DNA from: a virus
Reading direction: 5' to 3' (one strand)
Virus record (IMG/VR): IMGVR_UViG_3300025141_012093
Location: 1 to 64,000 of that record
Length of the DNA stretch: 64,000 nucleotides
Shown here: one piece after another, positions 1 to 64,000 of the stretch
Position numbering within the stretch: position 1 is the stretch's first letter
Layout: every line of letters starts with the position of its first letter
Translations under genes and position numbers: made by a program
Notes under the pieces: generated by a model
Told to the model about the DNA's origin: nothing
What the model saw: only the letters and a program-made list of their open reading frames with translations
The model's database searches: none

Positions 1-3000
1 CCAATAAGATTATTTAATTTGGTATTGTTGAATACCTCTTGAGCGTTGGAGTATGCTGATAACACTACTAGATCAACCGACTTGCCGCCCTGTAGCTTCT
101 TGGCTATAACATTATGTCGGATTGGTCTGTTTATCGTAACGGCAGACTCTGTAAAATTATTTAAGATTGCCTGTTTTGTACTTGTGTTATTGTTGCCAGT
201 TTCAGTGGTAAAAGATAGCTGACTGATTGTGTTTGTTTTCTTGTGCGCTCTCACAATAGGATGCTGACCGCCTCTAATTTGTTTCCAAGAAGGCCATCCG
301 TAGGGGCCTTGGCGGTGATGAATCAGCGAATTGAGGTATCCCCCCTCTGCGCCAGGATAAGCGGTGGCTGTTGACAAGAGCCATCTTCTAACAAAGCCAC
401 CTTCTTGTACCACGTTATCGTTTGTTATCGGGTCATTGCCAGGAGGTCCAGCGTTAATATAAGAAAATACAGTAAATGTGCTCGGATATCCTAAGCCGTT
501 TTCAGTTTGAGATGTGGGTTCATATATGTTAGAGTTAATTCCAACAAAATCATTAACAACAAAATCTCTTAGTTGGGCTGTTGTGGTGCCGTATACGAAT
601 TGCCCATCGATTGGGACTGGGCCTGTTCTTCCGCTGAGTGTGGTGCTTCCTAGTTCACCTGCGGCAAGTGTAACTAGCTCATCGTATCCAAATGATGAGC
701 TTGGTGCCATATCTGGCTCATACGGTAAATAACCAAAAAGACCCATACCACCTACTTGATGAAAGAAGCCGGTGACTTTTTTGCCTAATCCTGCAAGGGA
801 AGCTGAAATCCAAGAATAATTTGCATCACTCTGTGGAATCATATGCGTTATAAATCCATTGTCAAAAACGGAGGATGTAACGTCTGAACCGTGACCAGTT
901 GGCTTTTCAATGCGGTATTTTGTGTTCTTGCTTATGTGATGAAAAGAAGCTGTTGGCGAGGCATAGACAGCATCATACTTGGCATTATCAGTTGCGTGAT
1001 GCTTCATCCACAAGTTTAAATTATTTCTTACAATCAGATTACGGTAAGGCAGCGCGTTGTATACTGAGAAGGTTTCACTTTCAGTATCCAAGAATCCGCG
1101 ACCTAATGTCTCAGGGCCGCCTGGTGCAGAGAATCTTTCTGCAAATACAGTTTGATTTTTCTCTCCATCTTCAAGCCTGTTTCGACCTGGTAATCTGAAG
1201 TCCACCGAAGAGGACAGCGCTGTTGATTCGGTTGTGGAGACATTTACGCCGCCAGTACCATCAGATCCTGAGCGGAACCACAAATTATTGACACTTCGCC
1301 CCATCGTTTGGAAGTATTCATAACGCTGTGAGTAGTTACCCATCTTCGTGGGTGACGAAGTGGTCATCTCAATATTTCTAATATTAAGGGGGCGCTTTGC
1401 GAAAGGCTCTCTAAAATAATTTGCTCGTGGGCGTTGATGGCCCATATCGTTTACAATGTCGTTTCCTATTACATCGAATCTGGATGAGCCGGGTAATAAG
1501 AAGAAGCCTTCGGGGCGTGTGAGATAGCCGTCAAGGTTATTTGTATTGGAAGAGCCTGTTTTGCTCTGGGCATTTCGATAATTTAAATCAATGTGTCGGT
1601 GCTGTGCTCCACCCACATACTTCTCAGTAAACGGACCCTGCATTGGAGCAGGCTTGTTTTCGTAAGTGTCTTGATGGAGATTGTTGATTTGAAGGCTGCT
1701 TTGCAAGCTAGTGTTAAGTAGCGCTTGGTAGCCACCAACGACGGAGCCAGTGTAAAGACTGAAAGGCATTAACAACGAGCCTTTAGCTGTCAGGTAGCCG
1801 CTTTCGTTAGGATTGCCAGAGAAGTCGCCCCTGGTCTTAGCTGTGTAGTGGACTTTTTCTTTCTTTAACTGTGGCGGCATCAATTCGTCCGTGCAGCCTT
1901 CAGGTTGGCTGATGTCGCTTGGCGTGACAGTAATCGAACCACTATGACCGAACGCAGTTAAAGGTTTCTGATAATGCTTCTTTTGATTCTCGTATTTCTT
2001 TCCGTACTTCTTGGTAGTGTTAAGGTCATCAGCAACCAACTTGTATGGCCTGCTCAAGGCCCTCTTAGCGTAAGCGGAGCCGCTTATTTCTGTTGTTATA
2101 ATGGTCGTTAGGGATTGTTGATCGGCTTGTACAGTGTTATTGCTAGAAGACAAGTTTGTATTTGTTCTTTCTGCCCTGTCTTTCCACCAAAGGCAATTGA
2201 CATTTGTGTCTTGGACAATTCGACATAGGCCGTCGCCTGGAGCGTCAGTTGAACGAGTGGGCTTCTTGATCACAGCGGGGCTGTGAGCACCAACACCTGT
2301 AGCGAGGAGACCGTTGCCACTAGAGTCTTGTTGATAAACAACCCAATTATCACTTGCGCTGCCAGAAATACCCACAGATAAATCCCCCATACGCCAATAA
2401 GCTACAAGGGCATCATATCCTGATAAATTTCTTACATCCCTCGGGCAACCACTATTATAGATTCCAGTAACTTGGGTAGCCGATAGAATACGGTCTTTAT
2501 ATACAGCAAATTCATCGACGAAGCCGTCCCAACCCGCAAGTCCGTTAATAACAGAATTGGTAGGTTTACTAGAAATTCTGAACCTTGTTGCAGTGTTGTG
2601 CATAGCTGTATACCCGCCGCCAGTGACAGTCCCAGCAACTTCTGAGCCGTTGATGTACATCTTGATTCCAGAAGCCCCAGAGCCATTATATGTAATTATA
2701 ATGTGAGTCCACTTGTCAATATAAGTGGCCGGTGCAAATGGGAACAGTTTGCCAGCACTTCCGGCGTCGTCGTCTTCCAAGTAAACTTGTATTTTACTTA
2801 GTGAGTGGTCAAAATAAACTTTATATTCGTCATTTGTACCGTCGCCTTTAGAAAATATATACTGATCTGAACTAACTGCGGAGTTCAATTTTGTCCAAAA
2901 ACTGATTGAAAACGGAGTGTCACTTGTTCCGTTACCAAAAGTTAGTAAACTAGTGTCAGACACCATAAGCGACACATTTGATCCGCTAGTAAACAACACT

Positions 3001-6000
3001 GAGTTGGTGGACCAGGGTTCAACTATAGGAGCGTGACCAAACTTCCAGTTATAATTAAACTCGCCAGCGCCTTTAAGTGAAGCCTCTGGAATACTTTGTT
3101 TAGAGTCTATGGTTGGGAATTTGTTCCAATACTTATTTCTCTCCAAGACGTGGCTTTCAATAACAGTGTTAACATTAGTGTCAAAACGTGAAGAAGCAGG
3201 AACAAGGTTAGAAATCATCACCCCGATTGCATCATCGAACCATTTGTAATAATTAACAAATTTTTCAATGTCAGGAATATTTTCGACACGCTCGTAGAAT
3301 AACTCTCGCAACTTGCCAAGGGCTTTATATTCTTGGCGGTATCTGTTTACCGGCTCACCTATTAAATTATTAAAATCTTTAACTGTTGAGAAGAATGCAA
3401 GCATCTCATCGGAGATGGCACGATACATACTTTTTTCTAAAGTATAATAATAATTTACCGGGCGAGAATCCGGCATAAACATCTTGTCTTCGACATCTGT
3501 AAGAACTTTGACATCATCGTCACTATTGACACTTTCAAAAGGCAATTGCTTTTGTGTTGGGATCCAGTCTACTTCAATGGCATCGTTGTTGGAAACTCCG
3601 AAACCGTAGCCCAAGCCAGAATGTTTTGCCTGAGAGATGTTGCCAGCCCAATCGTAACGTGTTTGTAAGCCAGTGGAACCAGAAGAAAAGTCAACTACGT
3701 CAAACTTGCCATTCTCATCAGAACCAGTAAGGTTGTCGAAACGCCAGTTCAAAGCAAGGTTTGCTATTTGCGGATAGCTAACGTTTTGCAAAGTTGAATT
3801 GAACAATGCTGTATTTCGATAAGGTGTCAGGCGGCCAAAGTTATTTGTGTCTTTAGCATGAGCTTGGATTTCTGGGTCTGTAATATAGTCAGTCCAAACC
3901 CTGAAAGATTTGACCCTTACGTCAGTAGGTTGAAGCACTGAAGAGGTAAAGTTAGTTCTGTGTGCTCCAACATAGGTTCTTTTAGGGGCAGATAAAAAGT
4001 TTGTAATGTTACCTTCTGAAACAGAGGCTGACACTGAGAATTCATAATTCTTCTGGCCTGCAATATAATTCACTCCATAAAATTCAACCCAATAAGGATT
4101 ACTGGCCCAAGCATAAGAGCCAGAAGTTCCTGAAACTTCTTTGGCGTAAGGATATTTGTCGGACTTAACTCTGACTGCGAAGCTCCACTTAGAGTTGTCG
4201 TAAACATCTTTAAAAGTGCTTGTTGTCAACAGAGGCACCGGGCCTCCTGAAGTTCCCGTCAAAACAAAGGCCGCGTCCTTGGACATATAATCATCACGGA
4301 CGGCATATACTTGGAAGTTAGCATAGTCTCCTATTGTGCCATTGCCGGCCCAAGTAGTGTCACCAGGGAACTGCATCTTTGCCGTGTGCATACCAAACAA
4401 AGAAGAGGTGATGTAAGGGAACTCAAATTTATCGTAATTTCTTTGGCCTAGTTGTGGTTTGAGTGGGAATAAAACTTCTGATTCAAAAGTCCAAGCTAGC
4501 CCATTGGCTTCTTTAACTCCAGTTCCAGATCCACTAATAAAGGAAACAGAGTCGGCGTCGTTTGAAGCGGACATCTGAAATATAACACCGCTGCGGTTTT
4601 CGACTCGGCCAAAGTCAGCGAGGCGAGAATATTGGTTAGTTGTTAAAACATTGTCTCTAATGTCGTATGTAATATTATCAGCGTAAGTGTTAATGCTGAT
4701 AATATCTTCATTAATTCCAAGACAATGTAGTAAGTTTCTGAAAGCTGTCGATGTACCTTTGAGCCTGTTGATCTCGTTTAGGTTATTGTATATGTTACTG
4801 TACAATAAGTTTTTGATATCACTTACTTTTTTAGCATAAGTGATGTCTTCGTTTTTCTCACCGATTTGTTCAATCATCGTAGCAGCAGTAAAAAGTTCAT
4901 CATATTTGAAGCCATAATTACGCAGCAAACGGCTCGCAAAAGGAAGCGGTTTGTTGCTTCCACTGTTATAACTCTTGTCTTTTATTTTAGGCAAATATTC
5001 AATGTAAGAAGTCAACTCATCAAAGTAAGAAGACAATATATGTGTCAAGTCCGATAATAGAGGATTTCCGGTAACTTCTTCGTCTTCAAAGATCCAAGAA
5101 GGAATCATATTATTCAAGCGAGCCGTGTTATTGGCGTCGTGAACACTTCCAGATTTTTCATAAGATTCTTTAGCTGCAATAACCAGCGGATTTGTGGCAT
5201 ATATGATTGGGTCCTTAGTCTCTCGATATCCTGCTGAAACAATTGCAGATCCGGTATTACGAGAATCCGACGAATAACCAACCCAAGTACCGTTAGACAT
5301 TCGGCCTGAATAGTCTAGAACTTTTTTATCGCTGTTAGTTGCACCGACAATACCTTCATTAAACTTGAAATAAACACCTAGATCAGTATTGGCTGTATCC
5401 GTGTTAGTACCGCCGTTAACTTGCGAAAACCAATTAAGGCCAATTTGTTTTGGGTTTCTTTTTGTTTTCCAATAACGAAACTCATCAACAGAACCCGAAA
5501 GCTTTCCCCATCCAGCCCAAGTAGGCGTACCTGGGAAACTGTGAGTTCCTGAAACTTCTGTAACCAAACCGCCGACATTGGCTTTCATCGAACCAGTGAC
5601 AGTTCCAAGCGAAGAGCCAGTCGTAAGTGTCTGAAGTAATTCACCATTTTTGTACAGTTCAACATCGACATTCGAGCCGTTATTTTTGAAAGTAAAAGCC
5701 CAGTGAGCCCAATCTCCCGTGTTGACAGTCAAGGCTGTTAGCGTGTTACCAATTGGCGCTCGTTGAAATCCGCTGGTTCCAGACAATGCCGTAACCAAGA
5801 AAGGATTATTCGTTCCTGCTGCGCCGGTCATTTCAATTCTTAAGCGTCCATAATCAGCCCTTTGTGCGCCCGCTACCGAGGAAGTGGCCTGGTTCCACAT
5901 ATCAAAAATAACTTCTTTGTCAGAACCGGAAAGAAAAGGTTTATTGAGCCAAAATTCTACCGTCACACCGTCGTTTGATAAGTCAAATTTTAAGTTGTTG

Positions 6001-6530
6001 TTTCTGTTTTGAGTGACGTTGTAGACATTGGCATTGCCGCCTTCGCTCGGAAAGATTTTATCGAGGGCTGTATTGTTGCGATCTTTGTGTGGCCCACCAT
6101 AAAAATTAATATATTCTTTAGTGCTCGGATTTCCGTATCCATCAGTTGATACTTGGGTGGTAGCAATGCTTGATGGTGAAAACATACCATAGCCTGTGGT
6201 GCGGGGGTATATGTTTTCAAATACCCAGTTCTCTAAATTAGATGCACTGTTGTGCCACTGAATCTTTTCGAAAGATGATCCATCATACGGGTATTCATCA
6301 TAAATATATTCAAAACTATCCGTGTAATATTTTTTTGCTGATCCAAATTTTGCAAAAGCGGAAGGATCATAATAGTCTACGGGAGGCCTTACTGTCTCCT
6401 GCTCTTGAATAAAAGCCGAAACTTGCTTTTGCGATTCAATTTCAGACGCAGATATGAATGTAGAAAAACTAGCATTAGCTAGTTTCTGCACTTTTTTGCC
6501 TGGTTTGTTAAATAAATCGCTAATGGACAT
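1..6530 (-). CDS. Giant tail/baseplate-associated protein with LamG-like domains, 3' end outside window
   Basis: The frame is open from an ATG at 6528-6530 to the left edge, giving at least 2,176 residues with no stop. The N-terminus reads MSISDLFNKPGKKVQ. Two regions look like concanavalin/LamG jelly rolls: about residues 180-380 (with VDEFRYWKTKRNPKQIG) and about 1170-1380 (with FVDEFAVYKDRILSATQV followed by YDALVAYWRMGDL). Between them lies a helical stretch with LRNYGFKYDELF, of a kind I associate with large tail proteins of marine phages. The start follows the upstream gene's stop by two bases, with GAG as a weak ribosome site. LamG folds usually bind carbohydrate, so a role in a fibre or host-surface contact is inferred. 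The exact virion position is unknown. Confidence 0.8.
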   Translation of the reverse strand, partial: MSISDLFNKPGKKVQKLANASFSTFISASEIESQKQVSAFIQEQETVRPPVDYYDPSAFAKFGSAKKYYTDSFEYIYDEYPYDGSSFEKIQWHNSASNLENWVFENIYPRTTGYGMFSPSSIATTQVSTDGYGNPSTKEYINFYGGPHKDRNNTALDKIFPSEGGNANVYNVTQNRNNNLKFDLSNDGVTVEFWLNKPFLSGSDKEVIFDMWNQATSSVAGAQRADYGRLRIEMTGAAGTNNPFLVTALSGTSGFQRAPIGNTLTALTVNTGDWAHWAFTFKNNGSNVDVELYKNGELLQTLTTGSSLGTVTGSMKANVGGLVTEVSGTHSFPGTPTWAGWGKLSGSVDEFRYWKTKRNPKQIGLNWFSQVNGGTNTDTANTDLGVYFKFNEGIVGATNSDKKVLDYSGRMSNGTWVGYSSDSRNTGSAIVSAGYRETKDPIIYATNPLVIAAKESYEKSGSVHDANNTARLNNMIPSWIFEDEEVTGNPLLSDLTHILSSYFDELTSYIEYLPKIKDKSYNSGSNKPLPFASRLLRNYGFKYDELFTAATMIEQIGEKNEDITYAKKVSDIKNLLYSNIYNNLNEINRLKGTSTAFRNLLHCLGINEDIISINTYADNITYDIRDNVLTTNQYSRLADFGRVENRSGVIFQMSASNDADSVSFISGSGTGVKEANGLAWTFESEVLFPLKPQLGQRNYDKFEFPYITSSLFGMHTAKMQFPGDTTWAGNGTIGDYANFQVYAVRDDYMSKDAAFVLTGTSGGPVPLLTTSTFKDVYDNSKWSFAVRVKSDKYPYAKEVSGTSGSYAWASNPYWVEFYGVNYIAGQKNYEFSVSASVSEGNITNFLSAPKRTYVGAHRTNFTSSVLQPTDVRVKSFRVWTDYITDPEIQAHAKDTNNFGRLTPYRNTALFNSTLQNVSYPQIANLALNWRFDNLTGSDENGKFDVVDFSSGSTGLQTRYDWAGNISQAKHSGLGYGFGVSNNDAIEVDWIPTQKQLPFESVNSDDDVKVLTDVEDKMFMPDSRPVNYYYTLEKSMYRAISDEMLAFFSTVKDFNNLIGEPVNRYRQEYKALGKLRELFYERVENIPDIEKFVNYYKWFDDAIGVMISNLVPASSRFDTNVNTVIESHVLERNKYWNKFPTIDSKQSIPEASLKGAGEFNYNWKFGHAPIVEPWSTNSVLFTSGSNVSLMVSDTSLLTFGNGTSDTPFSISFWTKLNSAVSSDQYIFSKGDGTNDEYKVYFDHSLSKIQVYLEDDDAGSAGKLFPFAPATYIDKWTHIIITYNGSGASGIKMYINGSEVAGTVTGGGYTAMHNTATRFRISSKPTNSVINGLAGWDGFVDEFAVYKDRILSATQVTGIYNSGCPRDVRNLSGYDALVAYWRMGDLSVGISGSASDNWVVYQQDSSGNGLLATGVGAHSPAVIKKPTRSTDAPGDGLCRIVQDTNVNCLWWKDRAERTNTNLSSSNNTVQADQQSLTTIITTEISGSAYAKRALSRPYKLVADDLNTTKKYGKKYENQKKHYQKPLTAFGHSGSITVTPSDISQPEGCTDELMPPQLKKEKVHYTAKTRGDFSGNPNESGYLTAKGSLLMPFSLYTGSVVGGYQALLNTSLQSSLQINNLHQDTYENKPAPMQGPFTEKYVGGAQHRHIDLNYRNAQSKTGSSNTNNLDGYLTRPEGFFLLPGSSRFDVIGNDIVNDMGHQRPRANYFREPFAKRPLNIRNIEMTTSSPTKMGNYSQRYEYFQTMGRSVNNLWFRSGSDGTGGVNVSTTESTALSSSVDFRLPGRNRLEDGEKNQTVFAERFSAPGGPETLGRGFLDTESETFSVYNALPYRNLIVRNNLNLWMKHHATDNAKYDAVYASPTASFHHISKNTKYRIEKPTGHGSDVTSSVFDNGFITHMIPQSDANYSWISASLAGLGKKVTGFFHQVGGMGLFGYLPYEPDMAPSSSFGYDELVTLAAGELGSTTLSGRTGPVPIDGQFVYGTTTAQLRDFVVNDFVGINSNIYEPTSQTENGLGYPSTFTVFSYINAGPPGNDPITNDNVVQEGGFVRRWLLSTATAYPGAEGGYLNSLIHHRQGPYGWPSWKQIRGGQHPIVRAHKKTNTISQLSFTTETGNNNTSTKQAILNNFTESAVTINRPIRHNVIAKKLQGGKSVDLVVLSAYSNAQEVFNNTKLNNLI

Positions 6531-6532
6531 GA

Positions 6533-8128
6533 TTATTTCTCTATTCTAAACTTAAACAACTCGGGTTGTTCAACATATTCGCCGCCAATATTGTAAGCCA
6601 AGGTAATTCCATACATTGCATCGGCTTTCAGAAGGGACAGGTCAAGCTCAAAATAATTTCCAGACACATCATAAGACAATCGCGTAAAATCTAAATTTGA
6701 ACTTCCTGTTCCATATTGAACTGCTTCAGTATGGTCTGAAACTCTGAATACTCGATAATAAGCGTCTTCAATGATTTTTGTTTCAATATTCTCTGTAGCT
6801 TTTAGGTATACGTTAGGGGACCAGTTCTGATCTCGGACAAAGACCCTAAACTCAGGAACTTCGTTAGTATTGTAGGCGCTTTTTAGATTTGTAATTTTAG
6901 AAACATACTTTGGAGTTGAGACTATGGACGATGCGTATCGCGTAATAGGTCCGATAGCACCTGTGGCATATTGAATGTTAGAGGCTGCGCCTCCTGACCA
7001 GACATCAAAAATCTTGCTCAGTTTACCTGTTGCGGAGGCTGTCATACACACCGAAGCGCTGTAGATTCCTGTTGACACTAGTCCGCCTGTTACGTAAAAC
7101 TTTTCTTCTTTCATCATTGAGCCGGTAGTAATAAGCAAATTTGTTCCACCAGGAGCGGAATTATCTGCTGAGCCTGAGAACATTTGCACATATATAAGGT
7201 TGTTGGTCAGGCCAGGAATGTTTTTAAGTTGCCCGTCGATGTAATTGTATAGATAAACCGTATTAAGATTATCTGCCGTATTTGCTAGAGAACTGCTGTA
7301 ATAAAAATTACCTCTGTTGTCTTTTCGAGAAGAATCCCAGCGGGCTTCGATTACGGGTCTTTTAAAGAAATATTGAGTGCCACGGGCAAACATCTTCTTA
7401 GTATAATAAGATCTTTGAGCGCCGCTTTGATTGTTGATTTCGCCCGTATCATAATTGTCGGTGTTTTTAGAAGCAGAAAAATATGCTTCAAAGTTTGCCG
7501 CTAGACGGATACCTAAACCATAGTTTTGTTTGGTTCCTGCAACCCATTCTTCAACCATTGAAGTAATGTCTACTTCAAAGTTTTCAGTTCCATTTGGCTG
7601 AATAACTGTGTAGGTTGGAAACGTTACTCCAGGGTTATACGACCCAGACCAATAAGAGCCGCCAACTTCGCCCCAGCCTCTTCCGGCGCTTCGGGTTAGC
7701 CAGTTAGAAGATCCTAAATTGGTGTACTCTTCCATATCGAGGCCAGTACCTTCGGTCCAAGATTGTGAAACAGCCTGAATAAGGTAGCTCGCGTCCAGCG
7801 GTAACGTTTGGCCGTGGCGGGCATTAAAAACTTTAAGGTAAAAGTTGACACTTCCGCTGGCCGGTAATGTTCCTTGAGTACGATCATATTTTATTTGCCC
7901 CGTGGAAGAACCACTGACTGGGAATTCGTACAAAACACGCGATAATTCTTGTGTGTTCTTGCCTGCGTTTGGGCCGGTTCCTTGAACGACGGCTTGACCA
8001 TAAATAGAGAAAACCTCTGCCACATCGGAATATCCCATATTAGAGCCAGTTCCTCTGGTGATAAGGTTTTGCTTAAACGCATTTGTTATCGTATTATCTT
8101 TTGTTGCTGTGTATCTTTTAATGCCCAT
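6533..8128 (-). CDS. Probable tail fibre/adhesin-like structural protein with DNRLRE-like N-terminus
   Basis: A 531-residue protein. Residues about 1-225 follow the pattern of DNRLRE/carbohydrate-binding jelly rolls: a strand ending SRVLYEFPVSGS, a WTEGTGLDMEEYTNL segment, then VEEWVAGTKQNYGLGIRL. The rest is rich in Ser, Thr, Tyr and Asn and is predicted beta, as is usual in fibres. No enzyme motif is visible. Its ATG overlaps the stop of the gp6-like gene by one base (TAATG), so translation is probably coupled. The position between a baseplate wedge gene and a LamG giant supports a role in the distal tail. The family assignment is by pattern only. Confidence 0.65.
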   Translation of the reverse strand: MGIKRYTATKDNTITNAFKQNLITRGTGSNMGYSDVAEVFSIYGQAVVQGTGPNAGKNTQELSRVLYEFPVSGSSTGQIKYDRTQGTLPASGSVNFYLKVFNARHGQTLPLDASYLIQAVSQSWTEGTGLDMEEYTNLGSSNWLTRSAGRGWGEVGGSYWSGSYNPGVTFPTYTVIQPNGTENFEVDITSMVEEWVAGTKQNYGLGIRLAANFEAYFSASKNTDNYDTGEINNQSGAQRSYYTKKMFARGTQYFFKRPVIEARWDSSRKDNRGNFYYSSSLANTADNLNTVYLYNYIDGQLKNIPGLTNNLIYVQMFSGSADNSAPGGTNLLITTGSMMKEEKFYVTGGLVSTGIYSASVCMTASATGKLSKIFDVWSGGAASNIQYATGAIGPITRYASSIVSTPKYVSKITNLKSAYNTNEVPEFRVFVRDQNWSPNVYLKATENIETKIIEDAYYRVFRVSDHTEAVQYGTGSSNLDFTRLSYDVSGNYFELDLSLLKADAMYGITLAYNIGGEYVEQPELFKFRIEK

Positions 8129-9936
8129 TATACAATTGTACCTACAATGTCTGTGTCAAAATATTTTAATTCTAATATTACGTCTTCTGGAACGTATAGT
8201 GTTCTTCCATCCATAGACATATTTTCTTTGAAGTTTATGGTTGCGGAGCTATAGTTGGTGCTAAATTTTTGCGTAAGCTCAAGGTCTATTGTGTCTAAAA
8301 CACCAGGAATCCTGTTGATAACTTGATACAAACTAGTCCAATTGAATGGTTCTCCGATTCCCAAGTTAGCTATTTGAAGATAACTTCTGAGGGAGTCTCT
8401 AACTGATGACAAGATGGCAGCAGGAGAAACTCCTGATGTGGTTGTAACTTTATATTGTAAACCAAAATTAACGATTCTTGCATCGCGGATATCAATTGTA
8501 TCGCTAAGCATCTTATGTCTTTCAAGCCACGTTTTTAAATTTTCTTTGACCACTACATTCGTGTTTAGCAAGGCTGATTGTGTCACGTTGTCCAGTTTAG
8601 AAACAACATACATATTCATATTTCGACGTGTAGAATCAGGGTCTTGCACGATGCAGCACCTATAAATAGATCCAAGGCCAGGGGGCATTCTGTATGCTAT
8701 TGATTCATAATCTTGTTTTGTAACTGCTCTATTCTGAGCAGAAAAGGCTCCCATTGCCCTGGATTTAAGATCTTCGACTGACAAGCCCGAACTGTCACCT
8801 ATGATAGGATCTTCATTTAAAACGCTTAGGCTTTGTCTAACTTGTATTTTTGAACCTTGCAAGGTGCTGGCTGTTTCGCTTGGAAACTCCATCACCGATG
8901 CTCCAACATTAACAATAGTGCGAGCGAAAGCGTTAGAATTGTTAGGAGAATTGGTTCGATATCTAATATTTAAAGTTGTGTTTGATGGGGAAATTCCTAA
9001 TTTGTCGTTTTCGTTAAGACGAGACGGATCAAAATTAGAAGTTGTAATGTAGTTCTTTCCACTTACTTTCAAAACGACATTACTTGGATCTGGAACTGGG
9101 ACGTTCTTTAGGCTAGAATCGGACCCGGCTCCAAACTGAAGGTAAGTAATACCTTCAAACCTTTCACAAGTGTATCTGCGCGGTACTGATAAAGGCTTTA
9201 GAACATAAATTGGAGCATTGGTTGAGGCATCCCTTCTATTTCTAATTCTTCTAAAGATAGTATCTTGAGATAAATTTTCAACTTCATAGTATCGATGACC
9301 TTCATTGTCTGACACGCTTAGCACCTCCGTAACATTTCTATTACTCAAGGTTATTGTAAGGTTTGGTTGATATTCTCCCACAACTATCTCTTCGTTGTCA
9401 ATGTCGCCAGAAATAACAATTCCATAAGCTTTAATAGCGTACTCCAAGACCACATTGTCCGTAGCAGTAGCTACAACAATTTCATTTTCAGGGTCGCTAA
9501 AATCTACGTCAATTGCTAGAGTAAAATTGACACCTTGCTGTGAGCTAAAAGTAGTTCCTGCTTTTAATATAGGAACTAAAGACGTGTCTGGGCCGGTGCC
9601 ATTAGTGAGGCGAGGGACCTTGACAAATAACGCTACAGGGCCTGAAGATGCTCCTCGGCCTTTTTGTTTGAAACCCATTTGTCTCGCTAACCGAGTAACA
9701 TTAGAGTATTCTATAGCTGAATCTATGAACGTCTCGTTAACTTGATAATCTAAGTAAAAAGATAAATTGTCTCCGATGTAAGAGACCGCATCAATCATTA
9801 AGGCTCCAAAAGATGCCTCATTGAAGTCCTTGAACGTATCAGGGAAATATCTTTTAGCGTGATCGACTAGACCTTGCTTGATAGTTTCAAAATCCCTGTT
9901 AAGATAGTTAACGGGTACGATACGTTTTATTGCCAT
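8128..9936 (-). CDS. gp6: Baseplate wedge protein, T4 gp6-like (baseplate J family)
   Basis: A 602-residue protein; T4 gp6 is 660. The N-terminus VPVNYLNRDFETIKQGLVDHA and the following GALMIDAVSYIGDNLSFYLDYQ are the signature of the phage wedge protein that joins neighbouring wedges into the baseplate ring. A later segment, VTKQDYESIAYRMPPGLG, matches the conserved core of baseplate J-like proteins. It is preceded by GAGG about eight bases before ATG and lies just downstream of the gp25-like gene, the usual order in T4-like baseplate operons. Residues 400-602 contain the expected mixed alpha/beta C-terminal part. Confidence in the family is high. Confidence 0.92.
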   Translation of the reverse strand: MAIKRIVPVNYLNRDFETIKQGLVDHAKRYFPDTFKDFNEASFGALMIDAVSYIGDNLSFYLDYQVNETFIDSAIEYSNVTRLARQMGFKQKGRGASSGPVALFVKVPRLTNGTGPDTSLVPILKAGTTFSSQQGVNFTLAIDVDFSDPENEIVVATATDNVVLEYAIKAYGIVISGDIDNEEIVVGEYQPNLTITLSNRNVTEVLSVSDNEGHRYYEVENLSQDTIFRRIRNRRDASTNAPIYVLKPLSVPRRYTCERFEGITYLQFGAGSDSSLKNVPVPDPSNVVLKVSGKNYITTSNFDPSRLNENDKLGISPSNTTLNIRYRTNSPNNSNAFARTIVNVGASVMEFPSETASTLQGSKIQVRQSLSVLNEDPIIGDSSGLSVEDLKSRAMGAFSAQNRAVTKQDYESIAYRMPPGLGSIYRCCIVQDPDSTRRNMNMYVVSKLDNVTQSALLNTNVVVKENLKTWLERHKMLSDTIDIRDARIVNFGLQYKVTTTSGVSPAAILSSVRDSLRSYLQIANLGIGEPFNWTSLYQVINRIPGVLDTIDLELTQKFSTNYSSATINFKENMSMDGRTLYVPEDVILELKYFDTDIVGTIV

Positions 9937-9983
9937 GAAAGTAACCTCTTACCAAGATAAATAGTTGAACATATTAATAATTG

Positions 9984-10385
9984 CTATAATTGAACGCTAG
10001 ATACATTAAGTCTTAAAGAATCGTTTATTCGAACCTTTGGAATGCTATAATCTATTATAATCGACACAGCATTAAAGTTTTGATTTTGTGATTTAGAATC
10101 AGAAGCGTTGAAGATTCTAACGTTTGCGATTTTGACATAGGGCAGATATTTTTTGACTTGAGATATTATTCTTTCTTTGATCATCCCAAGGACGCCAGGA
10201 GATTGTTGCTCAAACAACATTTGTCGTATTCCGGCTCCAAAGTCTGGTATCATAACCCGTTCGCCTGGGTTTGTTAAGACAATCATTCGCAAGTTTTGTT
10301 TTCCCACTTCTTGTATTGTTTGAGTCAGTGCAAATCCGTTTAAACTATCTAATGCCAACGGCACACGCGGTGAATATCCGGCCAT
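9984..10385 (-). CDS. gp25: Baseplate wedge protein, gp25/GpW-like
   Basis: A 133-residue protein, almost the length of T4 gp25 (132). The family core is seen in NLRMIVLTNPGERVMIPDFG, GIRQMLFEQ and IISQVKKYLPYVKIANVRI. gp25 sits at the centre of the wedge and links to the sheath initiation region; its lysozyme-like label is historical. The start has a strong AGGAGGAG site nine bases upstream, one of the best in the window, which suggests high expression. It is transcribed just before the gp6-like gene with a 47-base gap. Confidence 0.9.
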   Translation of the reverse strand: MAGYSPRVPLALDSLNGFALTQTIQEVGKQNLRMIVLTNPGERVMIPDFGAGIRQMLFEQQSPGVLGMIKERIISQVKKYLPYVKIANVRIFNASDSKSQNQNFNAVSIIIDYSIPKVRINDSLRLNVSSVQL

Positions 10386-10427
10386 CTTTATCTCCTCCTG
10401 TGTAATAAATAATCGCTAGTGAGTTTT

Positions 10428-13400
10428 TTAATCGTTATTTATTGTCTCTGAATCTGGTCCTTCATCATAATCCTTCTCAGGAGGCGGTAACAGCACCGTA
10501 GGATTTGGGAACGGGGAAGGGCAACCAGCCTTTCGCTTCTTTTGTGACGCACCTGAAGAGGATGCCGCGCTTGGCCGGTACTGGATGAGATCATCAGAAA
10601 TAAGGCCGCTCGCCAGATAAGGAATGGCCAATGGCGTCATTGGTGGTCCGGTTCCAGGCCCGAACATAAACGGAGGTGGGAACCCTACTCCATAGGGCAT
10701 CATAGAAGGCAACATCATAATCGATAGGACAGGAGCTATGGCTGGGGAGATACTTATGTTTGTATCTGGAATCTCGCTATCGTTTTCCGCAGCCCACTGT
10801 TCAAAGGTTGGCTTATCCATTGCGCTCATACCTTCAGTTTCATCTTCATAACCAGCCTCCATCACTTCTAATCTTAATTCGTTAGTGAGCCTTAGAGCTA
10901 TATTTATCCCGTCGTAAATCATTTTAGTTTGTTGAATATTAGGATCTATCTTTTCAGTAAGTGCTTTCAATATAAGCATAGGAGTCTCTCTGATAAGCTT
11001 TAAGATCATCTCTCGGAATGGATTAAATTCATCAAAACCTTGATTTGCAGCATTCCCACCGCTTAGCTTTAACCAGGGATCTTCGTATGCCTTATCGTTA
11101 CCTGCACTGTGTAAGTCATAAGACCTTTTTATGAGATATTTTGTTGTAGTGAATACATCTTTTGATGGCAACGTTGCCTTTGTAGCCATCATACTGTATA
11201 AGGTAGACAAAGAAGCAAATCTGTTTATAGGAAATACATATTTCATTAAAGCAGAGAACTCGTCTTTTTTAATAAGTTGTTTATAAAGATCTTTACGGTA
11301 AATGGCAAAGATATTTTCATTTCCAATTACAGTTTGTAGAAGGTTCGTCGCTTGGCCTGTTGTTTTCTGAAAAGATATTTCCGAGGCTGCGAGCGGGACT
11401 GTGTAAATAAACCGGCCGCCATTATCTACCTGCTCATAGTTGCGATATGAGATGACGCCGCCGGATGGTCGGCCATTTTTTGTTGTGGCAATTTTTTCCA
11501 TAGTTTGATCAATAATTTTACGATACTCAGTCGCGGCGGCGCTATCATCTTCTGGGCCTATTGCATAATTTACTCTTATTCCAATAGAGATCTCACTAAA
11601 CAACTCGTATAAATTACTATCAAGCAATTCTTTGAGCTTGTAAAAAACTTCCATTTCGTGAACGCCTTGACCAAGAAAATCTCCTGCAAGGTTATGAAGA
11701 CGGCTTATGAAAGCAGTCCAATCTGCAACGGATACAAATCCTCTCAAATGTTCTTTCCGCGTGCCATCTTCATTGTAGAAAGTATCGTCGCTTGCATCGG
11801 GGCCGGTAAGATATGGCAATATGCCTTTTTCAACTACAAGTTTATCTAACAACGCACTCCCTTCTTCATCATAATGATCTACAACTTTTATAAACTGTTC
11901 AACAAAATAATCACCAGCAGGGTTAAGTATAAAATTGCCATCTTTATAGAATCGAGGGTTTGTGTTTATTTGTAAAACATTCAAAAAACGACTTGCCGAA
12001 CCCAGCACCCTCAAACTACGGAGGAACTTCATTTCTGCTGAGTCTGCCTTGTTTTTTAGAAGAAGACTAAACTTGTCATTGACTGGTTTTATACTCTCTC
12101 TAAACAAGAACCTTAAGCATTCCATTTTAGACGTAGCATCAATAGCCTCGCCGGTTTGCCTTCTTCTGTCTACAATATTTGCGGCCCTATCTTTAAAGCT
12201 TGCATATAGGTTCAAACTTAAAAGATCGTCTTTCAGTTTCTTAAACAAGAAGCTTTCCATAAGTTTGTTTTTCATGATAGATTGAGGACTGTATTGCGTG
12301 AAAGCGAAGAAGCCATTAAGGATGTTTTCAGCAATCGAAACCCTCATAAACATATACAACGATGCATCACAAGCGGCTTCTTGCACCGGCCCAAGGGCTC
12401 CAGGCAGGCCACTTGAATGAGCGCCCAAATTGCAGACATCGTTCAAGTCATAAACTAAGTCTTTGGCGTTTTGCCTAATGTCGGCTAAATTTATTAAACT
12501 AGCATCAATAAAGCCCATCATCATAGAAGCTTCGCAGTCTTTCATTAAATCAGATGTTGTAGGTGTAAAGTTAACGCTTTTCAATGCTTTTACGTCGAAG
12601 TATTTGGATTGCGAAACAACATGGAGACTTTTCTCAAGGGCTCGCTCAGTCATTACATCGAACAATTTCGGACAAGCGGTGTTGATTAAATCTAATTGAG
12701 GTTGGGCTCCTGAATCTGTTTCATTCAAAATGCCTCCAAAATCGCTTTTAAATCGTGCGCCGATGTAGTGAGTGAAGAAGCTTTTTTGAGGAGAATTAGC
12801 GCCTGGTGCCTGATCAATAGATTTTAAATATTGCAATGCTTGCATATATTTGGCCGCCTTGGTCGGAACCTTTCCATTATTAGTAAATGTAATTGGTGCG
12901 GACAGACGCAAAATCCCTCGTTGATCTTTAGAGAACGTTCTAAAATTTAAATAGAACGAATCCGAATTGGACTTGGTTCGCAGTGTCTGGTAAGACATTT
13001 TAGCATCTTTAATATCTGGTATATTGAAAGTGTACAAATCATTGTTCCTTTCAATTGTTTCAAGTGATTGAAGTGACTCTCTTAATGCTGGTGCTACTGG
13101 AGGGGTTGCTTTCTCAGCAAGGTCATTGGTAAAATCTTTTTTTGCAGGAACTTGCACTTCTTTAACTGGTCTGCCATAATATTTCTTGAGTTCATCCTGT
13201 ACGGCTTTGGGTTTTTCTGCGGCATCCATTTGGGCTTGACTAAAAGCCAGCGGCATCGGATCCGTCACCGGCTTAGTATAGTATTCTGCCTTGCTTCGAG
13301 CATTAAACTGCCAGTCTTTATCTGGATCTTCGGGATCTTTAAAGTATTCGGGTTTTAGATGGGTGCTGTTTTTTGTTTGAATCTTATAGGCCGGTATTGT

Positions 13401-16400
13401 TCTCATAGCCTCTGTAAACGCACCGGCTTGTTTTGTAGATTGGGAAGAGGTATTTCCTGCATTTTGTCCTGCCTTCGCTAGTTTTGCCATTGCAGCAGGA
13501 TCAATTTTTCCATCTGCGCTTACAAGACCTTCCTCGTCAATCGGAACTTGATAAGCTTTTGGATCCATCAACTGAGGGATAAACTGGCGGGACTCTGCAT
13601 TAAACATCATTTCGATTGGGGTAAAAACAGCATCAAGAGTTTGGTCCAACATACGCTCGACACCTTTGTTATTTTTCATAGCCTCATTTAATTGTTTACA
13701 AGGAGGCTCTGTATTGTTGTTGATAGCGTTTTCAAGATTATCTTGCAAGTTTTGAAGCTGGGAGAGTAATCTGAAGTTGTCTCCGATTTCTTTGGCAATT
13801 TGTTTTTCAGCTTGGTCAGCAGTTAAGCCAGCACTCACAAGCCTTTGAATGCGGTTGGAGCGATTGATATCTGTGACACACTCTCCATAAAGAATGGATG
13901 TATTAGCAGGAAAGTTGTTTGCTGATTTTGTTTGTGCTCGGTTATCTTCACAAATCTCTGGGTCTACGATATCAGTCATAGCATTGAAGAGCATTGTCAT
14001 ATTTTCTTTCTTTGAAAAGAATTTGAAGTAAGCTGGATAGAATGTTGCAATTCGAGCTTGAATATATTCCAGTACATCATCACGGTATAGATCTCCGATC
14101 AAGATGGAGCATTTTTGACCTACGGAAAGACCACTCATTATAGTCTTTAAAAACAATACAAAATCAAAATCGCCAGATATGTTGCCAGATAAATTTGGGT
14201 CCAGTAAGCTGCCGTACTTTTTGCCTAAGTTGTTTAATTTATTAATAGTATCAGCATCAAACAAATCCAACGGACTTATGCGCGTTCCGTCATCTGCTGG
14301 CTCTACACAGTTTTCTTTTATGAGACGAAGACACTCTTTAACGGCATTTAAAATTGTCTCCTTGGCTATCTTCTCAAAACTGTTCTTCATCTGCTTAGAG
14401 AATTCAGATCCTGTTGAATCAGTTTTAAGTCGTGGCATTTCTGGAGTGGTGAAACCTTTGAAGTTTGGAGTAGTTAACGCCGTCTCAGCCAAAGCAAGGG
14501 CTGCATCAATTGTAGTTCTAATAACTTTGGCTCTCAAAGGAAAACGTTCTTCCGTTTGATCTAACATGATGTCCAGAAGCTTGTCGAATACAACTGAACA
14601 AGGCATTCTTTTAAAAGCTTGCAAGAAAGCAGCAGCCGTATCTTTTGGTTCATCGTGAATAAACTCGATATTATCTGGCCAGTCGTCCCACTGTGTCAGT
14701 TGGGTTACAAGCTGGTCAAAATTTTGAGGCACTGGATAGTAAGCAAATTCTTTTCCTTCGTCCGCGGGCGGGTTTGCCTCAGTGTTTTCTTTTGCGTAAA
14801 GCTCGCTTGTGGATGTTATTGTAGATGGTTTGCCTTCCTGTTCAGCTAAAGCATCTTTTTCTGCTGCTTTCTTAAGGGCTTTTTCTTTTTCTTTAACTGT
14901 TTTAGAAATACAGCCTCTCCACTTTTCAAATGCATCTTTTTGATCTTTTGTGGCATTGGCTTCTCCAGGCCACGTAAGACCTGTTTGTATGCCTGGGGGC
15001 GTGTTGGGATCTCCTCCAAGCGACGTAACCAAATCTTTATAGAGTTTATCGCACTCTTCTGAGACATTGGAACTGTTGAGCAAATATGCATCCGTTCTGA
15101 GGATCTGTTCAGTTGTTGGGTCGCCGCCAGACAAGAAGGTTCTTTTCTCACCGTATACCTTCGATTTATTTTTGCCCATACAGGTTTGATATGCAAGTTG
15201 TCTTTTGCTTAATTTCTTTTTCAGGCGAGCGATCTTGCCCTTGTTTTTCTTCTTTTTAGCAATCTCATATTCAGTAGCTGCTCGAACAACTGCCACATAT
15301 TTCCAATCACACTTGGATCTCTTTCCAGTATAAAAGCCGGGAGGTGGATATGTAACTGCCCCCAACACTGTCATAGGCGTTGGAAGGCTTAGTTCTTCTT
15401 GAATCTCTGATAATTCTTTTTCAAACTTTTTAGTGTTGAAATTCTTAAAGAATTCGGCTGCGGGAGCAAAATCTTCGTTTGTTACAAAGTCTTTTTTATT
15501 TGTCGGATTCGGTTGGCCTTCGTTCTTTTCGCTGTCTTTATTGGCAAAATACATTTCAGTTAATTTTTCCGTTCTGTCTCCGAATAATTTCCCACTCTTT
15601 TCAGCGGCACCAAAGAAAGCCCACGAAAATTTCTTATTATATTTAGCTGGTAGTTTTTTGCCTGCTGAATTTGTGGAGCCTTTGGGAATATCTTTCAGGA
15701 AGTCGCGGACGCCGCCTTCTTCGACACTGTGTATCAAATACATTTGCCAGATAAACACCTCGTTAAACAAGCCGCTTTTCTTATCGGCTGCGCCTTTCTG
15801 TAGGAGGATTTTGGATGCATTCACAGATTTTTTTGCTTCTTCAGAAAGGGGCTTTAAAAATGCAGTAGGGACCCATCCTTGTTTGCCATTCAGATTTTTA
15901 CCAAGTGTCTCGTCAGGCCACAACTCTGTCGGATTGCTTGGATTTGAAGCGTAAGCAACCTTTACTTCTACCTTGGTCCAAGTACCATCTTCAAAATATT
16001 TGGTGTCATCACTCGGATTTTTTAATTTATTTACCTGAGAACCATCTCTCAGGCAGCCAATTAAATTTGGTTGCGTGGCTACAATTGTTCGGGCGTCTAC
16101 AAATCCCTTAAGATCTTTGTATTTGCCATCAGATATAATCTGGACTTCACTAAAATAACCGTCAGGGGAAATTGAGAGAACTTTAACTTTGTTTCCTTGA
16201 ACGCTTTGTGCAAGCTGTTCAGAATTTACGCTTGCATTCTTGTACATTATAACTGTTATATAAGCTAGAGTGCCTTCGTTTGGCACTTTTGGTAAAATTA
16301 TTTCGTAAACCGGCTCTCCTGCCGTTGGTGATTCGCTTAAAGGAAGATAAGGAGGGCTCCCACCAAGGGTTCCGTCAACTATGAAGTCCGCAACTATTTC

Positions 16401-19400
16401 GTCTCCCGAAACGTTAGTATAATCAGGTGGTCCTTGACCATTTATAATTTCACTTTGTTCTTCTTCGGGCACCGGTATGGGTTGAGGGATGGGTTCAACT
16501 TCGTTTTTAAATTGAATCGTTGAATTTAATACGTCCAGTAAACAATCGTACTCAACAGAAGTAAAGACATCGATCAAAAATTGTTTTGCATCTTTTGCAT
16601 CCTGGCTTAGTTCATCGAAGCCAATGGCTTCTTCGCCAGTAATTTCTTCAATTAAAGGCTCAAGAATCATATTGTAAATCTGTTCTTCTATATCGAATGC
16701 TTCGCCGGTTAAACAAATAGCAATTTCGTCGATCATTGGTTGCAAACTACCTAGCTGATCGAGGACAAAATCATAGGCATCGCTCACTGTTTTAACCGTC
16801 TTTAAGGCTTTACCTATGTTTCTTGGTGACAAGATGTTATCTTTGTTGTCTTGTTTTTTATCTTTTTCTTTACTTGCTATTATTGTGTGAGTTTCTTCAT
16901 CTGCTTCGAGAACTTCCTGTCCTTGAACATCTTGAGTTATTTTCACAGATGTTGCATTCATTTTTTTTATTCTTGTTTCTAAATCATTTTCTTTTTTCTC
17001 TTCGGGAGTTATGACAGAGGGAATAATGACAGCAGCAGGATAAACGTTCTTCTTAACCCACTCTTCGGGTGGGGCTTTTTTTCTTTTTCTGGAAAGGTAA
17101 GTCTTGTTTATTGCAGGCATTCGATGAACAAATGCACTGGTTCTTTGTAGAGAGAAAGGTTCTGCTTGTGTAGCGCACTCAAAGCCAATCCTCAAATGCT
17201 GGCCATTAAACAAAACATAAAGTATTTCAAACTTTTCATTCCATCCAATTTCTATAATACTCTTTTTTGTTGGCGAGCTTGGTGAACCTTCATCGTTGCG
17301 ATTAGCAGGTATTTTTGACTTGTAGGCGTAATTGTTAAGATCCAAGAACTCTTGAAGTTGTCCAAAAAATTCGTCAAGAATTTCAGCTTCACGATTTAGA
17401 TCAAGAGGAGCAGAAAAGCCTGGGAATATATAAGATCTCTTTTCCTTAGCATTCTTGATTTTCTTGCCATAATATTTGAAGACTTGTTTAAGAGAACGAA
17501 GTTCCTTTTGCAGCTTTTTAACGTAAAAGGTAGAAGAGAAAAATACCTTTTGACCCTCAAAGCGAGGGTTGTCTACGGCCAGGGCTTTCATCCTATTTAT
17601 TTCTATTCTATTAACAACTTTTTGTATCTCTTCGTTTAAATCTTTTCCGTGGAACGTTTTGTATATCGAGGCACCAATTCCTTCAGTGCCCAATTTCTTT
17701 TCAAGCTTATTAAGGTCTTCTAAGGATTCAGCAACCTCTCTTTCCAAGTTTATTTCGTCAATATGCTCATCTAAACGAGAGTCTCGATCTAGCTGGAATG
17801 GGACTTGTTTCTGTGGTATAGCATCAAAGAAGCGCATTGGAACGCTAATAAAGAATTTTATGGGGCCTCTTGGAATATCGTCGTCTACATATACTCCACT
17901 TACTTTTACAAAATAAGGAAGCTTAGATAAGTGCATCACCGTGAGCAAGTCGTATTCTTTGTCGTAGAACTTTAACAAAGTCAAGAGACCAAGCGATCTT
18001 CCGGCGTCATAAGTTGTTTGTTGTTCTTCTGGTGTGTCTCCAAGGGCTGGCCATGTGGCATTAGCATCGTCGTATTCGAAGCCGGCCAGATGCGTTGCTC
18101 CTTCGGCTTCTATGGTTTCAGGGTCTTTTTTCTGATGTACATCGTCTTCAGGAGTTGGATTTTCAACATCTGCTAGGCGTTCAGCCCAGACACTATAAAC
18201 TGTCTTTTCTTCTCCTGGTCGATTTATCCTAACGACAATGTTATATGCGCTCCTCCAGTAATTTCTATTGGTTTCGGATGCGTATTCGGTAATCCAAGGG
18301 GCACAAGTCGCAACCTTAGTCCAACGTTTTTCGACACCTGTCACTTGGCCGGTTTGGCGTGCTTGAGTGTCCTCTGGTGTTGGTACAACGTAGGGCAAGT
18401 TATAGTATGGGATATCAACATCGTCGGCATTTTTAAAAACCGAATCTCTTAAAATCAATGTATAAGGAGCATATATATATACTGCTTGATCAAGAGATTT
18501 TATTTTTCCTTGTGTTTGTAAATTTAGAGCATTAATGGGCGACGTGTTACTTAATCGAATCTTATGCCATTCACAGGTTTTTCCCACATTTGGCTCAACA
18601 ATTTCAATAGGCGTGTTGTTGTCTAAAAAGCCTATTTGGCGTCCGTAACCTGGCTTAGTGTATATAAGGGCTTTTCCTTGCGGATTTACGTCTCGGAGGC
18701 CAGCAAAATTTTGCGGGGTTCTTACAACATGAGTCGTATATTTGGGGTATTCGTCAGGGTTAAGGCTTAAAGATGGCCTCATTTTCTGAGTAGGTGGGAT
18801 TCTTTTTCCGCTTTTGTCAAGCAATACAGGCGGCTCTGGGTCGTCATCAGCGAGGGTTCCGTCCTGTTTCATCATCCAGTCTTGTGATTGTTCTGGACTT
18901 AGAATCTCCAAGATTAACTCATTATGATATGAGGATTGACTTTGTGCCCAACCAACTTGTCCTTTCATATCACCTTCGAGGATCTTTACTTTATACCACC
19001 ACGCTTTATAGTTATTGGGGTCGAGGGCCGCAACAGACGCCGTTAAGCTGTCTTCGGCTTCTTTAGCGCCAAATCGCTCATCTAGCTGAACGCAGTGTAC
19101 CGATGATGCAATGTATATTGTATTTTCATCTTCTTTATTAGGAGGGTTTTTCCAAGGTTGTGGGTAAAGGGGGTGTCCTTTCCAGTTTTCAGGCTCTTTT
19201 ACAAGCTTTGTAAATTTTAAATTTGGATAAGGAATTAATGCAGAAGTCACGTCTTTGCAGGGAGCAGTTGCAGAGGGGTCTATACAAGTTAAAACAGCGT
19301 CCTCTATCAATTTAGCTCGCAGGGTATCGGCCTGTATTTCTATTTTAACTGTTATTTGGGTCGATACTTGGGCATCTTCCATCGAGATGTTAGTGCTTAA

Positions 19401-19661
19401 GATGTCTGTCGGCCCAAATATGTCAGTGATTTGAAGTAAATTTTGTATGGCTAAATCGTTAACAAAGCCGGTTTTTGGATCAAAAGTATTATTTGCAGTG
19501 AATGCAATGCGATCAAATATTTCACCGGGCTGCACAAACTTCGAAGTATGCTCCAGACCTTGGTCGTATAGAACTGACTCTAGGACGCTGCGTTTGGCGT
19601 TTTTCAATGCATCATCTTCGGTGATGCCATATCCTGTGACTTCTATGTAAAAATTATCCAT
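10428..19661 (-). CDS. Giant 3,077-residue protein, probably virion-associated
   Basis: One uninterrupted frame of 9.2 kb. Residues 1-125 form an alpha/beta unit beginning DNFYIEVTGYGITEDDALKNA. An SH3b-like region lies about 318-385 (GLRDVNPQGKALIYTKPG, then CEWHKIRLS), and a second SH3-like strand set lies around 1090-1300. A very basic helical stretch lies about 1455-1505. The later half is largely helical. The last 100 residues are rich in Pro, Gly and Met, with GFPPPFMFGPGTGPP, then a basic patch and an acidic end. It sits between the spike-like gene and gp25, so a tail or baseplate role is likely. It does not look like a simple coiled-coil tape measure. I do not recognise a named family. 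No good Shine-Dalgarno precedes the ATG. Confidence 0.8.
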   Translation of the reverse strand: MDNFYIEVTGYGITEDDALKNAKRSVLESVLYDQGLEHTSKFVQPGEIFDRIAFTANNTFDPKTGFVNDLAIQNLLQITDIFGPTDILSTNISMEDAQVSTQITVKIEIQADTLRAKLIEDAVLTCIDPSATAPCKDVTSALIPYPNLKFTKLVKEPENWKGHPLYPQPWKNPPNKEDENTIYIASSVHCVQLDERFGAKEAEDSLTASVAALDPNNYKAWWYKVKILEGDMKGQVGWAQSQSSYHNELILEILSPEQSQDWMMKQDGTLADDDPEPPVLLDKSGKRIPPTQKMRPSLSLNPDEYPKYTTHVVRTPQNFAGLRDVNPQGKALIYTKPGYGRQIGFLDNNTPIEIVEPNVGKTCEWHKIRLSNTSPINALNLQTQGKIKSLDQAVYIYAPYTLILRDSVFKNADDVDIPYYNLPYVVPTPEDTQARQTGQVTGVEKRWTKVATCAPWITEYASETNRNYWRSAYNIVVRINRPGEEKTVYSVWAERLADVENPTPEDDVHQKKDPETIEAEGATHLAGFEYDDANATWPALGDTPEEQQTTYDAGRSLGLLTLLKFYDKEYDLLTVMHLSKLPYFVKVSGVYVDDDIPRGPIKFFISVPMRFFDAIPQKQVPFQLDRDSRLDEHIDEINLEREVAESLEDLNKLEKKLGTEGIGASIYKTFHGKDLNEEIQKVVNRIEINRMKALAVDNPRFEGQKVFFSSTFYVKKLQKELRSLKQVFKYYGKKIKNAKEKRSYIFPGFSAPLDLNREAEILDEFFGQLQEFLDLNNYAYKSKIPANRNDEGSPSSPTKKSIIEIGWNEKFEILYVLFNGQHLRIGFECATQAEPFSLQRTSAFVHRMPAINKTYLSRKRKKAPPEEWVKKNVYPAAVIIPSVITPEEKKENDLETRIKKMNATSVKITQDVQGQEVLEADEETHTIIASKEKDKKQDNKDNILSPRNIGKALKTVKTVSDAYDFVLDQLGSLQPMIDEIAICLTGEAFDIEEQIYNMILEPLIEEITGEEAIGFDELSQDAKDAKQFLIDVFTSVEYDCLLDVLNSTIQFKNEVEPIPQPIPVPEEEQSEIINGQGPPDYTNVSGDEIVADFIVDGTLGGSPPYLPLSESPTAGEPVYEIILPKVPNEGTLAYITVIMYKNASVNSEQLAQSVQGNKVKVLSISPDGYFSEVQIISDGKYKDLKGFVDARTIVATQPNLIGCLRDGSQVNKLKNPSDDTKYFEDGTWTKVEVKVAYASNPSNPTELWPDETLGKNLNGKQGWVPTAFLKPLSEEAKKSVNASKILLQKGAADKKSGLFNEVFIWQMYLIHSVEEGGVRDFLKDIPKGSTNSAGKKLPAKYNKKFSWAFFGAAEKSGKLFGDRTEKLTEMYFANKDSEKNEGQPNPTNKKDFVTNEDFAPAAEFFKNFNTKKFEKELSEIQEELSLPTPMTVLGAVTYPPPGFYTGKRSKCDWKYVAVVRAATEYEIAKKKKNKGKIARLKKKLSKRQLAYQTCMGKNKSKVYGEKRTFLSGGDPTTEQILRTDAYLLNSSNVSEECDKLYKDLVTSLGGDPNTPPGIQTGLTWPGEANATKDQKDAFEKWRGCISKTVKEKEKALKKAAEKDALAEQEGKPSTITSTSELYAKENTEANPPADEGKEFAYYPVPQNFDQLVTQLTQWDDWPDNIEFIHDEPKDTAAAFLQAFKRMPCSVVFDKLLDIMLDQTEERFPLRAKVIRTTIDAALALAETALTTPNFKGFTTPEMPRLKTDSTGSEFSKQMKNSFEKIAKETILNAVKECLRLIKENCVEPADDGTRISPLDLFDADTINKLNNLGKKYGSLLDPNLSGNISGDFDFVLFLKTIMSGLSVGQKCSILIGDLYRDDVLEYIQARIATFYPAYFKFFSKKENMTMLFNAMTDIVDPEICEDNRAQTKSANNFPANTSILYGECVTDINRSNRIQRLVSAGLTADQAEKQIAKEIGDNFRLLSQLQNLQDNLENAINNNTEPPCKQLNEAMKNNKGVERMLDQTLDAVFTPIEMMFNAESRQFIPQLMDPKAYQVPIDEEGLVSADGKIDPAAMAKLAKAGQNAGNTSSQSTKQAGAFTEAMRTIPAYKIQTKNSTHLKPEYFKDPEDPDKDWQFNARSKAEYYTKPVTDPMPLAFSQAQMDAAEKPKAVQDELKKYYGRPVKEVQVPAKKDFTNDLAEKATPPVAPALRESLQSLETIERNNDLYTFNIPDIKDAKMSYQTLRTKSNSDSFYLNFRTFSKDQRGILRLSAPITFTNNGKVPTKAAKYMQALQYLKSIDQAPGANSPQKSFFTHYIGARFKSDFGGILNETDSGAQPQLDLINTACPKLFDVMTERALEKSLHVVSQSKYFDVKALKSVNFTPTTSDLMKDCEASMMMGFIDASLINLADIRQNAKDLVYDLNDVCNLGAHSSGLPGALGPVQEAACDASLYMFMRVSIAENILNGFFAFTQYSPQSIMKNKLMESFLFKKLKDDLLSLNLYASFKDRAANIVDRRRQTGEAIDATSKMECLRFLFRESIKPVNDKFSLLLKNKADSAEMKFLRSLRVLGSASRFLNVLQINTNPRFYKDGNFILNPAGDYFVEQFIKVVDHYDEEGSALLDKLVVEKGILPYLTGPDASDDTFYNEDGTRKEHLRGFVSVADWTAFISRLHNLAGDFLGQGVHEMEVFYKLKELLDSNLYELFSEISIGIRVNYAIGPEDDSAAATEYRKIIDQTMEKIATTKNGRPSGGVISYRNYEQVDNGGRFIYTVPLAASEISFQKTTGQATNLLQTVIGNENIFAIYRKDLYKQLIKKDEFSALMKYVFPINRFASLSTLYSMMATKATLPSKDVFTTTKYLIKRSYDLHSAGNDKAYEDPWLKLSGGNAANQGFDEFNPFREMILKLIRETPMLILKALTEKIDPNIQQTKMIYDGINIALRLTNELRLEVMEAGYEDETEGMSAMDKPTFEQWAAENDSEIPDTNISISPAIAPVLSIMMLPSMMPYGVGFPPPFMFGPGTGPPMTPLAIPYLASGLISDDLIQYRPSAASSSGASQKKRKAGCPSPFPNPTVLLPPPEKDYDEGPDSETINND

Positions 19662-19672
19662 AAGTTTATAAT

Positions 19673-20650
19673 TTAATTAGTTTTATTATGCCTACTGCCA
19701 ACATAATGTGGTCCATTTTTTTGCAAATAGTTATCTTGTACAACGGCTATGTTATTAGATAGCGCTACAAGACTATTTATTGTTTTTTCCCAATGATAAG
19801 CAGCGGTTTTTGGACCTTTGATGGTCAACACCTGAGAAGGCAATGTAGGCTTTCCAAAGAAAGGAGAATGATGTGTGTGACTTGCAACATTACTATTAAA
19901 CTCACTTTGTTTCTCCACGAAACCGTGGAAGGCATTTTTTAAAGCCAAGACTTCAATTATGAGCGCGTCAATTGCCGACGCAGTGTTCTCTCCGCGAGCA
20001 ATTGATTGAACTTGGTCACCTTCTTCTCCAGCAGAGCCTGCAATCAAATAGATGCCGCCCACAGATTGTATGGAGCCATTTTGAGAATTCAAAGGGTCCA
20101 TAGCTGTACATAACTTAATCGTTTCTCGGGCGAGCAGACGTATGTCATCGGCTTTAAGGGCCACAGCAGATCTCGCTACAGAATCAGGAACCTTTGGGAT
20201 TCCATCTATATTAAAATTATCATCTACATTGGTTTTCTGAGAAATATAGACTCTTGCTGCATCGTTAACAAAATCTGGATCTATAAACACTGCTTCTCCA
20301 TTGTCAGTTTCTGTTCTTGGAGTTAGACAAGACATACGACCTGTTACAATATCGATAGAGCCTGCGCCGGTATGTCCTTTACCTCCATAACCAGAAAAAA
20401 CACTTTTAGGCCGGTCGCGGCCAAAAACAAGGAAGGTGTTGTTATCGCCTTTAACAACTTTTTCACACTTTGCTTTAATGTATTTCGGAATAGGTTCAAA
20501 TAATTTGCCGCAGCCAGCGCCTTTGGTGAATTTGGCAGAACTTTTAGCAATAGCTTCTTTTTCTTTCTGAGGAAGATTGCTGATGTCCACAACCTTTTTG
20601 GGCTTTAGCTTCTTTAAATCTTTTAGTTTTTGTGATAATTTTTGTGTCAT
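19673..20650 (-). CDS. Probable baseplate/spike-associated structural protein with histidine cluster
   Basis: A 325-residue protein. The N-terminus is strongly basic (about residues 1-40, Lys-rich), followed by a Gly/Ser-rich beta region with GYGGKGHTGAGSIDI. A histidine cluster, ASHTHHSPFFGKP, lies near residue 265. His-x-His clusters of this kind occur in phage spike tips and related baseplate proteins, where they bind iron. The C-terminal 50 residues are helical. It is downstream of the gp5-like hub gene and upstream of the giant protein gene, which supports a hub or spike role. The ribosome site is weak. No exact homologue is recognised. Confidence 0.6.
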   Translation of the reverse strand: MTQKLSQKLKDLKKLKPKKVVDISNLPQKEKEAIAKSSAKFTKGAGCGKLFEPIPKYIKAKCEKVVKGDNNTFLVFGRDRPKSVFSGYGGKGHTGAGSIDIVTGRMSCLTPRTETDNGEAVFIDPDFVNDAARVYISQKTNVDDNFNIDGIPKVPDSVARSAVALKADDIRLLARETIKLCTAMDPLNSQNGSIQSVGGIYLIAGSAGEEGDQVQSIARGENTASAIDALIIEVLALKNAFHGFVEKQSEFNSNVASHTHHSPFFGKPTLPSQVLTIKGPKTAAYHWEKTINSLVALSNNIAVVQDNYLQKNGPHYVGSRHNKTN

Positions 20651-20665
20651 ATTGTCATCTTTGTT

Positions 20666-23599
20666 TTAAGCAGGAGTGAACCAGTCCTTGCCGCCAGATG
20701 TATTAGACCCAGGAGCAGGTGGGCCAACAGAGGCTACTGTTGGTGGGCCGCCTGTACCAACAGGCATGGGAGTAGACCGGCCTGCACGCAGCGCTTGTGC
20801 CAGTTTGCTAAGAGGGGGGTTATACATGTTTCCAACAGAAGCCATTGGACCTGTTCCATTACCATAGTAATAAGCCACCCACGTTGGTTTAACTTCACCT
20901 TTAGATAGTGAAAGCACACCTTGATGTCCTGCCTCATCATTTGCCCAGCCCCAAACATTATGTTTTGCAATAGGCTGGCCGCTGTCGTTTTTGGTTTGAA
21001 TTCGACCAGTTCCAATCATTGGACAAAAAGGAGTCCCTTGGGCTGCTGATCTTTTTCCTCTTGTGACCCATTTTTTAACCACAGTCTTTGGAGTTGTTGC
21101 ATAAATCATTGGGGCGAACGCATCCATCGCTGCAATCAAGAAAGGCATCAAGCCAGGTACATGAGGTCTGCCAGGGACTTTTTCCCAACTCCAGCAGTTG
21201 CCAATTACAGGGATACCGGGGGCATTCTTTTTAAAGACATGCATAAATTGCATTCCGGCTCCTGATGGATCCATAACTGGTGGCACACTGCTGGAGCCAA
21301 ACCAGTTTTTCTCTGCATTCCACCAGTACGCTTTTAGACCCATCTTTTTACATATGGCCGCAGCCGCTTTGGCTTCTTTGGTGGCTTCTACAATATCTCT
21401 GCAATAATGAAAACCCCAGCCGTGTACAGGTATCCCCAGGCCTTGAACGTATTTAACAAACTCATGGTTGCCGCCGCCTTTGAAGTAGCGGGATCCGTCA
21501 AGGACCTTGATAGAAACCGCGTCCATAGAAGATAGCGCCGACTGCCAACCAGGATCTGAACCCTTATAAACGGACGCCTTGTGGATAGTTAAAATGCTTT
21601 TAACATTTCCAGGGCGTTGATTTACGGCCTTGCTTAAAGGAGTCCTTGGAAGAACTTTTGGACCTGCATATGTAGAGCCAGGAGGAACTGGCGCTCCTGC
21701 CATTGCAGCGCCGAAGCCAACTGCGGAGCCACAACCGGCTGCGAGACCCATTGCAGGCGAAGGCATCGTTGCGGCGGTGGCGGCGGCGGCGGTGCTGGCA
21801 GCGGATGATGCCGCTTCTTGTTTCTTGACAGCAGTGGCTGCAAGATCAAGGCGTTCGCCTAGTTGTTGGATTAATAAGCTGGTTGTTTGTTCGTCGGGAA
21901 AATCCGTTGATGCGGCAGGGACCGCGTTGGGTGGCGATGAAGTTGTATTTTCGGTTGCTTCGCTACTCATAGCGATAGGGGGTGGTCCAAAACCGGCCAA
22001 CGTTCCCAACTCAGTTTTGGTTAGTGGGGTGGTGGAATAATTTCGTGTCAGTAAGCTTTTCCAATGAAGAGATCCGTCAGTTGGAGGTGTATTCGATGTG
22101 TTGTAGCCCAATCGGGACGCTACTTGTAAAATATAGTCGCGACCTTCTTCTCCGCTTTTTATTTCTGGCAATAAGCCTTGTAGTGCAGCGTGTCCTTCGG
22201 GTTGTACAGGATTCGATTTTTCAGGTTCAGGAGGAGGGGGGCCTTTAACATCGATAACTCCTTTAGATATGTATGTATCAATAGCCTTTGTTGCCAATGT
22301 TGATTGTGTGGGTTGACTAAAGCCGCCGTCAAGTTTCGTACTTGAAATGCCCTTTAATGGATCAATTACAATACTGGTGCCTCCTCCAAGGACCATACTC
22401 ACTTCCAGTCTCTCTCTGACTGAAGCGTTGCCCATCCAGTCGTTTGGATTAGCTCCTGAACTGACTATTGCGTCTTTTTCGGGCGCTATAAATTCAACAG
22501 CACCAATAAAAAATATTTTTTGGGCTCCTGTCATAGTCTTAAGGAGTGAAGCTGTCTTATCTAAGTTGTCTATTTTTTCAGAAGTTCGCTGGAAGGTGGC
22601 GCTTGCTTGCTGCAACGCATTGTCAAATTGAAAGACCACCACATCAGGCTTCCCAAATTGAGTAAACATTTCTTTAAGGGCTGGCCCTTCTGAACCCATA
22701 ACTTGATCAGGCAATGTTTTGCCAAGTTGAAGAGTTCTAAAATTTTTACTCGTAGGTTCTTTAAGATCAACAGGGGAATACCCACCTGGGCCTAACAGAG
22801 AGTATCCTTGACTAAAGAAATATTCTTGAATCATGTCCCCAAATTTACTCGCCATACCTTGGCCGCCGATGAGGGCGACGCTTTTCCTAGAATCGCGGGC
22901 ACGTAATGACACGGCGTTTTCACCAGTATGGCCAGTTGCATTCGGTGTTGTACCAAGCGATTGACCTCCTGGGGCTGCTACGTATGTGGCGTTACAGGTG
23001 ATATTTGTAATATTCTGTGGGATAGCTCGAATAATCGGACCCAAAAGAGCGCCTGCTTTTTGATTTTCAGGATCTTGAAAAGTTACGTTAACAATGTCTC
23101 CTACTTCGTAAGTTTCATTACCAGAAATATTATCAATTGTTGTAAAAGTAGGGTAGAGTTTAATAGTTTCAACATCGTTAGGATCAGCCGGGATAGGCCG
23201 AAGCTGGTGAAGTTCTGGTATTCTGGCCGTGACAGTAACAATCTTTAGTGGATCTTTTACATTCAGTCGTCCCATAGACATTAAATCACCTAAAACGGTG
23301 GGGGTGATGGCCTGTATATCAGTTCCTGTTTCTGTTATTTCAACACTTAGGACAATCGCTCTATAGAAATTGCTACTTGTCTTTCTCTTAGTCTGAGTGG
23401 AGTCTCTTACTTGCTTTTTGAGGAGCGATGTAAATGTGCTACTTATATTCCTTGGATCTGGCACTGGGCCAGATGTTTCAACCTGAGTTGTAGGGTTTAA
23501 CATACCTGGAGGTATTGCAAAAATGTTTTCTGGCTGTGCGAGCCTTGCAGCTAGAGGAGACGCAGGTTTTTTTTGTTCTTTAGCACTTTCTTCGGCCAT
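20666..23599 (-). CDS. Baseplate hub/spike protein: OB fold, degenerate SGNH domain and glycosidase-like domain
   Basis: A 977-residue modular protein. Residues about 45-200 resemble the gp5 N-terminal OB fold (NFYRAIVLSVEITETGTDIQ, YEVGDIVNVTFQDPENQ). Residues about 235-420 have an SGNH-hydrolase layout, but the GDS nucleophile motif reads GGQ (ALIGGQGMAS), the GxND block reads FDNA, and the final DxxH histidine is absent. Residues about 560-650 are an Ala/Ser/Pro-rich linker. Residues about 665-935 look like a TIM-barrel glycosidase, with GWGFHYCRDI, KAYWWNAEKNWFG and FAPMIYATTP; the Glu in WWNAEKNW is a candidate catalytic residue. A cell-wall-cutting hub is inferred. GAGGGG precedes the ATG. 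Confidence 0.75.
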   Translation of the reverse strand: MAEESAKEQKKPASPLAARLAQPENIFAIPPGMLNPTTQVETSGPVPDPRNISSTFTSLLKKQVRDSTQTKRKTSSNFYRAIVLSVEITETGTDIQAITPTVLGDLMSMGRLNVKDPLKIVTVTARIPELHQLRPIPADPNDVETIKLYPTFTTIDNISGNETYEVGDIVNVTFQDPENQKAGALLGPIIRAIPQNITNITCNATYVAAPGGQSLGTTPNATGHTGENAVSLRARDSRKSVALIGGQGMASKFGDMIQEYFFSQGYSLLGPGGYSPVDLKEPTSKNFRTLQLGKTLPDQVMGSEGPALKEMFTQFGKPDVVVFQFDNALQQASATFQRTSEKIDNLDKTASLLKTMTGAQKIFFIGAVEFIAPEKDAIVSSGANPNDWMGNASVRERLEVSMVLGGGTSIVIDPLKGISSTKLDGGFSQPTQSTLATKAIDTYISKGVIDVKGPPPPEPEKSNPVQPEGHAALQGLLPEIKSGEEGRDYILQVASRLGYNTSNTPPTDGSLHWKSLLTRNYSTTPLTKTELGTLAGFGPPPIAMSSEATENTTSSPPNAVPAASTDFPDEQTTSLLIQQLGERLDLAATAVKKQEAASSAASTAAAATAATMPSPAMGLAAGCGSAVGFGAAMAGAPVPPGSTYAGPKVLPRTPLSKAVNQRPGNVKSILTIHKASVYKGSDPGWQSALSSMDAVSIKVLDGSRYFKGGGNHEFVKYVQGLGIPVHGWGFHYCRDIVEATKEAKAAAAICKKMGLKAYWWNAEKNWFGSSSVPPVMDPSGAGMQFMHVFKKNAPGIPVIGNCWSWEKVPGRPHVPGLMPFLIAAMDAFAPMIYATTPKTVVKKWVTRGKRSAAQGTPFCPMIGTGRIQTKNDSGQPIAKHNVWGWANDEAGHQGVLSLSKGEVKPTWVAYYYGNGTGPMASVGNMYNPPLSKLAQALRAGRSTPMPVGTGGPPTVASVGPPAPGSNTSGGKDWFTPA

Positions 23600-23602
23600 T
23601 AC

Positions 23603-23893
23603 TTACCCCTCGTTAATAATATCGTATATCTCTTCTCTATCTTGAACTGATAGGCCAGCGGCGGCTTCCTTCTTCTTAGATAACAATGAAGTAATTTTTA
23701 CAAGCTGCTCGTTAGAACGCTGCAACACTTCTAAATATTTAGCGGCAACTTGACCTGAATATTGATGTCGAGCGTCGTCCTGCTTGATGTGATTCATCAG
23801 GTCAACGAGCAAATTAGACGCGACGGCTCGGTCGTTGCGAATATTATCAATCGCTTCTTCTACATAACCTTCTATATCTTTCCTTGATGCCAT
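23603..23893 (-). CDS. Small conserved phage protein of unknown function
   Basis: A 96-residue mainly helical protein beginning MASRKDIEGYVEEAIDNIRND and ending with an acidic helix. An in-frame GTG lies 12 bases further upstream, but the ATG at 23891-23893 is preferred because GGAG lies at a workable distance before it, whereas the GTG has its AGGGA directly abutting. Its start overlaps the end of the late sigma gene by 22 bases. By position next to gp55 a gp33-like co-activator or a packaging/assembly role can be imagined, but no motif proves either. Confidence 0.65.
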   Translation of the reverse strand: MASRKDIEGYVEEAIDNIRNDRAVASNLLVDLMNHIKQDDARHQYSGQVAAKYLEVLQRSNEQLVKITSLLSKKKEAAAGLSVQDREEIYDIINEG

Positions 23894-24558
23894 TCTTTTT
23901 TCCACTCCCTATATCTAAGTCGCATTTTATTGAGATTGTTTACAACTTGTTTGGTGTTTAATCCAGTAATCTCGCGAATGTATAAGTATATAGCTTTTTT
24001 ATTAAAAATTTCAATGTCATCAGCGCTTTCAAAAAGTATTTTAACTGCTTGCAAAACTTTCTTCTCGTTTTCTTTTAGCTTCAGTTTCTCCCAAGATCTA
24101 ACTTCTTTCCATAGGAAATACCAAAACTCCGCAGTTTCGCGATCGTTTTCATAAGAAGTCTCGATCGTTAGATAAGTGTTGATTCTTTCATAATCTGCTG
24201 ATGAATTGCTTAAGTCGTCTAGATGAACTTCGCGCTTCATAGATCTAGAGTTTTTCTTGACCTTGTGAATAAACCAGTTTTTGGTAATAACACTAAAATA
24301 AGAAAAAGCTTTTGATTTCTTCGAAGGATCAAATTTGTCTAAAATAGTAGTAAGCCAACTCTTACATTCTTCTTTTAAAGAATCAATGTTTGGCAAGTTG
24401 GTGAATTTGTAAGTATATACAATTTTATCCACCATTTCACTAAAAGCCGGTTCAATCCACTGAACGTATAATTGTGTTCTTACTTTATTGTCTGTTGTGT
24501 TAGCATATGCAACGATGGCATTTTCGTGATCTTTGGTAAAATAAATTTTCTTCTTCAA
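23872..24558 (-). CDS. gp55: Late-transcription RNA polymerase sigma factor, T4 gp55-like
   Basis: A 228-residue protein (T4 gp55 is 185). A sigma region 2-like block is visible at about residues 75-110: LDKFDPSKKSKAFSYFSV followed by ITKNWFIHKVKK, typical of phage gp55 proteins. A C-terminal helical part at about 160-228 ends in a basic tail. It should direct host RNA polymerase to late promoters with a TATAAATA-type -10 element; one such element is seen at 61183-61190. The start is TTG, with GAGG upstream. It lies between virion genes and small unknown genes. Confidence 0.8.
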   Translation of the reverse strand: MKKKIYFTKDHENAIVAYANTTDNKVRTQLYVQWIEPAFSEMVDKIVYTYKFTNLPNIDSLKEECKSWLTTILDKFDPSKKSKAFSYFSVITKNWFIHKVKKNSRSMKREVHLDDLSNSSADYERINTYLTIETSYENDRETAEFWYFLWKEVRSWEKLKLKENEKKVLQAVKILFESADDIEIFNKKAIYLYIREITGLNTKQVVNNLNKMRLRYREWKKEWHQGKI

Positions 24559-24559
24559 A

Positions 24560-24931
24560 CTAAATTTCCTCTTGTTCTTCGTCTTCTTCCGCTAAGAGTG
24601 GCCGAGAATCAAGAGAATATTTTTGTCTACAAGTTTCTAAATCCGTAACAACCATCTTGGTATGTTCGATCATGCTTTGAAGAGTTGGGTCGCCATAAAA
24701 CATTTCCATTTGATGAACAGAAATTAAATGTTCTTCTAGCTCAAAAGTTTTTCGCATCAAGTCTTCAAGATCGTCATCTAATTCACGGTATTCTCGGAAG
24801 GCTGCTACGATATACCAGACCAAGGTGACGTTGGCCGTTAACGACAGAAAAAAGAAAAACGGGAGGGCACCTGTAACGGTTATTATCAAAATTGAATTTA
24901 ATACGGCAGAAGCGCCGAGTGCCCATCTCAT
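24560..24931 (-). CDS. Small inner-membrane-type protein with two transmembrane segments
   Basis: A 123-residue protein. Residues about 5-27 and 29-46 are hydrophobic helices (ILIITVTGALPFFFFLSL, then VTLVWYIVAAF). The remainder is an acidic coiled-coil-like tail including MEMFYGDPTLQSMIEHTK and ending with a run of Glu. The start ATG overlaps the stop of the zinc-ribbon gene in ATGA form. Similar two-helix proteins are, as I recall, frequent in T4-like marine phages near gp55, without known function. Confidence 0.7.
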   Translation of the reverse strand: MRWALGASAVLNSILIITVTGALPFFFFLSLTANVTLVWYIVAAFREYRELDDDLEDLMRKTFELEEHLISVHQMEMFYGDPTLQSMIEHTKMVVTDLETCRQKYSLDSRPLLAEEDEEQEEI

Positions 24932-25191
24932 TTTTTCTCATACTCCTGTTCTTTCAAGCGTTCTTTTTCTTCTTTAAGGTCTTCGCGAAATTGCTCGATG
25001 TTTGATTTTACAACACTTCCAACCTTTTGTTTATCTTTAGTTTTTTGATCTTTTTTAACCGTAAAATTAGGAGGGAGGCGCACGAGTCCTTGTGAACCAC
25101 AAGAGGTGCATTTTGTCTTAACCTCTTTCACCGAATGCCAAACGGAAATAATACATTCGCATTTATAGCATTCGTAATTATAACGGGGCAT
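24928..25191 (-). CDS. FmdB-type zinc-ribbon protein
   Basis: An 87-residue protein. The N-terminal 40 residues form a zinc ribbon with two Cys pairs: YECYKCECII and KTKCTSCGSQGLVRLPP, close to the FmdB/CxxC_CxxC_SSSS regulatory family. Residues 45-87 are a charged helix rich in Lys and Glu. The likely role is protein or nucleic-acid contact. It overlaps the membrane protein gene by four bases (ATGA) and starts from an ATG with AGAGGA upstream. Confidence 0.75.
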   Translation of the reverse strand: MPRYNYECYKCECIISVWHSVKEVKTKCTSCGSQGLVRLPPNFTVKKDQKTKDKQKVGSVVKSNIEQFREDLKEEKERLKEQEYEKK

Positions 25192-25194
25192 TGT

Positions 25195-25419
25195 TTATTT
25201 TTCCTCTAGGGATTCATATTCTTCAGGATTTTGAGCCAGATCGATCATAGCTAGATCGTCATGATTGAACTTAACAGTAGGCGGGTTCTTAATCATAAGA
25301 CCGTCTTTTGTATTTTGAAATTCAAAGTTTTTTAAAGTTGTTGTAATATCACTCTGTTCCATTAAAGATTTTTGAAGTGCCATCATTAGTGCGCCGAGTG
25401 CTTGATTAGAAAGTTTCAT
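25195..25419 (-). CDS. Small conserved phage protein, unknown function
   Basis: A 74-residue protein beginning [20 protein letters not shown], an amphipathic N-terminus I associate with small proteins of many T4-like marine phages near gp55 and structural genes. It continues with a short beta part ([12 protein letters not shown]) and an acidic end. AGGAG precedes the ATG. It overlaps the 3' end of gmd by 14 bases. No function is assigned. Confidence 0.7.
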
Positions 25420-26398
25420 TGGTTTCTCCTTTTACCTTTTCGTAATCCGAATTATACATTAATTCAGCAAGTTTTTTAAATTTTGTTTTAGGCTCCCATC
25501 CTAACTTCTCTTGGGCCTTGGTTGAGTCACCAAGAAGGTAAGGAACCTCGTGGGGGCGAAAGAGTCTCTCGTCTGTCTCCACGTACTTTTGAGGGTCTAG
25601 GTTGGCTGCATCAAATACATGATGCAAAAATTCTTCCACCGTGTGAGTTTCCCCTGTAGAAATAACATAATCTTCTGGATGATCTTGTTGCAACATTAAC
25701 CACATCGCCTTAACGTAGTCAGCGGCATAGCCCCAATCCCGGTGAGCCTCTAAATTTCCTAAATAGAGTTTGTCTTGAAGGCCAAGTTTGATTCGGGCGG
25801 CGGCCAAAGTAATTTTTCGTGTTACAAACGTTTCTCCACGTCGAGGTGATTCGTGATTAAAAAGAATACCGCTGGAGACGTGTAGGCCGTAAGACTCTCT
25901 ATAATTTCTTATGAGGTTGTGAGCAAAGACTTTGGCACAAGCATATGGGGAAGCGGGCATTAGTCGAGAATGTTCATCAAAAGGGTATTCAGGATTGTCT
26001 CCAAACATCTCAGAAGATGAGGCCTGATAGAACCTTGCATTGGGTACAATGTGTCTCATTGCTTCAAGAAGTCGCAAAGTCCCTAACGCAACACCGTCTA
26101 CGGTGTTTTCTGGGACATCAAAGGAGACCCTAACGTGGGATTGTGCAGCTAGATTGTAAATTTCTGTTGGCTTGTGTTTGGAAAGCAACTTCCACATACA
26201 AGAAGAATCGTTAAGATCAAAATATTCTAAGATAAGGTTGGGATCTTCGTAGATGTGATCTATCCTTTCAGTGCAAATGGTCGAAGTTCGGCGTTTGCAT
26301 CCAACAACCTTGTACTGCTTGGATAACAACAACTCAGCCAAGTACGAGCCATCTTGACCCGTAATGCCTGTTATGAGAGCTACTCTTTCTTTCCCCAT
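25406..26398 (-). CDS. gmd: GDP-mannose 4,6-dehydratase
   Basis: Converts GDP-D-mannose to GDP-4-keto-6-deoxy-D-mannose, the precursor of GDP-rhamnose, GDP-fucose and GDP-perosamine. It is a short-chain dehydrogenase fold with the NADP site [17 protein letters not shown] at the N-terminus, [22 protein letters not shown], the SSSEMFG block, YACAK as the YxxxK pair, and the Gmd-specific [17 protein letters not shown] and [15 protein letters not shown]. About 330 residues, the family length. The ATG at 26396-26398 places VALITG at the usual distance; an alternative ATG lies 15 bases upstream. It is the last gene of the sugar island. GDP-mannose supply could begin with the phosphomannomutase at 58251-59012. 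Confidence 0.95.
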
Positions 26399-26610
26399 CT
26401 TATTCCATTCCATATTCTTTCGTGAGCAATAAATAATGTAAACATTAAAATATGATAAGCAAGTGACAAAATCACAAACGAATCAGTTTCCATAGAAAAA
26501 CAATCATTTTCTATCTGTGAGAAAGTCGCGATGGCGACGACGGGTAGCATTATGAAGCCAAGCAACTTCCAGGTTATTGCCTTGGCAATACTTCTTGTTT
26601 TACTATCCAT
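26380..26610 (-). CDS. DUF2061 small membrane protein
   Basis: A 76-residue protein matching the DUF2061 pattern: [17 protein letters not shown] at the N-terminus, a hydrophobic second segment [23 protein letters not shown], and a basic end. Two membrane helices are predicted. Family members are of unknown function and in bacteria are often near sulfate or sugar genes. GAGGG precedes the ATG. It overlaps gmd at its 3' end by 19 bases and the dioxygenase gene at its 5' end by eight. Confidence 0.75.
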
Positions 26611-27292
26611 TAAACCCTCTTAGGTGAGATCTAATCATCAAGCGACTGTGATTATCCTCAACGCGACCGCCAAGGTGGAAAACGTCTGTATCGAATACAA
26701 TCAAGGTGCCTGCTGGTCCGCATATAGGAACGATATCTTCTTCAGAATAACCTAGTTCAGGGTAATCAATAAGTGGCCAGTTTTTGATACTTGCGTAAGG
26801 GACGTTTGGATCGGTGGTAGCTTGTGTTCTTAAATAAGAACCATCGATGTGTGTGCCAGGAATAATACTCAAGGGTGCGTCTTCTTTTTCCACATCTGTC
26901 AAATAAAGCATGTATTTAAAAGTAAGAATACGGTCAAAATGCAAGATACCATTGCGACTTACACCTTTATCATTACGAAAATCATTTTGAACAAAAATTT
27001 CAGTAAACCGTACATATTTGCCAGTATATTCATGGAACTGCTGAAACATCCAAGGTTGACTAAAGAACGCAGCGAGTTCTGGATTTGGGACTCTGTTTCC
27101 ATCAATCGAGCCGATTCTGGCTACTTTTCCAAATAGGTAATCGGACTCTTCAGTATCTTCGATAATCTTCTCTGCTTCTTTTTTTATGGAAGAAACATCA
27201 TCCAAGTATCCTTTACAAACGGCGAAGCCATATTCTTGGAGTGTTTCCACCGCTTTATTTTCAAAATCATCTTTAGCTAGTTCAAAATCCAT
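26603..27292 (-). CDS. Phytanoyl-CoA dioxygenase (PhyH)-like Fe(II)/2-oxoglutarate oxygenase
   Basis: A 229-residue protein with the double-stranded beta-helix signature: iron ligands His118 and Asp120 in LHFDRILTFKYMLYLTD, distal His206 in DTDVFHLGGR, and Arg217 (HSRLMIRSH) as the likely 2-oxoglutarate contact. SIIPGTH is the usual turn. Members hydroxylate small molecules, lipids or sugars. Inside this island, hydroxylation of a sugar or lipid-linked intermediate is an inference only. AGGAG lies seven bases before the ATG. It is adjacent to rmlB. Confidence 0.85.
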   Translation of the reverse strand: MDFELAKDDFENKAVETLQEYGFAVCKGYLDDVSSIKKEAEKIIEDTEESDYLFGKVARIGSIDGNRVPNPELAAFFSQPWMFQQFHEYTGKYVRFTEIFVQNDFRNDKGVSRNGILHFDRILTFKYMLYLTDVEKEDAPLSIIPGTHIDGSYLRTQATTDPNVPYASIKNWPLIDYPELGYSEEDIVPICGPAGTLIVFDTDVFHLGGRVEDNHSRLMIRSHLRGFNG

Positions 27293-27293
27293 T

Positions 27294-28256
27294 TTATTTC
27301 TCCTTGCTTTTTTGCTTGTCCATAAAATATCTAATAGTTTCTTTTAAATTCTCTTCAAATCTTTGATTTCCATCCAGGGCAAAACCTAAATTGCTTAGTC
27401 TGTTTGCATCCACTGAATATCTGAAATCATGTCCTAAGCGATCAGGGACAAATTCTATTGATGATTTAAAATCCCTGTTTAAGATCGCAGTAATTTTTTT
27501 GACAATTTCTAAGTTTTCTTGCTCATTGGAGGAAGAAATGTTGTATATCTTGTTAAATTCTGAATTGAGGAGTATGTGTTCAATAGCTCGGGGCGTATCT
27601 TTAACATAAGTCCACTCACGAATGTTTCGACCTGTGCCATAGATTGGTATTTTCTCATCATTTAATAATTTACGCATAATGGTAGGAAGAAACTTTTCCT
27701 CGTGCTGGCGGGGGCCAAAGTTGTTAGATGGCCGCACCATTAAGTATTCTACTCCGTAAGTATTTGCATATGCTTTAATCATATGTTCTGCTGCTGCTTT
27801 TGTTGCTGAATAGGGATTCTTAGGATTAAGGTGATCAGTTTCGGTAAACGACCCAGCTTTAATGTCTCCATAAACTTCATCCGTCGAAAGGTGGAACAAG
27901 CGAGTGTCAGCTTGGCGGCAGACTTCAAGAAGCGATCTAACTCCGTCAATATTACTTTTGATGAAAGCATCACAAGAGCGGATAGAATTATCAACGTGAG
28001 TTTCAGCAGCAAAGTTAATTATCCACTTAATATCGCGCAATTGACAAATTTCTAACATCTTAGAAGTATCGCAGATGTTGGCATTAAAAAGTTTAAAATT
28101 GTGATTATCGTAATGATCTCGTATATTTGAGGCGCTTCCGGCATATGTAAAACAATCTACGCCATCGACCTTGTATCCTTTTTCTAAAAAATAATCTACG
28201 GCGTGGCTTCCAATAAACCCGGCGCAGCCAGTAATCAACAAGTTTGGCTTACTCAA
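27294..28256 (-). CDS. rmlB: dTDP-glucose 4,6-dehydratase
   Basis: Produces dTDP-4-keto-6-deoxy-D-glucose from dTDP-glucose. The Rossmann motif is LLITGCAGFIGSHAVDYFL. Further signatures are NFAAETHVDNSI, FHLSTDEVYGD with the catalytic Asp-Glu pair, YSATKAAAEH as YxxxK, RPSNNFGPRQHEEKFLP and IREWTYVKD. 320 residues, near family length. The start codon is TTG with AGGAG about six bases upstream, overlapping the end of rmlA by eight bases. With RmlA it forms the entry to the dTDP-sugar branch. Confidence 0.95.
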   Translation of the reverse strand: MSKPNLLITGCAGFIGSHAVDYFLEKGYKVDGVDCFTYAGSASNIRDHYDNHNFKLFNANICDTSKMLEICQLRDIKWIINFAAETHVDNSIRSCDAFIKSNIDGVRSLLEVCRQADTRLFHLSTDEVYGDIKAGSFTETDHLNPKNPYSATKAAAEHMIKAYANTYGVEYLMVRPSNNFGPRQHEEKFLPTIMRKLLNDEKIPIYGTGRNIREWTYVKDTPRAIEHILLNSEFNKIYNISSSNEQENLEIVKKITAILNRDFKSSIEFVPDRLGHDFRYSVDANRLSNLGFALDGNQRFEENLKETIRYFMDKQKSKEK

Positions 28257-29136
28257 TTAGTTCTCCTTTGGCTAGCTTGAAAAGATAGTCACTATAATTT
28301 GTTTTGCCCAGGTCGATGGCCAACTCAACTAGCTCTTCTTGAGTTATGTAACCCATTCGATAGGCAATCTCCTCCACACAGGCTATTTTAAGACCTTGAC
28401 GGTTCTCAACTGTCTGTACGAATTGAGACGCATCCAGTAATGAATCATGGGACCCAGCGTCAAACCAGGCATACCCACGGCCCATAATTTGCAATTTAAG
28501 GCGATTTTTCTTTAAATATTCTTCATTAATTGAGGTTATCTCAAGTTCTCCGCGCTGTGATGGCTTAATGGTCTTTGCAAGTTGAATAACGTCATTATTA
28601 TAATAATAAAGTCCCACTGCTGCACAATTAGAGCGGGGGTTCTCTGGCTTCTCTTCAACACTGAGGACATTCTTTTGTTCGTCGTATTCTACGATGCCAT
28701 ATTTTTCAGGATCGGAGACGTAATATCCAAAGATAACCGCGTTATTATTTTCTGTTGTTTCTTTGACACCTTCTTGCAGAAGATCGATCAGTTCGTTTCC
28801 GTAAAAAATGTTATCACCCAGAATCAAACACACATCATCATCACCAATGAATTCCTCGCCAATCAAAAAACATTCAGCGATTCCATTGGCTTGTTCTTGA
28901 GGAGCGTAGCTTATTTGCAGGCCCAACTTTGATCCGTCGCCAAATAGGGACTGAAACAAAGATAGGTGTTCTGGACGGCTGATGATAAGAATGTCTCGGA
29001 TTCCAGAAAGCATCAAAGTAGACAGTGAATAATAAATCATTGGTTTATCATACACTGGTAAGAGTTGCTTCGTCGTTATTTTGGTCAAAGGATATAGACG
29101 AGTTCCTAGACCACCTGCTAAAATAATTCCTTTCAT
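28249..29136 (-). CDS. rmlA: Glucose-1-phosphate thymidylyltransferase
   Basis: Makes dTDP-glucose from dTTP and glucose-1-phosphate. The N-terminal nucleotide site MKGIILAGGLGTRLYPLT, then KQLLPVYDKPMIYYSL, LGDNIFYG, VEEKPENPRSN and YAWFDAGSHDSLLDA are all canonical. About 295 residues, the family size. The ATG at 29134-29136 is chosen because it overlaps the upstream stop in ATGA form and gives the normal N-terminus; an in-frame TTG nine bases earlier is less likely. It is the first committed enzyme of the dTDP branch. Confidence 0.96.
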   Translation of the reverse strand: MKGIILAGGLGTRLYPLTKITTKQLLPVYDKPMIYYSLSTLMLSGIRDILIISRPEHLSLFQSLFGDGSKLGLQISYAPQEQANGIAECFLIGEEFIGDDDVCLILGDNIFYGNELIDLLQEGVKETTENNNAVIFGYYVSDPEKYGIVEYDEQKNVLSVEEKPENPRSNCAAVGLYYYNNDVIQLAKTIKPSQRGELEITSINEEYLKKNRLKLQIMGRGYAWFDAGSHDSLLDASQFVQTVENRQGLKIACVEEIAYRMGYITQEELVELAIDLGKTNYSDYLFKLAKGELIE

Positions 29137-30044
29137 TTTACACAATCAATTATATAGTTGACCTCTTTATCTGTTAAGGCTTCATTGAATGGAATGCTCA
29201 ATGTTGTAGTGGCGATGGCCTCGGAGAGAGGGCACGCAAACTTATGGCCGTTGTTATAGACCGGATTGAGGTGACTGGCTTCATAATGAATGCCGGTTAC
29301 AATTCCTTTTTCCTTTAACTCTTTCATCTTTTCTTTGTTATCTTTGGTTACAATGCGATAAAGATGTGAGCTAGTGTTGTTGTATCCGAGTGCCTCGTTG
29401 TACATCTCTCTAACCTCTTGTAATCTTTGCATTTTTGCAGGTAATTTCTTGAGGTTTTCTGATACCACTGTGGCCTGGAATGAGTTCAGATACATTTTCC
29501 AACCAGGGAATTTAATTTTTCTTTCCCAATTATTGTCAGCATAGCTCATCCCGTTCAGAACGGCCTCTTTATAATAAGCTATCTTATCATAATCGTCTGA
29601 AACAATCATTCCGCCGTCGATTCCACCAACAGGCTTTGTAGGGTAGAAGCTAAAGAACATAAGATCTTCTGGGTTTGCTTCTTTCTTGAATTGACCTTTC
29701 TCGACTTTTTGGGCCGAGTCGATGACCTTGTAGTCGTCAAAGCGATGCAAGACGTAAGAATCGCCCACCCAATCAACATTATCCACAAAGTTGACCTTGT
29801 TACCGCCGTTTACAACAGCGTTAAGAACCACAGGCGGAATAACGCTTGGGATATCAACCGTAGTGTTTTTATTTAATAATATCAAGAAGATAGCATTAGT
29901 GGCACTACAAATCGAACAAGCGTATTTGGCGCCGACATATTCAGCAAATTTTTGTTCTAGCTCTGTTACGATAGGATCGTGTAAGATGTGCTTGAAATCT
30001 GCTGTGTTTACAGAATAATTATTCAGATGAAACAGGTTGATCAT
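29133..30044 (-). CDS. Compact DegT/DnrJ/EryC1/StrS-type sugar aminotransferase
   Basis: A 303-residue PLP-dependent fold type I protein, shorter than the usual 360-400. Signatures: CSATNAIFLILL in the cofactor-phosphate region, VIDSAQKVEKG supplying the Asp that contacts PLP, and FSFYPTKPVGGIDGGMIV with Lys at about residue 135 as the Schiff-base lysine. Loops between these blocks are short, which accounts for the reduced length; no frameshift is apparent. It probably transfers an amino group to a keto-sugar nucleotide. Being next to rmlA and rmlB, it could act on the product of the FdtA-type ketoisomerase. Confidence 0.82.
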   Translation of the reverse strand: MINLFHLNNYSVNTADFKHILHDPIVTELEQKFAEYVGAKYACSICSATNAIFLILLNKNTTVDIPSVIPPVVLNAVVNGGNKVNFVDNVDWVGDSYVLHRFDDYKVIDSAQKVEKGQFKKEANPEDLMFFSFYPTKPVGGIDGGMIVSDDYDKIAYYKEAVLNGMSYADNNWERKIKFPGWKMYLNSFQATVVSENLKKLPAKMQRLQEVREMYNEALGYNNTSSHLYRIVTKDNKEKMKELKEKGIVTGIHYEASHLNPVYNNGHKFACPLSEAIATTTLSIPFNEALTDKEVNYIIDCVK

Positions 30045-31110
30045 TTGTATTAGTTCCTAAAAATAGTGATACCATTTGCAATTCTTGATGGCTCTTGGTG
30101 AGAACCTGAAAGGGTGTAGGTGATGAATGATTTTTTAAATCGTATTTATCCAGCGTCTCTAATGTTTTAGCAATTAAATCACTGTTGTCAATTTTTTTAC
30201 ACTCTTCATACTTCTCGCGCAGCAGGTCCTCTTGGTTGGGTAACTTGTGGACATATGCCGAGCGAAAGCTTTCTTGAGCCGTGGCGATGTCTATGCCATC
30301 GCAATGACTCATAGCCGCAGCTATAACGTCAGTCATCCGTGAAAAATCGTTAACCCAGTAATCAGAGTTTATCCACTCTTTCTGCGGTGGGAAGTGATTT
30401 CCTTTGGTGGTTCGAGGAGTTGCTATCTGATGTAAAAGAAACAAGTCCCCTTGGCGGTTACCGTTGCCCCACAATATATTTAAATAAGATATAATTTGCT
30501 CTGTAAATCTAAAATTGGAAGGATTGGCCAGAGCATTTAATTTGTACGCTACTTGAATATATTCACTTCGCGTTACATTGTGCCAGTTGCTATGAAAGTG
30601 TTTGGATTGATCTAAAATCCTTTCGGCGGCGGTGGTGCCTGTAATTGAATCTGGATAAAGGGTGTATAGATCTGGCCCCAGCCTAAGCTTCCCATAAACT
30701 TTTTCTGAAACCCCAATTTGATTCAGTGCTCCACGAGAAGACGCATAGCCAGGATTGTTGATAAGGAAATTCATATTTTCATAAGCGGCTGTAATAAAAA
30801 AGAAATCATCATTATCCATTACAAGCGCAAAAGGCGTGTCAATTTTATCCACTACATCAGCCATCTTTGTATGGTAATCAGTCAGGTCTTCATCATATGG
30901 ATATTCCACATATCCATAGTGCAATGAGTCAAGAAATTCTTGTTTTCTTAGAATCTCACGAAGAGGCTCATGAGAACCTCCATCAGCAATTAAAAATTTA
31001 AAAGGACACTGTAAGGTGTTGTAATATCCTAGCATCCTTGCCGTATAGTGTGCCCTATCTTTTAGCGGCATTAGAATAGTCAAGCTTGTATCCAAATGGG
31101 ATTTAGCCAC
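30019..31110 (-). CDS. GT2-like (TIGR00180-type) glycosyltransferase
   Basis: A 363-residue GT-A fold protein. The N-terminal strand TILMPLKDRAHYTARMLGYY and FLIADGGS form the nucleotide site; ALVMDNDDFFF contains the acidic metal-binding motif. The C-terminal half is helical and should bind the acceptor. The pattern resembles the TIGR00180 glycosyltransferase domain. Donor and acceptor are unknown. It overlaps the downstream aminotransferase gene by 26 bases and the upstream aminotransferase by eight. Confidence 0.78.
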   Translation of the reverse strand: MAKSHLDTSLTILMPLKDRAHYTARMLGYYNTLQCPFKFLIADGGSHEPLREILRKQEFLDSLHYGYVEYPYDEDLTDYHTKMADVVDKIDTPFALVMDNDDFFFITAAYENMNFLINNPGYASSRGALNQIGVSEKVYGKLRLGPDLYTLYPDSITGTTAAERILDQSKHFHSNWHNVTRSEYIQVAYKLNALANPSNFRFTEQIISYLNILWGNGNRQGDLFLLHQIATPRTTKGNHFPPQKEWINSDYWVNDFSRMTDVIAAAMSHCDGIDIATAQESFRSAYVHKLPNQEDLLREKYEECKKIDNSDLIAKTLETLDKYDLKNHSSPTPFQVLTKSHQELQMVSLFLGTNTNDQPVSSE

Positions 31111-32224
31111 TTAGCACCTTCTTTATTTTGTCACAAACGAAGCTCATCTGGTCTACAGTGAGATTAGCTGCGCCAGGTAAGTTAACTCCTCTGTTTGAGA
31201 TGTCGTATGCATTTACGTTTTTATTTTCGTATATGCTGAACTCATTGTAAGCCGGAAGTTTTGACAAAGGATAAAAGAAAGGCCGTACAGGAGCGCCTTC
31301 CTTCGCCAGTTTGTTTATGAACTCGTTCTTGGTGAGTCCGTGAGATTTACCCAGGACCATAGCTGTAATCCAATAACTGTTGAAAACATTTTCGGGCTCA
31401 ATGTTGAATTCCAAATCTGGGATGTCTTTTAAATTCTCTTTGTAAAAATTAAATTGTTGTCTCTTCTTGTCAACCAACTCGTCAAGCCTTAAGAACTGAG
31501 CATATCCAAGGGCAGCTTGAACATTAAATGGCATATATTTATGAGCTACCTCTAAAATGTAATAAGGAATTGAATTAGACCTTCCGTGATCCCGTAAAAA
31601 CATACATCTTTCATAAAGTTCAGGATTATCGATAAGAAGCATCCCCCCTTCGCCACTTGTAATAGTCTTCGTTCGATGAAAGCTAAAGGTTGATCCTACG
31701 CCAAACTTGCCAGACCTAACGCCGTCAAGCGTGGACCCTAAAGACTCGGCTGCGTCTTCGATAAGGTAGAGGTTGTGATCTTCAGCGATCTTCTCTAATC
31801 GCTGCATATCGCTCATATTACCAAAAAGATTAACTGTGATAATAGCCTTTGTCTTTGGAGTTATGTTCTCAAGAACAGAATCAGGATCAATGCACCAAGA
31901 ATCCTTTTCAATATCACAGAAGACCGGCTTGGCCCCAAGCCAAGAAATGCCTGCGGTGCTTCCAATCCAAGTACATTCAGGAACCAAAACCTCGTCCCCT
32001 TCTTCGATTCCGAGGGCCTTGAGTAAAAGATGGATGGCTGTTGTGCAGTTTGGTGTCATAATCCCGTATTTGCGATCATGATATTCAGCAAATTTATCTT
32101 GAAAAAGCTCACAATAATAATACGCCTTGTCGCCATACCAGCCGTTTTTCATAGCGTCCATCACGATATCAATTTCATGTTGCGTAATATCCGGTCCTGC
32201 TGCGTATATGGGGCCATCTACCAC
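31103..32224 (-). CDS. DegT/DnrJ/EryC1 aminotransferase, possibly GDP-perosamine synthase-like
   Basis: A 373-residue PLP enzyme. It shows the usual blocks GNVxxxT-like PNCTTAIHLLLKALG, PECTWIGSTAG, LIEDAAESLGSTLDG and FSFHRTKTITSGEGGMLL, with the Schiff-base Lys near residue 186. The TKTITSGEGGM form is the one commonly seen in perosamine synthases, which fits Gmd in the same operon, but 3-keto dTDP sugars cannot be excluded. The start chosen is GTG at 32222-32224: GGAGG lies five bases before it and the DUF962 stop overlaps it. A TTG 39 bases earlier lacks this support. Confidence 0.87.
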   Translation of the reverse strand: MVDGPIYAAGPDITQHEIDIVMDAMKNGWYGDKAYYYCELFQDKFAEYHDRKYGIMTPNCTTAIHLLLKALGIEEGDEVLVPECTWIGSTAGISWLGAKPVFCDIEKDSWCIDPDSVLENITPKTKAIITVNLFGNMSDMQRLEKIAEDHNLYLIEDAAESLGSTLDGVRSGKFGVGSTFSFHRTKTITSGEGGMLLIDNPELYERCMFLRDHGRSNSIPYYILEVAHKYMPFNVQAALGYAQFLRLDELVDKKRQQFNFYKENLKDIPDLEFNIEPENVFNSYWITAMVLGKSHGLTKNEFINKLAKEGAPVRPFFYPLSKLPAYNEFSIYENKNVNAYDISNRGVNLPGAANLTVDQMSFVCDKIKKVLSG

Positions 32225-32508
32225 GGAAACCTCCCTGTAATGATATGCCAAATCATCAACCAATCCGATAACTTAGCTCGAATCGGATCTGTCCAAGCTG
32301 CTGGTTTGTTCTTTTCGAAGAATAAGTGGCCAGTCCACGCAAATGGATAAATAATAAAAGGGGTCAACAACAAGGCAAACCAATGCTGATTGTAAATCGC
32401 CCAGAACACAAACATCAAAGTTATCACGTTTCCAATTACGTGTAATCTGCGATTGTATTTGTTTTGATGTAGAGTCAAATATTTGACGTAATATTTTTTA
32501 AAAGTCAT
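32218..32508 (-). CDS. DUF962/Mpo1-like membrane protein
   Basis: A 96-residue protein with the full DUF962 (yeast Mpo1/YGL010w) pattern: LTLHQNKYNRRLHVIGN, a membrane pair, then YPFAWTGHLFFEKNKPAAW. Conserved His14, His23, His61 and Glu65 are present. Mpo1 is an Fe(II)-dependent dioxygenase that shortens 2-hydroxy fatty acids by alpha-oxidation. A phage copy inside a glycan operon is unexpected and its substrate is not predictable. GGTGGA precedes the ATG. Its stop overlaps the GTG of the next gene by seven bases. Confidence 0.82.
   Translation of the reverse strand: MTFKKYYVKYLTLHQNKYNRRLHVIGNVITLMFVFWAIYNQHWFALLLTPFIIYPFAWTGHLFFEKNKPAAWTDPIRAKLSDWLMIWHIITGRFPW
32230..32234 (-). promoter_or_regulatory. 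Shine-Dalgarno deciding the GTG start of the long aminotransferase
   Basis: GGAGG five bases before GTG at 32222-32224, inside the end of the DUF962 gene. It supports re-initiation on the GTG. Confidence 0.7.
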
Positions 32509-33235
32509 TTCTATCCACCGATAAAGGGTTGTCGCCTTTTTCTACCACACAAGTACCCTTATAAAAAGACAATCCTATCACATTTCTATCAAAATAGGAA
32601 GCGTTAACTTCGCTATCGTCAGGAATTCCTACATATTCTTGGCGGCCACCTTTGTGGAACCTGAAGTTAACACCATCAATCAAGTCTTTGAGATATTCAA
32701 TAGCTGTTGTAGGCTTTTTTAAACCGCCGCCCCACTTGGGCCAGTAAGATGTACCTAAGTCCTCAATAATGTAAAGGCCGCCGTCTCTTAGGCCATTCTT
32801 AAAAAGGTATTCAAAACTAATGATTTGATGCTCTACGATATGGCTGGCGTCGTCGATGATGACATCGAATGGGCCAGCTTCTTCGCAGACTCTTTGCAAC
32901 AAATTTAAATCTGTTTGGTCTCCAATAAAAACTTTAACTCTTTCTGCTTTAAATTCCCTTAGAGGATCGGCGTTGTATTCAAGGCCGTAAATATGTCCCA
33001 TAGGAAAATAATCCTTCCACATATTCAAAGAATCGCCCTCTTTGACCCCAATTTCTAAGACCCTCGGCGCTTGAGTCTTTAAGTGAGACAAGTGGCGATG
33101 ATAGAAGTGACAATACTGCACACATTCTGGGTCGGTGATCTTGGTGCTATTATAGCGTGTGGCAATTTGGATAAGCTCATTGTTACTGTTTCCAAACTTT
33201 TCTAAAACCTCTTGGTGGGTGTATCTCTTGTTCAT
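32498..33235 (-). CDS. Class I SAM-dependent methyltransferase
   Basis: A 245-residue protein. Motif I is RVLEIGVKEGDSLNMW, motif II is IYGLEYNADPLREF, motif III region is VKVFIGDQTDL, and motif IV is FDVIIDDASHIVEHQI. DDASH followed by GGLYIIEDLGTSYWP is typical of sugar O-methyltransferases related to macrocin/rhamnosyl methyltransferases. The substrate is unknown. It overlaps the DUF962 gene by 11 bases. Confidence 0.82.
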   Translation of the reverse strand: MNKRYTHQEVLEKFGNSNNELIQIATRYNSTKITDPECVQYCHFYHRHLSHLKTQAPRVLEIGVKEGDSLNMWKDYFPMGHIYGLEYNADPLREFKAERVKVFIGDQTDLNLLQRVCEEAGPFDVIIDDASHIVEHQIISFEYLFKNGLRDGGLYIIEDLGTSYWPKWGGGLKKPTTAIEYLKDLIDGVNFRFHKGGRQEYVGIPDDSEVNASYFDRNVIGLSFYKGTCVVEKGDNPLSVDRNDF

Positions 33236-33249
33236 TTTTTACCTCGGAG

Positions 33250-34014
33250 TTAATCGTATTGTCCCTGATCTTCCTCTATTTGAAGCCGGACAAAATATTT
33301 CTTTTCATTGTGAATAAAATAAGCAGACTTGTTATTTTTAAACGTTCTAGCTCTTATGATGTTTATTAAATCTTTACCAATATAAGAACGATTCAGATCA
33401 ATGCAAGAATGAGTCTCAATTTCTTTAGATAAATGAAAATCGCCTGCTTCCAGATCTGGCTTCTTAAGCGCGTAAGAGCCCTCTAATATATTGACATAAT
33501 TTTTCTTAAACAAGTATACCATATGATTTAAAGATTTTTCATATATTTCGTCACCTGTGTCGCTGATATTTGTGGTATAAAGCTCTTGAAATAAGATGCT
33601 TCCTTCGTCCACGTTCTCATTGATAAAGTGAAGTGTGCTTCCTGTAGGGTTTTCGTTTACAGTAGCCCAGTAATATGGGTGTTTTCCTCGATTTAGCGGA
33701 ATAAGACTTGGATGCGTATTGATAAAGCCTGTGTTGACACTTTCAATAATTTCTTTTTTAAGGATAGTTGGCCACCATAAGAGCATCCCGATGTCAATAT
33801 TTTCCTCTTGAAGTAGGAATTTGAATTCAGGGGTATTGCATCTTATGTTGGTGTAACACGGGATCTCATTTTCTAAACAAAGAGTCTTGATTTTGTCTTT
33901 ATAGGGTGAGTCTTGCTGGGCTATGACAAATCTAACCGGATCTTTTTTTGTCTTAAAGATAAAGTCTAGCAGTTCATAGCCAACCCACTTGTCCGCGCAC
34001 ACCGCAATGTTCAA
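33250..34014 (-). CDS. Sugar N-formyltransferase (formyl-THF dependent)
   Basis: A 254-residue protein of the methionyl-tRNA formyltransferase fold. The catalytic triad Asn99, His101 and Asp136 is visible in GFINTHPSLIPLNRGKHPYYWA and NENVDEGSI. The C-terminal 60 residues are a short extension rather than a tRNA-binding domain, so a nucleotide-linked amino sugar (as with WbkC, VioF, QdtF) is the likely acceptor. Two aminotransferases in the operon could make that substrate. It overlaps the next gene in ATGA form. Confidence 0.87.
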   Translation of the reverse strand: MNIAVCADKWVGYELLDFIFKTKKDPVRFVIAQQDSPYKDKIKTLCLENEIPCYTNIRCNTPEFKFLLQEENIDIGMLLWWPTILKKEIIESVNTGFINTHPSLIPLNRGKHPYYWATVNENPTGSTLHFINENVDEGSILFQELYTTNISDTGDEIYEKSLNHMVYLFKKNYVNILEGSYALKKPDLEAGDFHLSKEIETHSCIDLNRSYIGKDLINIIRARTFKNNKSAYFIHNEKKYFVRLQIEEDQGQYD

Positions 34015-34916
34015 CTCTGACCTCCAGATAACAACTTCATAGCATCCCCAATTGCATCCCGTAGGCTATCTTTTGGCGCAAACCCAAGATTCTTGATCTT
34101 GTCAAAGTTCACATAGTAGCTGAATTGATTTAAAAGGGGCGTATCCACATATTCAACATTTGTTTTCTTCTTCTCTTGGATAAATCCTACAATTTCTGAC
34201 AGCTTGTAATTCTCAGTCAATACATTGTAAATTTGATTGTAACTTTTTGGATTTTTTAAAATGATTTCAATAGCTTGCGTCGCATCGTCGAGGCCAAGAT
34301 AGGGCCGGTACTGATTGACGTTTTCTTTCCACACCGTGAGTGATTGGCCAAATGCAGCCTGATAACAAAATTTATTTATGGCAGTGTGGAATCTCATACC
34401 AACGCTTGTACCAAATATTGTACCAAAACGCAAAATGACATAATTTAAATTATCTGTTTTCTTAATGTGTTTTTCAATGCTTATCTTGGAACGCGCATAG
34501 GGGCTCTGCGGATTTACATTGTCGTCATCCTCGTACATTACATCCCTAGCTTTCCCATAAACACTGGTGGATGAAGGAAAAATAAAAACTGGACCATTAG
34601 ATTGGGACACTGTATCGATGAGTCTTTTGGTCTCAACAATGTTCGTGTATTCCAATTCTTCTCGGTTTTTAAAACTAGCCGCTGCATTGGTGATGGCACC
34701 AAGGTGGATGATTGCATCGAACTTGTTGATGTGTTCGACAGTTAGATCTCCAAAAGAAGTATCGTCAAAGGTAATCTTTCTCTTCATATCAAACAAGGTG
34801 CAGTACCTCTGACTATGGAGATTGTCAACTACCGTTAAATCGTAACTTGGGTCTAGGGTTTTTATAAGGTGGGAGCCAATATGACCAAGACCACCTGTTA
34901 TTAAAATTTGTTTCAA
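34011..34916 (-). CDS. NAD-dependent sugar epimerase/dehydratase (extended SDR)
   Basis: A 301-residue extended short-chain dehydrogenase. Cofactor motif ILITGGLGHIGSHLIKTL, then IHLGAITNAA, FPSSTSVYGKA with the catalytic Ser, and YARSKISIEKH as YxxxK. GTIFGTSVGMRF and YRPYLGLDDATQA form the substrate loops. It could be a 4-epimerase or 4-reductase on one of the keto sugars; the sequence does not decide. ATGA overlaps link it to both neighbours. Confidence 0.85.
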   Translation of the reverse strand: MKQILITGGLGHIGSHLIKTLDPSYDLTVVDNLHSQRYCTLFDMKRKITFDDTSFGDLTVEHINKFDAIIHLGAITNAAASFKNREELEYTNIVETKRLIDTVSQSNGPVFIFPSSTSVYGKARDVMYEDDDNVNPQSPYARSKISIEKHIKKTDNLNYVILRFGTIFGTSVGMRFHTAINKFCYQAAFGQSLTVWKENVNQYRPYLGLDDATQAIEIILKNPKSYNQIYNVLTENYKLSEIVGFIQEKKKTNVEYVDTPLLNQFSYYVNFDKIKNLGFAPKDSLRDAIGDAMKLLSGGQS

Positions 34917-35338
34917 GTCTTCTTCAACTCCAGAAATTGCTGGTAGTCCGTAATGTAATCTTTTGGATCATACGAAGTGCTTGATAATACCAGCAAAACG
35001 GAGTTTTGTAAAGTGTAAACACATTCATCCCATATCATCGAAGGGATATATAAGCCCTGAGTTGGGCTTTCAAGACTATAAATTCTTTTGGACTTACCAT
35101 CGCGACAGTGTACGTCAATGCGTCCACTTAGACAAATTAAAATTTGTTCAGTTGTGTGATGAGCGTGTTTCCCTCTGATGGAGTCTTTGGGTGTGTCAAA
35201 AACGTAGAACATTCGCTTGGGAACGAAAGGCAAGTCCGAGTCCAATTCGAAAGGAAGCAAAGCTCCGTCCTTATAACCATCTTTAAAGCTGTACTTGGCA
35301 GTAAACCACAGTCTCTGTATATCATTCAGCCTAGTCAT
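34913..35338 (-). CDS. FdtA/QdtA-type dTDP-6-deoxy-hex-4-ulose 3,4-ketoisomerase (cupin)
   Basis: A 141-residue cupin with the diagnostic WxcM/FdtA pattern: FYVFDTPKDSIRGKHAHHTT with the catalytic His pair, EQILICLSGRIDVHCRDG, QGLYIPSMIW, VLLVLSSTSYDPKDYITDY. It moves the keto group of dTDP-4-keto-6-deoxyglucose from C4 to C3, leading to 3-amino-3,6-dideoxyhexoses (Fuc3N or Qui3N) after transamination. The ATG at 35336-35338 overlaps the RmlC-like stop as ATGA; a GTG 21 bases earlier is less likely. Confidence 0.9.
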   Translation of the reverse strand: MTRLNDIQRLWFTAKYSFKDGYKDGALLPFELDSDLPFVPKRMFYVFDTPKDSIRGKHAHHTTEQILICLSGRIDVHCRDGKSKRIYSLESPTQGLYIPSMIWDECVYTLQNSVLLVLSSTSYDPKDYITDYQQFLELKKT

Positions 35339-35763
35339 TTGCTTTTGGTATCCCAACACTCGCCAAAATGGCCCGGTAAAGCTTTTTTTTCATCAGGGTT
35401 TTCCATATCGTATTTTTCATCTAAATAATACATCATTATAGAGTTAGGTTCTAGAGCTTTGTAGCCGTGATAAATACCAGGCGGAATTTTTAAAACTCTA
35501 AGATTCTTATCAGAAATATATTCCCACTCAACGTTATAACTTCCGTCCTTTTGCGGATAAGCCAGTCCTACCTTGAAAGAGCCTTTTGGGCAAAACCAAT
35601 AGTCAGTTTGTCTGTCGTGACTGTGCCAAGCAACAACATGCTCTGTAGAATTAACGTAAGATATGTTAATCTGGCCGCGTATTTCATCAAAGATATCAAA
35701 CAACCTCTGGGCTCTATCGTCTTCGTGAAAAGCCACTCTTCTGAAAGAAACTTTAGTAGTCAC
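35335..35763 (-). CDS. RmlC-like dTDP-sugar epimerase cupin
   Basis: A 142-residue cupin resembling dTDP-4-dehydrorhamnose 3,5-epimerase: EHVVAWHSHDRQTDYWFCP places the catalytic His and the HxxxxD block, followed by FKVGLAYPQ, a Lys/Arg-rich strand and LRVLKIPPGIYHGYKAL. It is shorter than classical RmlC (about 180). It may epimerise one position only. It lies between the FdtA-type gene and a methyltransferase, with ATGA-type overlaps, consistent with the dTDP branch. Confidence 0.82.
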   Translation of the reverse strand: MTTKVSFRRVAFHEDDRAQRLFDIFDEIRGQINISYVNSTEHVVAWHSHDRQTDYWFCPKGSFKVGLAYPQKDGSYNVEWEYISDKNLRVLKIPPGIYHGYKALEPNSIMMYYLDEKYDMENPDEKKALPGHFGECWDTKSK

Positions 35764-36512
35764 TTTTGAACCACTGCAATGAAACTACAATAATCCCCCC
35801 AATTAGACTTGAAGATTGGATAATTTCTTTTAGTGGCATATTCGTACAAGGCCCTATGCTCTCCCTGGAGAGGGTCATCGGGGTGTAGAAAGCCAGAATC
35901 TACTATCAAAATTGTGTTATTTACGAAGTATTTTTCTAAGTTAAAAAGACCTTCTATTCCTGGCTTGTACACATTAGTGTCAATATTGACCATTGAAATC
36001 ATTTTGCTACGAGGCATAAAATTTTTAGTTGTTTCGCAAATATCTCCCTTTATGAGTTCGACATCAACAAAATCAACAAGAGAGTTCAATTCCTCCTGTA
36101 AATCATCCCTAGAGTGAAGCCATCGATCAGAATCTTGATTTTCTCTCAGCGCTTCAGCAAGCCGATTACCTTCATCTTTAATATGCTCTTCAAGATATCC
36201 TTCAAATGTATCAAAGCCATAAATTGCAACATTTTTTCGATTAAGTTCTTGAAGACACCAAGAAAAAACTGCCACATTATGCCCAGGACCGGATCCTAAT
36301 TCTACAATATCGCCAGGAGGACAGCGCATTATCAACTCAGATTGTATTTTAATTCTTCCTATTCTTCGACCGTGGATTTCAGGAAAATACCAATACTTAT
36401 TTGCGCCCGGATAAGGAAGGGAATCACAAATATCTGTTTCAGCACGTTCGGCTGATCGAGCGTTCTTGAAATCTTCTAAAGAATAGATTTGTTGAAAGAG
36501 TCTGTTGTTCAT
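35760..36512 (-). CDS. TylF/MycF-like O-methyltransferase
   Basis: A 250-residue protein. Motif I is DIVELGSGPGHNVAVFSW, followed by IYGFDTFEG, ELIKGDICETTKNF and MISMVNIDTNVYKPGIEGL. The GFDTFEG, VNIDTDVY-like and IVDSGF pattern is that of macrocin-type sugar O-methyltransferases, in which the two Asp residues bind Mg. Its ATG overlaps the preceding stop by one base. The target hydroxyl is not predictable. Confidence 0.82.
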   Translation of the reverse strand: MNNRLFQQIYSLEDFKNARSAERAETDICDSLPYPGANKYWYFPEIHGRRIGRIKIQSELIMRCPPGDIVELGSGPGHNVAVFSWCLQELNRKNVAIYGFDTFEGYLEEHIKDEGNRLAEALRENQDSDRWLHSRDDLQEELNSLVDFVDVELIKGDICETTKNFMPRSKMISMVNIDTNVYKPGIEGLFNLEKYFVNNTILIVDSGFLHPDDPLQGEHRALYEYATKRNYPIFKSNWGDYCSFIAVVQK

Positions 36513-37255
36513 TATTGGTCTGCCTTTTTAAAGAAAACGTGATCATAATAAGTAACAATAGGGTTCGATGGATCTCTATCTCTTACTTTGAAAACAAGTG
36601 GAGGGGGTACAGAGCCAGGGGCCTTTCCTGTGTTACTCCACGTAAGATGCGTTAACTCGTAGCCCCTTCCAATAAAAGATTGATTAAAAACAAGATAGTT
36701 ACAAATATTGAAATAGCGTGCGTCTTTAGGCCCAGGATGCTTGGCGTAAGTGTAAAAAGATTGATCTTCTCCTTGTACTGCCAAAATAGAGCGTGTTAAT
36801 AAAATACAGGTGGCATCAGTGTTACAAAAGTTTTTAATGTTCTCTTCTACTGAATCTTCTGTCAAGTTGATTGTGGCGTCGCTATAGAATATATGTGGAC
36901 TCTTGGGGGCGTCGTCCAGAGATGTGAAGTATTTCACTTCATCGCCAAGATCTTTTCCGACACCAGGAAGCTCGATAATATTGTAATCGAATTCTTTGTC
37001 GGTGGCCCTTTTCAATGTGGCATAAGCCTTGCCGTTTCCTCCTCCATAATCAACGATAGTTAGCTTTTTATCGGGAAAAGCCTTGACAACATCAATTAGT
37101 TTTTGCACTGACATATTGGAAACGGGCTTTCCATCGTCACGGTGAGATCCGTAAGACGACCTTGGGCGTGGGATTTCTTCTTCGGTGGAATAATGGCCTT
37201 CAAATACCACTGGGTGTATCCTAACTTCATATTCAGCTTGGTCTTGTTCATTCAT
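36512..37255 (-). CDS. Putative methyltransferase, TIGR04325-like
   Basis: A 247-residue protein. The SAM motif is LTIVDYGGGNGKAYATL, followed by YNIIELPGVGKDLGDEV and HIFYSDATI. The layout, with a Tyr-rich C-terminus and VPPPLVFKVRDRD near the end, resembles TIGR04325 putative methyltransferases found in LPS clusters. It shares this layout with the gene at 38433-39491, so the two are probable paralogues. Substrate unknown. Confidence 0.72.
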   Translation of the reverse strand: MNEQDQAEYEVRIHPVVFEGHYSTEEEIPRPRSSYGSHRDDGKPVSNMSVQKLIDVVKAFPDKKLTIVDYGGGNGKAYATLKRATDKEFDYNIIELPGVGKDLGDEVKYFTSLDDAPKSPHIFYSDATINLTEDSVEENIKNFCNTDATCILLTRSILAVQGEDQSFYTYAKHPGPKDARYFNICNYLVFNQSFIGRGYELTHLTWSNTGKAPGSVPPPLVFKVRDRDPSNPIVTYYDHVFFKKADQ

Positions 37256-38436
37256 TTTATCACCTGTACTATTGGAACGTGGGTTATAAAATAACCTCCT
37301 CTGTCAATAAAGTTAACCTCTTTTTTAAGAATCTCGTCTTTAAAATTCCAAGCGCCCAGATAAGCAACATCAACACTGTCATCGAATCCTTGTTCCGGTG
37401 AGATTACGGGAATATGAGAGCCAGGGGCCAGTTTCCCTTGTTTGTGAGGTGTTGTGTCAACAATGTAATCAATGTGGTCAGTTGAGATACCGCAATAGTT
37501 AAATACCGTTGTTGATTTAGAAGTCGCGCCATAACTAACAATCTTTTTACCTTGATCCCTCAAGCTTTCAAGAATTATAACCAATTCATCTTTGGACTGC
37601 TTTACTTTTTCGCCAAATTTTATATAAGTATTAAAACTTTCTAGGCCCATCTCCTGTTCCTTTTGGAGATTAAGGTCTACGTCAATCGTAGGGAAAATTT
37701 TATTATTGTTCTTATGTTTTACGTAGATCCTGTTGCTTCCACCGTGAACCGAGAGGTTTGCAACGTGAAAGATCTCCAGTCCGTTTCTCTCAAGAATGTT
37801 TTTAAGCGCCATAACGGAAAAAATATGAGCGTGTTCGTCGTATATCTGGTCATATGAATTTCTTTCAATCATCTTATCCAAAGCTGGATCTTCAAACACA
37901 AAGACGCCTTCATCGGTTAGCAACGTTCTAATGGCTGTAAAGGCATCATCCAGATCTTGAATGTGACACATACAGTTTGCAGAAAAGATTAAATCTTGCT
38001 TTCCGTGTTCAATCAAGATCTTCTTAGATAATTCTGTGTTCCAGAATTTAGGAAAAGTATGATAACCTTTTTTGTTTGTAATCTCAGCGAAGTTGGAGCA
38101 AGGCTCAACAGCGATAGTGGTGGCTGAATCAAAGTTCTTAATGAATACGCCGTCATTGCTGCCAATTTCCATCACCTTGGTCGGATTGTAAGCCTCCTTG
38201 AATTCAGAAGCTGCTGACGCAAAATGATCTCTCATGGTTTGAGACATTGAAGACACATAAACGTATGAATCGTTGAACATTAACTCGGGCTTGACGAACT
38301 CGGCCAAAGAAACAAGCTTTGTTTCATCGTCAAATACAACACGAAGATTAAAGAAGAATTCATCTTCAGGCGGTTCTCCTTCAATAAATCCATTTGCGAT
38401 AGGCTGTTGGCCTAAATCAAGAAATAATTTTTTCAT
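37252..38436 (-). CDS. Sugar C-methyltransferase, NovU/TylC3-like
   Basis: A 394-residue protein. The N-terminal LFLDLGQQPIANGFIEG corresponds to the Methyltransf_13 zinc region but lacks the CxxC pair that normally precedes it. SAM motif I is VMEIGSNDGVFIKNF; FSANCMCHIQDLDDAFTAI, FEDPALDKMIERNSYDQIYDEHAHIFS and the DEHxxxFS catalytic block are typical of dTDP-keto-sugar C-methyltransferases. The C-terminal KIVSYGATSKSTTVFNY belongs to Methyltransf_14. It probably methylates C3 of a dTDP-4-keto sugar. Confidence 0.88.
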   Translation of the reverse strand: MKKLFLDLGQQPIANGFIEGEPPEDEFFFNLRVVFDDETKLVSLAEFVKPELMFNDSYVYVSSMSQTMRDHFASAASEFKEAYNPTKVMEIGSNDGVFIKNFDSATTIAVEPCSNFAEITNKKGYHTFPKFWNTELSKKILIEHGKQDLIFSANCMCHIQDLDDAFTAIRTLLTDEGVFVFEDPALDKMIERNSYDQIYDEHAHIFSVMALKNILERNGLEIFHVANLSVHGGSNRIYVKHKNNNKIFPTIDVDLNLQKEQEMGLESFNTYIKFGEKVKQSKDELVIILESLRDQGKKIVSYGATSKSTTVFNYCGISTDHIDYIVDTTPHKQGKLAPGSHIPVISPEQGFDDSVDVAYLGAWNFKDEILKKEVNFIDRGGYFITHVPIVQVIK

Positions 38437-39491
38437 TTTTCAATCCTTCTGAAAATAAAATCAGATAAGTATCTGTCACTTTGTCGCCACGTTCCATTAA
38501 CCTGAAAAGCGTGCTTTGCTGGTCTCTCAGTGTGGAATACAGCTTCATAACCACATTTTTGCAGAAATGATGTCAATTCATTAGAATTATAGATCACATA
38601 AGGAGTCATATATTTTATGTCCCACCTCTGAGTTGTTAAATAGGAGGCGTCTTCTTTACTAGTGTACAGTTCTCCAATACAAATAGTGGCGGGCTTCACG
38701 AGTGTTATTTTTTTAAATAAATTCTTCCAATGATTACCAACAGGATCTAGATCTTGATCTGGCGCAACTTTGGGACCATCAGGATATTGGAGGCCGCCCC
38801 TGGAGAAGAATATGTCTAATTTGTTTGTCTTATCAGGAATTTCGTTTATAAATTTTATTTTATAATCCCCAATAGATTGCCAATAATCGTTACATAAACC
38901 GACTATGCTGCCTAATTCAACAACAGTGTAATCAACGCCAGAAAAATTAAGATCTTCTTCAACAAGAGACGCATAGTGAAGACCTACATTTCCACCGTAG
39001 TCTATGATCTTAAGATTTTCTTGATTTGGATGATATTCTTTGATTGTGTTGATAAGGTGATAGTTTCTTTCTTTTTCTTCAAAAAGAATCTCTCTATCAT
39101 TATCAAGTATATCAGTTATTCTTTGATGATCTGCCGTTAATTCATCAAAGCTCCTAATATACCCAATTTTATTGTAACTGGTTGAGAGGCCCAATTTAAT
39201 GCCATTCGTTTTTTCCTCAGTATCAAGATAATTAATAAGTTTTCGTAGCACTGTTTCGGGGTCTCCCTCAAATTCAAAACCCTCAAATTGTAATACGCCG
39301 CCTACCCTTCGTGGGTCGCGGAAAGACTCTTCCTCGGTAAAAGCAATAAATTTTGTATTCTGAGCCAGCCACTCAGTAACATTCTTTATTCTTCCAGCAG
39401 TCATCAAAATGTCTTCGTGACTTTTGTATGAACCCACGAAGCTCAAAACAGAATCAAATTCATCAGAAGTGTTTTCATCAAATTCAGACAT
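38433..39491 (-). CDS. Two-part putative methyltransferase, TIGR04325-like C-terminus
   Basis: A 352-residue protein. Residues about 1-130 are an unrecognised alpha/beta domain (VLSFVGSYKSHEDILMTAG). Residues about 150-350 carry a SAM-type glycine motif (LKIIDYGGNVGLHYASL), YTVVELGSIVGLCNDY and DIFFSRGGLQYPDGP, resembling the gene at 36512-37255. It abuts the neuA start by one base. No target is apparent. Confidence 0.68.
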   Translation of the reverse strand: MSEFDENTSDEFDSVLSFVGSYKSHEDILMTAGRIKNVTEWLAQNTKFIAFTEEESFRDPRRVGGVLQFEGFEFEGDPETVLRKLINYLDTEEKTNGIKLGLSTSYNKIGYIRSFDELTADHQRITDILDNDREILFEEKERNYHLINTIKEYHPNQENLKIIDYGGNVGLHYASLVEEDLNFSGVDYTVVELGSIVGLCNDYWQSIGDYKIKFINEIPDKTNKLDIFFSRGGLQYPDGPKVAPDQDLDPVGNHWKNLFKKITLVKPATICIGELYTSKEDASYLTTQRWDIKYMTPYVIYNSNELTSFLQKCGYEAVFHTERPAKHAFQVNGTWRQSDRYLSDFIFRRIEK

Positions 39492-40163
39492 CTATAACTC
39501 TCCCAATATCAACTCGGCACGGTGGATATCGCTTATGTCATCAATATCGACGTACCTGTCTTTTGGGAATTCGGTGCCTCTTACATTACCAATAAAAAAG
39601 TTCTTGTTTTTTTCCAGCTTATTCCACCAAGACATATAGTATGCACCAGTTGGTTTGTGATGTTTTTGAATAAAACGACTGTTTGTCATCCCAGCAGTCA
39701 AATTATCAAACACTGGGATAAGATCATCGCCTTTCTTAATCATAGCAAGCTGAATTGGTTCTGAGTATTCTACGACAGAAACCACAGAATCTGTGCTGGT
39801 GGTTAGAAGACTCAATCCATTGATAATATGCTTAGGAGTAACCAGCGGACACGTAGGTAAGAAATAGCTAAAAACATCGTGTTTAGGTATATCCTCCATC
39901 ATAGCGATGAGGGCCTCCAACACAGTCATACGATCAGTGGCGTATTCAGGAGGGCGTTCATATACTTGCACACCGTAACCTTCTGCAATCTTTGCAATAT
40001 CTTCACTGTCGGTGGAGACCATAATTGTATCAAAACAATTTGTCTCTAAAACGGCTTCGATAGCATAACCAATCAGCGGCTTGCCATTAAGGGGATGAAA
40101 GTTTTTATTTTTTAATCTTTTTGATCCTGCTCGTGCTGGAATTATCGCTAGTTTCGTAGTCAT
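39492..40163 (-). CDS. neuA: CMP-nonulosonate (acylneuraminate) cytidylyltransferase
   Basis: A 223-residue NeuA/PseF/LegF-type enzyme that activates a nonulosonic acid with CTP. The P-loop-like IPARAGSKRLKNKNFHPL, GKPLIGYAIEAVL, VSTDSEDIAKIA, ERPPEYATD and YFLPTCPLVTPKHI blocks are all present. Length fits the family. AGGAG lies six bases before the ATG. It is followed on the operon by methyltransferases and preceded by the aldolase-like gene and NeuB. Which nonulosonate it uses cannot be read from the sequence. Confidence 0.93.
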   Translation of the reverse strand: MTTKLAIIPARAGSKRLKNKNFHPLNGKPLIGYAIEAVLETNCFDTIMVSTDSEDIAKIAEGYGVQVYERPPEYATDRMTVLEALIAMMEDIPKHDVFSYFLPTCPLVTPKHIINGLSLLTTSTDSVVSVVEYSEPIQLAMIKKGDDLIPVFDNLTAGMTNSRFIQKHHKPTGAYYMSWWNKLEKNKNFFIGNVRGTEFPKDRYVDIDDISDIHRAELILGEL

Positions 40164-40170
40164 TTGTCTC

Positions 40171-41121
40171 CTAATCTCTGTAATATTTTGACTGCTGTAT
40201 CTGTTTTAATGTCTTCATAAGCTCTTTATGATCTTCGTCAGAAATAGATACCAAGGGTGGCCGCTCAACACGGCTCATAATCCCTAGCTCGTCCATCGCA
40301 GACTTAAGAGCCGGGTGCCAACCGCAAGACATTGCGGCCCCGAGAAACGGGCGCTCAATTTCATTGATAATACCCCAAGATGTTTGGATGTCATCATCGA
40401 CACAAGCTTTATAAAAATCCAAAGCAACTCGTGGAGCAAAGCTCCCTACACCAACCAAATAGGCGTGGCACCCCATTCTATGGAAGTGGACAAATTGTCG
40501 TTTGCCTCTTCCTGAAATGATAACGTTTAACCGATCACCAAGTCTTTCAATGATCTTTTCTGAGAAGACTGGCTGCTTGCTGTCTTCTTTAATGGCGATA
40601 ACGTTATCAATATCAGCAATTCTATCCAACAAATCTAAAGGATAAAGAACATCCCCTCCTGCTTTAGAAGGAAGTTTCTGTTCGTGGATAAGAATTCCAA
40701 TATTTGAGTTCTGAGCTACTGTATTAAAGTGATTGAATACTTGATCGTCACTGTAATAACGCTCCATAAAAATCATACTAAGTATGTCTGCTCCGCAGTC
40801 TTCAGCGTGTTTTGCAAAATCTACGCTGACACTTGTTGGATTTGTAAGGGGATCGGCCACAATAGATATGCAATCTTCAGGTTTATCTTTAATCCTGCGT
40901 GTGACCACCTCATTGAGCTTCTTCATTTCATCCCATGACAGCAAGCTAAAGCGGCTGTTATAGGTCATAATATAAAAATTTCTTACTCCCTTGTCATAAA
41001 GAAAATCTACATACTCACAGGCTGCGTCGTAATCAACCTCGTAAGAGGGAGCGCCTTTAAAGGGCGTTATGATGGGAAATATTGGCCCTTTAAGGTTATT
41101 TTTAATCTTATTATAATTCAT
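40171..41121 (-). CDS. DapA/NanA-superfamily aldolase-like protein
   Basis: A 316-residue TIM-barrel protein. The Schiff-base Lys178 is present in NVIAIKEDSKQ, and the N-terminal GPIFPIITPF is typical. However, the GTTGE substrate loop reads TYNSRFS (about residues 53-59), and the YNxP tyrosine position reads LIHEQKLP (about residues 144-151). These are the residues that bind the pyruvate carboxylate and relay protons, so chemistry different from lysine synthesis or sialic-acid cleavage is possible. Being within the NeuB-NeuA block, a role in keto-acid sugar metabolism is inferred. Confidence 0.8.
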   Translation of the reverse strand: MNYNKIKNNLKGPIFPIITPFKGAPSYEVDYDAACEYVDFLYDKGVRNFYIMTYNSRFSLLSWDEMKKLNEVVTRRIKDKPEDCISIVADPLTNPTSVSVDFAKHAEDCGADILSMIFMERYYSDDQVFNHFNTVAQNSNIGILIHEQKLPSKAGGDVLYPLDLLDRIADIDNVIAIKEDSKQPVFSEKIIERLGDRLNVIISGRGKRQFVHFHRMGCHAYLVGVGSFAPRVALDFYKACVDDDIQTSWGIINEIERPFLGAAMSCGWHPALKSAMDELGIMSRVERPPLVSISDEDHKELMKTLKQIQQSKYYRD

Positions 41122-41476
41122 CTTGATTCGGTCCTCCTATGACTATTACCTTGGGATCGCTCAATTCAGCAAAAAAATCATCAGCATTAATGGCTTTATC
41201 GTCAATAAAAAGGTCATAATATGGCTTCTGAAGGGATACTTTTGTGTATTTTGCACCCCAAGAGTTTAATTGTTGAACTGTAAGTTCTGTCCAATCTTTT
41301 TTGGTTAGGGATCCTCGGGCCGTCCAGTAAACAATGGTATGCCCTAGATCGTATAACTCGTTTACTCTTCCAATGTTTTCTTCAATTGGTATTGCTTTCG
41401 CATAATCACGCTCCTGTGTTACATCAGCGTTTTTATGATAGCAAATTGTCTCGTCAATATCAACATATATTACCAT
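41111..41476 (-). CDS. Small HAD-superfamily hydrolase, probable sugar-phosphate phosphatase
   Basis: A 121-residue HAD protein. Motif I is IYVDIDETIC with Asp6 as nucleophile and Asp8 as acid/base. Motif II is VYWTARG, and motif III/IV is KPYYDLFIDDKAI. Such short capless HADs are common in capsule clusters and usually remove a phosphate. After NeuB the product may carry a 9-phosphate, so a NeuB-product phosphatase (as NanP) is a reasonable but unproven role. Its ATG shares one base with the NeuB stop. Confidence 0.83.
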   Translation of the reverse strand: MVIYVDIDETICYHKNADVTQERDYAKAIPIEENIGRVNELYDLGHTIVYWTARGSLTKKDWTELTVQQLNSWGAKYTKVSLQKPYYDLFIDDKAINADDFFAELSDPKVIVIGGPNQDEL

Positions 41477-42315
41477 TATTTACCTCGCAAGCTCTTTCTT
41501 TTTGATAATTCAGAGGGAAACAAAATTCTCTCCGTTTGTTCTTCTGGTCCTAATGACTGCTCCAAAATCCTTATGCCACGGAGCAACTTAATTGTCCCCA
41601 CTGGATCTACAGAGGATGCTTGATCGCTGCCCCACATTGTCCTATCAAGAGTAACGTGGCGCTCGATCCAGTTGGCACCCAGCGTAACGGCTGCAAAGGT
41701 GGTGACAAGGCCGTATTCGTGGCCGCTGTAACCAATAGCAGCATCAGGATATTTCTTCCTTAAGTGCTTGATATAATTAAGGTTTAGCTCTTCATAAGCA
41801 GACGGATAAGAAGAGTTAGTGTGCATTATAACATCAGGCTTACCCACACGAACTGCCTCTTCAATCTCATCTTCTGTACTCATACCCGTAGAAATAATCA
41901 AAAAATTAAATTTCTCTCTGGCGTATTTGAGAAGCTCTAGGTCAGTGATGAGCGCAGAAGGTATCTTTCCAACGTCTGTGTAAGACGCCATAAAGTCAGT
42001 TGAGGCCAAATCCCAAACAGATGCAAACCATTTGATACCTTGATCTTTACAGTATCGATCAATCTCATCGTATTCCTCTTTGCCAAACTCAATACGTTTC
42101 TTGTAGTCAATGTATTTTATTGTGCCCCAAGGAGTCTCTCTCAACTTGTCCTTTTGGGCTTCTGGGACACATATATCTGGCTCTCTTTTCTGGAACTTAA
42201 CATAATCGCAGCCAGCTATGTTGGCAGCGTCGATAAGTCTTTTGGCCAGGTCTAAAGACCCATTGTGGTTAATTCCAATTTCAGCGATAACATTGGTGTG
42301 ATTAGTCTCTACCAT
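41476..42315 (-). CDS. neuB: Nonulosonate synthase, NeuB-like, without SAF domain
   Basis: Condenses phosphoenolpyruvate with a six-carbon amino or deoxy sugar to a nine-carbon keto acid. The signatures are VIAEIGINHNGSLDLAK, YVKFQKREPD, IISTGMSTEDEI, IGYSGHEYG and NWIERHVTLDRTMWGSDQ. At 279 residues it ends after the TIM barrel and lacks the C-terminal SAF (antifreeze-like) domain present in bacterial NeuB (about 345). The ATG at 42313-42315 is chosen because GGAGG lies nine bases upstream; an in-frame codon 42 bases earlier is not supported. It overlaps the SDR stop by seven bases. Confidence 0.92.
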   Translation of the reverse strand: MVETNHTNVIAEIGINHNGSLDLAKRLIDAANIAGCDYVKFQKREPDICVPEAQKDKLRETPWGTIKYIDYKKRIEFGKEEYDEIDRYCKDQGIKWFASVWDLASTDFMASYTDVGKIPSALITDLELLKYAREKFNFLIISTGMSTEDEIEEAVRVGKPDVIMHTNSSYPSAYEELNLNYIKHLRKKYPDAAIGYSGHEYGLVTTFAAVTLGANWIERHVTLDRTMWGSDQASSVDPVGTIKLLRGIRILEQSLGPEEQTERILFPSELSKRKSLRGK

Positions 42316-42995
42316 ATCGTATAACCTCCATCCACTACGAACTCTGATCCCGTGCAATACGAAGAATCATCAGAACATAAAAATTTAACTAAACCGTTAA
42401 GCTCTCCCACCTTCATCATTCGTTGAGAAGGGGATTTTGTTGAATACTTGTCCATAAACTCAGTGCCTTGATTGTTCTCCACGCCGCCAGGTATAACACA
42501 ATTTACTCTTATCTTGGGAGCCAGATGAACAGCAAGATATTTGGTTAGCTGGATCACAGAGGCTTTTGATACGGAGTACCCAGCGTGCTTGTGCTTGCCG
42601 TCCCTGTAAATGCGAGGATCGGGAGACTTAAGACCATAAATGGAAGAAAAATTAATAATGTTACCTTTGGGATTATTTCGAGCATACTCGCGACAAACAG
42701 AGAACAAGCTTGTTACATTAGTTCTCATATACTGATCAAAAGAATCTAGCGAAACATTGAACAGAGTTGATACATTTTCGTTATCTTTGTCGATGTGTTC
42801 ATTCATAGCAAATAAATTAATAAGATGATTAGCCTTGTTTTCCTTAAACCAAGCCTTCACGAAGCTTTCATCAGTCAAATCGTGACCAAGACTCCGAGAA
42901 CACTTTATTATATCATAGCCAGATTTCTCAAGAAAGCAAGTAATTTCTTTACCAATTAGCCCTTGAGAGCCAGTTATTATAACCCTGTCGCTCAT
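42309..42995 (-). CDS. Classical short-chain dehydrogenase/reductase
   Basis: A 228-residue SDR. Cofactor motif IITGSQGLIGKEI, catalytic Ser in IINFSSIYGL, YSVSKASVIQLTKYLA as YxxxK, VNCVIPGGV, and the terminal CTGSEFVVDGGYTIW. Such SDRs accompany NeuB/NeuA in legionaminic and related clusters, where they reduce or oxidise a sugar precursor. The substrate is unassigned. The stop TAG lies inside the NeuB start region. Confidence 0.87.
   Translation of the reverse strand: MSDRVIITGSQGLIGKEITCFLEKSGYDIIKCSRSLGHDLTDESFVKAWFKENKANHLINLFAMNEHIDKDNENVSTLFNVSLDSFDQYMRTNVTSLFSVCREYARNNPKGNIINFSSIYGLKSPDPRIYRDGKHKHAGYSVSKASVIQLTKYLAVHLAPKIRVNCVIPGGVENNQGTEFMDKYSTKSPSQRMMKVGELNGLVKFLCSDDSSYCTGSEFVVDGGYTIW
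42325..42329 (-). promoter_or_regulatory. Shine-Dalgarno deciding the NeuB start
   Basis: GGAGG nine bases before the ATG at 42313-42315. It excludes a start 42 bases further upstream and makes NeuB 279 residues long. Confidence 0.75.
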
Positions 42996-42996
42996 T

Positions 42997-44121
42997 TTAC
43001 CCCGCTAATTGGCCCATCTTGGGCATATCGCATTCTTTAGTGCATTTGATGCAAGGATTTAAATCGAAGTGATCCAAGCGGAATTTGCTGTATAATTCAC
43101 CATTCCAGATGTCGTATAGGGAATTTTTACGAGCGTTGCCAAGGAAGATCTCATTATTGAAGTCTTCCATACACATATGAATCTCACCGTCTGACTTGAC
43201 AGTTATCGACATCCAAGGGTGTTTGCAAACCTCTCTCCAGTGAATAGCGTTTGTGCCGTAAAAGTCCTGTTCTTGCTCAGGAGCATCGCGGCCTTTTTTA
43301 TCAAGATAATTAAGAAGAGTCTCGTCTTTTCTATACCACTGTTGGTCTTCACTTTTAAGATAGATGTATACGTCCATATCTCTGAAGGCTTTGCTTAGCC
43401 TGCGGAATTCTTCTTGCTGTTCTTCATCGTGGCCAACGTCGATCATCGTAATGACAATCTTTGTGTCGTATCCTTTCTCTTCTTTAATACGCATAATTTC
43501 TTTAGTCTTTTCAAAGGCTTCGGTGAAATTGGCAGCATTGCCACGGATGTCTTTGAACTTCATATCATCGGTACTTTCAAAAGAATATTTAAGATAGGTC
43601 AGGCCAGCTTCCATTTGCTCAACTGTGCTTTCCACATCAATGTTGGCAGGATTACAGCTAAAGTATGATTCAAAGCCGTGCTCAGTCAAGCCTCTGACGA
43701 CATTTGAGAGGTTTTTATCAAGCAGAGGGTCACCATAGCCGTGAAGCTGGATTACGCGAGGAATAATATATAAAAAGAAGTGATTCTCGCTAGGCTCAGA
43801 ATCAGGGGCAATACCGTAGGTTTCTGTACAGAACTTCTCCCATTCGGCCCAAAGCTCATCACTATGGGGTTTTATTTGTTCGAAGATTCCATTGTAGAAC
43901 TCTTGTTCTAAGTATGTAATTCGACGTGTCATCTTGGTTGTGCGTGGGCACATCTTGCATCGCATATTACAGTTATTGGTCGTTTCAATGTTGTAAATAA
44001 TAGGCTCTTTTGACCTAAATTCTTCCCATAGTTTAATAAGTTTTTCTCTTGGGACCTCTTCGCCTTGGTCGAGCTTCTTGAGCCACGGATAAGACTTCAT
44101 ATAGAAATTAATATCATACAT
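42997..44121 (-). CDS. Radical SAM enzyme with SPASM-like C-terminus
   Basis: A 374-residue protein. The [4Fe-4S] motif C51-x3-C55-x2-C58 lies in TTNNCNMRCKMCPR. A C-terminal cysteine-rich part with CKHPWMSITVKSDGEIHMC and CIKCTKECDMP fits a SPASM or twitch auxiliary-cluster domain. Enzymes of this type act on sugars (epimerisation, deoxygenation), peptides or other small molecules. Located between GT29 and the SDR, a role in making an unusual sugar is possible, but no substrate can be assigned. Confidence 0.83.
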   Translation of the reverse strand: MYDINFYMKSYPWLKKLDQGEEVPREKLIKLWEEFRSKEPIIYNIETTNNCNMRCKMCPRTTKMTRRITYLEQEFYNGIFEQIKPHSDELWAEWEKFCTETYGIAPDSEPSENHFFLYIIPRVIQLHGYGDPLLDKNLSNVVRGLTEHGFESYFSCNPANIDVESTVEQMEAGLTYLKYSFESTDDMKFKDIRGNAANFTEAFEKTKEIMRIKEEKGYDTKIVITMIDVGHDEEQQEEFRRLSKAFRDMDVYIYLKSEDQQWYRKDETLLNYLDKKGRDAPEQEQDFYGTNAIHWREVCKHPWMSITVKSDGEIHMCMEDFNNEIFLGNARKNSLYDIWNGELYSKFRLDHFDLNPCIKCTKECDMPKMGQLAG

Positions 44122-44136
44122 TTTTGTTACCTCTGA

Positions 44137-44760
44137 TTAATTTAGCTTAACTCTGCCTTGATTAGATAGTTCTGATATGAATTGCTTCTCAAAACTCACA
44201 CCGTGATATGAGCTAGCGTCTGGTCTAGATCTCTCGTAATAATGATCACGGCTGCGATTGGTTGTGTCAAAGCCATATAAAGATGGCACAATATCCAGTA
44301 AAACACACAAACATATGAAACCCACACCTAGAGTGGGGTATTTTTCTTCTGGAAAGCCAAAGTGAGACTTTATAGCTTCGGTGGCTCCATACTCATATAG
44401 AAACAATTCATTGCTGGAATGGGTGTTTGTATCTCTTCTGCGCCAAGGATCTAGGTCAGAAGCAAAATATAAAATCTTGGTATCTCGCAAGTTTCTTACA
44501 AAATCTTTTGGTTGATCGCTGTATCCTTCGTGCAGGATATCGTTGTTATTAAATACGTGGTTGTTGATCACACGCAAGGTTGTTTTGGCACCAACATCGC
44601 TTTCAAAGCCCACAACCGGGGCACGGTTGAACCTAATGACATCGGTATGAGAATCGATGATTTTACCACACTCTGATCCTCTTAGGATACCAGATGAACC
44701 CACTATAGCAACATTGTCTGATATTGTCAAGCTTGGATTAACAAAAGGTATCTTTTTCAT
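44137..44760 (-). CDS. GT29-family sialyltransferase-like glycosyltransferase
   Basis: A 207-residue soluble protein with all four sialylmotifs known from animal enzymes. Motif L (about 17-63) contains VAIVGSSGILRGSECG, IDSHTDVIRFNRAP and VGAKTTLR. Motif S (about 142-164) is PTLGVGFICLCVLLDIV then LYGFDTT. Motif III is HYYE (173-176). Motif VS is H186-x4-E191 in YHGVSFEKQFI. GT29 enzymes transfer from CMP-sialic acid, and in plants relatives use CMP-Kdo. It lacks the N-terminal membrane anchor of Golgi forms. With NeuB and NeuA in the same operon a CMP-nonulosonate donor is likely. The acceptor is unknown. Confidence 0.9.
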   Translation of the reverse strand: MKKIPFVNPSLTISDNVAIVGSSGILRGSECGKIIDSHTDVIRFNRAPVVGFESDVGAKTTLRVINNHVFNNNDILHEGYSDQPKDFVRNLRDTKILYFASDLDPWRRRDTNTHSSNELFLYEYGATEAIKSHFGFPEEKYPTLGVGFICLCVLLDIVPSLYGFDTTNRSRDHYYERSRPDASSYHGVSFEKQFISELSNQGRVKLN

Positions 44761-45573
44761 TTACGACCTCGCAAAAGACGGAATAAGAGCCTTAGCTGGC
44801 TGGCCTTGGAAGTGAATACAATTAAATTTAATTTCTCTATCAAGCCAAAGCTTCTTGCAGTAAGGTTTGTTGTCCCTCCAGAAAAACTTTTTTATACCGT
44901 TCTCAGTTTCGTATCCGTCGTCTCCATTGATATTGTGATCAAATGTAGAGTCGTCGATAATTGCTGACGTTTCACCATAGTCGCCTGGATTTCCGATGTT
45001 GCGATAGATACTCCAGATTGTCATATCACATACGCCGCCTTGTCGGCCAGCGTTTTGTAAGTTCCTGTAATGGAGTTTACACTTGTTGAAATTGAACATA
45101 TCTTCTTTGCTATAGATGCTATTGCACAAAGCGTGGAATTCATCTAACACACTTAAATCATTGATGAAAGTGATGCCAGCACTAATGTTGTGAGTCATTG
45201 TGCAGCGATAGTTAGCAAATTTCTTTTGCTCCTCTGCAATGTCACAATAAAGCATCACATCTGAATCGCAGTAAAAGAACTTATCAATGTTTTTCTTCTT
45301 GCAAAATCGATTCATAATGAACCAGCGAACGATGCAAATCATTTCATATCCTGCATCATTGGTGCTCAGGTGAGTGTAAATCTTTTTAAAGCCCCAGACA
45401 TCTTCAAAAAAGTTGTCATAGGCATAATACTTCACATCCGTTGCATATTTCTCGTTACCTTCGTCACCAAGAAGATATATGTCAGAATCAGGATTTGAGT
45501 TAACTGCCTGTTTAAGAGTATGCTCTAGATATGACGAGTCTCCTGCGTGGAAAAATATAATTGGAATGCTCAT
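44761..45573 (-). CDS. GT-A-type glycosyltransferase, family uncertain
   Basis: A 270-residue protein. The N-terminus IPIIFFHAGDSSYLEHTLKQ is the first GT-A strand, and FFYCDSDVMLYCDI contains a DxD motif (Asp-Ser-Asp). A C-terminal NCIHFQGQPAKALIP may supply the distal His of the metal site. The layout resembles GT8 or GT32 retaining transferases. It begins one codon-end after the GT29 gene and overlaps the upstream methyltransferase as ATGA. Confidence 0.72.
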   Translation of the reverse strand: MSIPIIFFHAGDSSYLEHTLKQAVNSNPDSDIYLLGDEGNEKYATDVKYYAYDNFFEDVWGFKKIYTHLSTNDAGYEMICIVRWFIMNRFCKKKNIDKFFYCDSDVMLYCDIAEEQKKFANYRCTMTHNISAGITFINDLSVLDEFHALCNSIYSKEDMFNFNKCKLHYRNLQNAGRQGGVCDMTIWSIYRNIGNPGDYGETSAIIDDSTFDHNINGDDGYETENGIKKFFWRDNKPYCKKLWLDREIKFNCIHFQGQPAKALIPSFARS

Positions 45574-46235
45574 TTGTGCCTCATTAATATACTGCGTGTG
45601 TAATTTTCTTTTGTAAAAGCGCTTGTTTCATATCCAGGCGGCGGGCCATAATGTAATGGCAATTCTTTCACTATTTCAAATTCTTTTTCTTCCAAAAGTT
45701 TTGAGAATTCATCTCGATTGATGACAGATTGATAACTGTCCACGCCGCCATAAGAGGGATACCTATACAAGTGTGTCTCTCTTTTGTCGCTAAAAGCTTG
45801 TCTATGCAATATAACATATTTAGGAGAGAATGTTAAGATCTTAGACAGACATAAAACGGGCTTTTGTAGAACATCTATAAAGGCGTTCATTACAATCACA
45901 TCATAATCTTTGATAAACTCGGGTGAATCCTCATAAATATCAAACGGAATGTAAGAATTTTGAGGATGCATCTTCATAGATACTTCTTTGATTATATTAG
46001 GTAAATCGGCCCCAGTGTAATAAAAGTTAGGATACAATCTCGATAGTTCGGCGGCACCACAACCTATGTCCAGCAAGGTGAAAGCATCATCTTTTGTCTC
46101 CACGATCAAAGAATTAAGAACAGGAAAGTGGTCACTCTCCTCAAGCACTGGCCATAGAATTCCTTTTGCTCCCAAGAGCATTTGTTCAGGAACTTTAGAT
46201 GAATCATACCAACATGTATCTTTCTTAACATTCAT
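45570..46235 (-). CDS. Class I SAM-dependent methyltransferase
   Basis: A 221-residue protein. Motif I is FTLLDIGCGAAELSRLY, motif II is YYTGADLPNII, and motif IV is YDVIVMNAFIDVLQ. The C-terminal half has PKYVILHRQAF and YGGVDSYQSVIN. It sits between two glycosyltransferase genes and overlaps both, so it may methylate the growing chain or an acceptor end. No exact family is apparent. Confidence 0.8.
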   Translation of the reverse strand: MNVKKDTCWYDSSKVPEQMLLGAKGILWPVLEESDHFPVLNSLIVETKDDAFTLLDIGCGAAELSRLYPNFYYTGADLPNIIKEVSMKMHPQNSYIPFDIYEDSPEFIKDYDVIVMNAFIDVLQKPVLCLSKILTFSPKYVILHRQAFSDKRETHLYRYPSYGGVDSYQSVINRDEFSKLLEEKEFEIVKELPLHYGPPPGYETSAFTKENYTRSILMRHK

Positions 46236-47115
46236 ATTGAGTTAATTCCTTGTCGAAGCGTGCTTTAAGTTCTTCGAAATTGTCTTGAATTGATTTAGGG
46301 TGAGTTCCTGTAAACGGTTCTGTCTTGGCAGGTGGACGATATTCTGGCTTGAATTCGTGTACGCCGTTCCAGAAAGATTCTACAAATATCCTATTTTGTT
46401 CATCGCCTTGCACCCAGTTAAGATACACCAAATCAAAATAATTGTCAATACATTTTGACATACTTACCTTAGCACGATAATAAAAAATTTTATTACGCAC
46501 TTGTTCAGGAAAAACATATGAATAATGGTACATTTGAACGCCGTGTTTATCGTACAAAGTGTCTCCATCGAGATGTTTAAGCGGGAGCGTCTTAGTTCCT
46601 CGACGATGAGCCATCGTGGGGGGCCTGTGTGTCTGCCAATAAGAGCCAGGATAGACCTTAAAAATGCGATGAAAATTGCCCTTTTGGCGCTCAAAACCTC
46701 CAATATATCGGTCAAATCCGCCATAAAACGAGCAACTCTTCACATCCACCGAGGTATACCTTTCTTTCTCCAAAACCTTAATTATTTTTTTTATGTCTTC
46801 AGCTTTCCATAATTCATCTGAATCAATTTGCCAGAAATAATCCACATCATCGTTTAAGAACTGCATATATGCGTTGCATTGTTCGTCCTTCTCAGAAAAT
46901 TGACCGTGGACAATTTTAATTTTATTGTCAGGGTCTGGGAAGTTGTGCAGTATATCATTGGTGTTATCTTCAGATGTTGTCTTTCCTTGTTCTTGCCAGA
47001 ACCTAACAGGCCCTTCAGCAATCAAAATTTGATCAGCAAAAGGATAAACACACTCAAGGCACTCCTTAAGAACATAATCTCCTTCAAACACAATCATTCC
47101 AAACGCAATTTTCAT
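46225..47115 (-). CDS. Glycosyltransferase family 2-like protein
   Basis: A 296-residue protein. N-terminal MKIAFGMIVFEGDYVLKECL is the GT2 nucleotide strand; WQIDSDELW contains the DxD-like metal site near residue 97. The central part carries a Trp/His-rich acceptor region (YWQTHRPPTMAHRRG) and a later YHYSYVFPEQV block. Similar proteins occur in LPS and capsule loci. Donor sugar not predictable. Confidence 0.8.
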   Translation of the reverse strand: MKIAFGMIVFEGDYVLKECLECVYPFADQILIAEGPVRFWQEQGKTTSEDNTNDILHNFPDPDNKIKIVHGQFSEKDEQCNAYMQFLNDDVDYFWQIDSDELWKAEDIKKIIKVLEKERYTSVDVKSCSFYGGFDRYIGGFERQKGNFHRIFKVYPGSYWQTHRPPTMAHRRGTKTLPLKHLDGDTLYDKHGVQMYHYSYVFPEQVRNKIFYYRAKVSMSKCIDNYFDLVYLNWVQGDEQNRIFVESFWNGVHEFKPEYRPPAKTEPFTGTHPKSIQDNFEELKARFDKELTQYEC

Positions 47116-48026
47116 TTTATCATTTCCTTAGTTTTTTTGAGAGACTCAAAATACTCGTTACAAACTCTTTGAATCAGAGGAGGCATCTGAGGAGTAGTGT
47201 CTCTTGTAAATCCGTGACGGGGGCCAATCTCATAATAATTCTTCTCGTAATTGACCTTGAAGTCAGAATAGTGGTAGTAGACAAGCGGTTGGACGTTTTG
47301 TTCCCAAACAACACTATTGTCTGTGTACCTATGATAAGCCAGATTCCAAGGAGCTAAGTGCCCTACCTTCTTATCGATAACGCGAACATTATCCTCTCCA
47401 GATAATGGAGAGAAAAGTTCTAAGTATTTTTGGTCGCCACACATACCGTGGGTGTCGTAATATTTGTTTTCAATGTCGAGAAGACAGTCTTTCCAAAAAG
47501 TTGAACAGGAGTAACCAGACAAGTCTTTTTTAAAATAAACGATTCCCACGTTGAATTCTCCCACCGCAGCAGAATAAGGGATTCGATGGCGGACAATTCC
47601 AATGCTTTTAGAATCGATCTCCTCAAAGATCACGTTCCAATCGTGATAAAAATAAATATCAGGATCGATGTATAACACATCATCTGTGTCATCAAGATCA
47701 AGAACATACCACGTAAAGTATGAGCTAAGGCACCAGAAAAATTGAACTTTCTTGGGATCACAGTTGGTCTTGTTCCCTACATTAACGGCCTCGTAAGAAG
47801 GTTCATTATTCTGCGCTTCTTTAAGATCTGGATCTGTTTTAAAAAGGTCCTCTAAAGAAACAGGGACAACACGGTCCAAATCTAACTCTTTTAATTTCTG
47901 ATATGATTCTTCATCAGAACACAAATAAAAAAGTTCAAAATTATCATTGTGTTTGTTTAATGATTCATAAAGAGACAGTCCGCGATGAAGAAAGTTTATA
48001 TCAGAGGTTGTGCAAAACCTCTTCAC
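47112..48026 (-). CDS. GT8-like glycosyltransferase
   Basis: A 304-residue protein. FCTTSDINFLHRGLSLYESL at the N-terminus and VLYIDPDIYFYHDW with a DxD motif fit a nucleotide-diphospho-sugar transferase of the GT8 type. The acceptor half includes FNVGIVYFKKD and GHLAPWNLAYHRY. It overlaps both neighbouring transferases by four bases (ATGA), so the transferases are probably made in equal amounts. Confidence 0.8.
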   Translation of the reverse strand: MKRFCTTSDINFLHRGLSLYESLNKHNDNFELFYLCSDEESYQKLKELDLDRVVPVSLEDLFKTDPDLKEAQNNEPSYEAVNVGNKTNCDPKKVQFFWCLSSYFTWYVLDLDDTDDVLYIDPDIYFYHDWNVIFEEIDSKSIGIVRHRIPYSAAVGEFNVGIVYFKKDLSGYSCSTFWKDCLLDIENKYYDTHGMCGDQKYLELFSPLSGEDNVRVIDKKVGHLAPWNLAYHRYTDNSVVWEQNVQPLVYYHYSDFKVNYEKNYYEIGPRHGFTRDTTPQMPPLIQRVCNEYFESLKKTKEMIK

Positions 48027-50008
48027 TTTTTTAAACTCATCATTAATTTTTGATATTTTTTGAAGATCTCAATCTCTTCTTTTCGTTTCCAACCATCGTG
48101 CTCGGGGTTGGTAGACATCCCAGTGGGGTTAAAATAGTATAACCCTACGACATCATTAAACTTTTTGAATACACTGCCTTGTGAAGCGGCGCGTAACCAC
48201 ATTTCCCAATCAGCAGCAGATCGATACTTTTCTTCAAAATATCCATACTCATCGTGAACAGTCTTGCGCCACATCGGAGAAGCGTGAGGCATATTTCCTC
48301 TCAAGAGATTTTCAAAAGAGAAATCAGGGAAATTATATTTTTCACCATTCGATGAGTTATTTTCAAATGTCTCATTAGGCTTGTGTGTAATAAGCATATT
48401 AGAATAGACTAAATCAACTTCTGGATTGGCGTAAAGTTCAATAGCGTGGCGTTCTAAAGCGTTTGCGGCCTTGCGATCGTCTAAATTAGCATTCGTTAGA
48501 AACTGACCTGTAGCCATTTTAGCAGCCATATTCCACACAGCGTAGATACCTGGATCTTCTTCCAATCTTTTGTAGACAATGTTGTTGGGATATTTTTCCA
48601 AATATTCGTTGATAACTTCTTCTTCATTGCCTGGTGAGTTAGCGTTGATAAGAATAAGCTCGCATTTTTCTTCAAAGATGGATTGTCGAGTAATATCTTC
48701 CAAGAATGAGCGAATATATTCATCACCATTATAAACAGATGTAAGAATTGAAATTTTAGGTATTTCTTCAATCATTCCATTAAGTTGAGCAAATTCTGCT
48801 TCGCCAACAATAGACCTAACGAATACGTCATATTGTTTTTGTTCTTCAAAGTTCTTAAGAACGTGTTTTTTAAGCTTTTTGGCCATCCCTGTAAATCGAG
48901 AGTAGTCACTATACACCTCATACAATCGCCTCTTATAGGAATTCTTGTCAGAGTACGCCCATTGAGATCCGCGTTGCAACACACCGTCCCAAACAACGGG
49001 TTCGGGAATAGGTGCAAGGTTGTAATCAACTGTTGCAAACATAGGCTTATTCCTTGTTTTGCCTTTTTTATCTTTCACGGGCATACAAAGAAAATCCAAA
49101 TGGCCACTCCATTCAGGAGCAACCACAGGCAGACCAGAGTAAGCAGCTTCAAAAAGGGGCAGCCCGAAGCCTTCGCCGTGAGTCAACGATACAATTGCTT
49201 TAATCTGTGGATGCACATAGAGAGCGTGAATTTCTTCTTCTTTCATATTGCCATGAACAAGATGGATCTTGCACTGACAGTCTGGTACACTAGCGTGCAG
49301 GTTTTTAAGGTGCTCTTTGACTCCCTGTCTATCCTGATAGCTATTATTAATTTTAAAAGCTTTCAGAACAAGACCAACATCAGGGTTGTCTTTAAATTCT
49401 TCCAAGAACCACATAACAGTCTCATCTAGAGCTTTTCTAGGTCCCCATTGAGCTACTGCCAAGAAATTAAACTTTGTTGAGAACTCAATATTTAGGTCTT
49501 CTGTTTTTTTATTCCTCACAGGATAATGGACAATATCGATAGGAGTTGTACAGCGAGCAACGAACTGCTCATTAGTGTCGTTGTTAGTGGCCTCATAAGT
49601 AGTGTTTTCATAAACGGTCTTGGAGTGCTGGGATATGGTAATGATCTTATCCATATTCCAAGCCTTTTCTAACCACTGAGGGGCTACCATTGTAGTTTCA
49701 ATCCCAGCAGTAACACCTATATTTATATCAGCATACTTTTCCCATTCGTTAGGTATGGTCACCTGCAAAGACATATCAAATGTACCTTTTTCAGCTTTAT
49801 ATCTTTGGGTTTTGTCAACGATACTATCGATCCATTTTCGCTCTTCATTGTCTTCGACTTCCCAGCCAGTATTTCCCCAACCAGTTGGATCGGCGTAGAT
49901 ATCGAACAATCTTCCTTCATATTTTCTCAATGCACGCAGCAAAAATCGTGCGTGTTCACCATAACCCGAGCGGGTCAAAAATGGACCTTTTACAAATACT
50001 TTTTTCAT
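48023..50008 (-). CDS. Bifunctional GT4-GT2 glycosyltransferase fusion
   Basis: A 661-residue protein with two transferase units. Residues about 1-400 are GT-B of the GT4 type: GPFLTRSGYGEHARFLL, FLAVAQWGPRKAL, and the EGFGLPLFEAA E-x7-E block near residue 283. Residues about 415-661 are GT-A of the GT2 type: PKISILTSVYNGDEYIRSFL, ILINANSPG, and NANLDDRKA as the DxD equivalent. Fusions of this kind add two sugars in succession in O-antigen assembly. The specificity is not known. Confidence 0.88.
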   Translation of the reverse strand: MKKVFVKGPFLTRSGYGEHARFLLRALRKYEGRLFDIYADPTGWGNTGWEVEDNEERKWIDSIVDKTQRYKAEKGTFDMSLQVTIPNEWEKYADINIGVTAGIETTMVAPQWLEKAWNMDKIITISQHSKTVYENTTYEATNNDTNEQFVARCTTPIDIVHYPVRNKKTEDLNIEFSTKFNFLAVAQWGPRKALDETVMWFLEEFKDNPDVGLVLKAFKINNSYQDRQGVKEHLKNLHASVPDCQCKIHLVHGNMKEEEIHALYVHPQIKAIVSLTHGEGFGLPLFEAAYSGLPVVAPEWSGHLDFLCMPVKDKKGKTRNKPMFATVDYNLAPIPEPVVWDGVLQRGSQWAYSDKNSYKRRLYEVYSDYSRFTGMAKKLKKHVLKNFEEQKQYDVFVRSIVGEAEFAQLNGMIEEIPKISILTSVYNGDEYIRSFLEDITRQSIFEEKCELILINANSPGNEEEVINEYLEKYPNNIVYKRLEEDPGIYAVWNMAAKMATGQFLTNANLDDRKAANALERHAIELYANPEVDLVYSNMLITHKPNETFENNSSNGEKYNFPDFSFENLLRGNMPHASPMWRKTVHDEYGYFEEKYRSAADWEMWLRAASQGSVFKKFNDVVGLYYFNPTGMSTNPEHDGWKRKEEIEIFKKYQKLMMSLKK

Positions 50009-51273
50009 CCTATTTCACTTAACTCCCATCGTTTATAACCTTTTCGATTAGACCAGGACCCGTATTTTTCGTGGACCCCTAACAGTAGATCAACCCATTT
50101 TTTATGAAAATCTTCAAAGTTATAATTCTTTTCAATATGTTGACGACCTTTCTTGCCCAATTCTTTAAGTTCTTCGGGTGTCTTGTTATACATATCTAAA
50201 AACGCTTGGACGACTACCTCTTTTGAAAGCCTATCTTCATAGATATAAGGTACGTCTTGAGAGCCAATGATGGCTTTTGATACTGGATCTAGGCCAATGC
50301 CGAACCAATCTTCCCCATCAGTTACCTGTTCTTGGAGGCCACCTGTCATATTAACAATAATAGGAGTTTCGCAAGATAAAGATTCTAAAGTGGCGAGGCC
50401 GAAGCCTTCAGCATCAGATATGTTGACAGTGCAATCTGCCATATTGTAAAGCATAGCAAGCTGGTCTGGTGGGAGCTTCTCTTTTGAGATAAATACCTGA
50501 CCGTTGTCTAATCCAAGCTCTTTAACAATCAATTCTAGATCTTGGCCGTGTACATCTTTAGGATCTGTGTGGAGTAAAAGTGTAGCGTTATCGTGGCCCA
50601 CTTTATCCAAGAACTCTTTAAACCAAAAGATCAAACTTCCACTTTGTTTGCGGCGGGCATTTCGATTATTCCAGAAAAACACAAATCTATCGCTTTTTTC
50701 TCCCACCTTTGACAAATGAGCTTCTTTAAAATTCTTTACAGCTTTATCATCTAGTTTCTTAAAAATCTCAGAATCAACTGCGTGGGGCAAATAATGAGAT
50801 TCTATATCTGGAGCTACTTTTTGAACGATATCGTAAGTAAGCCTAGAAATACAAGCGATAACATCAGTCGAATTATAATATTTTGCATTAAATTTGGGGG
50901 CCGGATAATTGTCCCATACGTGATAATATATCATCGGGCACAAAGTTCGGACCTCATCTTCGATATCCCAAAGCCACGTAAAGAATCTGGGATCGGTCAT
51001 AAACCACAACATATCAGGTCGCTGTTGTCTCATAAAAGAGCGGATCATATCGGAATTACCATATCCGTCTACTGGGAAGATTACAAAATCATCGCCCCAT
51101 TCTTGAGTTTTTTGCGGTTTGTAATCTTGATGTTTGATTGCGCCGCCGAAACACGTAAACCTAAATTTACCTGTTTTTAACAATCCCTCAATAACATAGC
51201 GTGTCTGTGTTCCGACGCCCGATGGGCTCATAGGATGGTCAGACAAGACCAACACATTAATTTTTTTATCCAA
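50005..51273 (-). CDS. GT4-family glycosyltransferase
   Basis: A 422-residue GT-B protein. LVLSDHPMSPSGVGTQTRYV is the N-terminal glycine loop, and VNISDAEGFGLATLESLSC carries the E-x7-E donor motif with the phosphate-binding loop. The C-terminus is a helix with RQHIEKNYNFEDFH. GT4 enzymes use UDP- or GDP-sugars with retention. It is the first gene of the glycan island in transcription order, ten bases after the nuclease gene. Confidence 0.87.
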   Translation of the reverse strand: MDKKINVLVLSDHPMSPSGVGTQTRYVIEGLLKTGKFRFTCFGGAIKHQDYKPQKTQEWGDDFVIFPVDGYGNSDMIRSFMRQQRPDMLWFMTDPRFFTWLWDIEDEVRTLCPMIYYHVWDNYPAPKFNAKYYNSTDVIACISRLTYDIVQKVAPDIESHYLPHAVDSEIFKKLDDKAVKNFKEAHLSKVGEKSDRFVFFWNNRNARRKQSGSLIFWFKEFLDKVGHDNATLLLHTDPKDVHGQDLELIVKELGLDNGQVFISKEKLPPDQLAMLYNMADCTVNISDAEGFGLATLESLSCETPIIVNMTGGLQEQVTDGEDWFGIGLDPVSKAIIGSQDVPYIYEDRLSKEVVVQAFLDMYNKTPEELKELGKKGRQHIEKNYNFEDFHKKWVDLLLGVHEKYGSWSNRKGYKRWELSEIG

Positions 51274-51282
51274 AATTGTTCC

Positions 51283-52071
51283 TCACTTACAATGCTTAGT
51301 ATTAAAAAACTCGCATCGAGAACAGGATAACCTGTTCTTAACAAAAAGCTTTGAATCAATATTATAAAGCGCTTTTTGCAATAAGTTAAGGGCATTTTTG
51401 GTTTTTTTAGGGCCGCTGGTTACGCGGAACAACTCTATGAAGTCTTTTTTGGCCGTTCTCTTGACCAAAGCAAAGTGAGTTTCTATGTTCTTTGGCTCAA
51501 TATTGTACTTCTGTGCATAGTACTTCTTATAATATGTTAATTGGTACGTAATCATCGGATCGGAACGTTTCCTTGCGTCCCAGCCCCAACTACAAGTTTT
51601 CCAATCAATAATATGAATTTTACCATCAGGCGTCTTTACGACGAGATCGATGAAGCCTTTGAACTGATATGGGTTATCTTCATACTCCACAATATCTTCA
51701 AAGATATCTTCTTCAGCTTTTACAATTTCAAACTCTCCAAAGTATTCTTTCAAGGCGTCTGAAGAGAGACTTGCGAGGACTTCTCCTTGTACTTTTAAAT
51801 CGGTGACAAGCTCTTTTTTTAACTCTGTCCCTTTCTCTTTAAGTTGTAAAAGCTCTTCAAGGAAATTCTCTTTAAAGCGTATGTGGAGATCTTTTGTCTC
51901 TTCATTGTTTTTAAGACAATTGGCAGTATGCTCATATACTTCGTGTATGGCCTTTCCAAAGGCTGTGTATTCATTACCATTAAACAACCTAAGTCTGTCC
52001 AAATAGGTTAGTTTATGGTAGTAAGCGCACTGATCCCACGCTTTTAATTCTGAGAATGAAATATGAGGCAT
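51283..52071 (-). CDS. PD-(D/E)XK nuclease, Cas4/RecB-like, with probable iron-sulfur cluster
   Basis: A 262-residue protein. Nuclease core: GKAIHEVYEH supplies the His, FKGFIDLVV the Asp, and IHIIDWKTCSWGW the DxK, followed by MITYQLTYYKKYY (QxxxY). Four cysteines fit a [4Fe-4S] cluster: one in the N-terminal WDQCAYYHK and three in CSRCEFFNTKHC at the C-terminus. Homologues are exonucleases in replication or recombination. No CRISPR array or cas1/cas2 is near, so it is a phage DNA-metabolism enzyme. Confidence 0.87.
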   Translation of the reverse strand: MPHISFSELKAWDQCAYYHKLTYLDRLRLFNGNEYTAFGKAIHEVYEHTANCLKNNEETKDLHIRFKENFLEELLQLKEKGTELKKELVTDLKVQGEVLASLSSDALKEYFGEFEIVKAEEDIFEDIVEYEDNPYQFKGFIDLVVKTPDGKIHIIDWKTCSWGWDARKRSDPMITYQLTYYKKYYAQKYNIEPKNIETHFALVKRTAKKDFIELFRVTSGPKKTKNALNLLQKALYNIDSKLFVKNRLSCSRCEFFNTKHCK

Positions 52072-52072
52072 A

Positions 52073-52525
52073 TTATCTATCTGATCGACGTTTCATCGTT
52101 TTAGTAGTTTTTTGTGTAGGAAGCGGCGTAGGTTCTTTTTTATTGTCTTTAACCTTCGGGCTTGCTTTCTCTTTAGAAACGACAGGTGTGTCTTCTTTTT
52201 TGGCTTCAACCTTTGGTGGCTCGGGTTTCTTCTCAGAAGCTTTTTTAGCGGGTGGTGGAGTTTTTTTCTCAACACGAGGAGCGGCTTTGGGAGACGCCTT
52301 TTTATAAAAAGTATAAGTTCCACTTGTTTCTCCTCTCATATTTCTTAAATTTGGGCCGGAACCTTCGCCCAATTCGTAACCTAATGATTCTAAACGCATT
52401 CTTACATATTCAGTATTGACGCGAATATCCAGGGCCGTTTGACCTCCAGAACCTCCGTGCTTAGGTAATGTCACATCAGCAATTATTTGTTCTTTCTCTT
52501 CTCTTAATCGTATTTCAACACTCAT
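52073..52525 (-). CDS. Unknown protein with Lys/Pro-rich low-complexity tail
   Basis: A 150-residue protein. Residues 1-75 look folded, beginning MSVEIRLREEKEQIIADVTL. Residues 76-150 are almost entirely Lys, Pro, Glu, Ala and Thr in alternating PxxK-type blocks, a disordered and basic tail suited to binding nucleic acid or a partner surface. No family is recognised. It is next to the Cas4-like nuclease, which starts one base after its stop on the transcript. Confidence 0.6.
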   Translation of the reverse strand: MSVEIRLREEKEQIIADVTLPKHGGSGGQTALDIRVNTEYVRMRLESLGYELGEGSGPNLRNMRGETSGTYTFYKKASPKAAPRVEKKTPPPAKKASEKKPEPPKVEAKKEDTPVVSKEKASPKVKDNKKEPTPLPTQKTTKTMKRRSDR

Positions 52526-52529
52526 TTTG

Positions 52530-53213
52530 CTACTCCATATTGTTAAGTTCTTCTAGTACCTTATAAAGTTGAGGACTTGCCTCTCTAATATAATCACCAT
52601 TGTTTAAATAGTAATCTTCAAAACCAGTTGCAAAATACTCTCTTAAGGAAGTGACAGCATAAGGATTAATAAAAAGACCTATTGTTAATGATTCTATTAT
52701 ATCGTAGCCGACATCTTTAAGCAAGAAAAAATCAAACTTTTTTCGATATTGCGGGTTCTCAAAATCATAAAGGTGAGTGTCGTAGTTCATATAGCGCAAT
52801 AATCTTTCTAATTTTTTGCGCTTGCCGAGGAATTCTTGTTCAATCTGCCCATTTAAATAAAGCTCGCTGCCATAATGTTCTTCTACTGCGTGGGCCAGTT
52901 CGTGAATTATATCGTCAATGATATCGTCATCGTTTGTTTGATCATTAGTTAGATATATGGTTCCATCCGAATACATAGCATTTATATGTCGGTCTTCTAA
53001 CTTTTGATATTTACCAATACGTACCGATTCTACTAGTTCTAAAATGTAGGGAGGGACGCGCTCATTGATAAACAAAAAGACGTTATTAAGATCAATAGTG
53101 TCAGGCAGCGGGGCATCTATAAAAACTTCAATACTAGAAAAATTATGATATTTAGCCTGCTGCTGCCTTTCTCTATGAGCTTCTTTAATCAGTTTTTGTA
53201 TCGGATTGTTCAT
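52530..53213 (-). CDS. Putative zinc metallopeptidase-like protein (HExxH)
   Basis: About 227 residues. The zinc site HELAHAVEEHYG lies near the middle, in IDDIIHELAH, followed by a Glu-rich helix that could supply the third ligand. Targets are unknown; phage proteins of this type may process structural proteins or be non-catalytic. The ATG at 53211-53213 is preferred because AGGAG lies 13 bases upstream, although that spacing is long. A frame-open ATG 39 bases earlier lacks any ribosome site. It overlaps the neighbouring acidic gene. Confidence 0.65.
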   Translation of the reverse strand: MNNPIQKLIKEAHRERQQQAKYHNFSSIEVFIDAPLPDTIDLNNVFLFINERVPPYILELVESVRIGKYQKLEDRHINAMYSDGTIYLTNDQTNDDDIIDDIIHELAHAVEEHYGSELYLNGQIEQEFLGKRKKLERLLRYMNYDTHLYDFENPQYRKKFDFFLLKDVGYDIIESLTIGLFINPYAVTSLREYFATGFEDYYLNNGDYIREASPQLYKVLEELNNME

Positions 53214-53496
53214 CAGTGTCTTGGGGCTCCTGTTCAGATAAATACTCTTCATAGGCTTTTTGTCCAGTTTCTACGTCAGTTAAAGCTTGTCGATAGCCTC
53301 TAATCCAATTCTCTTCAGCAACAACTGCTAAAAATTCTGGAAATTCTTCAGCCACTGTATTAACAATCATTTGTACTGTTACTTCATCTTCATCGGGTTC
53401 TGTCTTATCTCCCACATAGGTAACAAGCATCTCTTTAAGAGGTGTTTCGCCGTCAACGGTTTCCTCTAATTGTGGGTTTTGATCTTCTAGTAACAT
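53185..53496 (-). CDS. Small acidic protein of unknown function
   Basis: A 103-residue protein rich in Glu and Asp (pI very low by inspection), with a middle amphipathic helix (VQMIVNTVAEEFPEFLAVVAEE) and an acidic, Gln/Asp-rich C-terminus. AGGAG precedes the ATG well. No domain is seen. It lies 56 bases downstream of the PhoH stop and overlaps the HExxH gene start. Confidence 0.6.
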   Translation of the reverse strand: MLLEDQNPQLEETVDGETPLKEMLVTYVGDKTEPDEDEVTVQMIVNTVAEEFPEFLAVVAEENWIRGYRQALTDVETGQKAYEEYLSEQEPQDTDEQSDTKTD

Positions 53497-53552
53497 TTTA
53501 ATAATCTCCTGTTATGCCCCTTATCGTAACATTTTTTGGGCATTTTGTTAAA

Positions 53553-54866
53553 TTATAAAACTTTGGCCGCTAATGTGGCAACTTTAGATCGTTCTCCCTT
53601 TGTCAGAGAAATATGACCGGCAAGATCAAAATCCTTAAATTTTTCAATTGCATAAGTCAATCCATTTGAAGTTGAATCTAAAAATGCATTATCAATTTGT
53701 TCAACATCTCCAGTTAAAATAATTTTAGTATTTTCCCCAACTCGGGTCACAATGGTTTTTAATTCGTGAGGACTTAAATTTTGTACCTCGTCGATAATAA
53801 CATATGCGTTAGAAATGGAACGGCCTCGAATATAACTCAATGCTTCGATTTCAATTGTGCCGTCATCGTATAAGTGTTCAATATTTTTAGTGTTTCCGCT
53901 CATTAGGAAGTCCAAGTTATCTTGAATTGGCATTAACCAAGGGCGCATTTTTTCTTCCAAAGTGCCGGGTAAAAATCCAATATCTTGGGAGCCCATAGCT
54001 TGTACTGGCTTTGATACTATTAATTTTTTATATATGTTCTTTTCTAAAACTTGTTCCAATCCAGCGGCCAAAGCAAGGAGAGTCTTCCCTGTGCCAGCTT
54101 TGCCTGTTATTGTTACAATAGGAATATTTGGATCGCTTAATAAATCTAAAGCAAATTTTTGTTCCTTGTTGCGAGGATGGACGCCCCAAGCTTCATTTTT
54201 ATAATCGTTAATATTAACAATTGGTGATTGATAATTTGTAAACTTTGCAAGAGCAGTCTTCTTTTCATTCTCGTTCGAAACTAACATAATATATTGATTG
54301 GGGTAAAAGCTTCCCTCATCAGGCTCAAGGGATAATTTTTCTTTTCCAATATAAAACTGGTCAATAAATTGGTCATCTACCAAGTGAGTAGCAATACCTG
54401 AGAATAGTTCATCGTGTGTGTCAATAAGTTTATTAGTCTTGTATTCTTCGCTCGGGAAACCCAGCGAATCACATTTAACGCGCATATTGATATCTTGAGT
54501 AACAAGAATCACTTTTTTTCTTTTGTATTTTGCTTTTTCTTTTAAAGCTGTGGAGATGATTTGATTATCTGCATCCTCTTTTTCGAGGCCATCTGGCATA
54601 TAGATAGGGTCAAAGGCCCTAACAGATAATTTGCCGTGGCCATCAGGGATTTTTACTCCTGTGTGTAAATCGCCGTGGGCTCTCAAATCATCCAAAATGC
54701 GGATAAAGTGTCGAGCGTTTGCGCCGACGCCATCTTGACGTTTTTTATGCTTGTCGATCTCTTCTAACACCTTCAATGGAATGATGATATCGTGATCTTT
54801 AAAAGTGAATAAAGCCGTTGAATCAGCCAAATGAACATTGGTATCCAACACATATGTTTTTTTCAT
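53553..54866 (-). CDS. phoH: PIN-PhoH fusion protein (PhoH2-like ATPase/RNase)
   Basis: A 437-residue protein. Residues 1-150 form a PIN domain: YVLDTNVHLAD with the first acidic ligand, then EEIDKHK, DADNQIISTAL and VTQDINMR. Residues about 230-437 are the PhoH ATPase: Walker A GKAGTGKTLLAL near 262, PVQAMGSQDIGFLPGT, Walker B YVIIDEVQNL near 357, and LTGDVEQIDN. PhoH2 proteins are RNA helicase/RNase units; phages often carry PhoH. AGGA precedes the ATG. It diverges from the plus-strand lipoprotein gene. Confidence 0.93.
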   Translation of the reverse strand: MKKTYVLDTNVHLADSTALFTFKDHDIIIPLKVLEEIDKHKKRQDGVGANARHFIRILDDLRAHGDLHTGVKIPDGHGKLSVRAFDPIYMPDGLEKEDADNQIISTALKEKAKYKRKKVILVTQDINMRVKCDSLGFPSEEYKTNKLIDTHDELFSGIATHLVDDQFIDQFYIGKEKLSLEPDEGSFYPNQYIMLVSNENEKKTALAKFTNYQSPIVNINDYKNEAWGVHPRNKEQKFALDLLSDPNIPIVTITGKAGTGKTLLALAAGLEQVLEKNIYKKLIVSKPVQAMGSQDIGFLPGTLEEKMRPWLMPIQDNLDFLMSGNTKNIEHLYDDGTIEIEALSYIRGRSISNAYVIIDEVQNLSPHELKTIVTRVGENTKIILTGDVEQIDNAFLDSTSNGLTYAIEKFKDFDLAGHISLTKGERSKVATLAAKVL

Positions 54867-54928
54867 TAATCATCCTTGCTTAAATTAAATGAACCAAAAA
54901 GTTACACCTTATATATATTTACTTTAAG
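54867..54928. promoter_or_regulatory. Divergent intergenic region with TATATATA element
   Basis: 62 bases between the divergent phoH (minus) and protease (plus) genes. It contains an A/T block TTATATATATTTA at about 54910-54922, near-symmetric and close to the T4 late -10 TATAAATA in either direction. For the plus gene it sits only about ten bases before the ATG, so a start very near the gene would be needed. The -35 side is not obvious. Promoter role is inferred from the divergent layout. Confidence 0.35.
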
Positions 54929-55681
54929 ATGAGAGTCTCGTTAATCATATTTTTTCTTTCTATAATATTTAGCTCCTGTAGTAAGAATAATGACAATAAT
55001 TTTATAAATGCTCGTGATTCATTTGTAAATGTAATAATTGAAGAAAAGGTTACGATATGCGATGAGGGCGCCTGTTATCAAAGAACTTTTAAGGCGTCAA
55101 GTAGTGGCGTAGTTGTTATGTTTAAAAATAACAAGGTGGTTCTAACAGCAGGACATTCCTGCACTCCAAAAGATCCTAAAGAGATGCAAAAGCATGTTGA
55201 TGGTGACATAAAGATCGAGGTTGCAATGTATGGGTATGATATCCACAAGATGAAGCATCTTTTTGAAGTTGAGAAAATCGACATCGGAGAAGATATATGT
55301 GTTTTATCTGCTAACACGCTTTGGCAAGATGCTGTTCCGGTGGCTACTAAAATCCCGAAATACAATGAGAAGCTTTATAATTTTGCTGCTCCTCACGGTA
55401 TTTTTACAAACCATATGGTTCCATTATTAACTGGATATTATGTAGGACAAAGAAGCGAAATGGCCGCTTTCACGATACCAGCAGCAGCAGGTTCTTCGGG
55501 ATCTATGATACTGAACAAGAAGGGGCAATTAGTGGGGATGATCCATTCAGTTCATAGTGAATTTAATCATTTTGCACTGTCACCTACTCTAGTTTCTTTA
55601 AAATATTTTTTAGAAATCAGTAACAAAGAAAGAGTAGACTATTTTATTCAAAACATAGAATCATCAAGCATACTTCCGTAG
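54929..55681 (+). CDS. Secreted trypsin-like serine protease lipoprotein A
   Basis: A 250-residue protein on the opposite strand to its neighbours. Signal peptide 1-16 with lipobox FSSC (Cys17), so a host envelope lipoprotein. The trypsin fold triad is complete: His76 (LTAGHSC), Asp122 (GEDICVL), Ser190 (GSSGS). Cys44 and Cys49 may pair. It is a clear paralogue of the protein at 56475-57374, sharing VYNFAA/LYNFAA and LVGMIHSVHS. Its 3' end overlaps the converging minus gene by 34 bases. The ribosome site is weak. Confidence 0.85.
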   Translation: MRVSLIIFFLSIIFSSCSKNNDNNFINARDSFVNVIIEEKVTICDEGACYQRTFKASSSGVVVMFKNNKVVLTAGHSCTPKDPKEMQKHVDGDIKIEVAMYGYDIHKMKHLFEVEKIDIGEDICVLSANTLWQDAVPVATKIPKYNEKLYNFAAPHGIFTNHMVPLLTGYYVGQRSEMAAFTIPAAAGSSGSMILNKKGQLVGMIHSVHSEFNHFALSPTLVSLKYFLEISNKERVDYFIQNIESSSILP

Positions 55682-55986
55682 TCTTGGCGGCCAAGGCGGG
55701 AATCAAGCACTTTTTGATAAGATTGATAAAGAGCAGATAACCTACGGCCAGCGTCGATGGGTCCGTCGTATTGCCTTTTTAATTCGTACTCATCTTCTTG
55801 GAGAGGAGGGAAAGACGGTTTAAGTTCCCAACGGCCTGATAGCGATTGTTCTACGGTTCCAATCGAGCGGCCATCTACTATAATTTCAGTTTTGTAAGAA
55901 TCTATTTTAGTAAACTTGGTAACTGTTTTATCTTTCTTTTTCTTCTTAAGATAAGAGTCCAACATTTGCTTACTTTTCTTTTTCAT
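55648..55986 (-). CDS. Unknown basic small protein
   Basis: A 112-residue protein with a very basic N-terminus (MKKKSKQMLDSYLKKKKKDK), a short beta pair (TEIIVDGRSIGTVEQSLSGRWEL) and a helical C-terminus with GRRLSALYQSYQ. No family is recognised. Its 3' end overlaps the protease A gene by 34 bases on the other strand. The start overlaps the nucleotidyltransferase end by 17 bases, with GGAA upstream. Confidence 0.6.
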   Translation of the reverse strand: MKKKSKQMLDSYLKKKKKDKTVTKFTKIDSYKTEIIVDGRSIGTVEQSLSGRWELKPSFPPLQEDEYELKRQYDGPIDAGRRLSALYQSYQKVLDSRLGRQDYGSMLDDSMF

Positions 55987-56416
55987 TTTCCGTGTTTCCT
56001 ATGGCCATCGCGACGATTTCTCCAGCAGATGGTTGAAAATTCTTGCCTAAAAAGAAGAGCATTCCTATGCCAAGTTCTTTGCATACTTCAACTTCGGGAG
56101 TGTTATCGATGGTGCGGCCACCGCCGTTTCCAAAAAAGTCCGGTTTTAATTCTCTAAGAGTTGTGCAAACAGTTCCATCTTCATCTTCAGCGGGCACGAC
56201 GCTAACGACGCCAGGGATTTGCATAAGAATGCTTCTCCTTTTTCTAAAAGGAAGGAAGTTTTTGCCGTCCCATCTTCTTTCAGCGCACCATTTATCGCTA
56301 TTAAGAATTATAACCACATCTCCCAATTCAGTTGCTTCTTGAATCATTGCTATCTGTCCTCTGGTTGGCGGATCAAAGCCTCCGCTTAGGACAATAGTTG
56401 GTTGTTTCACATCCAT
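55970..56416 (-). CDS. Cytidylyltransferase-fold protein with altered HxGH motif
   Basis: A 148-residue Rossmann nucleotidyltransferase related to heptose-1-phosphate adenylyltransferase (HldE C-domain) and glycerol-3-phosphate cytidylyltransferase: VLSGGFDPPTRGQIAMIQEA, VIILNSDKW, LPFRKRRSILMQI, DEDGTVCTTLRELKPDFF and NTPEVEVCKELGI. The catalytic HxGH that should follow GGFDP is PTRGQ (residues 17-21), and the GGDR block reads GGGR. Both histidines that bind the NTP phosphates are lost. It may be inactive or use a different mechanism. It might otherwise supply an activated sugar for the island. Confidence 0.8.
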   Translation of the reverse strand: MDVKQPTIVLSGGFDPPTRGQIAMIQEATELGDVVIILNSDKWCAERRWDGKNFLPFRKRRSILMQIPGVVSVVPAEDEDGTVCTTLRELKPDFFGNGGGRTIDNTPEVEVCKELGIGMLFFLGKNFQPSAGEIVAMAIGNTENEKEK

Positions 56417-56474
56417 TTTGGTTTTCTACCTCTAGTTACATATAGCCAATAACATTAAAAGGATACCACAAATC
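56417..56474. promoter_or_regulatory. Divergent intergenic region before protease B
   Basis: 58 bases separating the nucleotidyltransferase start (minus) and protease B start (plus). AAAAGGAT about ten bases before the plus ATG is a good ribosome site. No clear -10 or -35 is visible; the sequence is AT-rich. The plus gene must have its own promoter because both upstream neighbours are on the other strand. Confidence 0.3.
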
Positions 56475-57374
56475 ATGCTAAAATTTAAAATGTATTTATT
56501 CAGCTTAGTCAGTTTATTGTTCCTTGTTTCCTGCTCATCTTGCAGTCACATCCCTATCAAAAGTCAGTACAAGTTAGGCGATTTGATCAATATCGATTCA
56601 ATGGTTAAAGTTGAATCGGTATATATTATTGAGCACTGTATTGGTGAAAGTTGTAATACATATAAAATGATGTCTACTTCTTCAGGATCGGCTGTTGCTA
56701 AATCTGAAGGCGGCAAATACATTTTAACAACAGGCCATACTTGCAATCCTGCATTTGGCGTCCCTTATGGACTTACAAACGTCAAGGTCACGCAACACAC
56801 ATTTGTTGTTGACTCAGAGGGCAAGAGGCACGCTACAGTAACTGTTGATTTTGATCAATCACAAGATGTGTGTATACTGCACTCTAAAACCTTGGATGTG
56901 CCGCTATTGCCAATTGCTTGGGATGATGCGCCAGATGTGGGAGACAAAGTATATAATTTTGCCGCTTCCCTTGGTGTATTTGGAGAAAAAACAATCCCTG
57001 TTCTTGAAGGAAGATATTCCGGTAAATATTGGGGGATGTCTCTGTACACAATTCCTACTATTGGAGGAAGCTCAGGGTCACCGATATTCGATGTTCGTGG
57101 CAGATTAATTGGTATGATTCACTCGGTACATAGTCGATATCATCATTTGTCGTTTGGGCCGAGGCACAAGGACCTAATGAAATATATTAAAATGAACACT
57201 TCTCACAATGTTCCAAGAGGCATTCGAACTGAGTGGACAGATATTCCTGAAAAGAAATCAAAGAAGATTTATCTTGATGAAGTAGGGCTTAAAAAATACC
57301 TAGACAAAATTAAAACTCAAGAATGTGATTGCGAAGGTCCTGAGTGTTTATCTAAATGTATTAACTTTAAGTAA
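56475..57374 (+). CDS. Secreted trypsin-like serine protease lipoprotein B
   Basis: A 299-residue paralogue of the protease at 54929-55681. Signal peptide with lipobox LVSC (Cys20). Triad complete: His88 (LTTGHTC), Asp131 (SQDVCIL), Ser200 (GGSSGSP). The fold core is shared (VYNFAASLGVFG, YTIPTIGGSSGSPIF, LIGMIHSVHS). It has an extra C-terminal tail of about 60 residues ending in a Cys cluster (CDCEGPECLSKC). It converges on the ClpP-like gene with an 8-base overlap. Its AGGAT ribosome site is good. Confidence 0.87.
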   Translation: MLKFKMYLFSLVSLLFLVSCSSCSHIPIKSQYKLGDLINIDSMVKVESVYIIEHCIGESCNTYKMMSTSSGSAVAKSEGGKYILTTGHTCNPAFGVPYGLTNVKVTQHTFVVDSEGKRHATVTVDFDQSQDVCILHSKTLDVPLLPIAWDDAPDVGDKVYNFAASLGVFGEKTIPVLEGRYSGKYWGMSLYTIPTIGGSSGSPIFDVRGRLIGMIHSVHSRYHHLSFGPRHKDLMKYIKMNTSHNVPRGIRTEWTDIPEKKSKKIYLDEVGLKKYLDKIKTQECDCEGPECLSKCINFK

Positions 57375-57999
57375 CGATCTCATCTACAAGGCCATATTTT
57401 AAACACGTTTTGGCATTCCACCATAAATCGTGCTTAAGCATTTTAGCAAGTTCTTTTTGAGGAATTTTGGTATGCTTCATATAGATATCTTTAATGGTTT
57501 TCATTAAGAGTTCATTATTAGTCATATCATCCTTTAGTTCCTCATACTTACCCCAGGCCCCAGCAGATAGTTGATGTATAAGCATAAAAGAGTGCTCGTG
57601 TATCATTCGATGCTCACCCACAACGCTCATCATTGTTGCTGCTGATGCGGCACAACCATCAATGACAGTTGTGACCGGGACTTCCGATGTCCTAATATAA
57701 TCAACGGCTGAAAAGCCAGCAAAAACGCTACCTCCATAGGAATTGATATGAAGGTATAAATCTCCAATAGCTGTGGATTGTAGAGCATTCGCTTTATTCA
57801 ACATATTGATTTCTAGATTCTTTAAAGACTTATTCAAAGCAAGAATTTTAGGACGAGTAACTTCTGAGTAAAAATATATTCTATTGTTAGCTGAAGTTAC
57901 TTGATCTTTTTCTGAGTTACCACCAGCTTCATCTCCCCCTCGGGTGGCATTGGGTTGTTCGTCCGAATCTACTTCGGAAATCCACTTAGTTGAAATCAT
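57367..57999 (-). CDS. clpP: ClpP-like serine protease
   Basis: A 210-residue ClpP-family protease. Triad: Ser119 (GCAASAATMMSV), His142 (MLIHQLSAG), Asp191 (HDLWWNA). The strand LYLHINSYGGSVFAGFSAVDYI and KYGLVDEIV are typical. The N-terminal 40 residues are an extra acidic segment that could be a propeptide or targeting sequence. In phages ClpP-like proteins act as prohead proteases or modulate host proteolysis; no Clp ATPase is in the window. AAGGA precedes the ATG. Confidence 0.9.
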   Translation of the reverse strand: MISTKWISEVDSDEQPNATRGGDEAGGNSEKDQVTSANNRIYFYSEVTRPKILALNKSLKNLEINMLNKANALQSTAIGDLYLHINSYGGSVFAGFSAVDYIRTSEVPVTTVIDGCAASAATMMSVVGEHRMIHEHSFMLIHQLSAGAWGKYEELKDDMTNNELLMKTIKDIYMKHTKIPQKELAKMLKHDLWWNAKTCLKYGLVDEIVT

Positions 58000-58008
58000 C
58001 TTATTCCT

Positions 58009-58167
58009 TTATTTCTTTTTTAGTTCAGTAACGATTTTAGTCATATCAGATTCGATCTTTCGAACGACATTAGCAAGCTCGCTTTGCAAAGCTACCATTT
58101 CATCACGCAAACTACTGATTCGTGTAGAAATGTGATTTACTTTTTCTTCAAGTTTCTTTGTAGACAT
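58009..58167 (-). CDS. Small coiled-coil protein
   Basis: A 52-residue helical protein beginning MSTKKLEEKVNHISTRI with heptad-like leucines and a Lys-rich end. The ATG at 58165-58167 is chosen because AAGGAG sits five bases upstream; a longer reading would run through the tRNA-Arg gene. It is transcribed directly after the tRNA. No function is known; a small regulator or structural peptide is possible. Confidence 0.6.
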   Translation of the reverse strand: MSTKKLEEKVNHISTRISSLRDEMVALQSELANVVRKIESDMTKIVTELKKK

Positions 58168-58172
58168 TTTAT

Positions 58173-58178
58173 CTCCTT
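58173..58178 (-). promoter_or_regulatory. Shine-Dalgarno deciding the start of the 52-residue gene
   Basis: AAGGAG on the minus strand, five bases before the ATG at 58165-58167. It lies just after the CCA end of tRNA-Arg, showing that the coding start follows the tRNA and not the reverse. Confidence 0.7.
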
Positions 58179-58183
58179 TTTTT

Positions 58184-58250
<67 letters not shown>

Positions 58251-58260
<10 letters not shown>

Positions 58261-59012
58261 GTATACTCATTCAGAAGCAACACTTTCCAAGTATCTCTCC
58301 AGCTTTTAACGTTAGTAATCTGATGTCGATACTTTGATTGTTTTATTGCAGAAGCAAGGGCAAAGTCGTTTCCTCCAGGCTCAGTTCGGTCACCAAAAAA
58401 ATTGATGACCGTGTTATCACAGATCATATCATTAGATTCCAGATATGTTAAGACTTGAGATTTATCTTTGCCAGGATTAAAGATATCAATGCTAATCTCG
58501 CCTCCGACTACGGCAGTAATCTTATCTTCATATTTGGTATTTAAAACTGATGTAAACAACCTTCTTTCACTTTCTTTCTTATCAAATAAAGAATATTCTT
58601 TACGATCCTCTTGAGTGGCGTTGCGACCGACGACGGAAAAATTAATCATCCCTATGCGGTCTTCAATGTGATTCCCACGACGCTTAGGATATTTTGAAGA
58701 AAGAATCTTTTCTTTTAAATCTTCTCGGAGGCCATCAGGCTCAACAAAATCGTTTTGATAGATTTGCTTTCCATATTGATAGAAACAATTGCCCATACAA
58801 GTAAAGACGCCGTGGACAGTTTTAAGGACACTTTCGGGTAATTGGGCCTTAATCTTCTCAAAATCGCTCCCAGAAGCAAGATAAACTTGATGTTTTGAGG
58901 CAAATTCTGTAAAGAATGAAGCAAAATTTGGATGTACAAGCTGACGAGGTGGGGTAAGAGTCCCATCAACGTCAAAGATGTATATTTCTTTTATTTTAGC
59001 GGTTGAATTCAT
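58251..59012 (-). CDS. Eukaryotic-type phosphomannomutase (PMM2-like HAD)
   Basis: A 253-residue HAD-superfamily enzyme that matches animal and plant PMM: FDVDGTLTPPRQ with Asp14 and Asp16, GSDFEKIKAQLPESVL, KRRGNHIEDRIGMINFSVVG, RNATQEDRKEYSLFDKKE, VVGGEISIDIF and FFGDRTEPGGNDFALA. It interconverts mannose-6-phosphate and mannose-1-phosphate, feeding GDP-mannose for Gmd (25406). Bacteria usually use the unrelated ManB. Its TAG stop lies inside the 5' end of tRNA-Arg. Its ATG overlaps the upstream small gene by 17 bases. Confidence 0.92.
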
Positions 59013-59190
59013 TTAATAACACCAAGTTCTCTTTGCACCAGTCAAAAGTCTGGACTCTGACATCTCCTACCTCCTTGTAAAATAAGGTAGCGTTCTTCTT
59101 GCGATAATCTACGTTCATCAAGACAACACGCTGAGTTGGAGTGTTTTTACAATAATATTCACGCAGGGGTTTTAGATCCTCGTCTATCAT
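58996..59190 (-). CDS. Small protein of unknown function
   Basis: A 64-residue protein beginning MIDEDLKPLREYYC, with a beta-like middle (RVVLMNVDYRKKNATLFY) and a Trp-Cys motif (TFDWCKENL) near the end. AGGT precedes the ATG. It overlaps the phosphomannomutase gene. No family is recognised. Confidence 0.6.
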   Translation of the reverse strand: MIDEDLKPLREYYCKNTPTQRVVLMNVDYRKKNATLFYKEVGDVRVQTFDWCKENLVLLNEFNR

Positions 59191-59191
59191 T

Positions 59192-59377
59192 TTAACCTAA
59201 CAAAAGCTTAAGTTGCTTTTCGTCAATCTTGACTGCGCGGCCTTTCGCTTTTCCTTGCTCTTGTAAAATTTCTTCGTGTTGAAGTTCAGCAAGAAATGGA
59301 TATTTTTCAAATACTTGCTTCAGCGTTAAATTTTGGGCTGCTTGTATTTCTTTTATTTTTTCGGTTATTATTCCCAT
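59192..59377 (-). CDS. Small helical protein of unknown function
   Basis: A 61-residue helical protein beginning MGIITEKIKEIQAAQNLTL. GGAG lies nine bases before the ATG. Its first 71 bases overlap the 3' part of the larger gene upstream in a different frame. Its stop is one base from the next start. No function is known. Confidence 0.55.
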   Translation of the reverse strand: MGIITEKIKEIQAAQNLTLKQVFEKYPFLAELQHEEILQEQGKAKGRAVKIDEKQLKLLLG

Positions 59378-59603
59378 TTTTAGTCTCCTTGGTAGTAAAA
59401 GCAGGGTCCTTGCGATATTTCACAATAAAGCGGCCATCGGCCTTTCGCTTTACCTTGGTCTGCATATTTTCTTGTTTCTTCTTTACCCACTCTTCTTTTA
59501 ATTTTTCAACTCTGGTCAGAGCTTCCAAATGTGTAGAACAAACATTGTCATTTGTCCACTTTGGGCCTGGTTTTATTTTAGTTGTCGTAGTTTCTTCGCT
59601 CAT
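59307..59603 (-). CDS. Small basic protein of unknown function
   Basis: A 98-residue protein, Lys-rich, with about 70 well-composed residues (KWTNDNVCSTHLEALTRVEKL) followed by a Lys/Asn-rich end that overlaps the next gene by 71 bases. GGAG precedes the ATG. The overlapping C-terminus has low complexity and may reflect a stop codon that drifted downstream. Function unknown. Confidence 0.55.
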   Translation of the reverse strand: MSEETTTTKIKPGPKWTNDNVCSTHLEALTRVEKLKEEWVKKKQENMQTKVKRKADGRFIVKYRKDPAFTTKETKNGNNNRKNKRNTSSPKFNAEASI

Positions 59604-59615
59604 TTAAAACTCCAA

Positions 59616-59879
59616 TTATAATATAAATTCGTTAAAATCAATTTTCTTCTTCATAGCCAGTTGAACAAGTTCATACTGAGTTGCTTCTTTGTTGAATTTG
59701 ATTTTTCTTCTTTTCAATTCTTTTTTTAAGCACGCTCTTTCTTCAAAGGATGAAAAAAGTCCCTTATGAACAAGAAGCCCGATAAGGTCTCGTCGCTTAA
59801 TCTGCTTTTTCTTTAATAAGTTATTGTCTTGTCCAAGAAAGTGTTTAGACTCTTCTAAAATTTGATCTTTAGTAAGCAT
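59616..59879 (-). CDS. Small basic protein of unknown function
   Basis: An 87-residue helical, strongly basic protein (LLKKKQIKRRDLIGLLVHKGL, LKKELKRRKIKFNK) with GAGG before the ATG. The composition suits nucleic-acid binding, but no family is recognised. Confidence 0.6.
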   Translation of the reverse strand: MLTKDQILEESKHFLGQDNNLLKKKQIKRRDLIGLLVHKGLFSSFEERACLKKELKRRKIKFNKEATQYELVQLAMKKKIDFNEFIL

Positions 59880-59894
59880 TGTTACCTCTTTGAA

Positions 59895-60083
59895 TTATTT
59901 ACAGTCATTGATACAAGGGCATTCTTGTTCAGCATTACTTGGCTTGTCTTGATCACCGTACCATCTTTTTTCAACAGCATCTCTTTGACATTCTTGGTAT
60001 GAGATAGCCACTCCCAAGAACATCAAGATTATACTACATATGAAACCAAGTTTTAATAGTTTATCTTTTGTTTCCCATTTCAT
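59895..60083 (-). CDS. Small single-pass membrane protein
   Basis: A 62-residue protein. One hydrophobic helix (LGFICSIILMFLGVAISY) at about residues 12-30, then a polar tail with a Cys group (ECPCINDC). AAGGAG lies upstream. It could sit in the host inner membrane with the Cys-rich tail outside. Function unknown. Confidence 0.6.
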   Translation of the reverse strand: MKWETKDKLLKLGFICSIILMFLGVAISYQECQRDAVEKRWYGDQDKPSNAEQECPCINDCK

Positions 60084-60129
60084 AGCATTTATCTCCTTTA
60101 ATATTAGTCATAATTAGACTAAAGTCAAG

Positions 60130-60600
60130 CTATTTCGAATGTTTATCGGCAATAGAACTAGCAGCAAAGGCATCTGGCTTGACCTTACACTCGAAGCCGA
60201 CACCTCTGGCATAACCAATAAGCATATCAGCATATGAGCTTGTTTTGGCTTTCTTGTCTGAGGAAGATATATCTAAATGTATTTCAATGTTTGCTTCTGG
60301 GCATTCGTTGTGCAGCCTCAAAGACAGTTGAACTGATTTTTCGACTTCCAATGTGATTCGCTCCAGAATTGTTGGAAACTTGTAAGCATTGAATCTTGTT
60401 TTTTTAAAAAAATAACGACCTCCAGTCTGACTCTCTGCTCCGTGCAAGCATATAACTGTCGAAAAAATACATTCTCTTCGTTCTACGTGACTGTCAGTCC
60501 CAATGAATATTGTCCCTCTATTTTGAGTGTGTATGCGAGCAAACTTCAAGATTTCGTGATAAGTTATTTCAGGTCCAGATCCGCAGTACCAATCCGACAC
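60130..60600 (-). CDS. YkuK/DUF458 family RNase H-like protein
   Basis: A 156-residue protein resembling the YkuK family: GTIFIGTDSHVERRECIFSTVI places the acidic strand, and the end KPDAFAASSIADKHSK is the family signature. The fold is RNase H-like. No biochemical role is established. The start is GTG at 60598-60600 with AGGAG seven bases upstream, overlapping the upstream stop by one base. Confidence 0.82.
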   Translation of the reverse strand: MSDWYCGSGPEITYHEILKFARIHTQNRGTIFIGTDSHVERRECIFSTVICLHGAESQTGGRYFFKKTRFNAYKFPTILERITLEVEKSVQLSLRLHNECPEANIEIHLDISSSDKKAKTSSYADMLIGYARGVGFECKVKPDAFAASSIADKHSK

Positions 60601-60956
60601 TATTTGGCTCCTGAGATAACTTCTAAATTCTCACAGAACTCCCATCGTGTAAAAGTCTTCTGGCCATAATTCCATCTGACTTCTACGATATATCGAACAT
60701 TATCATACACACCCACAACTCCATATGCTGTGATTACACGCTTAGGTTCGTTAAGCACGATGCCGTGATACTTCTTCAAAGTCAGCTTGTGCTTCAAACA
60801 AACAAGGTTTCCAGTAGCGATATGTGTAGGTGTAAGGTCGTTCCACAAATAGGGAATGATGTGATCAGTCAAAAAAGAATCAAAACGAAAATAGGCCCTA
60901 TAATACAGGTTACGTACTTTTTCTTTTACTTTTTTTATGGGTTGGCTTAGATTCAT
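60600..60956 (-). CDS. Unknown phage protein
   Basis: A 118-residue basic protein starting MNLSQPIKKVKEKV, with Tyr/Arg-rich middle (NLYYRAYFRFDSFL) and a beta C-terminus (RVITAYGVVGVYDNVRYI). The ATG at 60954-60956 lies after tRNA-Asn and has an AGGT site; a longer reading would translate the tRNA. No family is recognised. Confidence 0.62.
   Translation of the reverse strand: MNLSQPIKKVKEKVRNLYYRAYFRFDSFLTDHIIPYLWNDLTPTHIATGNLVCLKHKLTLKKYHGIVLNEPKRVITAYGVVGVYDNVRYIVEVRWNYGQKTFTRWEFCENLEVISGAK
60608..60612 (-). promoter_or_regulatory. Shine-Dalgarno for the YkuK-like gene
   Basis: AGGAG on the minus strand, seven bases before a GTG start. It lies inside the preceding coding region and decides the GTG. 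Confidence 0.6.
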
Positions 60957-60971
60957 ATTTTTTTGACCTGA

Positions 60972-61044
60972 CTGTGGAGGCAGGTCTCGAACCTGCAACC
61001 CCCTGGTTAACAGCCAGGTGTACTACCAGTTGTACTACTCCACA
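60972..61044 (-). tRNA. trnN(guu): tRNA-Asn(GTT) without encoded CCA
   Basis: A 73-base cloverleaf: acceptor TGTGGAG with CTCCACA, anticodon stem CCTGG-CTGTTAA-CCAGG with anticodon GTT (61011-61009), T arm GCAGGTTCGAGACCTGC, discriminator G. The next bases are TCA, not CCA, so the end must be added by a CCA enzyme, unlike tRNA-Arg in this window. It reads AAC/AAT. The next coding start on the transcript follows 15 bases later. Confidence 0.93.
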
Positions 61045-61089
61045 CTAAGAAACATCTGATTATAACTAGTAGAGGTGCTGAAGTCAATA

Positions 61090-61103
61090 AAGAAATATTT
61101 CTT
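61090..61103. repeat. Perfect 14-bp palindrome AAGAAATATTTCTT
   Basis: Reads the same on both strands. It lies about 45 bases upstream of tRNA-Asn on the transcript. It could be an operator or a processing hairpin; no T-run follows. Confidence 0.45.
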
Positions 61104-61182
61104 ACTGAGTAAGTTCTTAGAAGAATTAGAGAATTAATTTATATTAAAAATAAGAATTTACTTACTTAAAGAAATATGTTAT

Positions 61183-61190
61183 TATTTATA
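61183..61190 (-). promoter_or_regulatory. Putative T4-type late promoter -10, TATAAATA
   Basis: Exact TATAAATA on the minus strand, upstream of tRNA-Asn and the unknown genes beyond. It matches the T4 late -10 that gp55 recognises, and a gp55-like sigma is in the window. Exact chance matches are expected in AT-rich DNA, so this is a candidate only. Confidence 0.5.
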
Positions 61191-61202
61191 TATCTTAAGA
61201 TA
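61191..61202. repeat. 12-bp palindrome TATCTTAAGATA next to the late-promoter box
   Basis: Perfect palindrome immediately upstream (minus-strand sense) of the TATAAATA box. Such a site could bind a dimeric regulator, perhaps the HTH protein encoded beside it. Inference from position only. Confidence 0.4.
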
Positions 61203-61216
61203 AGTTATTAAAAATA

Positions 61217-61582
61217 TTAAGTTTTATTAAAATATTCTTTAATTCTAAACTTCTTAATTAATTGAAGAAATTCAATTCTAGATAAACCTAAGAAACTAGC
61301 TGCTTCTCCATTAGTTCTAGCAGCACTATAGACATATTTTAATACTGCATCTTTAGCAATATTAGGTAAGTCTTGCCAAATCTTTAGTCCATAGAGATTA
61401 TTGTTAACTGATCTTGCAGCTAACTCTAACTTCAAACCAATTATATCTTCCAAGGTAAGATTAGAAAGCATAATTTCAAATTCGTCGTTAGATTTAGCTT
61501 GATTTTTAAGTTTGTTGGAGATAGAATAGTATTGGCCTTCTTTCTTCTTGGGGTTATATCGAACCCTCTTCTTGTACCACAT
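61217..61582 (-). CDS. Probable DNA-binding protein with Fis-like helix-turn-helix
   Basis: A 121-residue protein. The C-terminus AARTNGEAASFLGLSRIEF then LQLIKKFRI fits the HTH_8 (Fis/NtrC) pattern. The N-terminus is basic and charged. It lies directly upstream of the palindrome/late-promoter region on the transcript, which could be its target. The ATG overlaps the upstream stop by one base (TAATG). Confidence 0.7.
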   Translation of the reverse strand: MWYKKRVRYNPKKKEGQYYSISNKLKNQAKSNDEFEIMLSNLTLEDIIGLKLELAARSVNNNLYGLKIWQDLPNIAKDAVLKYVYSAARTNGEAASFLGLSRIEFLQLIKKFRIKEYFNKT

Positions 61583-62397
61583 TACAGGCCTAATTCATCT
61601 TCTAGACGTTCATCATCTATTTCAACTTCTTCACTACCAGTGTCATCTAATTCGGTTTCTTGTCCGAGTTCTTCATCGCCACCTTCATCTGGAATAATAT
61701 CAGGAACTTCAGGAACAGCTTCAAGTTCAGTCTCAAACTTATCAAAATACAAATCAAGATTTTTTAACAAATAATCAAAAAATAGGTCTTGGTCTTGGTC
61801 ATCAGAAAGAACATCATATGCGTCAACAATTTGATTTTCAACTTTCTTAAAAGCTTCAAATGCAACATTGCGGCCAGTTAAATTCTGTCCTTCAACTCCA
61901 AAATCTTCTCTCTCGTCAGGTTCTTCAACCTCTTCAGGTTCTTCTTTATCGTCTTCAATGTCAATAAAAGCGGGATCAGGATCATCAGAAACATTAATAT
62001 CAATTTGTTCCTCAAGTTCAGTGTCCTCTTCGGCGTCCATTTTGTTTAGTTCTACTGGTTTAAGAGACTTCTCAGCGGCAGCTAAAATATGGGCACGAAA
62101 ACTATTGCGTTGTTCTACGCTAGTTGTAAGTTTTTTGTAATCATCTTCCAAAGAAGGAATGATCTTTTTAAGCAAATCTTCAAGAACGTTAATACCAGTA
62201 GATCTTTCAGGAGATACTTCAACATCCGGTACACCAACTTCTGTGATAAGTTTCCTGATTTGGTTCCTCAGTTGTTTCTCTTCATTGAGGGATTCAACAA
62301 TTTTTTGTTTCTCTTCCGTAAAGAGATCTCTAATCCCCTCACGAATAACTTTTCTTAATTTTAGTTCTTCATAGAACTCGTGTCGATCAAAATTCAT
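61582..62397 (-). CDS. Large acidic helical protein, possible scaffold or assembly factor
   Basis: A 271-residue protein. Residues about 1-120 are charged helices (NFDRHEFYEELKLRKVIREG). Residues about 120-165 and 230-271 are almost wholly Asp/Glu with Pro, clearly disordered. Very acidic proteins near prohead genes are often scaffolds or chaperones, but no domain supports this. AAGGAG lies upstream of the ATG. Confidence 0.6.
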   Translation of the reverse strand: MNFDRHEFYEELKLRKVIREGIRDLFTEEKQKIVESLNEEKQLRNQIRKLITEVGVPDVEVSPERSTGINVLEDLLKKIIPSLEDDYKKLTTSVEQRNSFRAHILAAAEKSLKPVELNKMDAEEDTELEEQIDINVSDDPDPAFIDIEDDKEEPEEVEEPDEREDFGVEGQNLTGRNVAFEAFKKVENQIVDAYDVLSDDQDQDLFFDYLLKNLDLYFDKFETELEAVPEVPDIIPDEGGDEELGQETELDDTGSEEVEIDDERLEDELGL

Positions 62398-62751
62398 CTA
62401 CTGGTTCTCCTTGTTAAGCAGCGTGTCCAAGATCATTTCAGCCAGCGCTTCTTTGTCAATTTTCTTTTTTTTCTTCTTCTTCTTAGGTTCTACGGGCAAA
62501 ATCTTAGGTTCTACGGGCAAAAAGCTGGTGCTTTTGCCTTTCATATCTGTTGCATTTGCAGTGTCGCGGTGAGGGTTATCAGACTCTTTTTTAACTACCC
62601 TTAAGGGGGCGCTAAAGCCGCCATTGCTTCCCCCTGAGCCTGAAGAAGTTTCTTTTTTAACGTGTTTGTTAGAGCACGCTTCTTCATATAGCTCTTTTTG
62701 GAGCTTGTAATGTTCTTCTTCTATCATTTGTTTTATTTGATCAATAGTCAT
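62398..62751 (-). CDS. Unknown protein with duplicated 7-residue repeat and Lys run
   Basis: A 117-residue protein. It has a Gly/Ser-rich middle (GSGGSNGG), then a tandem ILPVEPK/FLPVEPK repeat, a run of eight Lys, and a C-terminal helix (DKEALAEMILDTLLNK). The repeat comes from the 21-base tandem duplication at 62481-62522. Its stop abuts the acidic protein start. Confidence 0.62.
   Translation of the reverse strand: MTIDQIKQMIEEEHYKLQKELYEEACSNKHVKKETSSGSGGSNGGFSAPLRVVKKESDNPHRDTANATDMKGKSTSFLPVEPKILPVEPKKKKKKKKIDKEALAEMILDTLLNKENQ
62481..62522. repeat. Perfect 21-bp tandem duplication in coding sequence
   Basis: Two identical 21-base copies (62481-62501 and 62502-62522), each encoding seven residues (ILPVEPK-type) in frame. 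It therefore lengthens the protein without breaking the frame. It lies beside a homopolymeric Lys run, a slippage-prone context. Confidence 0.9.
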
Positions 62752-62785
62752 TATAACATAACCCTCTAAATATTAAATAGTTCTT

Positions 62786-63583
62786 TTAACCTTTAGTCAC
62801 TTGATAAATGGAGTTTCTTTGTCTCAAAAAAGCTGGACCTGGAATGGCCGTAGCAAATGGTAGCTGCTGGACATTTCTGTCTTTTTGATTAACTCCAACC
62901 TCAGAAGCTCTAATAACAAAGTCTTCGCCCACAGGATATTCATTTCCTCTTTTATCGATAAACCAAGGTTTATTAACAGTAATATAAGGTACATTAACTT
63001 CCGATGACCCTTGAGCGTTGACATATCTTGATGTTGCACCTGGAGACGAATTTAAATAATCGTTATCATATTCCACCCAGGCTATCGTTATGTAACGTTT
63101 TGTTATCAAGTGATATTTTATAAGTTGGTCATTAGTCAGCGGAATATGATTCCATCCAGCGGAAGTAATATTGTAAGGAGAACCGGTCATATACACAGCG
63201 CCAACAGAGAACTGGACTGAGTTCCACGCATTACTTGCAGTCCAACCACTCCAAGGATTTGCAAAATTGGTATAGTCTACGCTAATAGCTACAGTTTTCA
63301 AAGAAGCAACTCCAACAAAAGCGGACACATAAAAACTTGCTACAACTGACCCGTCGATTCGACTAAGATTTTCTGGTACTTCAAATTGTAAGAATCCTCT
63401 TTGAAGGCGATAAGCGCCTGCATATTTAAGACCAATACTCAACTGTCCTATAGAGTCACCTGTGGCTGCACCGCTTCTCGCATCAGCCCAAGACATAGCT
63501 ACCCCTTCAGCAAAGCCAGTTTGATTAGTAATCATAGTCTTTACAAAAGGCTGTCCTATACCGCTAATTGGATAATTGGCCAT
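62786..63583 (-). CDS. Probable virion beta-structured protein
   Basis: A 265-residue protein of beta composition with many Ser, Ala, Tyr and Asn: AYRLQRGFLQFEVPENL, VASFYVSAFVGVASL, NPWSGWTASNAW. The pattern resembles the DNRLRE-like unit of the fibre protein at 6533-8128 in the RxFLQF strand and the W-rich loop. A structural or adhesive role is inferred. The ATG overlaps the metallopeptidase stop by one base. Confidence 0.6.
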   Translation of the reverse strand: MANYPISGIGQPFVKTMITNQTGFAEGVAMSWADARSGAATGDSIGQLSIGLKYAGAYRLQRGFLQFEVPENLSRIDGSVVASFYVSAFVGVASLKTVAISVDYTNFANPWSGWTASNAWNSVQFSVGAVYMTGSPYNITSAGWNHIPLTNDQLIKYHLITKRYITIAWVEYDNDYLNSSPGATSRYVNAQGSSEVNVPYITVNKPWFIDKRGNEYPVGEDFVIRASEVGVNQKDRNVQQLPFATAIPGPAFLRQRNSIYQVTKG

Positions 63584-63981
63584 TATTTACACCACTCTTT
63601 AACCAGCTTTTCATAAAGCTGTTCGGTTTTGATGCCATCTTCATAATCACGAAAGGTTATATTTCCTATAAGATAGGCTTCTTCTTCCATTTTTCTTAAA
63701 TGTTCATCTGTTTGTGCATAGCCTTCTTGGGTTGTAAAATCACCATCAAACTCACCACGGCAGTTTTGAGTGTGATGCACCAACTCGTGAGACAAAGATC
63801 GAAGTAAATCTTTGTGATGTCGGCCATCAACATAAAGCACAATCTTCATTTCAGAAGGCGAGTAGTGAGCGGTCTTTCCGAAGTCTTTTTCAGAGTTTTC
63901 TTTGTCGGAATGAAGCTCAACCACGACAGGCTTATTAAAACCAAGTCTTTCTTGAGAGAAAGGAAAAAATTCCTTAATCAT
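63583..63981 (-). CDS. HExxH metallopeptidase-like protein, possibly extending past the right edge
   Basis: At least 132 residues. The zinc site HELVHHTQNC lies in LLRSLSHELVHH, with a Glu-rich helix after it. The frame stays open past the ATG to the window edge, so the true start may lie outside; AAGG sits nine bases before the ATG. Small minimal gluzincin-like proteins occur in phages as assembly peptidases or catalytically unclear factors. Confidence 0.65.
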   Translation of the reverse strand: MIKEFFPFSQERLGFNKPVVVELHSDKENSEKDFGKTAHYSPSEMKIVLYVDGRHHKDLLRSLSHELVHHTQNCRGEFDGDFTTQEGYAQTDEHLRKMEEEAYLIGNITFRDYEDGIKTEQLYEKLVKEWCK

Positions 63982-64000
63982 TCTTTCAAGCCTTGTTAAT

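Follow-up and report, generated by a model that had tools for sequence, protein, structure and literature searches.

A GT29 (sialyltransferase-family) glycosyltransferase gene linked to putative donor-sugar genes in a contractile-tailed phage

We analysed a window of 64,000 nucleotides, positions 1 to 64,000 of the 68,420-base IMG/VR virus record IMGVR_UViG_3300025141_012093, and found that it contains a genuine gene for a GT29 protein, which lies in one run with NeuB- and NeuA-type genes. GT29 is the family with which animals put sialic acid on the ends of their sugar chains. Together with these putative donor genes it behaves as a replaceable end-sugar block. Neither the family nor its occurrence in bacteria is new; the apparent novelty is a clade dominated by phages, with a donor pathway and block exchange.

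The window is a fragment of a contractile-tailed phage, since it encodes baseplate wedge proteins (8128-9936 and 9984-10385), a head maturation protease (57367-57999), PhoH (53553-54866) and very large genes of up to 3077 aa. The 3077-aa protein itself (10428-19661), which lies near the baseplate genes and has a weak SH3_3 match, is probably a giant tail protein. Directly after the tail and baseplate genes follows a carbohydrate locus of 26 kb (approximately 25.4-51.3 kb) that runs on the minus strand throughout. The features of this locus are listed below, L010 being a sister phage and L011, L012 and L014 further contigs that were compared.

25406..35763, minus strand: nucleotide-sugar genes (Pfam), encoding GDP-mannose dehydratase-like, NTP transferase, DegT aminotransferase, FdtA, N-formyltransferase and epimerase proteins
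39492..40163, minus strand: NeuA/PseF-like CMP-nonulosonate cytidylyltransferase (PF02348, E 6e-25)
40171..41121, minus strand: DHDPS/NanA-superfamily aldolase-like protein (PF00701, E 6e-21; every NCBIfam match below its cut-off)
41111..41476, minus strand: small HAD-fold phosphatase-like protein, 121 aa (weak PF25109, E 1e-3; weak TIGR01689 capsule phosphatase, E 5e-5)
41476..42357, minus strand: NeuB-family synthase without C-terminal SAF domain (PF03102, E 1e-63; alignment), its start codon likely inside the listed ORF
42309..42995, minus strand: short-chain dehydrogenase/reductase, SDR (PF13561, E 7e-31; missing from the L010 block)
42997..44121, minus strand: radical SAM/SPASM protein (PF13186 and PF04055; missing from the L010 block)
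44137..44760, minus strand: GT29 (sialyltransferase family) glycosyltransferase, 207 aa (PF00777, four sialylmotifs, AlphaFold2 model, PDB fold matches)
44761..45573, minus strand: protein without an assigned family, next to the GT29 gene on its upstream side (no Pfam hit; 83% identical in L010)
45570..46235, minus strand: methyltransferase-like protein (PF13489 just under cut-off; syntenic in L010, L011, L012 and L014)
46225..47115, minus strand: GT2-family glycosyltransferase (PF00535; syntenic in L010, L011, L012 and L014 at 55-89% identity)
48023..51273, minus strand: GT4/GT2 two-domain glycosyltransferase and GT4 glycosyltransferase (PF00534, PF00535)

The GT29 protein, its motifs and its fold

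The GT29 reading frame extends from an ATG at 44760 to a stop at 44137. These are exactly the limits given in the preliminary description, to which we add the strand (minus). A Shine-Dalgarno-like GAGGT stands immediately 5' of the ATG, and the frame abuts its upstream gene without a gap. As the preliminary description had proposed, we compared the protein with family profiles. PF00777 (Glyco_transf_29) was the sole Pfam family found, at 105 bits (E 6.2e-30) against a curated cut-off of 23 bits, such that no family outside GT29 was matched. A phmmer search of PDB sequences returned ST6GAL1 at 4e-13 and also ST3GAL1, ST6GALNAC2 and the alpha-2,8-sialyltransferase ST8SIA3, while PHROGs and NCBIfam contained no model matching the protein. 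Given the PF00777 and ST6GAL1 matches, a chance or spurious reading frame was rejected.

All four sialylmotifs are present where they had been located before. Motif L covers approximately residues 16-66 (VAIVGSSG...GKIIDSHTDVIRFNRAPVVGFESDVGAKTTLRVIN) and motif S approximately residues 141-164, the latter with a slight departure from the usual pattern (PTLG versus PST/PSS-G). Motif III is H173-Y-Y-E176 (HYYE) and motif VS is H186-x4-E191 (HxxxxE), for which the consensus sequences are H-Y-Y/W-E and H-x4-E (PMC8433944). Across 25 aligned viral GT29 proteins H186, E191, G32, I35, R43, V56, G57 and G145 were invariant, and H173, Y174, N45 and T60 were conserved to at least 90%.

An AlphaFold2 model calculated with 21 viral sequences as input reached a pLDDT of 90.4 and a pTM of 0.89, and it has the GT-A variant 2 fold of solved sialyltransferases. 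In a Foldseek comparison with the PDB, ranks 1-30 were all GT29 enzymes (E 1.7e-11 to 2.7e-7), so that the structure comparison suggested earlier also came out in favour of GT29. The GT42 enzyme CstII followed only at rank 31 (E 3e-4) and no GT42 Pfam family was hit; membership in GT42 was therefore rejected.

The protein had been described as soluble, and the model bears this out. Its lone hydrophobic stretch (residues 143-161) is the core of motif S and forms a helix and a strand in a confidently modelled region, which led us to reject a membrane anchor at this place; a signal anchor was not found in the protein either. The L-S disulfide cysteines and the Golgi anchor of the animal type are absent as well, with V17 in the phmmer alignment where ST6GAL1 has a cysteine. 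Neither feature is needed for membership in the family, since both are also missing in bacterial GT29 proteins (PMC5811610).

Sequence and model together establish the family, the predicted fold and the catalytic histidine, H186, within HxxxxE. We consider it likely that the product is a compact, soluble, inverting GT29 glycosyltransferase and, jointly with this, that it acts as a CMP-nonulosonate transferase. That the protein is a decayed or non-catalytic relative retained for some other function, or that the gene came from a host recently and is not used, is in our estimate very improbable: the slight departure in motif S is all that hints at it, and nothing does so directly, whereas the catalytic residues are intact, the fold is modelled with high confidence and the gene is under purifying selection in relatives (dN/dS 0.03-0.10 among L018, L021, L022 and L023, which belong to the same clade).

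The carbohydrate locus and the putative donor sugar

One minus-strand run comprises the genes for GT29, NeuB, the small HAD protein, the DHDPS-family aldolase and the NeuA-like cytidylyltransferase. The preliminary description had placed the GT29 gene "beside NeuB and NeuA". The Pfam matches of the neighbouring genes confirm this linkage in a phage, and the genes do share one run; adjacency is loose, with the start of NeuB approximately 1.8 kb and NeuA approximately 4 kb downstream. The radical SAM/SPASM protein stands between the GT29 gene and the sugar genes. Elsewhere the locus also encodes a C-methyltransferase (Pfam).

On the NeuB protein the barrel was found readily but Pfam returned no SAF domain. 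The protein scores below the NCBIfam cut-offs for NeuB and PseI (202 bits for TIGR03569, cut-off 400). A synthase that lacks SAF and falls below these cut-offs indicates that the sugar may be other than standard sialic acid. The cytidylyltransferase in turn reached 146 bits with the PseF model TIGR03584 (cut-off 206) and approximately 54 bits or less with KdsB-type models. Because it is closer to PseF than to KdsB, we infer that the GT29 donor would be a CMP-nonulosonic acid made by the locus itself.

Instead of a nine-carbon acid, the donor might carry Kdo (as CMP-Kdo) or a different 3-deoxy-ulosonic acid, which has been suggested for GT29-like proteins of plants. Plant GT29 proteins have been tied to the Kdo-containing RG-II, which is in line with this alternative, as are the missing SAF domain and the contigs L012 and L014, which have a DHDPS-like protein and NeuA with no NeuB near GT29. 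The preference of the cytidylyltransferase for PseF over KdsB-type models and the NeuC of the L018-type phages argue against it, and we regard a Kdo-type donor as unlikely.

For the favoured nonulosonic acid, the route would consist of a NeuB-type condensation or an aldolase step, dephosphorylation by the HAD protein and activation by NeuA. Homologues of the small HAD protein accompany SAF-less NeuB in nearly every viral contig that encodes such a NeuB, with one clear exception (L037), while longer NeuB proteins mostly occur without it. SAF-less NeuBs, almost always together with the small HAD protein, were seen in the window and in L002, L010, L015, L020, L056, L059, L061, L068, L070, L073, L082, L085 and L088. 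The co-occurrence suggests a phosphorylated intermediate, and the pair possibly represents a different ulosonic acid route. In another phage contig, L011, one protein (9234-11123) joins a SAF-bearing NeuB with a xylose-isomerase-like TIM barrel (PF01261).

Relatives in viruses and bacteria

A scan of viral contigs with the single GT29 sequence of the window found no relatives, and a first scan of bacterial and archaeal genome contigs with an automatic pattern found no match. Relatives were obtained with an alignment query and with a DNA pattern for motif L. In IMG/VR the alignment query provided 25 GT29 loci, and the motif-L pattern 70 stretches, 64 of them GT29 by HMM, on contigs that partially overlapped with those found by alignment. 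Among 50,697 phage records a recognisable relative occurred only in the uncultured huge phage LR756508.1, which has five GT29 genes. Four of these share a stretch with a short NeuB and a HAD protein of the kind found in the window, and one adjoins a NeuA. The presence of several GT29 paralogues per phage, noted for L002 and L015 (five in LR756508.1, three in L015), suggests that more than one linkage is formed or that ulosonic acids are added as a chain.

In bacteria and archaea, sampled with one genome per species, 94 of 100 stretches matching the motif-L pattern contained GT29 by HMM, a count that reflects occurrence in bacteria and not prevalence. They came from Alphaproteobacteria, Idiomarina, Actinomycetota, Planctomycetota, Verrucomicrobiota, Spirochaetota, Bacillota, Campylobacterota, Melainabacteria and others; many sources were metagenome-assembled genomes, and isolates such as Idiomarina, Rhizobium and Luteimicrobium were represented too. 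GT29 is thus wide-ranging in bacteria, beyond the 23 bacterial sequences reported in 2018, in a paper that also proposed a bacterial origin of the family (PMC5811610).

We built a quick IQ-TREE phylogeny of 156 GT29 domains, none of them from cellular eukaryotes; the tree is short, its branches are long and IMG/VR may include miscalled fragments. The GT29 of the window fell into a set of 34 rows of which 32 were viral (SH-aLRT 95), its closest kin being three phage contigs (support 97). Viral and bacterial labels changed 13 times on the tree versus 52 times in shuffles. Several of the viral relatives carry genes for terminase, baseplate, head protease or PhoH. The closest bacterial match, at 32% identity, comes from a 14.5-kb contig of a Bdellovibrionales metagenome-assembled genome (L194, 4175-5059). 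It sits inside the phage clade, and this contig may be phage DNA binned with a bacterium. On contig L031, probably of a eukaryotic giant virus, a single protein (6146-7558) combines a GT29 domain with an Erv1/Alr thiol oxidase domain.

These data do not agree with two statements of the preliminary description. GT29 is not confined to animals and plants, as both the bacterial sequences published in 2018 and the bacterial stretches found here show. Nor is the phrase "eukaryote-like enzyme in a bacterium", or a eukaryote-like origin, supported: the protein lacks the motif-L cysteine as the bacterial forms do (PMC5811610), and in the tree of viral and bacterial sequences it groups with phage among bacterial ones.

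Linkage to donor genes recurs across the clade. Among the 27 viral loci of the window's clade, 22 had NeuA or NeuB no more than 5 kb away (21 of 26 if L002 and L007, which are one phage, are counted once), compared with 17/76 bacterial GT29 loci and 12/48 other viral loci; flank lengths were unequal and rows related, such that Fisher values are only indicative. In L018-type phages NeuB (with SAF), NeuC, a dehydratase, NeuA and GT29 even form one run with overlapping ends. Linkage that recurs in so many phages makes the transfer of a nonulosonic acid by GT29 a well-founded expectation.

Block exchange, proposed function and known systems

The sister phage L010 has the same head protease and PhoH, and its genes are colinear with those of the window. 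Upstream of GT29 (51283 to 44761) proteins of the two phages are approximately 75-89% identical, and on the other side those at 37252, 35335 and 34011 are 79-82% and the one at 34913 is 57% identical. Between these flanks identity falls to 51% for GT29, 47% for NeuB, 42% for DHDPS, 64% for HAD and 73% for NeuA; the gene order is changed, and radical SAM and SDR are missing from L010. Well-kept flanks around divergent, reordered genes show that GT29 and the donor genes behave as a replaceable block. Nucleotide similarity between the two GT29 genes fades approximately 220 bp into the gene. A recombination breakpoint at this place was considered and is not claimed, because conservation is in every case highest in the part that encodes motif L.

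In the function that we propose, GT29 would place the acid late in the chain or at its end, on a glycan that the upstream phage glycosyltransferases may build in the cytosol. The glycan would decorate virion or tail-fibre proteins rather than the host surface, and swapping the block between related phages would vary the exposed end sugar while the core is kept. For a virion target taken by itself we see about even chances. It is somewhat more likely than modification of the host surface, since the tail and baseplate genes precede the locus and no membrane protein, such as a flippase or polymerase, is encoded in it, keeping in mind that host enzymes could supply these two. A hydropathy scan of the 29 ORFs in the locus predicted no transmembrane protein, the sole hydrophobic stretch being the motif-S core of GT29.

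The same enzyme could alternatively cap host LPS or capsule with nonulosonic acid and block receptors against other phages. Phages are well known to modify surface glycans, the locus, with its dTDP- and CMP-sugar genes, is similar to an O-antigen cluster, and the exchange of an end-sugar block would suit this target too. The position directly behind the tail and baseplate genes and the lack of any membrane protein or recognisable lipid-linked initiator speak against it, and we regard the host surface as the less likely target. The complete proposal, in which environmental tailed phages have their own GT29 branch with an unusual CMP-ulosonic acid route through SAF-less NeuB and HAD, with which they cap the ends of virion glycans in an exchangeable manner, is tentative. 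If it is true, the sugar displayed by a phage changes through block exchange.

As the enzyme is short, soluble and likely easy to make, sialylation (in the broad sense) of self or host by phages is directly testable. The viral sequences add a large branch to a family whose eukaryotic versus bacterial origin is debated, and small GT29 enzymes that need neither disulfides nor an anchor could be of practical use in synthesising glycans. Databases already contain phage proteins annotated as GT29, at least one being so named in UniProt. The open-licence literature yielded no paper about GT29 or nonulosonic acid pathways in phages, nor a report of the donor-pathway context of phage GT29, and it seems that a GT29 clade dominated by phages and equipped with a donor pathway has so far not been described.

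Compared with known systems, the protein has the four sialylmotifs, the GT-A variant fold and the VS histidine in common with the animal enzymes (CAZy GT29/PF00777; ST6GAL, ST3GAL, ST6GALNAC, ST8SIA). It differs from them in its length of 207 aa, in lacking a membrane anchor and the motif-L disulfide cysteine, and in being phage-encoded and accompanied by genes for donor synthesis. The GT29 proteins of bacteria such as Alteromonas, Idiomarina and Loktanella (PMC5811610) belong to the same family and likewise have neither anchor nor disulfide, but the protein of the window belongs to a phage-dominated clade in which linkage to NeuA/NeuB is more common. Among viral proteins in BFVD its fold matches A0A6J5NLG3, "Glycosyl transferase family 29" of an uncultured Caudovirales phage, as well as an entry of Mimiviridae ChoanoV1 and poxvirus and herpesvirus sialyltransferases, the animal-virus proteins being longer (300-402 aa). 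GT42, represented by Campylobacter CstII, has a related fold with a weak structural match (E 3e-4), scoring far below GT29 and showing no sequence match.

Follow-up and report, generated by a model that had tools for sequence, protein, structure and literature searches.

The twin protease genes and their surroundings

Two genes for trypsin-fold lipoprotein proteases, P1 and P2, lie on the plus strand of the window, by which we mean the whole stretch of 64,000 nucleotides analysed here (Table 1). The two proteins were 31% identical over 217 aligned positions in BLASTP (E 2e-33), and both carry a complete His-Asp-Ser triad that aligns across the family (H76/D122/S190 in P1, H88/D131/S200 in P2) together with a lipobox (IFSS|C and FLVS|C, respectively). 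Four cysteines were noted in P1 (C44, C49, C78 and C124) and four in P2 (C55, C60, C90 and C133), the latter having an additional Cys-rich C-terminal tail. P2 matched Pfam Trypsin_2 (PF13365) at 49.0 bits, above the cut-off of 27.6, and P1 scored 27.3 bits as a protein, slightly below that cut-off, and 28.7 bits, above it, when read from the DNA. An earlier note on this DNA had described paralogous plus-strand serine proteases with complete triads and lipobox signals, separated by minus-strand genes, in agreement with these results and with the minus-strand reading frames between the twins. Its claim that no other genes lie on the plus strand stands within the comparison made, in which a crude caller gave 12 plus-strand reading frames in the 68,420-base record, with P1 and P2 alone having homologues in three related ~186-kb genomes.

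Table 1. Features at the protease locus of the window.
Feature	Position	Strand	Evidence or remark
M90-like metallopeptidase	52530..53252	-	Pfam match below cut-off; bait for conservation test
PIN-PhoH protein (phoH)	53553..54866	-	Profile, contig comparison; commonly adjoins the protease gene in related contigs
Divergent phoH-P1 intergenic region	54867..54928		62 nt; no exact CTA[GT]TTA on the P1 strand
P1, trypsin-fold lipoprotein protease, 250 aa	54929..55681	+	ORF, profile, alignment, fold search
112-aa ORF between the twins	55648..55986	-	ORF; 34-nt overlap with P1 3' end
Nucleotidyltransferase (CTP_transf_like) gene between the twins	55970..56416	-	Pfam
CTAGTTA, candidate promoter element	56432..56438	+	36 nt before P2 start codon
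P2, trypsin-fold lipoprotein protease, 299 aa	56475..57374	+	ORF, profile, structure model, alignment
ClpP-like gene	57367..57999	-	Profile; convergent with P2, 8-nt overlap; close to the protease in many relatives

Compared with the nearest relative, NG86, dN/dS was 0.07 for P1 and 0.03 for P2, these values being rough, as dS had already reached 1.6-2.0; at this resolution positive selection was not apparent. The low ratios, together with the recurrence of both genes in all six close-relative contigs, argue that the reading frames did not arise by chance, and an antisense artefact could be ruled out from the homologues and dN/dS. The fast change of P1 was matched by the neighbouring M90-like and nucleotidyltransferase genes. 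The region between the twins varied among the relatives, with the nucleotidyltransferase gene not lying there in contig L001, where 62 nt separate the end of P1 from the start of P2, and the 112-aa reading frame missing in L001, L003, L004 and L006.

Fold and relatives of the proteases

The structure model of P2 (pLDDT 87.7) had its top match in Rv3671c/MarP (Z 23.4, with an rmsd of 2.0 across 185 residues), tied with DegS (Z 23.2), and the nearest folds in structure searches were the protease domains of DegS/DegP/HtrA and MarP. The triad was found in 54/54 aligned family members, which together with the fold makes this a family of chymotrypsin-fold serine proteases. Equally constant were the cysteines of the GHxC and DxC motifs, at the catalytic His and Asp (54/54). 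A lipobox Cys was present in 52 of the 54 rows (the exceptions being L082 and L071; a few rows have uncertain start codons) and, among these rows, in 20 of the 22 obtained through the other bait gene, while Asp at position +2 after the lipid Cys occurred in none of the 52. By short signal and lipobox Cys, the family members are thus predicted bacterial lipoproteins.

The family is one of HtrA/MarP-like serine protease domains lacking a recognisable PDZ domain; a Pfam search of P1 and P2 with a limit of E 1 gave no PDZ family. Most VIA rows of the structural alignment stop near P2 residue 243-255 and some DegS rows reach 298, in a low-confidence part of the model; about 55 residues are left there, and P1, with 250 aa, has even less room. 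The HtrA family (DegP, DegQ, DegS) belongs to peptidase family S1C, which P1 and P2 resemble in protease-domain fold (Z ~22-23), triad and probable periplasmic setting, but from which they differ by the lack of a recognised PDZ, by a predicted lipid anchor and conserved cysteine pairs, and by scores far below curated cut-offs. Matches to the NCBIfam HtrA, DegS and MarP models all fell far short: 12.7 bits for P2 and 20.9 for the best of five members against TIGR02037 (HtrA/Deg; cut-off 416), 18.3 bits for P2 against NF033740 (MarP; cut-off 250), and 34.7 bits for L041 against the nearest model, NF041521 (cut-off 450). MarP is a serine protease anchored in the envelope, with a disulfide that stabilises its active site and with several transmembrane helices as its anchor, in contrast to the lipobox signal of P1 and P2.

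V8/glutamyl endopeptidase and the staphylococcal Spl proteases gave weaker profile matches, with V8-type likeness only at the catalytic serine and the following loop, and HtrA chains outranked them in a deep profile. The weak V8 matches hinted at a glutamate-type specificity by way of the GMIHSVH loop, which we regard as doubtful because its His lies one position off that of V8 when placed by eye on V8 numbering. Matches elsewhere among phages included PHROG 9683, annotated 'protease' (E 2.2e-5 to P2, 1.9e-8 to the member of relative G012), and trypsin-like phage models in BFVD, such as A0A516MAS3, Rhizobium phage AF3 and uncultured Caudovirales, the best being 22% identical (E 3.9e-14); phage trypsin-fold proteins as such are therefore not new. 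A tblastn search with P1, P2 and the G012 member found no match among 50,697 phage records of INPHARED, from which records very near the window may have been omitted, and a scan of genome contigs with two short peptide patterns gave 73 matches and no confirmed relative, which is weak evidence of absence. Among the open-licence titles listed, none concerned such a phage lipoprotein protease or the CTA[GT]TTA motif. As found here, the family appears restricted to a lineage of large tailed phages.

Conservation of the locus and age of the pair

The M90-like bait alone matched 515 stretches in IMG/VR. In the scan with this neighbouring gene as bait, a family member was found beside phoH in 50 of the 59 loci with enough sequence, 48 of them divergently oriented; when cut loci still showing the protease by phoH were included, the count became 60/69. 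The protease was missing beside phoH in the remaining 9/59, and 7 of those 9 contigs, which are fragments, had no copy that we could find. A single copy was present in 21 of 22 records. The protease thus seems to be part of the standard equipment of these viruses rather than stray cargo.

This bears on the interpretation in the earlier note. Its view of exported lipoprotein proteases encoded opposite to nearly everything else stands, whereas the designation of the genes as cargo (morons) does not fit the place kept beside phoH, as seen with a different bait, nor the retention of both copies in close relatives: the sporadic presence expected of a moron among close relatives was found neither in those six contigs nor in the wider set of loci. 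The note had itself said that its proposal would fall if the proteins turned out to belong to the virion or to lysis and to occur in every close relative. Sharing is indeed what we found in the relatives examined, and a role as virion protein is less likely, as the lipoprotein signal speaks against it.

In the phylogenetic tree, P1 and P2 were placed in separate clades, each with support (AU p = 0.0002). Interest in the twins as a group preceded the tree, in which several rows have long branches. Tree and AU test together rule out a recent tandem duplication, and P1 and P2 would instead be two anciently diverged versions within one genome.

The upstream motif and transcription

The CTAGTTA element was found upstream of P2 in all six aligned sequences (the window, L001, L002, L003, L005 and L006). 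Among 72 distinct divergent regions, 47 carried CTA[GT]TTA on the protease strand, compared with 7.2 on average in mononucleotide-shuffled sequences, the forms being CTAGTTA in 41 and CTATTTA in 6. Across the whole window CTAGTTA was no commoner than expected (3 copies against 7.1). It is a one-base variant of the CTATTTA motif located upstream of tail genes in three genomes, a similarity suggesting late expression of the protease; the predominance of the CTAGTTA form implies that its timing may differ from that of the tail genes. Scans for sigma-70 consensus promoters (21 found, 15.9 in shuffles, sd 4.5) and for terminators (7 found, 3.5 in shuffles, sd 2.0) both stayed within 2 sd, and a phage-encoded sigma factor was present in 4/4 records tested. 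For CTAGTTAnnnnTAG, an RNA hairpin was considered as a possible reading.

Possible functions of the proteases

Gene, fold, triad, conservation and position come out of the computations; lipidation, disulfides and activity are inferred, and substrate and purpose are guesses. We consider it most likely that P1 and P2 are exported, outer-membrane-tethered proteases remodelling the envelope of the infected cell. The lipoprotein signal would export each protein, lipidation would follow, and the tether would probably be at the outer membrane, facing the periplasm, because there is no Asp at +2. Two predicted disulfides, one of them bridging the stretches next to the catalytic His and Asp, would suit a protease maturing only outside the cytoplasm, which may then cleave, in the course of infection, one host envelope protein or a few of them; the two anciently diverged versions could give this virus two specificities. 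Superinfection exclusion, which the earlier note proposed beside envelope receptor removal and toxin processing as conceivable roles, is our leading, tentative guess: by cutting host envelope proteins the protease would stop the infected cell, as well as its debris, from adsorbing or admitting related phages. It is consistent with the family-wide retention of triad, HxC/DxC cysteines and lipid Cys without +2 Asp, with the fold match to the MarP and DegS protease domains, with the steady place by phoH, with probably separate transcription from the opposite strand behind CTA[GT]TTA, and with two versions from different clades in one genome. There is also precedent in T5 Llp, described in PMC9586334 as a phage outer-membrane lipoprotein that excludes superinfection, Cor being likewise a phage-encoded lipoprotein at the outer membrane in that paper. 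The known exclusion lipoproteins such as Llp and Cor are, however, small, non-enzymatic binders, whereas P1 and P2 are of 250-299 aa with a protease fold, and the Llp gene adjoins that of a receptor-binding protein. Also against exclusion are the low dN/dS with positive selection not apparent at this resolution, the loci without the protease, and the tail-gene-like motif, which suggests late expression while many exclusion proteins are made early (PMC9586334).

A close rival, to which we give a somewhat lower probability, is late envelope breakdown, with a protease made together with the late genes cutting outer-membrane or tethering proteins and aiding lysis or virion release, as a proteolytic counterpart of spanins. 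The motif shared between tail genes and protease argues for it, as does the lack of any match to the cell-wall hydrolase families SLT and Phage_lysozyme over cut-off in four records (two weak SLT matches fell below). Yet the protease gene adjoins no recognised lysis gene, is not seen in some relatives, and mostly carries the CTAGTTA form. Of ten G012 proteins picked as lysis or lipoprotein candidates, none matched a lysis family in Pfam, nor did the seven compared with PHROGs match one there. It is rather doubtful that the protease stands in for host HtrA, degrading misfolded envelope proteins or tuning the envelope stress response while export is overloaded by the phage: the nearest folds, the nearby ClpP-like and M90-like protease genes and a GroEL encoded by G012 fit such a role, but the unrecognised PDZ and the NCBIfam scores do not. 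Less probable still is counter-defence, in which the protease would remove a host antiphage factor residing in the envelope, with two versions covering two types of defence; the old diversity, with two subfamilies in one genome, and the absence beside phoH in some relatives point that way, but the PADLOC matches (RT-Protease_XI, LmuA) were weak and probably stem from the common trypsin fold. Independently acquired moron cargo with no fixed role, as the earlier note had it, could explain the opposite strand and the separate candidate promoter element, but is very improbable given the constant place, low dN/dS and usual single copy.

Returning to exclusion, a more far-reaching form of it, which we consider rather unlikely, would have the whole lineage practise enzyme-based exclusion, with a disulfide-locked outer-membrane protease destroying or trimming the receptor of competitors. 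Subfamilies would then be specificity types, of which some genomes, such as that of this virus, stack two, fired in the opposite direction from their own CTAGTTA variant of the CTATTTA promoter element.

The oriented CTATTTA motif and the phage sigma factor give a starting point for studying how these phages programme their transcription, and the protease is a concrete, testable enzyme for a largely unknown lineage. If an exported protease is indeed kept by a common uncultured phage lineage, it would represent a new phage route to altering the surface of the infected cell.

Two protease genes on the opposite strand

The two plus-strand ORFs for trypsin-like lipoproteins proposed in an earlier note, P1 and P2, were confirmed (see the table of features), and they are indeed paralogous, with 31% identity over 217 aligned positions and with a match to Pfam Trypsin_2 that is clear in P2 and at the cut-off in P1. 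The window spans bases 1-64,000 of an IMG/VR virus record of 68,420 bases. The claim that the twins are the only plus-strand genes holds in the sense that, among the 12 plus-strand ORFs given by a crude ORF caller for that record, P1 and P2 alone are matched by homologues in the three related genomes used for comparison. P1 lies head to head with the PIN-PhoH gene phoH, with 62 nt to its start, and the 3′ end of P2 overlaps the final bases of a convergent clpP-like gene; the twins are separated, as had been noted, by minus-strand genes, namely one for a nucleotidyltransferase and an ORF of 112 aa.

Features discussed in the text, with positions in the sequence named.
Feature	Sequence	Position	Strand	Remarks
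P1	window	54929-55681	+	250 aa, ORF call
P2	window	56475-57374	+	299 aa, ORF call
phoH	window	53553-54866	-	
M90-like metallopeptidase	window	52530-53252	-	HELAH motif
Phosphomannomutase-like HAD protein	window	58251-59012	-	eukaryotic type, in a phage; Pfam PMM, E 2.2e-34
CTAGTTA	window	61063-61069	-	18 nt upstream of tRNA-Asn gene
tRNA-Asn gene	window	60972-61044		
CTATTTA, examples	window record	9958, 62774, 65186	-	mostly ACTATTTA; before tail and other genes
Predicted lipoprotein	L136 (G012)	2173-4071	-	632 aa; MopE metal-binding motifs, weak VWA match
Predicted lipoprotein	L117	3018-3629		thioredoxin-like CxxC stretch
Predicted lipoprotein	L109	2559-3275		thioredoxin-like CxxC stretch

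Both genes were found, with strand and order unchanged, in all six IMG/VR contigs of near relatives (L001/L007, L002/L008 and L004/L012, each pair of loci being one contig, plus L003, L005 and L006), corresponding to about five independent cases because the gene versions of L003 and L004 are identical in kind; P1 is incomplete in two of the six, cut off where L006's contig ends and interrupted by a stretch of N in L001/L007. In L001 the end of P1 is followed after 62 nt by the start of P2, with no gene between, so that the variable part is the intervening minus-strand genes and not the proteases.

Constant position beside phoH

Profile scanning of viral contigs for relatives of P1 and P2 gave a first set of 42 loci (50 ORFs with the window's two), in which the protease adjoins phoH wherever the contig includes phoH, several loci having one small ORF between. 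Since this set was picked by protease motifs, the search was repeated using as bait the M90-like metallopeptidase, encoded three genes from P1 and, with 515 relatives in one IMG/VR scan, a common gene of uncultured phages. The bait alignment was itself drawn from loci that have the protease. Among the best 80 of these 515, phoH was absent in two loci. Sequence continued for more than 1,200 bases past phoH in 59 loci, of which 50 had a family member there and nine did not, a fraction that may drop further out, as these 80 are the closest to the window's bait gene. The remaining 19 loci showed a family member in 10 cases and not in 9; adding the cut loci that still show one gives 60 of 69, ten of the 60 being contigs already present in the first set. 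The protease is divergent from phoH in 56 of the 60 and in 48 of the 50 roomy loci (codirectional in L070, L071, L087 and L089), with a gap of at most 567 nt, exceeding 150 nt in 21 of the 60. Given a place so constant, the proposal that these genes are moron cargo is not supported.

In the nine contigs without a protease by phoH, a family member was found elsewhere in two (strong in contig G030, weak in G024) and none in the other seven, these seven being fragments. By eye, two loci without a protease by phoH encode a predicted lipoprotein nearby, directly upstream of phoH in L117 and one gene further away in L109, which is possibly another envelope-acting gene at this site. Copy number was one in 21 of 22 records and two in the other, a contig of the window's group, and it was one in 14 of 14 large records, of which seven were seen in the former count.

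Conserved residues, fold and history

In an alignment of 54 family members, hand-picked from the loci of both searches, the triad His, Asp and Ser are present in all 54, as is a Cys two residues after both the triad His and the triad Asp; the remaining two cysteines are found in 53 each. The lipobox Cys is present in 52 of the 54 (missing in L082 and L071), where rows found by the protease-motif patterns (a lipobox-like stretch and GMIHSVH) are biased for both features, and in 20 of the 22 rows recovered by the M90-like bait. Conservation is looser in the HSVH stretch, where 47 of the 54 rows have His 216 and 41 have His 219. In E. coli, an Asp right after the lipid Cys retains lipoproteins in the inner membrane; here the following residue is A, S, G, V, T or K and never D, making outer-membrane sorting the default guess. 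We infer lipidation, outer-membrane placement, disulfides and activity outside the cytoplasm.

The P2 model, from a deep alignment, reached pLDDT 87.7 and pTM 0.77, its protease core being mostly in blocks of 93-98, and that of P1, from a thin alignment, reached pLDDT 75.0. Fold searches with both models returned HtrA-type protease domains. For P2, VIA-align gave Z 23.4 against MarP (Rv3671c) and about 22-23 against DegS, DegQ and DegP, where differences within 1 count as ties. The family shares the protease fold with HtrA/MarP but differs in its predicted lipoprotein signal and in that Pfam found no PDZ family in P1 or P2. About 55 residues, mostly of low model confidence, extend beyond the protease domain of P2, and since some DegS alignment rows reach residue 298 they may conceivably be a PDZ remnant. 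Scores to the NCBIfam Deg, DegS and MarP models were far under cut-offs, and PADLOC matches were weak. The nearest phage profile, PHROG 9683 'protease', and the trypsin-like proteins of other phages among BFVD viral models show that the trypsin fold in phages is not new.

A maximum-likelihood tree of the 54 members, several rows of which were flagged for long branches, placed P2 with L014, L016, L018, L019, L021, L022, L024 and L029 (99/97) and P1 with L013, L017, L025-L028, L030, L031, L033, L100 and others (99/98). A sister pair of P1 and P2 was rejected (AU p = 0.0002). A quick tree of phoH grouped the window with L016 and L019, which have the P2 type, and L100, which has a P1-side type (SH-aLRT 88, not starred). 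Taken together, these results indicate that the pair comprises two old subfamilies, whose co-occurrence in one genome would go back either to transfer or to an old duplication with losses. Identity to relatives was 59-79% for P1, 78-92% for P2 and 88-95% for PhoH, P1 thus being faster than P2; since comparable change is seen in the M90-like metallopeptidase (61-62%) and in the nucleotidyltransferase (66-74%), the speed of P1 by itself proves nothing. Wherever dS was measurable, dN/dS was low (0.02-0.17).

Phage lineage and a candidate promoter motif

The TerL of G012, a related genome of about 186 kb, is 45% identical over 88% of its length to that of an uncultured 484-kb phage, 44% to that of Flavobacterium phage immuto and 42% to that of Microcystis phage Mel-JY01, followed by T4-like cyanophages at about 30%. 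By annotation, no such protease occurs in 20-kb stretches around the exonuclease gene of immuto and Mel-JY01. The MopE-motif lipoprotein of G012 is a possible hint to the host. An N-terminal stretch resembling MKITKxxLKQIIKEEL, possibly serving in targeting or packaging, is carried by 13 otherwise different small proteins, seven in G012 (L131, L135 and L136) and three each in the related G007 and G009, and by 0 of 84 proteins in the window record.

G012, G007 and G009 (about 186 kb each) have nearly all their genes on one strand; the other strand has 3, 2 and 2 ORFs with homologues, respectively, the protease being the one common to all. All six aligned sequences have CTAGTTA ahead of P2, and the most enriched intergenic 7-mer in G012 is CTATTTA. 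Of 766 called genes in four records (these three and the window's), 56 have CTATTTA in the forward sense within the 80 nt before them and 11 have it in reverse; for CTAGTTA the numbers are 16 and 7. CTATTTA is common across genomes to orthologues including phoH, the tail tube gene (PHROG match) and the large gene before it, by position probably the sheath gene; CTAGTTA is common in the four records to just one orthologue group, the protease. Across the divergent regions between phoH and the protease (72 distinct ones, each extended 100 nt into the protease ORF as called), CTA[GT]TTA is directed towards the protease in 47 (41 CTAGTTA, 6 CTATTTA) and towards phoH in 44 (40 CTATTTA, 5 CTAGTTA), versus 7.2 and 5.6 in mononucleotide shuffles, a test that is not independent since the motif was discovered in these regions; the oriented whole-genome excess is better support. 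No exact copy lies upstream of the window's own P1, and CTAGTTA shows no excess over the whole window. CTATTTA is a candidate late-promoter element of the lineage (G012, G007, G009 and the window), and a sigma-70 region 2 protein, encoded in 4 of 4 large records tested, could plausibly read the CTA[GT]TTA motif.

Possible function

Computation shows that both trypsin-fold genes are complete and conserved, encode export signals and keep a constant position; the substrate of the protease is a guess. That the two copies have diverged and that some relatives lack the gene speaks to some extent for exclusion or counter-defence, and we tentatively place first that the protease would exclude competing phages, trimming host envelope proteins so that the infected cell no longer takes up related ones. 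Late envelope breakdown is a close second, for which the CTA[GT]TTA element speaks somewhat through the late timing it suggests; an HtrA-like upkeep role, third, is somewhat less likely again. Exclusion stays our leading, tentative reading. The find itself is a PDZ-less lipoprotein relative of HtrA/MarP that keeps its position within a lineage of uncultured phages.
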